From the NCBI GenBank assembly GCA_002212985.1, contig NBMY01000047.1:1-37498 (forward strand): 37,498 bases of DNA, in the 5' to 3' direction. Position 1 is the stretch's first letter; every line of letters starts with the position of its first letter. The DNA comes from Sphingobacteriales bacterium TSM_CSS. Lineage in GTDB: Bacteria > Bacteroidota > Bacteroidia > Chitinophagales > UBA2359. Below, one piece after another: positions 1 to 37,498 of the stretch. A model generated the notes under the pieces. It searched no databases and had not been told where the DNA came from. It saw nothing but the letters and a program-made list of their open reading frames with translations. A program made the position numbers and the translations under genes.

Positions 1-3000
1 CATCGGTTACCGTTACACTGTACGTGCCGGCTACTAAACCCGTGCGGTCTTCGGTAGTGGCTCCGTCGTTCCAAAGAATGCTTACTGCACCTTGGGCACC
101 GGTAATGGTTAGGTTTATGCTGCCGTTGGCATCGCCGTTGCACAAAGCATCGGTAGCGCTTATGCTTAACGACAGCGTGCACGGCGGTTCGGTGATGGTG
201 ACCGAACAGGTAGCGGTACAACCATTTGCATCGGTTACTGTCACCGCGTAAGTGCCGGCAACCAAACCGCTAATGCCCGAACCCGTTGCGCCAGTGTTCC
301 ACAAGTAACCATAAGGGCTTGTTCCACCTCCGGCTACAACACTTGCCGTACCATTATTACCGTTGGTAATACCAACATCGGTTTTACTGCACGCAGCAGT
401 TAATACATCGGGTTGAGTTACCTGATAAGAAGCCACGGCAGTACAACCCAAAGTTTCGGTAACCGTTACCGTGTAATTTCCGGCCGATAATCCGGAAATA
501 GTTGAAGTAGTTTCGTTATTACTCCACAAATAAGTTACCGAGCCAATATTACCGCTTACCGTAACACTTGCCGTACCATTGCTGCCACCATTACAAGAAA
601 CATTGGTACCGCTTGCAGTGGCACTTATTCCACATAAATAACCGGCATCTATGGTTGGGTTGTCTTTTTGTGTGCCGGTACCGTTGATATCTATGGCAAA
701 TACCGGGCTATTGCCTGTAGAGGTATTGGCGTCGCTGTTATTATCGGCAGCTGCTGTTGAAGTTTGAGTGGTTAGCAAATCTCCCCCTGCTGTAGTTGGA
801 AATTTCACATAATAGTACCCTGTTTCGGTTATGATAAAGTTATAGTAACCGCGGTTGCCATTAATATCATTTGCAGTTTGAACAGAGGTGCCAACCTGAA
901 AATCATCGCCACCACCTATGGTGTTATCCGGGCCGGTACTCCATAACTGAACAGATACGCCATTGATGCCGGCAGTAGCAGGTTCATCATTTTGTCCGTT
1001 TCCGTTGGCATCCATCCAAACGTAATTACCAACACTACCGGCAGTCTGGAGTTCAGCTTTTAATTCGGCGTAGCAACCCAGTATATCGGTTACGGTTACG
1101 GTATAAATTACAGGCGCAAAAATGGGCACAGTTGTAATAGCTGCTGTAATTTCTCCCGTATTCCACAGATATGCGTTTCCGTTTGTTGCCGTAAGAACGG
1201 TAGTAGCGCCGGGGGCGACTACAATATTACCCAATACGTTGGCATTGGGCAAAGGGGTAATTGTGATACTAACTGAAGCCACATCAGTACAGGTGTTTCC
1301 TGCAGCAGTTACCGTTACGGAATAGGTTCCCGACATGGAAGGGATAGCATCTGTTATTATCGGGTTTTGCTCAATGCTGGAGAAGTTATTAGGTCCAGAC
1401 CACTGGTAGCTTCCCCCTCCTGATGCGGTAAGGTTAAGAATAGAACCTTCGCAATAAGTACCTCCTCCGCCTGCAACAGCAGTAACACTACAGGCGGGGG
1501 GCGGAGAAAAAGTATTAACAACTGTTTGTGCAGAAGCGGTACAGCCATTTATATTGGTAACGGTTACCGTATAGGTTCCGCTATTGGCGGCTTGCGCATT
1601 TGGAATAACAGGTTCTGCAATATTGCCGGTAAATGAATTGGGGCCCGACCACAAATAAGAACCGCCTCCGGTAGCCTGAAGATAAATGGGTGTTGAATAA
1701 GCAACAGGCGAATTGCTTGCAGCAGTTACAGCAGGTGCTGCATTAATTACCACAGTAGTAGTGGCAGTAGAAGTTGCAGCACCAATCGTAGCCGTTACCG
1801 TATAAACGCCTGCCATATTGGTTGTTATATTATTTAATGTGGCAGTTTGTCCGGTGGCAGAAAAACCGTTTGGTCCCGACCATTGGTAGGTATTGCCGCC
1901 GGAGGCAGTTAGTATGATGCTTCCGCCCACGCATTCGGGCCCGTCATTAACTGCACTGGCACAAGGAGTAGGATTTAAGACTACGCTTAATTCGGTAAAA
2001 CAACATTGTCCGCCATTGTAAATACGGATATAGTATATTTGAGGATCGGTTGGATTGGGTAAATTATTGATGGAAAAGGAGGTAGCCCCTGCTAAAGAAA
2101 CAGCACTGTTAAAATTGGCAATACTGTTAAAGCCATCTGTGCTGTAAGCTATATGCGTTCCATTTGTTATTCCGGTTATATTAACGGCAGCATTGGCATT
2201 AGCCGAACCGCCCGAGCAGGTTGCCATTACGGCACTGGTTGCAAAAACCGGTTTAACGCAGGTAATTAATTCTGTTGTTGCCGATGCGTCATCGGGTTCG
2301 GTGGTAGAGCTGTTGGCTAAGGTACCGGATGCTATACCTTGATCAACCGATATAATTTCGGCATAGTTTACAAGGGTAATATTGCCGCCTTGCACGCTTA
2401 CAGAGACCGATGCCGAACAATTTCCGCCGTCTATGGTTACGGTATAAGCGCCCGAGTTGTTACTAAGCGCCGAATTAATAACCGGATTTTGCAACGTGCT
2501 GGTAAAGCCGTTTGGTCCGGTCCAGCTATATGTAGAGCCGCCACTAGCCTGTAATTGAATAGACTCGCCCTCGCAAACAGCTCCTTTAACTACACTTGCT
2601 GTTGGCGTTGGATTAACCGTTACTGTTACCGATGCAGTTCCTGAACAGGAACCGCCCGTAACGGTTACAGTATAGGCCCCCGACATGGCTGTAGTGGCAT
2701 CTTGTATAATAGGGTTTTGCAATGAACTGGTAAAGCCGTTTGGCCCTGACCATGCGTATGATGTGCCGCCACTATTGGCACTTAGCTGAATGGTTTCTCC
2801 GGCACACAAAGAAGTTGCCTGGGCTGAGGCCGAAGCAGAAGCTATTCCAACGGTTATAGCGGCAGAAGCAGTGGCGGAACAACCGTTTTGAGTAACGGTA
2901 ACCGTATAAGTGCCTGCATTTACCGGCTGTGCATTATCGATAAGCAGATTTTGGTCTGTAGAAGAAAAGCCATTTGGACCAGACCAGCTATAAGTACCGC

Positions 3001-5530
3001 CGCCCGATGCAGAAAGGCTAACAGTGCCCCCCTGACAAGCCGATATACCGGTAGCAGATGCCAGAGGCAAACTATTAACCGATACGGCTACACTTGCAGT
3101 TACAGAACAACTGGCTCCGTTACTTACCGTTACATAATAAGTGCCGCTTGCAAGAGAAGTGGCGGGCGAGATTGTTGGGGCTGCCGAAGAAGACGAAAAA
3201 TTGTTTGGCCCTGTCCATGCATAAGTGCTGCCCGTAGCACTTACCGAAAGGTTGAGCGCAGAACCGGCGCAAATGGGTCCATTTGAAGAAGCGGTTGCTG
3301 CGGTTAAGGTGCAAGCCGAAAATCCAAAATCGTAAGTATGGTTATTGGCTCCATAACCACCTGTTTGAATTTGAATGGAGGGCTGCCCACTTACCAGCAC
3401 AGCATCGTTGTTGTTTATTGAGGTGCCGCTGTTTAACCCGGCAGTGCCGCCAATGGTTACACCTGTTAAACCTAATCCTGCCACCGAACTGTGGTTTCCG
3501 AGTGTGGTTATTTTAAGGAAATAATTTGTATTGGGCGATAAGTTCAGGTTGTAAATTTGATTGGCAGTAGATGTTTTAATGTCTGATGAAAATATATAAG
3601 AACCATTCGCATCGGTAGTGGCAGTACTCAAAACGGTATTCCCGTCAGAGGCAAGAAGTCTAACGGAGACCCCTTGTAAAGGCGGCTCACCGGCATCCTG
3701 AATGCCATCCGAATCGGTATCTTTCCATACACGGTCACCAATTTCTATAGGAGATATTTTGCATAAAGGCTCTATATCTCCCAAGCCGTTTGCTTTTCCT
3801 TGCGTACCTTGGTTGGCAGTAGTAGATTCGTAAACCTGATACTGTTTGCTCAATGCTCCGTCGGTATTGCTCATCCAAGCCAATCCTCCCGTCCATACAG
3901 CAAGCGGATCCATAACTATAGCCACTGTTTGATTTGTACCGGGCACTACAATTAAACCGCCCATAAAAGTTTCTTCGTGAATATTACTGTATTTTTCTCC
4001 CGAATAAAACTCTCCGCCACCCGGTCCTTGCCCGTTACCTACCCCGCTACCGGATTGCCCGCCAATGCTGCCGTTGCTTTCCAATGTCCATGTTCCGCTG
4101 ATGTTTCTTGCCCGCAACATATCGCCACCGACATAACCGTTATAGGTTTTATTATCGCCCGAAACGGTGCTGCGTTGTTTATAGCCTGTTTGAAAAGCGG
4201 TACGGTCGGCAAATCCCAAAACCAGGTCGCCGTTATCGGTAAATTCTAAGGAGGTTAACATGGGTTGAGGCCGCATGATACGAATGCCGGCCGACACGGA
4301 TCCCCCTTCGTGCAAATCGGACCATTGATTAGCCCATGCTTCCCAGTTATTTACGGCAGGTACACTGGTATGTACATCGCCTTTGGCATAGTTCATGTTT
4401 ATGGTCATAATGGGAGTTGGGTTAAAGGTATTGGTAGCAGGGTTAAACTCAATGACATAGCCTGCCAGATTAGCGGCAACCTTGCTGGTTTCGGCAGTAG
4501 CTACCACCCCTACATATACTTTGCCCCGATAGTATTTAACCGCAAAAGGGCGGGCAACACCGCCAACGGCAGGCAAAGCAGGAATGGAAAAACTGCTCAC
4601 ATCGCCGCTTACCAAAGTGCCTGCCGGTTTAGCAGGGTAGCCAATATTGATTTCGACCAATTGGCGGGTATAGAGGTTAATGGTGTAGAGTTTTGTAAAA
4701 TCATCGCTTATGGTTAATGCGCCCAAACCAATTTTACCAACATTGTCGAAAGCTGTTGCATCTATACTTGAGGTAATAAGAGAAGTAGCCAACCCCCGCA
4801 CACCCAATTGCCCGGCTCCCACATTTTGCCCAAGCGTTGCAAGATTGGCATATAAAACAGGCGATCCGCTGCCCGTTCCGTTCATTAAATAAATGCCTCC
4901 CAAACCACCCGGACCAAGACCTGTATGGCGGCGCAAAAAGGCAGTGGAAAACAGTTTGTCGGTGCCGCGCTGATATGCAGCTCCGAAAATAGTACCTGTT
5001 GCACCCATCGTAGCCATTGATACCGGCGCGGGCGAGGTGTTTGCTGCCGTGTAAGGAATACGATAAAGAGTTGGTGCCGGTGAAACAGCAGAAGCAGTGG
5101 CATCGCCGTTTATCATATTCGGTATCATAATATCGGGGTTGGTTTGGCAATAGTCGGAAGGGTAGTTAATGCCTAAATTGATGTTTGAAGCATTTCCCAA
5201 AGTAAACTGCACTTGTGTTCCGCTGCCGGTTCCTTTGGCTCCGTCGTAATAGCCCGATGGCAGGTTGGTAAATTCTACTCTGTACATAACAGCGGCGGTT
5301 AAGCCGCTTATGGTATAATTGCCGTTGGCTGCCGAAGTTGCCGTGCCTGCCAGCGTTCCATTTGGCGCATAAGCACTAATGGTTATTCCCTGCACAGGTA
5401 ACTCTGTGGTTGATTTTGAACCGCTTGCATCTGTGTCGCGAAAAATGGTCCCCGAAACTGTTTGTGCTTTTATTACTGCAGCAGACAATAATAACACACC
5501 AAGAAATAAAATATTTGCTATGTTTTTCAT
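1..5530 (-). CDS. Giant secreted surface protein, SdrD_B / Ig-like / SprB repeats (3' end outside window)
   Basis: The frame opens at ATG 5530 and stays open to the left edge, giving about 1843 residues with no stop; the C-terminus lies outside. Residues 1-22 are a signal peptide (MKNIANILFLGVLLLSAAVIKAQ region). Then, in order: an SdrD_B/Cna_B-like domain (about 25-100); a long propeller-like segment (about 110-570); a second SdrD_B domain starting IGDRVWKDTDSDGIQD (about 595-735); Ig-like repeats with the recurring core Y-x-W-[ST]-G-P-N-x-F (seven copies, about 740-1430, interrupted by another domain near 1090-1185); a third SdrD_B domain starting GNYVWMDANGNGQND (about 1495-1625); and SprB-type repeats ending YTVTVTD up to the edge. 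Proteins of this build are exported to the cell surface of Bacteroidota as adhesins. It starts 18 bp after the preceding gene and is probably co-transcribed with it. Any T9SS sorting domain would be off the edge. The function is inferred from architecture only. Confidence 0.9.
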   Translation of the reverse strand, partial: MKNIANILFLGVLLLSAAVIKAQTVSGTIFRDTDASGSKSTTELPVQGITISAYAPNGTLAGTATSAANGNYTISGLTAAVMYRVEFTNLPSGYYDGAKGTGSGTQVQFTLGNASNINLGINYPSDYCQTNPDIMIPNMINGDATASAVSPAPTLYRIPYTAANTSPAPVSMATMGATGTIFGAAYQRGTDKLFSTAFLRRHTGLGPGGLGGIYLMNGTGSGSPVLYANLATLGQNVGAGQLGVRGLATSLITSSIDATAFDNVGKIGLGALTISDDFTKLYTINLYTRQLVEINIGYPAKPAGTLVSGDVSSFSIPALPAVGGVARPFAVKYYRGKVYVGVVATAETSKVAANLAGYVIEFNPATNTFNPTPIMTINMNYAKGDVHTSVPAVNNWEAWANQWSDLHEGGSVSAGIRIMRPQPMLTSLEFTDNGDLVLGFADRTAFQTGYKQRSTVSGDNKTYNGYVGGDMLRARNISGTWTLESNGSIGGQSGSGVGNGQGPGGGEFYSGEKYSNIHEETFMGGLIVVPGTNQTVAIVMDPLAVWTGGLAWMSNTDGALSKQYQVYESTTANQGTQGKANGLGDIEPLCKISPIEIGDRVWKDTDSDGIQDAGEPPLQGVSVRLLASDGNTVLSTATTDANGSYIFSSDIKTSTANQIYNLNLSPNTNYFLKITTLGNHSSVAGLGLTGVTIGGTAGLNSGTSINNNDAVLVSGQPSIQIQTGGYGANNHTYDFGFSACTLTAATASSNGPICAGSALNLSVSATGSTYAWTGPNNFSSSSAAPTISPATSLASGTYYVTVSNGASCSVTASVAVSVNSLPLASATGISACQGGTVSLSASGGGTYSWSGPNGFSSTDQNLLIDNAQPVNAGTYTVTVTQNGCSATASAAITVGIASASASAQATSLCAGETIQLSANSGGTSYAWSGPNGFTSSLQNPIIQDATTAMSGAYTVTVTGGSCSGTASVTVTVNPTPTASVVKGAVCEGESIQLQASGGSTYSWTGPNGFTSTLQNPVINSALSNNSGAYTVTIDGGNCSASVSVSVQGGNITLVNYAEIISVDQGIASGTLANSSTTEPDDASATTELITCVKPVFATSAVMATCSGGSANANAAVNITGITNGTHIAYSTDGFNSIANFNSAVSLAGATSFSINNLPNPTDPQIYYIRIYNGGQCCFTELSVVLNPTPCASAVNDGPECVGGSIILTASGGNTYQWSGPNGFSATGQTATLNNITTNMAGVYTVTATIGAATSTATTTVVINAAPAVTAASNSPVAYSTPIYLQATGGGSYLWSGPNSFTGNIAEPVIPNAQAANSGTYTVTVTNINGCTASAQTVVNTFSPPPACSVTAVAGGGGTYCEGSILNLTASGGGSYQWSGPNNFSSIEQNPIITDAIPSMSGTYSVTVTAAGNTCTDVASVSITITPLPNANVLGNIVVAPGATTVLTATNGNAYLWNTGEITAAITTVPIFAPVIYTVTVTDILGCYAELKAELQTAGSVGNYVWMDANGNGQNDEPATAGINGVSVQLWSTGPDNTIGGGDDFQVGTSVQTANDINGNRGYYNFIITETGYYYVKFPTTAGGDLLTTQTSTAAADNNSDANTSTGNSPVFAIDINGTGTQKDNPTIDAGYLCGISATASGTNVSCNGGSNGTASVTVSGNIGSVTYLWSNNETTSTISGLSAGNYTVTVTETLGCTAVASYQVTQPDVLTAACSKTDVGITNGNNGTASVVAGGGTSPYGYLWNTGATGSGISGLVAGTYAVTVTDANGCTATCSVTITEPPCTLSLSISATDALCNGDANGSINLTITGAQGAVSILWNDGATTEDRTGLVAGTYSVTVTD

Positions 5531-5548
5531 TATATTCGCTTATAGGGT

Positions 5549-8500
5549 TTATTGTGCTGTTACATTAATAATAAGTGTTGCGGTAGTATTGCTTCCTGCC
5601 AGAGAGGGTACTGCCCAAATACCGGTTGTGGGGTTGTAGGTGCCCGCCGATGGGCTTGCGGAATTAAAAACTACGCCGCCGGGCAATTGATCTTTCACCT
5701 TAATATTGGTGGCAGTGTTGATACTTGCATTTGTAAGGGTAAGGGTATATTGCAAAGTACCGCCCGGTAATACGGTGGCATTGTTAACCGACATGGACAG
5801 GGTAAGCGAAACGGGAGCAGATAAAACGCCAAAACTCAGTGCCTGTAAATCCGTCACGGTGTTTTCCAGACCTTCCTTTGCCGTAGCCGGTATGGAATAG
5901 GTGCCGGCAGCAGCCGGGGTTGTCCAGGCATATTCATACGTACGGGTACAGCCGGCTGTGGCAACGGATGTTGCCGCTACCGTGGTACCCGGAGGTGTTA
6001 TGGTTATGTCCATACCCGTGATATCGCTGAAACCAAACGGGTCGGTTACCACCGCACGGGCATAAACCGTTGTGCCGCCAATCGCACTTGTAATGACGCT
6101 GCCTCCCGGATATGACGCATTGTACACCGCATAGGAGGTAATATCTATAAAGGTCGTTACCGGCAGCGAGATTTTCGAAGGCTTTGTCTGGCTGTCGTAG
6201 TCAATGGTAAATGATACGCCCGACTGCGCCGTCGTCACCTCCAGCAAAATGGCCTGCCCGGCAGGCACTGTCATGTCGGAACCAATGGTGCCGGTCCAGG
6301 TAAGCAACCCTCCGCTGTAGGTGGGGTTGGCAAGGGTGGCTATCGTGGTGGCACCGTATTTCAGCACCGCCGTGATATTGGGATTGGCGGGCATCGTGCC
6401 GCTCACAATGCTCACATAGTTGGTGACGGTGATGGTCTGTCCCGACTTGATGGTCAGGGCACTGCAAAGTGCCGGGCTTTGGGTAAAGGTAATATTCGGG
6501 ACATTGGCAGTTGGTATAATTGACACACCACCCGCTGCCCACTCATTATTCGAGCCGCTCCACGTCAAGGTAACACTTGCGGCCCCTGGCTCTGATTGTC
6601 CGGAACCGGCAGTTTCGCCGCTGACAGGGCGTTGACTCCAGAGTTGCGTGCCTCCACCTGTAACAGCATAGTTACTTGTAGTGCGTCCGCCAACTACGCC
6701 AAACATGAGCCGTTCGGCAGCCCCGACAACCGTAACCGAGGGAGTAGTGGAAGTTCCTGTAGCACTCGCAAAAGTGCCTGTTGGTGTGGATTGGTTGACA
6801 TTGTCATAGGTGACAGCCCCAATGACAGCCCCCTGTTCGAGGCTGCTGCTCCAGTTAACCACGAGGTTATTCGCTCCGGTGGGAGGATTTACCAACCGGT
6901 AGATATATACTCTGGCGTGTCTGGTAACAGGAAATGAGCCAGTCTCATAGGACACAACTCCTACCTGTGTCAAAGCCTGCCCGCCATACGTTACGGAACC
7001 GACCGTCTTGTCGCAGCCTCCGAAGCAGGCATGCCGGTAGGAGATACCAACAAACAAAGCCCTGTTAACACCTGTTGTACCGGAGTTGTATGAAAAGGTG
7101 TAGCTGGACACATTTCCTGCATTGGATGATGCGGCCGCTCCAACCGTGTTTATGGTTGCAAAAGATAAAATATAGGATTGTGCCGTAGTTGCATCTGCCG
7201 ATGCCACCGGGTCCGTCCGGTCGAGTGCCTGTGAGGGGTCGGAAAGGTAGAGGTGTTTGGTGACAAAGGTTTGCACTGCCACTGTAGCCGAGGTGGTTGC
7301 TGTACAGTTGTTGGCATCGGTTACCGTAACCGTATAGGTGCCGACCGGAAGTGCCGATCGGTCTTCCGAATTGCTGGTTCCGGCAACATCTGCCCAGTCA
7401 TAGGTATAAGGACTTATGCCTCCGGTAGCAGTCAGGTTAATTGCCCCGTTGGAAGAGCCTGCCGGAAATACGTCTGTAACTACCGTGGAAAGGCTGAGGG
7501 CAGCTGCAGGCAAAATGGTAAAACCGGCACTTGCAGTGCAGGATGCAGCATCCGTTACGGTTACCGAATAAGTTCCCGAAACAAGTCCCGTGCGGTCCTC
7601 AACATTGTTTGTCCCTGAGATATCTGCCCAATCGTAAGTATAAGGGGTTGTACCGCTCGAAGCGGTGATATTGATGGAGCCGTTGGCAGCACCAAAACAA
7701 GGAGAAGCATTTACCTGGGTGCCCGATACTGTCAATGCGCAGGCCGGAGCAAGCTTGATGGAAACTGCTCCGATCACATAACCGGCGTTATTTCCTGTAT
7801 TCGCTGCAGGAATGGTATAAGTAACATTTACGGAGGCAGCTCCTGGTGTGGTTGCAGATGCAGATCGCATGATGTCATCCGTGGATTGCTGGTATGTGAG
7901 GGTACTTCCGGTACTTACCGTAATCGGATCTAAATTGGAGCCTACCGCCCAAAACTCCCACCCCAGGGTGCTATAAACGACTTCATCTGTCGCAGAAGTG
8001 ATGCCTGAAAAAGTAGCTGTAGTAGTCTGATTGGCACCTTCTGCAAATTGAAAAGCGCCCAGTGGCGTGGTTTGATTAACCCCGGAAAAAGTTGTTGCCC
8101 CGGCGCTAATAAATTCTGTTGCTGAAAGATTGACGACAATATTTGCACTGGTCGATACCGGATTTGTCAAATACCACATTTCAACACGAGCCTCCGTATT
8201 TCCTGAAACCGTTTCGGTGCGAGCACCTAAAAATGTAAGGGGTGTACCGCCGTAGGTTACTGAACTGACCTGTGCTGATCCAATGGAACCTGTATTACTC
8301 ACTACGTTGTCTCCAATGGAAACCCCAACCAACAGTAAACGACCGTACGCTGTCGTAGTTGCAGGATGGGTAAATGTTAGTGAACTTGCACCTCCGGCAG
8401 ATGTAGCGCCATTGCTGCTTACATCTGTTAAAACCTGCCCTTGGGCAACCATAGATATTCCGGCTATGCTTACAAGTATAATTGCCAGACGGCTAAAAAA

Positions 8501-8680
8501 AGGCAGTCCTGATAGATTAAAGGCGGAGCATCTTAAATAGTTGTTTCTGCAACCGGAGAGAAAGTAAAATCCCTGTTTGAAAACGATTTGTAAGCAACCG
8601 AAAAGCAGGTTGTAAAAGACATTGCTAAATAAAGCACAAAAATTGTAAAACGCCCATTTAATAAATTGCAACGGCTTCAT
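5549..8680 (-). CDS. Secreted surface protein with SprB repeats and a terminal DUF11 domain
   Basis: This encodes 1043 residues from ATG 8680; the frame is open to an ATG at 8827, but M-K-P-L-Q at 8680 looks like the better start. The N-terminus is odd: about 58 residues with a hydrophobic stretch come before a normal-looking signal peptide (about residues 59-80, ending MVAQGQ). Next comes a beta-sandwich-like domain (VSSVTYGG, YLTNP, GVSI motifs), two SprB repeats (YTYDWAD, EDR, YSVTVTDA), a second copy of the first beta-sandwich type (VGSVTYGG, YRLVNP, GGVSI), a linker region, and a final DUF11 domain (LPGGTLQYTLTLTN, NIKVKDQLPGGVVF). There is no recognisable T9SS sorting domain after DUF11; the protein stops at NVTAQ. 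It is the first gene of a two-gene unit with the gene starting at 5530. The likely role is a surface or extracellular structural protein; the ligand is unknown. Confidence 0.85.
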   Translation of the reverse strand: MKPLQFIKWAFYNFCALFSNVFYNLLFGCLQIVFKQGFYFLSGCRNNYLRCSAFNLSGLPFFSRLAIILVSIAGISMVAQGQVLTDVSSNGATSAGGASSLTFTHPATTTAYGRLLLVGVSIGDNVVSNTGSIGSAQVSSVTYGGTPLTFLGARTETVSGNTEARVEMWYLTNPVSTSANIVVNLSATEFISAGATTFSGVNQTTPLGAFQFAEGANQTTTATFSGITSATDEVVYSTLGWEFWAVGSNLDPITVSTGSTLTYQQSTDDIMRSASATTPGAASVNVTYTIPAANTGNNAGYVIGAVSIKLAPACALTVSGTQVNASPCFGAANGSINITASSGTTPYTYDWADISGTNNVEDRTGLVSGTYSVTVTDAASCTASAGFTILPAAALSLSTVVTDVFPAGSSNGAINLTATGGISPYTYDWADVAGTSNSEDRSALPVGTYTVTVTDANNCTATTSATVAVQTFVTKHLYLSDPSQALDRTDPVASADATTAQSYILSFATINTVGAAASSNAGNVSSYTFSYNSGTTGVNRALFVGISYRHACFGGCDKTVGSVTYGGQALTQVGVVSYETGSFPVTRHARVYIYRLVNPPTGANNLVVNWSSSLEQGAVIGAVTYDNVNQSTPTGTFASATGTSTTPSVTVVGAAERLMFGVVGGRTTSNYAVTGGGTQLWSQRPVSGETAGSGQSEPGAASVTLTWSGSNNEWAAGGVSIIPTANVPNITFTQSPALCSALTIKSGQTITVTNYVSIVSGTMPANPNITAVLKYGATTIATLANPTYSGGLLTWTGTIGSDMTVPAGQAILLEVTTAQSGVSFTIDYDSQTKPSKISLPVTTFIDITSYAVYNASYPGGSVITSAIGGTTVYARAVVTDPFGFSDITGMDITITPPGTTVAATSVATAGCTRTYEYAWTTPAAAGTYSIPATAKEGLENTVTDLQALSFGVLSAPVSLTLSMSVNNATVLPGGTLQYTLTLTNASINTATNIKVKDQLPGGVVFNSASPSAGTYNPTTGIWAVPSLAGSNTTATLIINVTAQ

Positions 8681-9965
8681 TGTTTTAAGTAGTTTATGGG
8701 TTAAGCAACATTGCAGATATACCTCGGCAATGCAATAAAAAACATACACAGCATTTACAAAGTCAAAATCCGTGCCTGTTTTATAACCAATAAAACAACA
8801 TGCCCAACTGCTTGCATAGCTAAACATTTGTTTTTCTGCTTAACCGCAACTTTTCTCCCTCATACCATTTAAAGACAATTACCGTTGCCCTTACTGTGTA
8901 AAGAAGTAATTAAAGCGGGCTACAACCTTATTTATTTGCGTTCAAAGAGTTTTTACAATCATGTATTCACATTCATTTAGGAGCGTTTAATCATAAATAC
9001 GTTGTAAGTTTTTAAAAGTTGCATTATGCAAGAAAAAAACTACTTACCCCACATATTTTTCTGCCTTTTACCTTCAAAATGCTATTACCAGAAAATGCAC
9101 CAAATTTTTTCAGCATTTCTGAAAAGTATAATTAATAAAACTGCTTTTTAAATTACACATTTTAAATTTACTATAAACAAAAAAATATAATACATATTTT
9201 ATTATTTTTTCTTTGCCCAAATGGCAAAAATAAAACAAACATTAAATAACTTTTGCCAATGCATTATTTTATTATTTATGCAGTCTGGTTGTTTGATAAA
9301 ATGCAGGCAAAGTACATTTCAACTCATTGCTATCTTGTGCGAATCTGACAATTAAATAAACTGCCCTTAGAGGCAGCACCAAAATACAAGCATATCTAAG
9401 TTTATAAATAACTGCAATGAAGCAAATGAATGCTATTTAGGAAATAAAACAGCATATCATTTATTCCGATGCGTTTTGAGCTGGTAGTACACAATACGAG
9501 ACAAGTGATTGTTTCAACACTTCCATAGCGTACAGCCTCAATTTGATGTTAAAAATCGGGATATTTCCACCATACAACAACTGCTACCGGCAAGTAAGCA
9601 TACTAAACCGTTTTTAGCAAGTGCCCCAAAGGCACAAAAAAGCAGACGAATAAAACGGAGTCAGGCGGATAACCGCTGATTTTATTTCGTACAAAAAAGA
9701 GAAAAAGATTCTGCCCGATAGCAGTTTAGCGCCGTTAACCCCCATAGGATTTACCTGTTGAGCCGATATCTTCAAAAATCGGTGCAAATAGGCCGCGTAT
9801 CTGTTTTATCTATGTGCTAATTTAGTCGGTATTGCGCTTACTAAAACCTCCTTGAGTGCCAATCTACATCAAGCAAAGGTCACCCCCTTCCATACTAAGT
9901 AAAGGGCTTTAATGACTTAAAGTTGTGAAAGCAATTTATTTAAGAGCAAATATATTTCACCGGTA
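8681..9965. other. Intergenic region without a supported gene
   Basis: About 1.3 kb, A/T-rich between roughly 8880 and 9480. It separates the surface-protein pair from the end of the MauG-like operon, all on the minus strand, so it must contain the 3' end of the operon and the promoter of the 8680 gene. A minus-strand TACTTTGC at about 9307-9314 fits the Bacteroidota -7 element, but no -33 TTTG lies at the right distance. No long frame, RNA gene or clear hairpin terminator was seen. The stretch 9480-9900 reads as gene-like in base composition but is full of stops in the frames I tried. Confidence 0.5.
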
Positions 9966-10910
9966 TTAGTTAATGCTACGTAAAACCCATTTTTGTTGCA
10001 TCATATTATATGAAAACACATACAGTGTTTCGGGTTTTTCGGTAGGCGCAGTCAGGTTGTAGTAGAACTCCAGTCCATATACCTGCAAATCGCCGTTGGC
10101 TAATGGTTTAATCCTTCGAACCCGGTCGTCTCCTCGTGGTCCAAGTCCTTCAAGAGAGAATTCGAGGCGCGGTTGCCCTGCAAAATTTCCGTTGCTGTCT
10201 AAGGCTAAAGAAAATACTTCGCCGGTACGGGCTTTTCCAAAAAATAATCTTTTTTCTCCTGTAGAACGGGCAATTGCCAACCCGAAGGGGTCTATATTTT
10301 GGAATTCGTCTAAAATTTGTTTGGTTTGGATGTCTATATGCACAATTTTTCCGATTTCTTTTTGTTCATCGGAACCAAAAACAGAAGAGGCATAAAGAGA
10401 GTGGTTATCGCAATCGTAAAAAATTCCTATTAATCCAAAAGGATTTTGCACGTTGTAGTTGTTGTTTGGTGCGTTATGAGGCAGGTTGATAAAAGGCTTC
10501 ATTTCGGCATTTTTTGTATCTATGCGGTAAATGATATTTTGGCTTTCCTGGGGGTTGTATAAAACCGATACCATTGGTGAGGGGACGGCAAAAATATTTC
10601 CGTCATAATCAAGGGCAAAAGCGCCCAGGTAACCGGCATCATCCCATGAAGGATGTTGGTAAGTATTACCTCTTGCAGAGTTGGGGTCTGCGGGTGTTTG
10701 CAATTCTACCACAACCAGCCCCTTTTGCTTTTTTTCTGAGGTGCTTATGGCCGCCTTGGCGGGGTTAATACCGGGCAGGTTGTACATAAAAATTGGGTTG
10801 TTTTTGCAATCGGGCGGGTTTACCGGCACAGTTTGCCCGGCGCTGCTTTGTGCAAAACCAATGTTGTTGATATATAACAAGGCAAAAAATGCGGCTGACA
10901 AGATTTTCAT
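9966..10910 (-). CDS. Secreted protein of unknown function, propeller-like
   Basis: This encodes 314 residues starting MKILSAAFFALLYINNIGFAQ, a signal peptide cleaved probably after Q21. The mature part has repeated short beta-strand blocks of the kind found in beta-propellers: GAFALDYDGNIFAV, QNIIYRIDTKN, GLIGIFYDCDNHSLYAS, GKIVHIDIQTKQILDEF, FGLAIARSTGEKRLFFGK, GEVFSLALDSNGN, YVFSYNMMQQKW. This suggests a six- or seven-bladed propeller-like fold acting in the periplasm or outside the cell. No catalytic motif was recognised and there is no T9SS sorting domain. It is the last gene of an operon: its ATG lies 11 bp after the stop of the amine-oxidase-like lipoprotein gene, which in turn follows a di-haem peroxidase gene. 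A function tied to those partners is plausible but is only inferred from position. Confidence 0.85.
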   Translation of the reverse strand: MKILSAAFFALLYINNIGFAQSSAGQTVPVNPPDCKNNPIFMYNLPGINPAKAAISTSEKKQKGLVVVELQTPADPNSARGNTYQHPSWDDAGYLGAFALDYDGNIFAVPSPMVSVLYNPQESQNIIYRIDTKNAEMKPFINLPHNAPNNNYNVQNPFGLIGIFYDCDNHSLYASSVFGSDEQKEIGKIVHIDIQTKQILDEFQNIDPFGLAIARSTGEKRLFFGKARTGEVFSLALDSNGNFAGQPRLEFSLEGLGPRGDDRVRRIKPLANGDLQVYGLEFYYNLTAPTEKPETLYVFSYNMMQQKWVLRSIN

Positions 10911-10921
10911 AATATTTGTTT

Positions 10922-12679
10922 TTAGGGTTTAAATGGAATAAACATAGGCCCCGACATACATGGGTAGGTTTTAACCTTTACCACCCCGTCTTCAAGGTAT
11001 GATTGTGCCCAGCAATATTCTTTTCCGGGAGTATCATCATTTTTAATTTGGGGCACGTACCACAGTATAAACGGTTCATTTTCAAGCGGTTCTGGGTTTG
11101 GCTCAATAAATTTTTCGGGTCCTTGGCGGTAATCGGTGTTGCAGCAGGGTCCAATGGTAACGAGGTCGGCATCGCCTTCGTCTTTATCGGGGTGGTGTTT
11201 GCTAATATAGGTATAGGCGTTATCACCTCTGCTGCTGTCGTTAAATTGCCCGTTGTTAGCTACCATATAGTAGCCGCTTTGGTTTCCGTTGTCAATTTTA
11301 TATTGGTACCCTTCGGGGGTATAGGAGGTTTGTATGTTTTGCAGTTGCCATTGTTCTTTTTTCCAGGGGTTCCATTGGTTGTTGCTCCACTCATAAAAAT
11401 TGGTAAGGTTTGGAGCAAAGGCAATACGGGTTACAGGGCGGTAAGTTCCGTCGTTACCGCAACCTCTGCCGAGGCTTCCTACCGATACGCGAAAACGCCC
11501 GTCGTCGTAAAATTCGTAGCGTTGCAGGTAATTATAGTTGCAGGGTGCGGGCCAACCTTCGCTAAAATAGTTTTGTTCCAGCGCAAAGCCGGTGGTTTTA
11601 CCATTTTCTTCAATAGGTTTAACTTCGGGCGGGGTAATAGCCACTACGGCAGCTTGGCTAAACATGGGGCAGCCAATGGCATCGGAATACCCAAAGCCAT
11701 CGGAATTTGAGTAGTTTACATGAAAATCAACCAGTTTAGCACTTTGTAAAACGAGGCGGTTTTTGTAGTAAACGCTGCTAATTTTCATTCCATCGGAACT
11801 TGTGAGCATAAAATACATTTTCCAGTTGTTTTGCTGCAAGAGGGAATCTTTCCGGCAAAAGCACTCCATCATGTTGGCATTTTGATAGCGGCGCTCTGTT
11901 ACTGCCTGGCTGTTGCCCACATTGGTCCAACGCACGCCTACCAGTTTAAGGTCGGTTAAGTCAACTACTGCCCAAAGGGCTTTGTCATCTTTAATAAAGG
12001 TAGGAGCCACACACAGGTGTTGGCTGCGTTCGCAGCGGCTGCGGTTTAAGGCGGTTTTGGTGTTGGCCATTAAAGCGGCTTGCGGGGTGGGTTTAAAGCC
12101 GAGGGCATGTTCAACCTGAGTTGATTGAGTGGCAATATGCAAAGCAATTTCAATGAGTTTTGGCGGAATATCGGGTTGCATTTGCGCAAAATGGTTTACC
12201 CACACTATACCCGATGCGTTTACATCTACCACAGCAACGGTAGCCAAATTTAGCCCGAAATTATACATTTCCACCCTGTACAGGTTGCCAAAGTTGGAGG
12301 TGTTTAGGGGCAGGTCGCTTTGTCGGGCGGGGTAAACGCCAAAAATTTCGTTCAAAAACGGTTCATTATTTTGGCTGCGCATATATTGGGCAAAAGCATT
12401 ATTTTGCAGCGCTATATGTTGTGCAAATATTTGTTTTTCATCTACATTGTCTGTGAGCAAAATAACGGGTTTATTTTGCTTCAGAGCACCATCTATAAGT
12501 TTTTTTCTTTTTATGATTAGGCTGTCGCCGGGTGCTGCCTCAAGGGTTGTTTGGGTATAAACCGGTTGTTTTTCCTGAGCAGTTGCGGCTGTTTGCTTGT
12601 TGGCTGTGCAAGCTGCCAGGCAAGCAGTTAGGTAAAGTGCAAGAAACCAAAATTGTTTGGCATATATTTTACCTGTCAT
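10922..12679 (-). CDS. Lipoprotein resembling copper amine oxidase, copper ligands not found
   Basis: This encodes 585 residues from ATG 12679; an upstream in-frame ATG at 12712 would add 11 residues. The 12679 start gives a normal lipoprotein signal (MTGKIYAKQFWFLALYLTAC, LAAC; two lipobox options). Several blocks recall the copper amine oxidase fold (numbering from 12712): YRVEMYNF and VVDVNASGIV near 145-170; LWAVVDLTDLKLVGVRW near 246-262; DGMKISSVYYKNRLVLQSAKL near 307-327; DGFGYSDAIGCP near 338-349; CNYNYLQRYEFYDDGRFRVSVG at 391-412; FILWYVPQ near 548. In active enzymes the quinone-forming tyrosine sits in N-Y-[DE]-[YN]; here it would be Y393 in NYNY. The following HxH copper ligands and the late His are absent. 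It is therefore probably a non-canonical or non-catalytic relative. The assignment is by eye and moderately uncertain; that it is a secreted lipoprotein is firmer. It sits 53 bp (20 bp from 12712) after the MauG-like gene. Confidence 0.8.
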   Translation of the reverse strand: MTGKIYAKQFWFLALYLTACLAACTANKQTAATAQEKQPVYTQTTLEAAPGDSLIIKRKKLIDGALKQNKPVILLTDNVDEKQIFAQHIALQNNAFAQYMRSQNNEPFLNEIFGVYPARQSDLPLNTSNFGNLYRVEMYNFGLNLATVAVVDVNASGIVWVNHFAQMQPDIPPKLIEIALHIATQSTQVEHALGFKPTPQAALMANTKTALNRSRCERSQHLCVAPTFIKDDKALWAVVDLTDLKLVGVRWTNVGNSQAVTERRYQNANMMECFCRKDSLLQQNNWKMYFMLTSSDGMKISSVYYKNRLVLQSAKLVDFHVNYSNSDGFGYSDAIGCPMFSQAAVVAITPPEVKPIEENGKTTGFALEQNYFSEGWPAPCNYNYLQRYEFYDDGRFRVSVGSLGRGCGNDGTYRPVTRIAFAPNLTNFYEWSNNQWNPWKKEQWQLQNIQTSYTPEGYQYKIDNGNQSGYYMVANNGQFNDSSRGDNAYTYISKHHPDKDEGDADLVTIGPCCNTDYRQGPEKFIEPNPEPLENEPFILWYVPQIKNDDTPGKEYCWAQSYLEDGVVKVKTYPCMSGPMFIPFKP

Positions 12680-12732
12680 TAAAAAAAAGCGGTTAACAAA
12701 TACAGTAAACATGAGGGGGTTGTTTATAATGG

Positions 12733-13800
12733 TTAAAATTGAAACGGGTTGGCATATTGGGGGTTAATGAGCAATGAACTGTCGTTAAGGCTCATGAGAA
12801 AATTAATTAAATCGGTTTTTTCTTCCAAAGTAAGGTTAAGGGGTTGAATATCGGGATTTTTCTTGGGGTTTTTCCTGCCATCGCCCGAAAAAAGCGTTCC
12901 GGTCCAATGTCGGCCTCCTCTGTTGTAAATTTCAATTACCTCTTTCAATGATTGGGCGCTGCCGTCATGAAAGTAAGGAGCGGTAAAAGCCAGGTTTCGC
13001 AGTGTTGGGGTTCTGAATTTTCCCATGTCGGTGCTGCTATTTGTATGGGCAATCAGCCCTTGGTCATGTGCCGGGTATGCGCCTAAAGTATCGGTATTAT
13101 ATAGCCCTACATTGGCAAAATTACCGGTGGCACCTTCTTTGTCGGGGTTTTGGTTAAAGTTGGGTCCGGCATGGCAGTTAAAGCAACGCAACCTGTCTGA
13201 GATAAACAGCAGTCGTCCTCTTTCGGCGCTTTCGGTTAATTGGTCCTTATCAAATGGTGAGTTGAAAGATTCTATGCTGTTGCAAAAAGCGGCCAGAGCC
13301 GTTATTAAATTTTGCATGTTAAAGCTGTTTTGCCCAAACGCATTTTGAAACAATACCGGGTAAAGGGTATCTGTTTGCATGCGGGTTATAATTTGAGGCT
13401 CTATACCGGCCAGCCCCATTTCGGGCGGGTTATTGCTAAACAAGGGCAGCAGCAGTTGTTGCTCAAGGGTTTCGAGGGAGGCATTGTCCCAGGTGTATGA
13501 GCGGTAATAAGGCAGGTTAAACAATGGCGGGCTGTTGTGTTTTAGCACATCGGCATACAAGCCCAAACTGCGGCGGTAGCCATCGGTAAAGGCAAAGCGT
13601 TGGTCGTGGCAGGTTGCACAAGATTTTCCTCCGGTTGCCGAAATCCGGTTATCATAAAAAAGATGGCGCCCCAGTTCAATAACTGCTTGCTCCTGCCCGG
13701 GAGCAAGCTGCCCGTTTTTTGAACGAAAAGCATTTAGTGCCATTAACACAGTGGCTGCAAACAAAAGCAGAACTATTTTATGGCATTTGCTTAATTTCAT
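12733..13800 (-). CDS. Di-haem cytochrome c peroxidase / MauG family protein
   Basis: This encodes 355 residues, the usual length for the bacterial di-haem peroxidase/MauG family. An N-terminal hydrophobic segment (residues about 8-24) is a signal peptide or anchor. Two haem c attachment sites are visible: CATCH at 61-65 and CFNCH at 206-210. Other family marks are LGRHLFYDNRIS near 43-54, a Trp in YTWDNASLETLEQQ (W104) at the position of the Trp that bridges the haems, and RTPTLRNLAFTAPYFHDG near 263-280. Classical members reduce hydrogen peroxide in the periplasm with electrons from small cytochromes; MauG members instead oxidise a residue in a partner protein to build a quinone cofactor. 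The sequence alone does not settle which. It is the first gene of a tight three-gene operon and is followed by an amine-oxidase-like lipoprotein, which makes a protein-modifying role worth considering. Confidence 0.92.
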   Translation of the reverse strand: MKLSKCHKIVLLLFAATVLMALNAFRSKNGQLAPGQEQAVIELGRHLFYDNRISATGGKSCATCHDQRFAFTDGYRRSLGLYADVLKHNSPPLFNLPYYRSYTWDNASLETLEQQLLLPLFSNNPPEMGLAGIEPQIITRMQTDTLYPVLFQNAFGQNSFNMQNLITALAAFCNSIESFNSPFDKDQLTESAERGRLLFISDRLRCFNCHAGPNFNQNPDKEGATGNFANVGLYNTDTLGAYPAHDQGLIAHTNSSTDMGKFRTPTLRNLAFTAPYFHDGSAQSLKEVIEIYNRGGRHWTGTLFSGDGRKNPKKNPDIQPLNLTLEEKTDLINFLMSLNDSSLLINPQYANPFQF

Positions 13801-14250
13801 ATTTTAATTAATGTTCTTTTTGCGCTTACAAATAAATAAATAACCTGTTTTTGATGGGTTTTGTTTCATTATTAGCCATACAGGCGGTTGGCAATGGCGT
13901 GCTACTGTATTGTGTAATTTACAACCCGCCGCTAAACGGGCAATTAAATAGCACATTTCTACCAAGAGTAATTTTTCACCTCTTTTTTTACAAAACAAAA
14001 ACATTTTTTTTACGGCAAAAAGAAAGAATGGATGCCTGCTTTTTGCAAATTTTCAGTACATTTTCAACATCTGCAACAGGTAAATGCTACTGCGCATACT
14101 TTGGCGTTGAAAGGTGAGTAATGATGCGGTAATGAGTAGTTATGCTACTGTTTTTAAAACAACCTCATGCCGGCACAGGTTCTATAATTTGGGGTTAGTT
14201 GTAGAACTTAGCCATAAATAGAATTACTTTAAACCAAGATGCTTACAAAA
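13801..14250. other. Intergenic region upstream of the MauG-like operon
   Basis: About 450 bp between the terminator of the giant 14321-21346 gene and the MauG-like gene. It must carry the operon promoter, but I could not find a convincing paired -33 TTTG / -7 TAnnTTTG on the minus strand. The short frames here look fortuitous. Confidence 0.5.
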
Positions 14251-14290
14251 AGCAAATGCCGCCCCTGCTATTTAAGGCAGAAGCGGCATT
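14251..14290 (-). terminator. Hairpin terminator of the giant surface protein gene
   Basis: AATGCCGC at 14255-14262 pairs with GCGGCATT at 14283-14290. An inner CTGC/GCAG stem follows across a short mismatch, closed by an 8-nt loop. On the minus strand the hairpin is followed by a T-rich run (TTTGCTTTTTG). It lies 31 bp after the stop at 14321, as expected for an intrinsic terminator. Confidence 0.65.
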
Positions 14291-14320
14291 GCCACAAAGC
14301 ATTCAATAACCCGAAAAAGT

Positions 14321-17300
14321 TTATCTGGTTACAACAAATTTAGTACGCTGACGAACTTCGCTGCCGGTTATTTCAATGAAATAGTAACCCGAATGGAGGT
14401 TGCTTACATCAATGGCGGTACCATTAAAACCAATTTGTATAAAGAGGTTTTGCTGCATTACCAACCTGCCGGCAATATCAAATACCTGCAATAGGGCATC
14501 GGTTTGCTCCATCATTGAATCAAACTGAACGTTTAACACGGTTGAAGCCGGTACGGGCATAACTTTAATGTCTGAAATACCTTCATCGGCCAACATTTCG
14601 CCGGTTTTACCCTGGCAAGTGTTGCGTTTGTAAACCGAATTTCCATACATATAATCGGTACAACCGGCTCTGCGAACTCCACGGCGGTAGTAGGTAGATT
14701 GGGTAATAACCGGCGGATCGTAAGAAATGCTGTTGGCGCCGGCAATAGTAGTCCAGGTCCAGTTATCGAGGCTTGACTGCCACATGTATTCCAATGTGCC
14801 GTTTCCGCCAACCGGAGCAATTGTTTCTACTAATGCTTCGGGGTCAAACGGAGCACATTTAGCTTCATAGTAACCAATTTGTCCGGCATCGGTTACATTG
14901 TTGCAGGTACCGCCGCAGGTAGTTGTTTCTACAAATATCCATTCGGTTTCTCCGTAATAAACGGTACAGGAAGAGCTGTTTGGGGCTGCACAACGGCGGA
15001 ACCAGGATTTGGAGGTTACGCTACCGGCAGGAGCATCGTAGGTGGCACCGGTTGCGCCGGCAATAGCGGTAGCAAGCGAGGTACTTGCGGGAGCAGTAGC
15101 ACCAACATACTTAAACCACTGGTATTTTACCCCACCGGCAAAGGTAGTGGTTGCAGGCGAAATGCTTACAAAAGCTGCGGGGTCGCCGCTGGTGCAAATA
15201 GTTTGGCTGTAGCCTATTGAACCGCCGGTAATATCGGTACAGTTTGTGGTACAAGTGGTTACATCTACATAAATCCATTCGGTTTCGGCGGGGTAGGTAG
15301 TACAAGAAGCATCATTTACCGCTGCACAACGGCGGAACCATTTTTTAGCGGTTACACTGCCTGCGGGCGGGTCGTAGCTAGCTGCGGTAGCACCTGCAAC
15401 CAAGGTGGCATCGTTCATAGATACGGGCGGGTTAGCACCTACATAGCACATCCATACATATTTTACGCCGCCTGCATAAGAAGTGGTTGCCGGGCTAAGG
15501 CTGGTAATAGCTGCCGGGTCGCCGCCGCTGCAAATGGTTTGGTTGCTGCCTATAGCGCCACCGGTAATATCGTTACAATCAACACTGGGCACCACAGTTT
15601 TAATAACCACGTTAGAATTAACCCAAATAGTACAGTTGGCTCTTCTTATACAACGGCGGTATTGTGTGGTTTGGGTAATAACACCCGGGTTGTAAGTCAT
15701 GCCGGTAGCACCACTAATATCGGTCCAGGTGGTACCGTTGGTGCTTTGCTGCCATTTATACTCAAAAGTGCCCGAACCACCCGAAGGCATTACGGTTTCT
15801 ACCATATTGGCCGGGTCAAAGGGCGAAACGCCACTTTCATCGTAACCAATATTGCCGGCAAAAGTTACGTTATCGCAGGTAGTACTGCACGGGCCCGTTA
15901 CCTCTTTCAATACAGAGTTAGTGTACTGAAAAGCGGTACAACCCAAGCGGCGCACACCCCGACGATAGAAAGTAGAAGCAGTAACCGGCCCGGGGTCATA
16001 AGAAGAGGCCGTAGCGCCGCTAATATTGGTCCATAGCCAGTTGTTGGCGCTTGATTGCCATACATACTCAAGAGCACCGCTTCCACCTGTAGGCGCTGCA
16101 ATTTCAATAATTTCCGATGGGTCGAGCGGCGCACAGCCCGATTGGTAGTAGCCAATGCTGCCCGGATTGGTAACATTGTCGCAAGTAGAAGTGCTGTCAT
16201 TATCCAAAATGGTAACCACGCCTTGCCCATCTTGAATGGTGGCGCCGGTTGGGCTGCTCAGGTTTACCAGAAATGTTTCGGTAGGTTCGGCTGTTGTATC
16301 ATCAATAATAGGAACCGAAATGTTAACACAAGTTTGACCTGCCGGAATTGTGGCCGATGCAGTGGTAGTTGTGTAATCTGCCCCCGATGTAGCGCTGCCG
16401 TTTACCGTTGTGTAGGTAAAAGTAATGCCCGATACGCTTGTTTCCGATGCACAAACCTGTAAAATAGCGGTGCCGGCATTTTCAATTACGGTAACATCAT
16501 TAATATTTAACTTAGGCAGCGTTGCAGCAGTAACTGTTTTAACAACCACGTTAGAATTAAGCCATACTGTGCAATTGCTTCTTTTTACACAACGGCGGTA
16601 TTGCGTGGTTTGGGTAATAACACCCGGGTCATAGGTCATGCCGGTAGCACCGCTAATATCGGTCCAGGTGGTACCGTTGGTGCTTTGTTGCCATTTATAC
16701 TCCAACGTACCCGAACCGCCCGAAGCAGCAGCAGTTTGCACAATATTGGAAGGATCAAAGGGCGAAACACCGCTTTCGTCATAACCAATGCCTCCGGCAA
16801 AAGTTACGTTATCGCAAGTTACCACATCGTTATCTAAAATGGTAACTACGCCCTGCGGGTCGGCTATGGTAGCGTTGGTGGGGTTGGTAAGGTTTACCGT
16901 AAAGGTTTCGGTAGGTTCGTTTATGTTGTCGTTTATAATAGGTATGGTAATGGTAACACATGTTTGTCCGGCGGGTATGGTTGCTACTGCCATGGTGGCG
17001 GTGTAATCGCTGCCGGCATTGGCTGTACCGTTTGAGGTGGTATAGGTTACCGTAATAGCCGACGAAGATATTACCGAAGTACAGATTTGCAACGTAGCCG
17101 TGGGGTTAACGCCTTCGGTAACGGTAATGTCGTTAATGGTAAGGGTAGGTTGCGGGGCAACATCGTTATCTAAAATGGTAACTACGCCCTGCGGGTCGGC
17201 TATGGTAGCGTTGGTGGGGTTGGTAAGGTTTACCGTAAAGGTTTCGGTAGGTTCGTTTATGTTATCGTCTATAATAGGTATGGTAACGTTTACACACGTT

Positions 17301-20300
17301 TGTCCGGCGGGTATGGTTGCTACTGCCATGGTGGCGGTGTAATCGCTGCCGGCATTGGCTGTACCGTTTGAGGTGGTATAGGTTACCGTAATAGCCGACG
17401 AAGATATTACCGAAGTACAGATTTGCAACGTAGCCGTGGGGTTAACCCCTTCGGTAACGGTAATGTCGTTAATGGTAAGGGTAGGTTGCGGGGCAACATC
17501 GTTATCTAAAATGGTAACTACGCCCTGCGGGTCGGCTATGGTAGCGTTGTTGGGGTTGGTAAGGTTTACCGTAAAGGTTTCGGTAGGTTCGTTTATGTTA
17601 TCGTCTATAATAGGTATGGTAACGTTTACACACGTTTGTCCGGCAGGAATGGTAGCCGTTCCGCTGGTAGTGGTATAATCGCTGCCGGCAATAGCGCTAC
17701 TGTTGCTGGTAACATATTGTACGGTAATAGGTGAACCACTTACACCGGATGTGCATATTTGCAGCGTGGCAGTACCTGCGTTTTCGTTTACCGTAATATC
17801 ATTAATGGTTAAGGTGGGTATTACGTTTGAGCAGGGTCCGGGCGAGGTTACTATTGTATTGGCTGCACAAGCAGGATTGGCAGTATCATTTACGTTTATG
17901 GTAATGTCTAAACCGTTGGGGAAGTAAAGCGGCGGCACAGATGGCCCGCCGGTGAACGGCCCTGCCGGGAATGGCCCCATAGGAACAGGTGTGTTGTACA
18001 GAGTAGGACCAAATTGGTAAACGCCCAAAGCTGCATTGTTGAACGAGCCCGACCATGTTGAACCTGTGCCTGCACCGGTAACGGTTAAAACAAAGGTGTA
18101 TGTATCGTCATTGGGGTTAGATGGCGTACCATTGTTGTTGCAGGCTTTACCAGTTATCTGAATACTAACCAAGCATGGCGGTGTATCCGTATCCAAAATA
18201 GTAACTACGCCCTGCGGGTCGGCTATGGTAGCGTTGTTGGGGTTGGTAAGGTTTACCGTAAAGGTTTCGGTAGGTTCGTTAATGTTGTCATCTATAATAG
18301 GTATGGTAACGTTTACACACGTTTGTCCGGCGGGTATGGTTGCTACTGCCATGGTGGCGGTGTAATCGCTGCCGGCATTGGCTGTACCGTTTGAGGTGGT
18401 ATAGGTTACCGTAATAGCCGACGAAGATATTACCGAAGTACAGATTTGCAACGTAGCCGTGGGGTTAACGCCTTCGGTAACGGTAATGTCGTTAATGGTA
18501 AGGGTAGGTTGGGCGCAAGTTGTTACAGTTATAACGGTTGAAGAAGTAGCCATACAGCCTTGTGCATTGGTAACCGAAACTGTATAGGTAGTTAGAGTGG
18601 TAGGATAAGCAATCGGGTTTGCAGCATATGCATTGCTTAAGCTGTTGGCGGGGCTCCAAACATAAGTTACATTTGAAGATGTACTGGTTGGGTTTCCGCC
18701 AATTTGAATGCTTTGCCCGCTGCAAACGGTTTGGTTTCCGCCGGCATTGGCAGTTGGGTTCAATGCAACGTTAACCACAACTGTAACCTGATCTGTACGA
18801 ACACAACCGTTTAAGGTAGTGGTTAGTGTGTAAGTGGTAGTAACAGGGGGGCTTGCAATAGGATTGGCAACGGTGTTGCTGTTTAAGTAGGTGTTGGGTG
18901 TCCATGTAAAAGTTGCGCCACCCGGGCCGGCGGGGCTGCCGCCAATTTGAGTGTACCCGCCCTGGCAAATTTCTTTATCGGGTCCGGCATTGGCAAATAC
19001 TTCGGGAGTAACCGAAACGCTTTTGGTGTAAGAAGCAGTACATCCATTTTTACTTACAGTAAGGGTAACGGTTTGGGTTGTTCCTACCGCGGCAGTACCA
19101 AATTGTGTAGTAGCACTGGTTCCGGTTGCAGTTTGCGGAGTTGCGGTGGTGCCAAAGTTCCAGGTATAGGTACAGGAAGCATCGGGATTTTGAGCTTGGA
19201 AAAGGGCACTTTCCAAAGCACAAATTGAATTGGGTCCTGTAATTCCCGATGAAATGGCAACTACATCTATGGAAACCCAATTGCTTTCGCCGTTGTAGGC
19301 AGTACAAGAAGCATCGTTTGGTGCTGCACATCGGCGGAACCATGTTTTAGCCGTTACACTGCCGGCCGGTGGGTCGTAAGAAGCACCGGTTGCACCGCTA
19401 ATGGTGGTAACACCGGATGCGGTACTACTTGAAGGAGCAGCAGCACCAACAAATTGTTTCCAGATGTATTTAACCCCTCCGCTGTAGGTAGAGGCGGCAT
19501 TGATAACACTGTTTATGGCAGTGGGGTCTGCTGTTGTGCTGCAAATGGTTTGGTTGCTGCCAATAGTTCCGCCGGTTATATCGTTGCAGTTAGGGCCGCA
19601 GTTGGCAACTGCTGATGCAGTTGTTGTACAACCATTGGCATCGGTAACGGTAACGGTGTAGGTTCCGTTTGCCACATTGCTCAAATTTTGAGTAGTTGCG
19701 CCATTGCTCCAAGCATAGGTGTAAGCTGGGCGTCCGCCCGATACGCTTAAGGTAATATTGCTGGTTGTTGCGGTGCAGGTGCTGTTGGCAGCAGCCGAAA
19801 TTGCAGCAACCGAAGTTAACCTGAAGTTAAAGTCTCCGATATTGCCGGTAGAACCGTTTACGGTAAACCAACCCGAAGCGCCAAAGAGTGTTTCTTGCAG
19901 GTTGGCACCATTGCCCATTTGGAACGGGTGCATATAAGTATTGATATTGAGCGTGGTTGAGCCACTTAAAGCAATAGTACCCGACATGCCCGAATAATAG
20001 CACCAACTGCCTCCGCCACTGTTAATACAAAGCGCGTAGTAAGGAACTCCGGTACAGGTTTTTCCGGTTAGGTTTACGTTTATGGTGGCTACAGTTCCGC
20101 TGCCGTTTGTGGCAGTACCTTGCAAAGTAGCAGTACCGTTGTTATACTCTGTTAAATAAACACTGTTAGCAACAAAACAGCCGCCGTTATTGGGCAGCAA
20201 CAACATATAAGAACCACAGCTTGTACCGCAGTTATCGTTGGTGCTTGTTACCTGATAGAGGTTGGTTATATTGCTGCAGGTATTTGTGCAGGAAGTAACA

Positions 20301-21346
20301 CTTACACTCACCCAGTTACTTTCGCCGTTGTAAACGGTACAAGAGGAGCTATTGGGCGCTGCACAACGGCGAAACCATGTAGTAGAAGTTACGCTGCCGG
20401 CAGGAGGGTCATACGTTGCACCGGTTGCTCCGCTAATTGTGGTTGCCAGCGATAGGTCGGAGGGTGCCGATGCGCCTACGTATTTCAACCATATATACTT
20501 AACCCCACCACTGAAAGAGGTTGTGGCAGCACTTACAGTGTTTATAACTGCCGGGTCGCCACCGGTACAAATAGTTTGGTTGCTGCCTATGGTTCCGCCG
20601 GTAATATCATTACAATTTACCGGTGCCGAGCAACAACCTTCAACGGTTATTTGGTCTATATCCCAAACACTTGTAGAATACCAATTTCCTATAGGTTTAT
20701 AAGCTACCAGTTCAAAATAAAAGGTAGAATTGCTTGAAAACAAAAAATCGGGGTCATTGCTAAGATTAATAGTTTGCAATTGCCATGAAGTAGTAAGGCT
20801 TAAATTAGAACTTTCATAAACTAAAGTACTACCCTTATAAATTCTGATACCATACTTTTGCAAATAGTTGTTGTTGTTACTGCTACCCGATAAGGTAGTT
20901 GCAACAGTAGGGCTTTTGGCATAGAATTTTAAAGCGGTTAATTGCCTTTGTGTAGTTGTGTTAATGGTTACATTAAACTTTACCCTATGAGACGAACCGG
21001 AAGGATAGGTGCTGTAGGAAGATCCCGAAACACACATTGCCGCGCTAGAACCATTTGCACCTGTTACACAAGAGTGTGTATAGGTAGATGGGCTGCTGCG
21101 GTACACGGTAGAAGCGCTCACTCCCGAACAAGAAGTTGTTGGATAAGTGGCGGTAAACTCTGAATAGCTGGAATAGCTGGAGCCGCAGGCATCCATATTC
21201 CAACTAACCAACGTAGACGGGGTACAGATACTTTGTGCATGGGTTTGTTGTGCGAATAACACAACCACAAACCCAATCACAAAATAAACCCAACTTGAAT
21301 TGCATACCCGATTAACTGCTGAAAAGACAGATAAAACAAATTTCAT
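14321..21346 (-). CDS. Giant T9SS-exported surface protein with Calx-beta and Ig-like repeats
   Basis: This encodes 2341 residues. The signal peptide is 38 residues with a long n-region (ending FAQQTHAQ). An N-terminal jelly-roll-like domain follows (about 40-243; LVSWNMDACG, FYFELVAYKP, WDIDQITVEGC). The body carries four modules beginning C-[NT]-D-I-T-G-G and ending WFRRCA...C, four related modules beginning C-[DN]-N-V-T with YRR[CG] endings, one SprB-like repeat (about 515-580), PKD/Ig-like domains (about 680-945), and five Calx-beta domains (about 946-1053, 1172-1507 in tandem, 1608-1715). Calx-beta marks are TLTINDITVTEG, AGSDYT, IPAGQTCV, DDNINEPTETFTVNL. The C-terminus (about 2255-2341) is a T9SS type A sorting domain: VMPVPASTVLNVQF, LLQVFDIAGRLV, GYYFIEITG. 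The protein is therefore secreted and anchored at the cell surface, probably as an adhesin; Calx-beta domains often bind calcium. It is monocistronic, with its own terminator at 14251-14290. Confidence 0.93.
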   Translation of the reverse strand: MKFVLSVFSAVNRVCNSSWVYFVIGFVVVLFAQQTHAQSICTPSTLVSWNMDACGSSYSSYSEFTATYPTTSCSGVSASTVYRSSPSTYTHSCVTGANGSSAAMCVSGSSYSTYPSGSSHRVKFNVTINTTTQRQLTALKFYAKSPTVATTLSGSSNNNNYLQKYGIRIYKGSTLVYESSNLSLTTSWQLQTINLSNDPDFLFSSNSTFYFELVAYKPIGNWYSTSVWDIDQITVEGCCSAPVNCNDITGGTIGSNQTICTGGDPAVINTVSAATTSFSGGVKYIWLKYVGASAPSDLSLATTISGATGATYDPPAGSVTSTTWFRRCAAPNSSSCTVYNGESNWVSVSVTSCTNTCSNITNLYQVTSTNDNCGTSCGSYMLLLPNNGGCFVANSVYLTEYNNGTATLQGTATNGSGTVATINVNLTGKTCTGVPYYALCINSGGGSWCYYSGMSGTIALSGSTTLNINTYMHPFQMGNGANLQETLFGASGWFTVNGSTGNIGDFNFRLTSVAAISAAANSTCTATTSNITLSVSGGRPAYTYAWSNGATTQNLSNVANGTYTVTVTDANGCTTTASAVANCGPNCNDITGGTIGSNQTICSTTADPTAINSVINAASTYSGGVKYIWKQFVGAAAPSSSTASGVTTISGATGASYDPPAGSVTAKTWFRRCAAPNDASCTAYNGESNWVSIDVVAISSGITGPNSICALESALFQAQNPDASCTYTWNFGTTATPQTATGTSATTQFGTAAVGTTQTVTLTVSKNGCTASYTKSVSVTPEVFANAGPDKEICQGGYTQIGGSPAGPGGATFTWTPNTYLNSNTVANPIASPPVTTTYTLTTTLNGCVRTDQVTVVVNVALNPTANAGGNQTVCSGQSIQIGGNPTSTSSNVTYVWSPANSLSNAYAANPIAYPTTLTTYTVSVTNAQGCMATSSTVITVTTCAQPTLTINDITVTEGVNPTATLQICTSVISSSAITVTYTTSNGTANAGSDYTATMAVATIPAGQTCVNVTIPIIDDNINEPTETFTVNLTNPNNATIADPQGVVTILDTDTPPCLVSIQITGKACNNNGTPSNPNDDTYTFVLTVTGAGTGSTWSGSFNNAALGVYQFGPTLYNTPVPMGPFPAGPFTGGPSVPPLYFPNGLDITINVNDTANPACAANTIVTSPGPCSNVIPTLTINDITVNENAGTATLQICTSGVSGSPITVQYVTSNSSAIAGSDYTTTSGTATIPAGQTCVNVTIPIIDDNINEPTETFTVNLTNPNNATIADPQGVVTILDNDVAPQPTLTINDITVTEGVNPTATLQICTSVISSSAITVTYTTSNGTANAGSDYTATMAVATIPAGQTCVNVTIPIIDDNINEPTETFTVNLTNPTNATIADPQGVVTILDNDVAPQPTLTINDITVTEGVNPTATLQICTSVISSSAITVTYTTSNGTANAGSDYTATMAVATIPAGQTCVTITIPIINDNINEPTETFTVNLTNPTNATIADPQGVVTILDNDVVTCDNVTFAGGIGYDESGVSPFDPSNIVQTAAASGGSGTLEYKWQQSTNGTTWTDISGATGMTYDPGVITQTTQYRRCVKRSNCTVWLNSNVVVKTVTAATLPKLNINDVTVIENAGTAILQVCASETSVSGITFTYTTVNGSATSGADYTTTTASATIPAGQTCVNISVPIIDDTTAEPTETFLVNLSSPTGATIQDGQGVVTILDNDSTSTCDNVTNPGSIGYYQSGCAPLDPSEIIEIAAPTGGSGALEYVWQSSANNWLWTNISGATASSYDPGPVTASTFYRRGVRRLGCTAFQYTNSVLKEVTGPCSTTCDNVTFAGNIGYDESGVSPFDPANMVETVMPSGGSGTFEYKWQQSTNGTTWTDISGATGMTYNPGVITQTTQYRRCIRRANCTIWVNSNVVIKTVVPSVDCNDITGGAIGSNQTICSGGDPAAITSLSPATTSYAGGVKYVWMCYVGANPPVSMNDATLVAGATAASYDPPAGSVTAKKWFRRCAAVNDASCTTYPAETEWIYVDVTTCTTNCTDITGGSIGYSQTICTSGDPAAFVSISPATTTFAGGVKYQWFKYVGATAPASTSLATAIAGATGATYDAPAGSVTSKSWFRRCAAPNSSSCTVYYGETEWIFVETTTCGGTCNNVTDAGQIGYYEAKCAPFDPEALVETIAPVGGNGTLEYMWQSSLDNWTWTTIAGANSISYDPPVITQSTYYRRGVRRAGCTDYMYGNSVYKRNTCQGKTGEMLADEGISDIKVMPVPASTVLNVQFDSMMEQTDALLQVFDIAGRLVMQQNLFIQIGFNGTAIDVSNLHSGYYFIEITGSEVRQRTKFVVTR
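16825..17832 (-). repeat. Three tandem 336-bp Calx-beta coding repeats
   Basis: Units begin at 16825, 17161 and 17497, each with CATCGTTATC, giving an exact period of 336 bp (112 codons). The first two are nearly identical over the whole unit at DNA level, including silent positions. The third matches until about 17640 and then diverges. They encode Calx-beta domains of the giant protein 14321-21346. Confidence 0.9.
18188..18512 (-). repeat. Fourth near-identical Calx-beta coding unit, separated from the tandem array
   Basis: This matches the 336-bp units of 16825-17832 almost base for base (GCCCTGCGGGTCGGCTATGG and most of what follows). It is separated from the array by about 350 bp coding for an unrelated domain. 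The fifth Calx-beta copy at about 16200-16520 is much more diverged at DNA level. Confidence 0.85.
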
Positions 21347-22816
21347 GTGAATTTAATTATTTGGTTTAATTAATGTTTTAAATTTGCTAGTTTTCGCTTT
21401 AACTTTGTTGTTTGCCGGTTAAAAAACAGGCTCAGTTATTTGCCAGATTTAATTACAGATACATAACATGACTCAAAACAATGATGGCAATTGGTAAATG
21501 CAGACAAACTCATTCTTTACAAAATTTAGCTGTTTAAGTTTAGGGGCGTTTAAGGGTTTAGTGCCAACAAAAACTTGTTGCAAAATTATGACAATTTTAT
21601 GGTGTCTTTACTTTTTTGAGCTGCTTACAATCAGTTTAACAATAAACTTGCTCATTACGCAAACACATATATACATATTTTACAGCAACAAGTTTGCACA
21701 CATTTGCCCTGCCTTATAATCTTAAACCTTATACACTCCTGAACAAAATATCAATATTAATACCTGTTAATCAAAACTATAAAAAACACAAATATACTTA
21801 ATTTATTTTGAATTACTTTCCTGTAAATTCATATATTTACACAAGAAAACACTTACTACGAAATACTAAACAACTTGTTTCGTTTCTTACAATACTTGAC
21901 TATTTGCTTGGCCTTGATTTGCCCCAACAAGCACAAAAAGCAAATAGGCACCTACTATTTTTGCACTATTGGTTACTGCCACCCAGTTTTACCCCTTTGC
22001 GCTTTACCCAAAAGCAACAAACAGTTACCCCCCGCCCTAAAATAGTTATTAAACCTGCAATACAAGCACCCGCACCTGTTTTCTTGTCGCTTGTTTTCAG
22101 AAGGGCAGTTGTTGTGTGTGTGGGTTATTTATTTCATGTGTACTCATTTATATTGTATTGAAACAGGTGCCTCTCTTCAGGTTATATTAAACACAGTACA
22201 AACAAAACCCTTTAGTGTGTATGGCTGCATGTTGGTACAGCATAACATTAAAACAGTTTAAACGCACAGCCGCACAATGTGATTGGAAGCAGGTAGGTAT
22301 TTGGCACTTACATCAACTTGTTAAAAAAATGCCTGACCTGCGAAATGAATAGCTGTCTGTAACCCGAATAAGTATAAACATACCTGATTTATATTTACAC
22401 AGTGCTATATTTTTATCTATTACTTTTTTGTTTAGCAGCAAACATAAAGCACACAAAGTATTATACGTAATGTTTTAATTTAGAACATTGCAACTTGCTG
22501 TTCAAGATAGGCGGGGGCGGGCAAAAAAATAATTTTTGGCACCATTTTTGATAATTTGGCAATCCACTTTTTATATATCATCAAGCAATGCAACCTTTTT
22601 ACAATAGTTTCGTAGCACAATAGTATGCGCTATACCATATTGTTAAAATTTATTTTACTATTTAACTTTCACATTATAGGGTTTTTACAAAATAATTATT
22701 GTTATAATCAACTATTTTAAAGATGACAGATTTCTATTTGTTTGCATAAATAAAAGTGGAAAACACAAATTTCGGAACTGTTTTTTTTATATGCAGTTGC
22801 AAAAGTGGTCAATAAA
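21347..22816. other. Long A/T-rich intergenic region between divergent genes
   Basis: About 1.47 kb between the minus-strand giant gene and the plus-strand peptide promoter. It contains many A/T runs and no convincing gene; a 117-codon frame at 21808-22161 lacks any recognisable feature. Two minus-strand -7-like elements, TAATTTTG at 21581-21588 and TATATTTG at 21789-21796, could drive the giant gene, but neither has a proper -33 element. Confidence 0.5.
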
Positions 22817-22848
22817 TTTGTCAGTTCTGTGTAAAAATTCTACCTTTA
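22817..22848 (+). promoter_or_regulatory. Bacteroidota-type promoter of the first GG-leader peptide
   Basis: A -33 TTTG at 22817-22820 and a -7 TACCTTTA at 22841-22848 are separated by 20 nt, close to the Bacteroidota consensus. The predicted start is near 22855, giving a leader of about 87 nt before ATG 22942. TTTGTCA and the bases after the -7 element (CATCG) recur at the 28170 promoter. Confidence 0.65.
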
Positions 22849-22941
22849 CATCGTCAAACAATTCAAAAAGCAGGCATTGCCCAAAGAATTGGAGTAGCAA
22901 AACGCTCGATAATAACCCACAAACAACTAAATTCTTTTATC

Positions 22942-23118
22942 ATGAACAACACAACAGCATTTGCCCAATTTGCGCTAAGCAAAGAAGCACAGCAACAAGT
23001 AACCGGCGGAAACGCCCTGCCACGATACCCGGTGGTTGTTACCACCTCTAACGGTACGCTTACTTCATCGGTAAACACCTGGACAGTAACCGGCACCGCA
23101 CAACCCAAACTCTGGTAA
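22942..23118 (+). CDS. Short peptide with double-glycine leader and SSVNTW core motif
   Basis: This encodes 58 residues. The leader reads MNNTTAFAQFALSKEAQQQV then TGG, matching the double-glycine leader spacing LSxx[E]xxx[IV]xGG used by bacteriocin-type and RiPP precursors. GG is at residues 22-23. Cleavage there would release a 35-residue core, NALPRYPVVV... ending QPKLW, with SSVNTW at 42-47 and no cysteine. Two longer relatives lie at 28278 and 29080 with GG at the same positions and the same SSVNTW. A good promoter (22817-22848) precedes it and a hairpin with a T-run (23406-23437) follows. GG leaders are normally recognised by C39-peptidase ABC exporters, or by modification enzymes; none is in this window. 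The activity is unknown. Confidence 0.8.
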   Translation: MNNTTAFAQFALSKEAQQQVTGGNALPRYPVVVTTSNGTLTSSVNTWTVTGTAQPKLW

Positions 23119-23405
23119 TTGTTACAAAAACTCTTTTAAAGAACTGCATTCTTTTCAAACTTACAGTGGCTACCCCTTATTAACCCAAACAACTTATACC
23201 CTACCCCTTAACCACCCGTATTAAACCCTCTGTTTTACAACAATTGCCAATGGCTACACCCTTAACCCAAACAACTAACCCTTACCCCTTTTTATACCCC
23301 CTTACCCAACAACTACATTCTTTTTTGTGCCGAAAGGCAACCACCCAACAGAAAAATGGTAAACAGGCAATGGCAACAACTTATGCTTGTTTTTATCGGA
23401 AACAG

Positions 23406-23437
23406 AAAGCAGCGCTTTAACCGGGCGCTGTTTTTTT
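23406..23437 (+). terminator. Intrinsic terminator between convergent genes
   Basis: CAGCGC at 23410-23415 pairs with GCGCTG at 23425-23430, and the stem can be extended by AAAG/TTTT pairing. Seven T's follow on the plus strand. It lies about 290 bp after the peptide stop at 23118 and just beyond the stop of the convergent EamA gene. The stretch 23119-23405 is C/T-rich on the plus strand (many CCCTTACCC-like runs) and has no supported gene. Confidence 0.65.
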
Positions 23438-23441
23438 GTGC

Positions 23442-24332
23442 CTATAGGTTTCGGAAAGCCTTCCGGTTAGCCCTTTCGGTAATAACTATGCGAATGCTGA
23501 GGGCAGTAATAATAATAAGTCCGCCGCATAATGCCTGCCCCGATGGTTGTTCGCCATAGCCAATCCAAACCCAAATAGGGTTTAGAACCGGTTCAATCAT
23601 TGCAATAAGGGCACTTTCAATGGCAAGGGTGTATTTTAGTCCGTAGGTAAACAGCAGGTAACCCAATCCAATTTGTACAAAGCCCAAAAATGCCAGCATA
23701 CCTGCCTGTGCAAGTGTGGGCAGTGGCGCCTGCACAAATGATATAAACCCTGCTGCCATTACCAGTATATTACCCCAAAAAATGGCTGCCGTATAATGGC
23801 TTCTGTCGTTAAGGCGCTGTGCCAGCAGCAAACCCGCCAAAAACACCCCCGAAACAAGGGCAATAATATTACCCCAGCCGCCGCCGCCCTGCAGGTTGTC
23901 TGAAAAAAACAGCGCCATGCCGGCAATACATATAATAATGGTTATTATATTTATTCTCTGCAGCCGCAATCCGAATAACCACGGCTCGGCCAGCAATACA
24001 TATACCGGAGCGGTGTATTGCAAAAATATGGCATTGGCGGCGGTGGTCATTTTAGTTGCCGATACAAAACTAATGAGCAATAAAGCATAAAACCCCGATG
24101 CCAGCAAGCTGAGCCGGTTTACCTTTAGTACCTCTTTTCTGTAAACCACACCAAAAACCAAGGCAGCGCAAAAGGAACGGTAAAATAAAATGGTAAAGGC
24201 CGAAAACGGGAGCAGTTTTATAAACAAACCGCCTGTGCTCCATAATACCGATGCCACCACCACAGCCGCCATGCCGCGCCGGTGCTCATCGGGCGGTATT
24301 TGATGGAGGGTGTTGCGGATGTTGTCTTTCAT
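23442..24332 (-). CDS. EamA/DMT-family inner-membrane transporter
   Basis: This encodes 296 residues with about ten hydrophobic membrane segments in two EamA halves (about 21-145 and 154-285), the usual size for drug/metabolite-transporter superfamily permeases. Typical marks are SVLWSTGGLFIKLLPFS and FYRSFCAALVF near the start, MTTAANAIFLQYTAPVYVLL at the end of the first half, and ALIAMIEPVLNPIWVWIGYGEQPS in the second half. Members export or import small metabolites such as amino acids; the substrate cannot be told here. The gene is convergent with the peptide gene at 22942 and divergent from the LVIVD lipoprotein gene at 24479. A -7-like element (TATTTTTG, 24337-24344 minus) ends only 4 nt before the ATG, so the mRNA may be nearly leaderless, or the promoter may lie elsewhere. 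Confidence 0.93.
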   Translation of the reverse strand: MKDNIRNTLHQIPPDEHRRGMAAVVVASVLWSTGGLFIKLLPFSAFTILFYRSFCAALVFGVVYRKEVLKVNRLSLLASGFYALLLISFVSATKMTTAANAIFLQYTAPVYVLLAEPWLFGLRLQRINIITIIICIAGMALFFSDNLQGGGGWGNIIALVSGVFLAGLLLAQRLNDRSHYTAAIFWGNILVMAAGFISFVQAPLPTLAQAGMLAFLGFVQIGLGYLLFTYGLKYTLAIESALIAMIEPVLNPIWVWIGYGEQPSGQALCGGLIIITALSIRIVITERANRKAFRNL

Positions 24333-24478
24333 CGGACAAAAATAAGGCTATTTTCGGCCCGAAGCACAATTTTCGGGTAAATACTGCACGGCAAGGCAAC
24401 CATTGGGGCAGCCAATTCCGTTTTTATTACAGGATTAGTGTAAACCAGAATTTTACCCCGTTTTAAACTTTGCTCATC

Positions 24479-25768
24479 ATGAAAAAACTATCGTTCTTTT
24501 TTACCTCCGCCTTGGCTGTGCTTGCGTTTTTACTGGCAGCCACCACCTCCTGCACCGATAAATGCGAGCAAACCTACACCTATATGGCTTACGAGCCGGT
24601 GTATCTTTCATTTGCAGAACTGCGGCAACCGCTTGTGGTTACAGCCGGGCGCGAGTTGAAACAACCGGGTAAAATCTATTTTAAAGCCCCTTACCTGCTT
24701 ATTAATGAGCGCAACGAAGGCTTACATGTTATTGACAACAGCAACCCCGCCAGCCCGCAAAATGTAGCATTTATTGAAATACCCGGAAATATTGATATGG
24801 CGGTTAAAAACAACGTGTTATATGCCGATAGCTATACCGATTTATTGGCCATAGACATTAGCAACCCCGAAAATGCGACCCTGCTTTCGCGAACCGAAAA
24901 CGCTTTTACCGATATTTACCCCACCGACCCCAACCTGGGCATTGTTACAGGTTATAACGAGGTAGAACGCACCGAAGTGTATGACTGTAACCAGGTGTAT
25001 CCCATGCCTTACCTCTACAACGATGTTGCCGAAGCCGGCGGAATGACCGATAACAGCATCGGTGGCGGCGCTCCAACATCGGGCGGCGCCAACAACGCTC
25101 CCTCCAACGGCGTGGGCGGCTCTATGGCACGCTTTACCCTTGCCAGCGATTACCTTTATATAGTTACTCCCAATAACCTGCAAACCTATTACCTAAGCAA
25201 CCCCACACAACCCCAGCTTACCACTACTACTTATATAGGGTGGAATATTGAAACCATTTTCCCCTTCCGCAACCACCTGTTAATTGGTTCGCAAACGGGT
25301 ATGTTTGTTTATGATTTGGTAAACCCCGCCAACCCGTCTTATGTTAGCCAGTTTGCCCACATAACCAGTTGCGACCCCGTAGTAGCCGAAGGGAACTATG
25401 CCTATGTAACCTTGCGCTCCGGCACACCCTGCCAGGGTTTTACCAACGAATTGGATGTATTGGACATTAGCACCCTTACCAACCCGCAATTGGTAAAAAC
25501 TTACCCCATGACCAACCCGCACGGCCTGGGCATTGACAATGGCACCTTGTTTATTTGCGACGGCGATGCCGGCCTCAAAATCTACAATGCCACCGATGTT
25601 TATACCATTGACCAACACCAACTTGCCCACTACGACAATATTAACGCCTTTGATGTAATACCTTATAATCAGGTATTGCTTATGATTGGCAGCAACGGAT
25701 TGTACCAGTACGATTACAGCAACCTGCAAAATATTACCCTGCTAAGTACCATACCTGTAAAACCCTGA
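24479..25768 (+). CDS. LVIVD-repeat outer-membrane lipoprotein
   Basis: This encodes 429 residues from ATG 24479 (MKKLSFFFTSALAVLAFLLA); a TTG three codons upstream is in frame but unlikely. A lipoprotein-type signal ends ATTSC, with C25 as the probable lipidated residue, although Thr at -3 is not ideal. The mature part has LVIVD-type repeats that form a propeller: LLINERNEGLHVIDNSNP, LYADSYTDLLAIDISNPE, LLIGSQTGMFVYDLVNPANP, AYVTLRSGTPC...LDVLDIS, LFICDGDAGLKIYNATD, LLMIGSNGLYQYDYSN. A Gly/Asn/Ser-rich loop (about 185-212) interrupts the repeats. Such proteins are common in Bacteroidota and are thought to sit on the cell surface or in the periplasm; no precise function is known. It is divergent from the EamA gene. 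The hairpin at 25870-25906 probably ends its transcript. Confidence 0.9.
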   Translation: MKKLSFFFTSALAVLAFLLAATTSCTDKCEQTYTYMAYEPVYLSFAELRQPLVVTAGRELKQPGKIYFKAPYLLINERNEGLHVIDNSNPASPQNVAFIEIPGNIDMAVKNNVLYADSYTDLLAIDISNPENATLLSRTENAFTDIYPTDPNLGIVTGYNEVERTEVYDCNQVYPMPYLYNDVAEAGGMTDNSIGGGAPTSGGANNAPSNGVGGSMARFTLASDYLYIVTPNNLQTYYLSNPTQPQLTTTTYIGWNIETIFPFRNHLLIGSQTGMFVYDLVNPANPSYVSQFAHITSCDPVVAEGNYAYVTLRSGTPCQGFTNELDVLDISTLTNPQLVKTYPMTNPHGLGIDNGTLFICDGDAGLKIYNATDVYTIDQHQLAHYDNINAFDVIPYNQVLLMIGSNGLYQYDYSNLQNITLLSTIPVKP

Positions 25769-25869
25769 TTTAACGCCTCGTCTGCCTGAACCATAAGTTA
25801 ATTCCGTCTTTTAACAACATACCGGCTTTCTTATACCGGCAGTTTTAAACAGCGCTGTTTTTCAAATAA

Positions 25870-25906
25870 AGCCCCCGGTGTTGTAAAGCATCGGGGCTAT
25901 TTTTTG
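25870..25906 (+). terminator. Intrinsic terminator of the LVIVD lipoprotein gene
   Basis: AGCCCC(C)GGTG pairs with CATCGGGGCT around an 8-nt loop, with one bulged C, and is followed by ATTTTTT. It lies about 100 bp after the stop at 25768. A perfect 14-bp palindrome, AAACAGCGCTGTTT, lies just upstream at 25847-25860. Confidence 0.7.
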
Positions 25907-26128
25907 CCTCTGCCATAAGGCAGGCAGCAAAGGGCAGTTTTTCAAAACACCCACACACTAAAAAATATTTCCCTTCGTTTACACTAAAGCAAAATTTACA
26001 CCACTCCTCCATTTATTGCAGCAGGTAGTTTTTAATAACTCCACATCGGGTTGTTCTCAACCGGTGACGTGGTTTTTGTGTTATGCTATCTGCTTTTTTT
26101 GGTCACCCATCTAATTACCTTTTACCAA

Positions 26129-27622
26129 ATGTTGCATTTTTTGCATCGCCCTTTCCATGTTTTGTTGTTGTTGCTGGCATTGCAGCAGGTTTTTCCGGCG
26201 TTGACTGCTTTATCGCAAACGCCACAAACGCAGCAGGTTGTTACAGTATGGGGTACTGTTGCGCAGGCTAAAAACATACTCATCAGCATTGACATGGCAG
26301 AAAACCCCATTAGCGGAAAAATTGTAGGCTATGCCTCCAAAATAGATTCATCGGGCAAATTTATGATACAGTTGCCACTCAAATCGCCCGCTTTCGCCCA
26401 GCTTTTTCATGCCAATAACAGTGTGCCGGTTTTCCTGCACCCGGGCGACAACGTGCAGGTTACTGTAAATGCATTGGATATGGCGAATACGGTAAAATTT
26501 GACGGGCGCGGCGCCGACCACTGCCGCCTTACCGCCGAGTATTTCCGAAAATTTAACACCGCCGCCCAAAGAAGCCTGCTTACCCAAAAAATGACCGATC
26601 TGGAACCGACCGACTTTATAGCCTACGTTGAGGCTGTACGAAAACAAAAATTGCAACTTGTAGCCGATTATAAAGTAAAAGGCAACCTGTCTCAGGTGTG
26701 CGAAAACTTTGTAAAAACCCAAACCAACGTTGAATGGGCAAATGCCCTTTTAGACTACCCTTTTGCGCATAGCCTTAACAGCAGCGAACTTACCCCCGCC
26801 AACCTTCCGCCCGATTATTACGCCTTTATGAATGAAGTGGACCTGCAAAATCAGGAAGCCATGCAGCTAAGTATTTATACCGATTATTTACTTAAATTTA
26901 TATCAAACCGATTTTCTAAAACCATTGAAAGGGCAGACTATAACACCGATAATTTTTATGCCGATAAGTACGAGTTTGCCAAAACCATGCTAACGGGCAA
27001 GGCACTGTATTATGTGCAGGGCATTTGCATTACCGATGCCTGCACCTACGGTAAAGTAGAAAATATTGCCGCCAAATTTGACGAATACCTTGTTGCCTGC
27101 CCTTTTGCCAACTATACCCAAGCCGTTACCGAAATTTACGACCGCGCTTTTAGAACCTGCGCCGGGCAAAAAGCACCCGATTTTTCGCTCATGAACCTGG
27201 CCGGCGATACCATTACCCTGCAACAACTCAAAGGAAAAGTGTTGTACTTAGATTTCTGGGCTACATGGTGCGGCCCTTGTGTGAGAGAAATGGGGTACTC
27301 TGAACAGTTGAAAGACAAGTTTAAAGGTAAAGACATTGCCTTTGTCTATATTTCGGTAGATGATAACCCGATGGACTGGGAGCACTACCTGCACAACACC
27401 CTGCTTTTTACCCCCGATAGCACCCTGCACCTTTTTGCCAACGGCCTTACCTCAGAAACAGGTAAAACCTACAACATTAAAGGGGTACCCCGCTACCTTA
27501 TTATAGATGCCGATGGCATAATAGCCGACAGCAACGCCAAACGCCCCAGCGACCCGGGTATTGTTGCCGATTTGGAAAAGGTGCTTTACCGCCGCCCGTT
27601 GCCAAACCCCGGCAACAATTAG
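26129..27622 (+). CDS. TlpA/ResA-like thiol-disulfide oxidoreductase
   Basis: This encodes 497 residues from ATG 26129, which gives a clear signal peptide (MLHFLHRPFHVLLLLLALQQ, cleavage after about LTALSQ). The open frame extends upstream to a TTG at 26051, but that would place a second hydrophobic stretch before the signal. An N-terminal beta-rich domain like those on many Bacteroidota TlpA proteins comes first (GTVAQAKNILISIDM, IDSSGKFMIQLPL, FLHPGDNVQVTV), then a helical middle region, then an AhpC/TSA-type thioredoxin domain. The domain shows APDFSLMNLAGDTITLQQLKGK, the redox motif W-C-G-P-C at 380-384, and the cis-proline in KGVPRYLIID at P454. It probably reduces or exchanges disulfides in periplasmic proteins. 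No cytochrome or Dsb partner is next to it. A -7-like TACCTTTT ends 5 nt before the ATG. Confidence 0.92.
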   Translation: MLHFLHRPFHVLLLLLALQQVFPALTALSQTPQTQQVVTVWGTVAQAKNILISIDMAENPISGKIVGYASKIDSSGKFMIQLPLKSPAFAQLFHANNSVPVFLHPGDNVQVTVNALDMANTVKFDGRGADHCRLTAEYFRKFNTAAQRSLLTQKMTDLEPTDFIAYVEAVRKQKLQLVADYKVKGNLSQVCENFVKTQTNVEWANALLDYPFAHSLNSSELTPANLPPDYYAFMNEVDLQNQEAMQLSIYTDYLLKFISNRFSKTIERADYNTDNFYADKYEFAKTMLTGKALYYVQGICITDACTYGKVENIAAKFDEYLVACPFANYTQAVTEIYDRAFRTCAGQKAPDFSLMNLAGDTITLQQLKGKVLYLDFWATWCGPCVREMGYSEQLKDKFKGKDIAFVYISVDDNPMDWEHYLHNTLLFTPDSTLHLFANGLTSETGKTYNIKGVPRYLIIDADGIIADSNAKRPSDPGIVADLEKVLYRRPLPNPGNN

Positions 27623-28169
27623 TATTGTAAAAACAGCAACAGGGTAACCACACCCATACTGTATGGCCGGCTCACCTGCCTGTCTGTATTTCTATTGTTA
27701 TATTGCCGAACAAGAATTTGTTGCTGCCAAATCATCGGGTTTGTTGCGCCAGACAGGCAGTGTATTGTGCAACTCTTCATTGGGTTGCCTTGCCTTCAAA
27801 ACGCTGCCTTCTACTTTTTACTTGCACATACGCAATGTGTTTTACTATGCCCGAAACACCCCAAAATTGCTTTATGAAAACAGCTACCAAAGGAGGCAGC
27901 TTATAAGTTGGTAAACCCAACAATTTAAATGCATCAAGCTATAAACAAAAATGTTGCATTTTTCGTAACAAGTTAAATTTTATTAAAAATAAACATGCAC
28001 TTCTTCTGCGCATCTTTATATGACTTATTAACAGTGTTTTACAAAGATTTAATTGTTTAATTTTAAAAATTTTTCTTTTTTTATCCTTCTTATTCATGGT
28101 CTATTAAGGGCGGTTTCATCAAAAATTGGCGCTACTTTTTTAGCACTTGACTGCAAAAACGCAAAAAGT
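27623..28169. other. Intergenic region before the tandem peptide locus
   Basis: About 550 bp. Overlapping short frames near 27663-27914 have no recognisable feature and are judged fortuitous. The right half (about 27920-28110) is strongly A/T-rich. No clear terminator hairpin was found for the thioredoxin gene. Confidence 0.5.
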
Positions 28170-28200
28170 TTTGTCATTTAATTGCAACGCCGTAACTTTG
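28170..28200 (+). promoter_or_regulatory. Bacteroidota-type promoter of the tandem GG-leader peptides
   Basis: A -33 TTTG at 28170-28173 and a -7 TAACTTTG at 28193-28200 are spaced by 19 nt, a full match to the Bacteroidota consensus. The start is predicted near 28206, giving about 72 nt of leader before ATG 28278. TTTGTCA and TAACTTTGCATCG closely match the promoter at 22817 (TTTGTCA, TACCTTTACATCG). Confidence 0.8.
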
Positions 28201-28277
28201 CATCGCACAAAGCGCTCAACACCCTTACTGTCTTGCAAATTAAACAAAACCCATTCATACAATTAAATTCTTGCACA

Positions 28278-28487
28278 ATGAACCGCATCGACAGCTTCCT
28301 TCAGTTCTCCTTATCCCAGCAACAACAAAACAACATTACCGGTGGCAACAACAGAGTGCCCCAAACCGAGGCGGCTACCCTGCAGGTTATACCGCAAATT
28401 ATTCCGCAACTTACCTCTTCGGTAAATACCTGGTCAAACGAGGCAGCCTTCATCACCGGCAATACCACCACAAGAGGCAGAGGATAA
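28278..28487 (+). CDS. Short peptide with double-glycine leader, SSVNTW family, copy 1
   Basis: This encodes 69 residues. The leader MNRIDSFLQFSLSQQQQNNI-TGG has the exact double-glycine spacing LSxxxxxxIxGG, with GG at 22-23. The predicted 46-residue core starts NNRVPQTEAATLQV, contains the SSVNTW motif at 47-52, is rich in Asn, Thr, Ser and Gln, has no cysteine and ends TTTRGRG. A full-consensus promoter lies at 28170-28200. The stop TAA (28485-28487) is followed in the same frame, without further stops, by a second SSVNTW module (28530-28625) before a strong terminator. The partner copy at 29080 has the same core except A57T. It resembles bacteriocin/RiPP precursors in leader only; the core matches no class I know. 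No processing enzyme is adjacent. Confidence 0.82.
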   Translation: MNRIDSFLQFSLSQQQQNNITGGNNRVPQTEAATLQVIPQIIPQLTSSVNTWSNEAAFITGNTTTRGRG

Positions 28488-28529
28488 CCTTTAACTCCAA
28501 ACAGGTTAACGGCTCTGATAACCCAAAAC

Positions 28530-28625
28530 ATGCCCGCAGTGCTTATGTCTTCGGTTAATACCTGGTCTTCCGAAACCAATACTGCCGTTAGCAACACAAC
28601 TTCTGAAAATACCGTTTCAAGATAG
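28530..28625 (+). CDS. Leaderless second SSVNTW module, 31 codons
   Basis: ATG 28530 opens MPAVLMSSVNTWSSETNTAV... ending ENTVSR-stop. It is in the same frame as the peptide gene ending at 28487; the 42 nt between are free of stops, so the only break is the single TAA. The module aligns with the core of that peptide (IIPQLTSSVNTWSNE against NMPAVLMSSVNTWSSE), so it is an internal duplication. It has no GG leader. It could be a separate tiny peptide, a readthrough extension, or a decayed repeat. Translation is unproven. Confidence 0.4.
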   Translation: MPAVLMSSVNTWSSETNTAVSNTTSENTVSR

Positions 28626-28654
28626 TTCCTCTTATACCCCCTTTCTCTAAAGCC

Positions 28655-28690
28655 AAAAGCGGCATCTGTAACAACAGGTGCCGCTTTTTC
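28655..28690 (+). terminator. Strong intrinsic terminator of peptide locus copy 1
   Basis: AAAAGCGGCA (28655-28664) plus CTGT pairs with ACAG plus TGCCGCTTTT (to 28688) around an AACA loop, and the T-run continues to 28689. It is repeated identically at 29457-29492. Confidence 0.88.
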
Positions 28691-29079
28691 TTTGCCCTCC
28701 GAATACACGGTTTTACAAGCAATTTATACCCAAAACGCCTCACTACCACCAATACTGAAGGGTAAAAGCGGCAAGCTTTAAACAAAAGTGTATCTTTTCC
28801 GTACCGGCTCCGCCAAATTGCAAACAACATATTAGCAAATATCAACTTAACCAAAATGCTGATAACCTTGCATATACAAACCACAAAACACATCATCTGT
28901 ATGTTCCAAAAGTCAGGAATACCAAGAAAAACATTTCTTGAACAAATTTTCCCATCCCAATGACCTTCTTTTTTCACAACCCCTAAAATTCCGGTAACCA
29001 ACTTTTATTTCCTTCGTCTAAAAAACAAATCAACAAAAACAATTCAATTTTAACTTTTACCGCTCTAAATAACCACACC
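28691..29079. other. Intergenic region between the tandem peptide cassettes
   Basis: About 390 bp without a supported gene. Imperfect -7 elements occur (TATCTTTT 28791-28798, TAACCTTG 28863-28870, TAACTTTT 29051-29058), but none is paired with a -33 TTTG, so how copy 2 is transcribed is unclear. Confidence 0.45.
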
Positions 29080-29289
29080 ATGAACAGCTTTAATACCTTT
29101 CAGCAATTCGCCTTAACCCAGCAACAACAAACCAACATTACCGGCGGAAACAACAGAGTGCCCCAAACCGAGGCGGCTACCCTGCAGGTTATACCGCAAA
29201 TTATTCCGCAGCTTACTTCTTCGGTAAATACCTGGTCAAACGAGGCAACTTTCATTACCGGCAATACCACCACAAGAGGCAGAGGATAA
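29080..29289 (+). CDS. Short peptide with double-glycine leader, SSVNTW family, copy 2
   Basis: This encodes 69 residues; the leader is MNSFNTFQQFALTQQQQTNI-TGG, with GG at 22-23 as in the other two family members. The core is identical to copy 1 (28278) except Thr for Ala at residue 57. From the GG onward the two genes differ at five synonymous codons and one amino-acid codon, while the leaders differ more, mostly in residues 3-13. The same TAA and in-frame downstream module follow, and then the same terminator. No clear promoter lies directly upstream, so expression may depend on a weak element or on readthrough of the terminator at 28655. The function is unknown; it is probably exported after cleavage at GG. 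Confidence 0.82.
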   Translation: MNSFNTFQQFALTQQQQTNITGGNNRVPQTEAATLQVIPQIIPQLTSSVNTWSNEATFITGNTTTRGRG

Positions 29290-29331
29290 CCTTTAACTCC
29301 AAACAGGTTAACGGCTCTGATAACCCAAAAC

Positions 29332-29427
29332 ATGCCCGCAGTGCTTATGTCTTCGGTTAATACATGGTCTTCCCAAACCAATACTGCCGTTAGCAACACA
29401 ACTTCTGCAAATACCGTTTCAAGATAA
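29332..29427 (+). CDS. Leaderless second SSVNTW module, copy 2
   Basis: This encodes 31 residues, MPAVLMSSVNTWSSQTNTAV... ending ANTVSR-stop, in the same frame as the peptide ending at 29289 and separated from it by one TAA and 42 stop-free nt. Compared with 28530-28625 it has two amino-acid changes (E to Q, E to A), one silent change, and TAA in place of TAG, so the stop is kept. It has the same three interpretations as copy 1. Confidence 0.4.
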   Translation: MPAVLMSSVNTWSSQTNTAVSNTTSANTVSR

Positions 29428-29456
29428 TTCCTTTTATACTCTCTCATCCCAAAGCC

Positions 29457-29492
29457 AAAAGCGGCATCTGTAACAACAGGTGCCGCTTTTTC
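29457..29492 (+). terminator. Strong intrinsic terminator of peptide locus copy 2
   Basis: Same hairpin as at 28655-28690 (AAAAGCGGCA...TGCCGCTTTTT), 802 bp downstream, followed by a T-rich run. Confidence 0.88.
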
Positions 29493-29578
29493 TTTTTGGC
29501 CGGCTTATCCATTAGTTCCAAAAAGGATAAAACCGTGTAAATAGATTACTCCTATAGGTTTCTTCCTATTAGAATAAG

Positions 29579-29615
29579 AAAAGGGCAACCCGGTTGTTAC
29601 CCGGGCTGCCCTTTT
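29579..29615 (-). terminator. Terminator of the right-hand giant surface protein gene
   Basis: AAAAGGGCA(A)CCCGG pairs with CCGGG(C)TGCCCTTTT with one mismatch and a short loop. A and T runs on both sides make it usable in both directions. It lies 28 bp beyond the stop of the minus-strand gene at 29643 and also backs up the plus-strand peptide transcripts. Confidence 0.85.
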
Positions 29616-29642
29616 ACTTATACGCAGTGTTAAGCTGCGAGC

Positions 29643-32600
29643 TTATTTACCGTTAAGCAGTAATTTGTAACGTACTTTACTACCGTCGGCAGATGTAAGT
29701 TCTGCAATATACATACCTGCGGGTAAATGCTTGGCATTAAACTCAACACTATACACTTCATCAGCTTCAACCTGACCTTTGAAGAGCGAGCCTACTTCCT
29801 TACCATCTAATGAGTACACTATCAGTGATGCATTGCCAGATACGGCAGATGCAAATTCAATGGTAGTTTGGTTATCAAACGGGTTGGGGTAGGCAATCAA
29901 AGATTCGCCATCGGCAAGTTTACCACGCCCACGGATTTGTTTGGGCACCCAATACCAGCCTACGGTTTCCTGTCCGCTGCAATCTGTTACCACTACAGTG
30001 TACCAACCCGAAGGCAAGTTAGTAAGGGTATAAGATGCACCGCCGGTTACAGGGCCGGGTAATGCGCTCGTCCAGTTAGACGGGCCAGACCATTCGTAGG
30101 TGTATTGGTTATTACCTGTTCCGCAAGGAGTGCCACCTTCTACGTAAATAGTTACTGAACCGTTTGCAGCGTTGCTTGCGCTTGATGCAATGGTGTAATC
30201 ATAAATGTCAACCAAGGCAGAAGGATCTACATCAGGTACGTTATCAAACTCAAGCGCCTCATCGGTACAACCGTTTGCATCGGTAACTACTAAGTTCCAG
30301 GTAGCGTTATCGGCATAGACAACAGTAATAATTACGCCGGTGTTAGTCGGGTTTTCATTTACTGCATATTGTACATAGCCGCTTAAACCAGTCCATTGAT
30401 ATCCGTAAGGCTGCGTACCACCGGTTACCTCAAGTTGAACCACATTATAGAAGGTAGGTACAACGCCATCTCCCTGATACAAACTGCTTACCAGCGGGTT
30501 TTCGGGGAATGCGTCTGGTACTGTAAATCCAATGCCGCCCGATACATCGTAACAACCTGCGCTGGTGCTGCCAATAGCTGCAATGGTTCCGCCAATAGCT
30601 GGTGCAGGCACGGGCGGGTTGGCAGTTCTTGCACTGTAGCTGTACACGGTGTAGTTGCCCGCCGGCAAACCGCTGCCCAAAGTAGTAAAGTTACCCGAGG
30701 TGCTGATGGCAACAATTAAGCCGGTAGCATTATCTACAACAACATAAGCATGGCTGTAAGTATCGGGCGTGGCAGAACATACTGTTGACGAAGTGGCGAA
30801 ACCGGTAGCAGATGCGATAACCGGATCGAACGGACACAAACCACCCGATACCGTAAGCGTACCTGCATTGGCCTGACAGCAAGCATTCACCACAACAGGT
30901 ATGGTGCAACTTGCCGGATTGCCGCTTGCATCAACAATGGTCCAAACTACAAAGGTAGTACCAATGGGGTAAACGCCCGAAGCATCGGCTGTTCCATTGA
31001 AGCTGTTGGTTATGGATACAATCTGGCAGTTGTCAATGTAGGTGGGCACCGGAACGGTAACAAACTGGCCGGTTGCGTTAATGGTGCAATCGGCAGTACA
31101 TACCGGTGCTGGAGCCTGACAATTGATGGTGGGGCTTTGATTATCAACAACTACCACAATGGTTTGGCAGGTTGAAGTGTTTCCGTTAATATCGGTAACA
31201 GTCCATACTACCACAGTTGTACCTACCGGGTAGATACCCGTTGCGTTTGAAGTATTGTTAAAGCTGTTGGTAATACTTTGTACGCCACAGTTGTCGGAAG
31301 CAATAAGCGGTGCAATGGTTACCGGAGCGCTACACAAGCCGGGCGATGCCGGTACAAAGTAGTCATAGTCATCGGTTTCTTCCGCCACGGCCGGGTCTTC
31401 GGGACAGATAATTGTCGGCGCTTGGGTATCATTAATGGTAACAGTCATGCTGCACGTACCGGTATTGCCATTAATATCTACCACAGACCAAACAACAGTA
31501 GTAACACCTACGGGGTAAATATCGCTGGCGTTATGACCCCAGTTATAACTGTTCATCGGATCCTGCGTAATACCACAGTTATCAGACAAGTTGGTGGGCA
31601 AGCCGACTACTGCATAACCAAAACACTGACCAAAAATGCTGCCGGCAGTTACGTTGGGCGGACAAGTGAGCGTGGGTGCCTGGTTATCTACTACTGTTAC
31701 GGTAAAGCTGCAGGTAGCAGTATTTCCTGCGGCATCGGTAACGGTATAAACAACGGTGGTGGTACCTTCGGGGAACTCATCGCCCGGCTGGTAATTGCTG
31801 GTAAGCACAAGGTCTGCCGCATTTTGTGCGCTGTTCAGGGCTGCCTGAGCTGCCAGGAAGTTGTTGAGCGCCGTAGTATAAGATGCAAATACCAGGTTAA
31901 ATGCTGCCTGTGCCGCATTTACGTTAGTCTGTGCGGTAAGTACTGCTGCGGCAAGTATGGGGTTGGTCGGGTTTGCTGCCAAGTTGGTTTGCGCAGCAGT
32001 AAGCACGTTAATAGCTGCCTGCAGGTTATTTGAAGCAGTTAGTAAGGCTGCCTGAGCTGCTGTAAGCGTAGTTTGTGCCTGCTGATAAGCATTAATTACA
32101 GATTGGCTTACACTGGCGCTACAATTATCGCTCACAAGTGGAAGATCCCATGTTACAATGGCAGAGCAGAACAACTGACCCGGAGGACCTACGGCCGTGT
32201 TTACCGTTATGTTTTGCGGGCAAACCACAAACTGTGGCGCCTGATTATCGTTAACGGTAACCGTATAGCTGCAGGTTGCTGTATTACCACTGGCATCGGT
32301 AACCGTCCAGGTAACTACCGATACGCCACCCGGATACGTACCGTTAGCGCTTACAGTACCGGGTGCTCCGCTGTTTGGCGCTGCGCCGTTGGGGTCAAAG
32401 GCAACCGGCGGAGATACGGGATCGCCTCCGGTATCGGTAGTGTTTACTGCAGTAAAGCTAACCGAGTAAACGCCGCAGTTATCGGAAGTAAATGGTGCCT
32501 GCGCTGTTACAGTAGCAGAACATTGACCGGGAGCTGCATTTACCGTTACATTTGCCGGACAGAAAATACCCGGCGCCTGGTTATCGGTTACAATAATATT

Positions 32601-35600
32601 GGTGCTGCAGGTTGCTGAGTTGCCGGCAAGGTCAACAACTGTCCAGGTAATGGTAGTCGTACCAACCGGATAAACACCGCTTGCTGCACTGCTGGGGAAC
32701 AATAACAACGGGTTGGGTCCAAATCCGATGGGGAACATAACTCCGGCATTAATAGAGGTACCTACTCCGGGCGGTACGCCACCGGGGAACACGCCTGCTG
32801 TATGTATTGCTACAAAATCAACATGGTCAATACCGTTGCAATTGTCAGCAACTACGGGGTTAGGAACGCCTACAAATCCCGAACAAGATGTTGTGTTTAC
32901 ATTTACGTTTGCAGGGCATACGGTAAAGGTAGGCGCTACAACATCGCCCACAATAATGGTTTCAGTAGCCTGAGCCGGGCAGCCGTTGTTGTTTACAACA
33001 TAGGTTATAGTATGTGTACCTAAGCCGGCAATAGACGGGTTAAAGAGACCCTGAATGGCATCGGTTATACCTACGCCATACCAGTAACCGGTTGCCGATG
33101 AGTTAACCACCGTTACACCGGTATAGGTAATGCTTGAGCCGTTAACCAACGTTACCATGGTAGCGCTGGGATAGGTTACCGGCGTGCCCGGGCCGTGGCT
33201 TCTTACCGTTCCGGCAGGTACACTTTGTGAAACACCTTCAATGAATGTGCTGGCATTTACATAGCGTACTTGTGAACCCACACTATACAATACCGTAGTT
33301 CCGGCTGGAATGGTAATAGTAGTGTTGGGTATATAAGTAACTACCGTTCCTTGCGGGTACGGTATAGATACCGTTGTAGAAACATTCAGATCTACCACTG
33401 CACCATTGAGACAGAACGGATCGCCGGGTTCAAGAATATCAACGTTCAATTGGTCAATAATCTGGATGAACTCGGTTTTGGGTGTACCGCAGCCGTTAGG
33501 TGCGGGCGTGTAGGTAATACCTACCAAGCCTTGTCCGTTTTGCGGGATAAACAGGTTGCCTGCAAGCGGTATTTCGGGGCTGGTAACCAAAGAGTAGGCA
33601 CCGCCGCCAATGGTAGTGTAGTTAGCCAAGTTAATGGGTCCGCTGCTTACACACCAGGTATCGGGCAGGTCAAAGCCGGTTTCGGTGGTATTGGTAATGG
33701 TTATGACCGCAGTACTTGGCAGCGGGTTACATGGTCCGGGGTCAAATACACCACCAATAGGAGCAATATCATACTGAATGGTAATTTGATATGGCGGCAC
33801 ATCGGCAAACGAAATCTGGTAGTTCAGCACGTCGTTGGTAATAGTGGGCGTAATGGCGAGGTTATCGCTTACTACAGCCCATGTTCCGCCGGCGGTGGTA
33901 ATAGGCGTAAGCATTGCGCTAAGGTTAACCGTACCCGATGGTGACTGACAAACCGTAATGGGGTTGATGTCGGTGTAGCGAATGGGTACTACCTCAATGA
34001 TATGGGTTACCTCTTCTGCGCAAGGTGCGCTGCCAAGCGTATAAGTAATCTGGTAGTTGCCGGGCGGTACGGGAGCACTGTTGTCGAGGAAGGTAAATTC
34101 TTCAATTCGGGTGCGCGGGTCGCCGCCTTGCAAACGCCATACTACACGGGTAATGTCCTGGAAGGTGGGCGGGAAGGTTACCAATATAGCTCCGCTATTG
34201 GGTACGGTTAGCGTACCAACCAGCGTTGCGCCGTTATATGCTTCAAAGATAGAGCCGCCGTTTGTGCCGTTGGTGCCTGCCGTTCCGGCAGTCATAACCA
34301 CACTCACCAGGTCAAACGGAGCGCCGCCGTTGTAAATAAACTGCGTACCCAAAGTGCCGATGGTATTTCCGCCGTTGGTAGAGAGTTCCACATCGGTTTG
34401 CATACCGTTGGGTATGAACTGGAAGAAGTTGGTTGGCGACGGAGCCGCTACTGTACTCACTACCATGCCATCTTCGGTATAGCTGTAAACCTGGTTGGGG
34501 TTACCCGGAGCACTTGCTGTTACCGCACCGCTTGAGAAGTCAACCACATAATACTGCGGATCTTCACCAAACAAGCCCGAAGGTGTTACGCCGGGGCCGC
34601 TCCAAACGCCGCCCGGGGTCAATCCTTCTAATTGGTATGGCAATTGATCCTGACACAATACAATCGGGTTATCCCATGATGCATCTACATCGGGCATTAT
34701 TTCTACAAACTCGGTCATGGGTTGGCCGCAGCCTCCGGGTACCGGTGTATAGGTAATACCCACAGTATAACTGGTAGCAGATACAATGGGTGTGTAAACT
34801 GTACCGATGGATACTTCGGGAGCGGTGGTTAAGGCATACCACCCACCACCAACGGCAGTGTAATTGGTAAGGTTAATGGGGCCATCAGCTGCACACCATA
34901 CATCGGGCAAGTCAAAACCGGTTTCGGTAGTGCCATCAATGGTAATGGTTGCCTGTGCAGGTGCCGGATTACACGGAGTTCCCAATGGGAATACTTCAAC
35001 ATCGGGCAGTGTATATTCTACCACTATCTGGTAGGGCGATACATCGCCAAATACTATGTAATAACTTAGCACATCATTGTTAATGATAGGCGTGATGGTA
35101 AGGTTGTCGCTAACCACTGTCCACGTACCGTTATCGGGCGTATCGGGTCCAAGCATAGCACTCAGGTTAATAGTGCCCGATGGCGATTCGCATACGGTAA
35201 TCGGGTTAATTTCATTCACCAATTCAGGATATACCGTAATGTCATGCGATTCTGATTCTTCACAAGGTTCATAGCCTACCGTATAGGTAATGGTATATAA
35301 ACCCGGTTGTGTGGGGTTAAAGATGCCGCCTGCCGTTACGCCTGTGCCACTCCATGTACCACCCGGTGTACCGGTAACCCAATCGTTCAGGTTAATGGGT
35401 AAATCAGCTTCGCAGACAGGTTCAGGTGTCCAACTCGGGTCAACATCTTCGTAGAACGTAATGATTTCGGTAATCGGAATGCCACAACCGCCTGCAGCGG
35501 GTTGGTAATGAATAGCTACGGTTGCAAAATTGGCCAGCGGGTCTAAGCCCCAACCGGCAATAGCGCCGATGATGGCATTATCTACCGTAGCACCCGGACC

Positions 35601-37498
35601 CGACAACTGGAACGGCAGCGGTGCCGATGTAATACCATTTACACTTACAATTGTCCATACACCACCGCCAACGGTAGTATAGTCATTGAGGTTAAGAGCG
35701 CCATCGGCAGCACACCACGCTTCGGGCAAGTCGAAACCGGTTTCGGTAGCACCGGTTATGGTAATTACCGCATCATCAAATGCAGTTGCACAAGGTATGG
35801 TACTGCTTGGACTGGTTACGGTGTAGCGGATGTTAATGGTATAAGGCGGCGTAGCGCTGGGCGTGATCGTGTACACCAAAGTATTGCCCGATGGGCTGAA
35901 GGTAATAGTTTCAATACCCGAATCGCTCAATACCGACCATGTTCCGCCGGGTGTTGTTGCGGGCGTAAGCAGCGAAGTGAGGTTTATGGTACCACTGGGA
36001 CTTTCGCAAACCGTAACGTTTTCGATAGTTGCATTTAATACCGGATAAACCACAACTGTAAATGAATCGCTGTCGGTACAGGTTCCGTTGGAAACTGTAT
36101 AGGTTAACACATAGGTACCGGGCAATGACGGGTTAAAGGTTGTACCGCTCACAGCTGTTGCAGATGGCCCAGCCGATGTCCATATGCCGCCGGTAGTAGT
36201 GGTGGCATTGTACAGTATAGTAAGGTCAAACGGCAGGTTCGGAGATCCAAGGCAGAACTCGTCGTTTTGGTTGGTAGCAACGGGGTCAAGCGTGGCACTT
36301 ACACCTTCCCAAACTACAATGTATTCTACTTTAGGTGTTCCACAGCCGTTTGCACCCGGTTGGTAACGAATACCAAGTACAGAGGAACCGGGCAAGCCCG
36401 AACCCGCAGGAGGATTGGTATAAGCCAGAGTGTTTACATTTACAACGCCGCCCGGTATTATCACGCCCGTTGCCGGTACGCTCGGTACGCCATTTTGACT
36501 AATTAAGTACCATGTGCCGCCACCTACTGCTGTGTAGCTGGCAAGGTTGAGGTTGCCATCATTACCGCACCATTCGTCGGGTAAATCAAAGCCTACTTCT
36601 GTGGCGCCGGTAATGGTAATCGTTGTCGGTGCACTGGTAGTAGTAGAACATGGTGCAGTAGCACCATTGCCATTTACCGTATAAGTTAGCTGTATGGTGT
36701 AAGGCGGTGTAGCAACAGAAGGTATGGTATAGGTTAGTACATCGTTACTGATACTTACCACGGTGGCAGTTGTGCCGCCTGCAATTACCGTCCAGGTACC
36801 ACCCGGAGTAGTGTTTGCCCCAAACATGGAAACCAGGTTAATGGTACCGCTCGGGCTTTCACATATTGTAATCGGGTTAATGGTGGCATTTACCGACGGG
36901 TAAACTACTACTGTTACGCTTTCGCTGTCTGCACATACGCCGTTGCTTACACTGTAAGTGAGTACATATGTGCCGGGCAAGCCGGGTGCAAAGGTAGTGC
37001 CGCTCACAGCCGTAGCATCGGGTCCCGATGAAGTCCAGGTACCACCGGTGGTTGTGCCGGCAGTGTAATATGCTGTCAGGTTAAACGGTAAGCCGGCAGA
37101 ACCAAGGCAGAATTGGTTGGGAACACCCGTTAAGGCAGCATCTACGCCTTCCGATACCGTAATGAACTCGGTCATCGGAACACCGCAGCCGCCTGCGCCG
37201 GGTTGGTAACGAATTTCAAGCACCGATGCGCCGTCAAGATAGCTCAACGTGCCTACCGTTACTATGCCGCCCGGTATTACTACGCCCGTTGCCGGTACGC
37301 TCGGTATGCCGTTCTGGCTCATTAAGTACCACGTGCCGCCGCCTGCTGCCGTGTAGTTGGAAAGGTCTATATCGCCATTGTCTTCGCACCACGTAGAGGG
37401 CAGGTCGAAGCCTGTTTCCGTAGCGCCCGTCAGGGTAATGAGTGCCTGATCGGTCGCAAAGTCGCACGGGGCGGGAGCGCCAAACAAGCCATTCAAAG
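29643..37498 (-). CDS. Giant T9SS-exported surface protein with Ig-like and HYR repeats (5' end outside window)
   Basis: The frame is open from the right edge to the stop at 29643, about 2617 residues; the start and signal peptide are outside. The N-terminal part in view has five long modules, each opening ETGFDLP/EVGFDLP-xx-W-C (near 37405, 36590, 35730, 34915 and 33670), followed by GGCGxPxTE, an Ig-like domain (GGxW..G, PGxYxxTY, VYP) and CESPSGTINL. Six HYR-type domains follow (about 32940-31020; marks QAPxxxCPxNVTVN, DNCG, YPVGTTxVVWTVTDxxGNxxTCxxxV). Then come SprB/PKD-like domains and a T9SS type A sorting domain at the end (SLIAYPNPFDNQTTIEF, LIVYSLDGKEV, LPAGMYIAEL, RYKLLLNG). Three extra segments are inserted into Ig-like or HYR domains at about 31800-32110, 33090-33375 and 34085-34580. 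It is secreted and surface-attached, probably an adhesin or structural fibre; the ligand is unknown. Confidence 0.93.
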   Translation of the reverse strand, partial: LNGLFGAPAPCDFATDQALITLTGATETGFDLPSTWCEDNGDIDLSNYTAAGGGTWYLMSQNGIPSVPATGVVIPGGIVTVGTLSYLDGASVLEIRYQPGAGGCGVPMTEFITVSEGVDAALTGVPNQFCLGSAGLPFNLTAYYTAGTTTGGTWTSSGPDATAVSGTTFAPGLPGTYVLTYSVSNGVCADSESVTVVVYPSVNATINPITICESPSGTINLVSMFGANTTPGGTWTVIAGGTTATVVSISNDVLTYTIPSVATPPYTIQLTYTVNGNGATAPCSTTTSAPTTITITGATEVGFDLPDEWCGNDGNLNLASYTAVGGGTWYLISQNGVPSVPATGVIIPGGVVNVNTLAYTNPPAGSGLPGSSVLGIRYQPGANGCGTPKVEYIVVWEGVSATLDPVATNQNDEFCLGSPNLPFDLTILYNATTTTGGIWTSAGPSATAVSGTTFNPSLPGTYVLTYTVSNGTCTDSDSFTVVVYPVLNATIENVTVCESPSGTINLTSLLTPATTPGGTWSVLSDSGIETITFSPSGNTLVYTITPSATPPYTINIRYTVTSPSSTIPCATAFDDAVITITGATETGFDLPEAWCAADGALNLNDYTTVGGGVWTIVSVNGITSAPLPFQLSGPGATVDNAIIGAIAGWGLDPLANFATVAIHYQPAAGGCGIPITEIITFYEDVDPSWTPEPVCEADLPINLNDWVTGTPGGTWSGTGVTAGGIFNPTQPGLYTITYTVGYEPCEESESHDITVYPELVNEINPITVCESPSGTINLSAMLGPDTPDNGTWTVVSDNLTITPIINNDVLSYYIVFGDVSPYQIVVEYTLPDVEVFPLGTPCNPAPAQATITIDGTTETGFDLPDVWCAADGPINLTNYTAVGGGWYALTTAPEVSIGTVYTPIVSATSYTVGITYTPVPGGCGQPMTEFVEIMPDVDASWDNPIVLCQDQLPYQLEGLTPGGVWSGPGVTPSGLFGEDPQYYVVDFSSGAVTASAPGNPNQVYSYTEDGMVVSTVAAPSPTNFFQFIPNGMQTDVELSTNGGNTIGTLGTQFIYNGGAPFDLVSVVMTAGTAGTNGTNGGSIFEAYNGATLVGTLTVPNSGAILVTFPPTFQDITRVVWRLQGGDPRTRIEEFTFLDNSAPVPPGNYQITYTLGSAPCAEEVTHIIEVVPIRYTDINPITVCQSPSGTVNLSAMLTPITTAGGTWAVVSDNLAITPTITNDVLNYQISFADVPPYQITIQYDIAPIGGVFDPGPCNPLPSTAVITITNTTETGFDLPDTWCVSSGPINLANYTTIGGGAYSLVTSPEIPLAGNLFIPQNGQGLVGITYTPAPNGCGTPKTEFIQIIDQLNVDILEPGDPFCLNGAVVDLNVSTTVSIPYPQGTVVTYIPNTTITIPAGTTVLYSVGSQVRYVNASTFIEGVSQSVPAGTVRSHGPGTPVTYPSATMVTLVNGSSITYTGVTVVNSSATGYWYGVGITDAIQGLFNPSIAGLGTHTITYVVNNNGCPAQATETIIVGDVVAPTFTVCPANVNVNTTSCSGFVGVPNPVVADNCNGIDHVDFVAIHTAGVFPGGVPPGVGTSINAGVMFPIGFGPNPLLLFPSSAASGVYPVGTTTITWTVVDLAGNSATCSTNIIVTDNQAPGIFCPANVTVNAAPGQCSATVTAQAPFTSDNCGVYSVSFTAVNTTDTGGDPVSPPVAFDPNGAAPNSGAPGTVSANGTYPGGVSVVTWTVTDASGNTATCSYTVTVNDNQAPQFVVCPQNITVNTAVGPPGQLFCSAIVTWDLPLVSDNCSASVSQSVINAYQQAQTTLTAAQAALLTASNNLQAAINVLTAAQTNLAANPTNPILAAAVLTAQTNVNAAQAAFNLVFASYTTALNNFLAAQAALNSAQNAADLVLTSNYQPGDEFPEGTTTVVYTVTDAAGNTATCSFTVTVVDNQAPTLTCPPNVTAGSIFGQCFGYAVVGLPTNLSDNCGITQDPMNSYNWGHNASDIYPVGVTTVVWSVVDINGNTGTCSMTVTINDTQAPTIICPEDPAVAEETDDYDYFVPASPGLCSAPVTIAPLIASDNCGVQSITNSFNNTSNATGIYPVGTTVVVWTVTDINGNTSTCQTIVVVVDNQSPTINCQAPAPVCTADCTINATGQFVTVPVPTYIDNCQIVSITNSFNGTADASGVYPIGTTFVVWTIVDASGNPASCTIPVVVNACCQANAGTLTVSGGLCPFDPVIASATGFATSSTVCSATPDTYSHAYVVVDNATGLIVAISTSGNFTTLGSGLPAGNYTVYSYSARTANPPVPAPAIGGTIAAIGSTSAGCYDVSGGIGFTVPDAFPENPLVSSLYQGDGVVPTFYNVVQLEVTGGTQPYGYQWTGLSGYVQYAVNENPTNTGVIITVVYADNATWNLVVTDANGCTDEALEFDNVPDVDPSALVDIYDYTIASSASNAANGSVTIYVEGGTPCGTGNNQYTYEWSGPSNWTSALPGPVTGGASYTLTNLPSGWYTVVVTDCSGQETVGWYWVPKQIRGRGKLADGESLIAYPNPFDNQTTIEFASAVSGNASLIVYSLDGKEVGSLFKGQVEADEVYSVEFNAKHLPAGMYIAELTSADGSKVRYKLLLNGK

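Follow-up and report, generated by a model that had tools for sequence, protein, structure and literature searches.

Short double-glycine-leader peptides with an SSVNTW core and a candidate unlinked C39 exporter in a Bacteroidota genome

The export of peptide signals with a double-glycine (GG) leader by transporters carrying a C39 peptidase domain is known from the ComC/ComA system. EbfG1-4 of Synechococcus are small GG-motif proteins whose efficient secretion needs the C39 cysteine of PteB and which are required for biofilm formation (PMC4997328); EbfG1-3 form amyloid (PMC9981879). The bacteroidetocins are GG-leader toxins of the Bacteroidota (PMC6671954). The way in which a C39 domain reads its substrate has been described for LahT, the groove of which binds V-4, L-7 and L-12 of the leader, variants charged at -4 or -7 being left unprocessed (PMC6363468).

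Here we describe three peptide genes located in a stretch of 37,498 nucleotides (the window; contig C168, positions 1-37498) of a host genome (G000) of 4.49 Mb, assembled in 173 contigs and 87% complete. A sequence-only reading of the window had proposed three genes for short, cysteine-free peptides with a GG leader and a common SSVNTW motif, and all three were recovered with the positions and lengths it gave (Table 1). Our best overall explanation, to which we give about even confidence as a whole, is that these peptides are precursors cut after GG and exported in trans by an exporter encoded on contig C78, probably untailored, with a surface or matrix role outside the cell.

Table 1. Positions of the peptide genes, their flanking elements and the two C39 transporters of the host genome.
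Feature	Position	Strand	Remarks
Conserved region 5' of gene 1	22765-22941	+	Promoter-like TTTGTCA (22817) and TACCTTTA (22841); 173/177 positions identical to G002
Peptide gene 1, 58 aa	22942-23118	+	Leader 22942-23010, GG, core with LTSSVNTW; ortholog in G002
Terminator-like hairpin and T run, about 290 bases 3' of gene 1	23410-23437	+	Read from sequence
Promoter-like TTTGTCA and TAACTTTG 5' of gene 2	28170-28200	+	Same pattern as at 22817
Peptide gene 2, 69 aa	28278-28487	+	Leader 28278-28346, GG, core with LTSSVNTW
Predicted leaderless SSVNTW core, in frame after the TAA of gene 2	28488-28625	+	ATG at 28530
Terminator-like hairpin with T run closing the duplicated unit	28655-28692	+	Read from sequence and self-alignment
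Peptide gene 3, 69 aa	29080-29289	+	Leader 29080-29148, GG, core nearly identical to that of gene 2
Predicted leaderless SSVNTW core, in frame after the TAA of gene 3	29290-29427	+	ATG at 29332
Second copy of this terminator-like hairpin with T run	29457-29496	+	Read from sequence and self-alignment
C78 exporter with neighbours	G000:C78:5215-10126		C39 ABC transporter gene, then TolC-like (OEP, 9e-47) and HlyD (HlyD_3, 6e-12) genes
Second C39 transporter	C161:27027		No adaptor (TolC/HlyD) genes beside it

In all three peptides, GG occupies residues 22-23 and closes a 23-residue leader, and cysteine is absent. The string LTSSVNTW is common to the three cores and, across seven sequences (three of them from the window), it is invariant together with M1, N2, F7, Q9, F10, Q17, T21, G22, and G23. 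The 58-mer and 69-mer cores have eight consecutive residues in common; in 10,000 shuffles of the two cores, the longest shared string reached six residues. Ser, Thr, Asn, and Gln account for 15/35 and 20/46 residues of two window cores and for 46% of the third; the 58-mer core contains neither Asp nor Glu. The LS spacing ascribed to all three leaders by the sequence-only reading holds for the genes at 22942 and 28278, but not for that at 29080, which has LT. Its statement that the core falls outside recognized classes agrees with the profile searches, in which no Pfam or NCBIfam family matched the three peptides above cut-off (a sub-threshold DUF936 match concerned only two of them); Rfam gave no match over positions 22000-29700. 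An AlphaFold model is of low confidence (pLDDT 51), with a single predicted helix at residues 14-21.

A database search returned three proteins when started from a single protein and six when started from an alignment. The six proteins matching the SSVNTW family are all unnamed and free of Pfam domains; three have exactly the sequences of the window peptides, and the other three (P0003, P0004, and P0006) are relatives. A pattern search of genome contigs matched 100 stretches, with one relative among them, and the same kind of search in viral contigs matched 46 stretches, none of which was confirmed. Homologs carrying both GG and SSVNTW, on which the sequence-only reading had staked its case, thus occur as P0003, P0004, and P0006 and in G002, a genome of the same genus. 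G002 belongs to the UBA2359 lineage of Chitinophagales and was recovered from activated sludge (PMC9230771). In G001, also of the same genus and 99% complete, nothing exceeded background (best E values 0.41 and 0.98).

The G002 contig bearing the 58-mer ortholog can be aligned to window positions 22765-28239 at 82.7%, the similarity stopping at 22765 and the contig ending close to where peptide gene 2 would lie. The 58-mer gene itself is identical at 166/177 positions; the EamA, LVIVD, and TlpA-like genes reach 82-88% and the other intergenic stretches 59-86%, except for the hairpin behind gene 1 (44/46 positions identical over 23396-23441). Over the 5.5 kb common to both genomes, conservation is highest in gene 1 and the region upstream of it. 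The dS value of gene 1 is 0.15 (six changes), compared with 0.46-0.95 for three neighbours, and the high conservation of its DNA would reflect either a constraint acting on the DNA itself or a recent exchange. A search of both window strands for TTTGTCA, 16-17 bases, and TAnCTTTnCATCG, a pair that fits the Bacteroidota promoter consensus, gave two matches, one preceding gene 1 and the other gene 2; gene 3 is without such a pair.

The two 69-mer genes sit in a duplicated block, whose units differ at only 9/279 bases from the core through the end of a second core, at 15/69 bases in the leader, and at 67/100 bases over the 100 bases upstream, which are unrelated (p = 2e-6 for the divergence of the leader versus the rest). 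Most simply, recombination or gene conversion would have placed one core block after two leaders that differ, each with its own upstream region. The second cores are predicted frames that look like cores deprived of their leader. With the core of P0006, itself a protein of 72 residues bearing the usual leader, they share 16/26 identical residues (score 87), compared with 15/29 (score 69) for the first core. Read-through of the stop codon into the second core was also considered and was unsupported, the resemblance to P0006 pointing to a lost leader instead. The leaderless cores had been absent from the earlier description of the window, although the end of the last one, 29427, fits the end coordinate given there.

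These observations bear on the possibility that the open frames are non-functional, either chance frames or decaying duplicates. Their size is small, the leaderless second cores resemble decay, the 69-mer cores owe most of their near-identity to recent duplication, and the dN/dS value of 0.32 for gene 1 was obtained on only 12 changes. However, the same leader with fixed spacing is found in three window genes and seven other genomes, relatives occur in other records, and a promoter-like pair precedes two of the genes; we consider loss of function very improbable.

To follow the leader beyond the window, a profile of 15 leaders, with seeds from the host, G002, G003, G014, G018, P0003, and P0006, was run over 20 genomes of the family and 298 genomes of the order (the 20 included). 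At E <= 0.001, and with the first-look candidates of G005, G014, and G018 scored in part only, it matched at least 25 places in 8/298 genomes, all within the host's own family (8/20), and none in the other 278 genomes of the order. G005, G007, and G010 are new finds that supplied no seeds, the other five of the eight having done so. An HMM built from 31 leaders of other genera and run over the six frames of the window scored the three gene sites at 33.1, 29.3, and 22.1 bits, compared with 5.0 bits for the next best window frame and 12.0 bits for the top-scoring one among 20 shuffled windows. There is some circularity in this test, because window-type leaders were part of the profile used to gather the 31. 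The three window genes also ranked first (26.7, 23.5, and 12.6 bits) with a profile of five leaders, four of which adjoin a C39 gene and the fifth of which replaces a truncated neighbour whose leader, as far as it is visible, ends identically, the gene at 22942 barely exceeding the next frame (10.7 bits).

Behind this leader, the cores are unrelated: they are Tyr/Ser/Cys-rich in G005 and G018, Lys/Arg/Glu-rich in G007, and Arg-rich in G014 and G018, with ERPWVLRxLSAxP in G014 and AKxVSxPxVTLP-like cores in G002 and G003. Such diversity speaks against a role of the window peptides as pheromones, signals acting outside the cell whose SSVNTW motif a receptor would recognize, and no receptor or regulator was seen adjoining the window genes. 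A short invariant motif inside otherwise different cores, promoter-like sites of their own, and the ComC/ComA precedent for signal export would suit pheromones, to which we nevertheless give little weight.

Among 38 distinct leaders, a set that includes weak rows (E up to 3.8) and was chosen by a profile rewarding these same positions, V, I, or T at -4 and a large hydrophobic residue at -12 are present in all 38, F-14 in 34, F-17 in 33, and Q-8 in 27; a large hydrophobic residue at -7 is present in only 6. Since LahT needs a hydrophobic residue at -7 and most of the leaders lack it, the family leader represents a variant.

The sequence-only reading had noted no exporter in the window and had suggested a distant C39-peptidase transporter. 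None was present among the window ORFs scanned, and the host possesses two full-length C39 ABC transporters on other contigs, C78 and C161, the former beside TolC and HlyD genes; a GG-peptidase exporter in the host had been the other requirement set by that reading. As had been proposed, the peptides look like GG-leader export substrates. In both transporters, the C39 domain can be aligned to the ComA peptidase across the motifs of the catalytic Cys, His, and Asp. In G002, TolC and HlyD genes follow the C78-type exporter in the same arrangement. Leader genes adjoin C78-type transporters elsewhere in the family: two lie directly upstream in G007 (transporter 69% identical), one, cut by the contig end, lies directly upstream in G003, and two lie downstream in G014.

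In a tree of 24 C39 transporters, ten rows, each from a different genome, group as the C78-type clade (support 98/93). Six further C39 matches, being fragmentary or distant, did not enter the tree: G006:C138, G015:C352, G003:C241, the second G018:C323 match, G009:C160, and G019:C437. The row for G019, which begins at a contig start, is without its C39 domain, and that for G010 is without its first residues. PF03412 was searched in eight genomes, the other 12 family genomes being covered by similarity to the C78 protein among the matches listed. Among those matches, the clade is found in 8/8 leader genomes and in 2/12 others (G008 and G019). The corresponding one-sided p values, 3.6e-4 by genome and 4.1e-3 by genus, serve as a guide only, because the clade was picked after the tree had been seen and because the genomes share ancestry and are not complete. 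The leader label shows no clustering when the whole C39 tree is considered (171/500 shuffles as low), and C39 genes outside the C78 clade are also present in leader genomes.

The unlinked tailoring enzyme offered as a second possibility by the sequence-only reading gained no such support. In the host, we found no LANC_like or YcaO match (five genomes searched for these two), no Lant_dehydr_N match (nine genomes searched), and no grasp-with-spasm ATP-grasp (TIGR04192; ten genomes searched), the last being missing from G001 and G002 as well; with a host genome that is 87% complete, missing tailoring enzymes are not proof of absence. For its one SPASM protein, matches of similar strength were obtained in the four other genomes tested, including G001, where no such peptide was found. 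Elsewhere in the family, TIGR04192 exceeds its cut-off in G005, G006, and G018, Lant_dehydr_N occurs in G005 and G018, and LANC_like in G007; because of these enzymes, we take it that the family does make modified peptides, though on this evidence not in the host. A scheme in which an unlinked enzyme modifies the window peptides, as RiPP precursors, ahead of their export is improbable: the enzymes of these four genomes, the grasp-with-spasm pair that adjoins the C78-type exporter in G005, and the host SPASM protein would fit such a role, but the negative searches in the host, the similar SPASM match in G001, where no peptide was found, and the composition of the cores do not. By their features the peptides do not fit the lanthipeptides, as cysteine is absent and neither LANC_like nor Lant_dehydr_N was found in the host, or the graspetides, as the host has no match to TIGR04192, the only ATP-grasp model searched, and the 58-mer core has no acidic residue.

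The leader and its distribution, the common core motif, the exporter genes with their catalytic residues, the neighbourhood of leader genes and orthologous exporters in three relatives, and the joint occurrence of leader and exporter clade are direct observations. From them we infer that the C78 exporter, and not that of C161, handles the window peptides, that cleavage occurs after GG, and that modification is absent. In the explanation we prefer, the C39 domain of the exporter on C78 would recognize the leader and cleave after GG, leaving cores that begin with NALPRY and NNRVPQ; the peptides would be exported via HlyD and TolC without tailoring, and the Ser/Thr/Asn/Gln-rich cores may act outside the cell as surface or matrix peptides similar to EbfG1-4, the closest experimentally tested precedent found. 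The parts of this explanation differ in strength. C39 export of the window peptides is highly probable and their escape from tailoring is likely, and the matrix or surface role, drawn by analogy, is tentative; the richness in Ser, Thr, Asn, and Gln and the lack of a confident fold are compatible with it. Points against are that the exporter and the peptides are unlinked in the host and that G008 and G019 possess the clade without a leader match. The second C39 exporter of the host, the lack of a hydrophobic residue at -7 in most leaders, the choice of the clade after the fact, the unclustered leader label, and a possible origin of the conservation of gene 1 in recent exchange also count against it, as does, for the extracellular role, the low confidence of the structure model.

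Unmodified microcin-like (class II) bacteriocins would take the same C39-HlyD-TolC route and kill related bacteria. Bacteriocins are the classical setting of GG leaders and C39 exporters, the bacteroidetocins offer a precedent within the Bacteroidota, and the cores diverge strongly between genomes, as in an arms race. Inspection of 11 loci by eye (ten with leader genes) revealed no recurring immunity-like partner, which is a mild argument against toxins; no such partner lies beside the window genes, cysteine is absent, and no named bacteriocin family was matched. We regard a bacteriocin role as rather unlikely, the surface or matrix role being slightly ahead.

A wider proposal, which we hold a little short of even confidence, is that the leader constitutes a family dialect of the GG signal (F-17, F-14, L-12, Q-8, V/I/T-4, no hydrophobic residue at -7), read in trans by one C39 clade and serving as a general secretion code for hypervariable, unrelated peptides, whose core cassettes would be duplicated, homogenized, and re-attached to other leaders and promoters by recombination. 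If this is true, the lineage secretes a set of small peptides via one exporter and conserves the signal rather than the cargo. Mining for exporters or tailoring enzymes beside precursors would miss such peptides, and the leader would provide a handle for listing the whole secreted set. The absent hydrophobic residue at -7 gives a testable prediction on how C39 domains read their substrates.

SSVNTW was not found in the literature searched. As far as the available parts of the sources extend, work on GG-leader peptides of the Bacteroidetes/Bacteroidota with C39 or type I exporters concerns graspetides, lanthipeptides, bacteroidetocins, microcins, and transporters, and this leader was not found in it. 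With the EbfG1-4/PteB system of Synechococcus elongatus PCC 7942, the window peptides have in common small GG-motif proteins, several per genome, and a C39 transporter; in contrast to the single operon with an adjacent C39 gene described there, the exporter is unlinked in the host, and whereas the biofilm role of EbfG and the amyloid of EbfG1-3 were tested, the likeness here extends to size, GG motif, and C39 export only (PMC4997328, PMC9981879). Bacteroidetocins are likewise GG-leader peptides of the Bacteroidota tied to a C39-type ABC transporter, but they have leaders of 15-16 residues and at least two cysteines, compared with 23 residues and none in the window peptides, and their neighbours include exporter, membrane-protein, and usually thiol-oxidoreductase genes, whereas no exporter is linked to the window genes (PMC6671954). 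Grasp-with-spasm graspetides (TIGR04192/TIGR04193) occur in the same family, with the G005 pair beside a C78-type exporter, but TIGR04192 was not matched in the host, G001, or G002, and the 58-mer core is free of Asp and Glu. Substrates of LahT/ComA-type C39 domains resemble the present leaders in the GG cleavage site, V/I/T-4, and the large hydrophobic residue at -12, and differ from them at -7, which is mostly polar here, and in the F-14, F-17, and Q-8 that the leaders carry (PMC6363468). We file the window peptides as a case of known GG-peptide export in which the leader is of a new subtype and the exporter is not linked to its presumed substrates.

The genes for the two 69-residue peptides are each followed by a leaderless second core (Table). 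These second cores lie closer than the first core of the 69-residue peptides to the core of P0006, a 72-residue database relative with the usual leader and an SSVNTW core.

Upstream of the gene for the 58-residue peptide, the 177 bases at 22765-22941 show 98% identity to G002, a genome of the same genus, and form the most conserved part of the 5.5 kb common to both, the likeness ending at 22765.

Features of the window around the peptide genes
Feature	Position	Remark
CCP_MauG di-haem cytochrome c peroxidase and adjoining protein with short copper amine oxidase match	10922-13800	
Giant repetitive surface-protein-like frame	14321-21346	2341 residues; one side of peptide region
TlpA/ResA-like thiol-disulfide oxidoreductase	26081-27622	between peptide genes
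Leaderless second SSVNTW cores	28488-28625; 29290-29427	in frame past 69-mer stop
Giant repetitive surface-protein-like frame	29643-37496	>2600 residues; other side

Elsewhere in the family, G018 and G005 carry leader peptides in tandem (L092, L096, L101, L103), with low-complexity cores rich in Tyr, Ser, Gly and Cys. A leader of this kind also precedes a second core family, AKxVSxPxVTLP, in two genera (L106:3170-3439 in G002; L040 and L052 in G003), and in G003 such a peptide also adjoins the C78-type C39 exporter. On contig C733 of G005, which carries three TIGR04192 matches, a grasp-with-spasm pair (TIGR04192, TIGR04193; L110:1529-3795) adjoins a C39 exporter of the clade that includes the host's C78 copy. 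The end of the leader profile also gives weak hits some 2 kb upstream of genes for Lant_dehydr_N proteins (G005:C92, G018:C288); these are perhaps lanthipeptide precursors.

As with the oxidoreductase gene at 26081-27622, bacteroidetocin loci, according to PMC6671954, likewise include a thiol oxidoreductase gene; the window peptides, however, have cores devoid of Cys.
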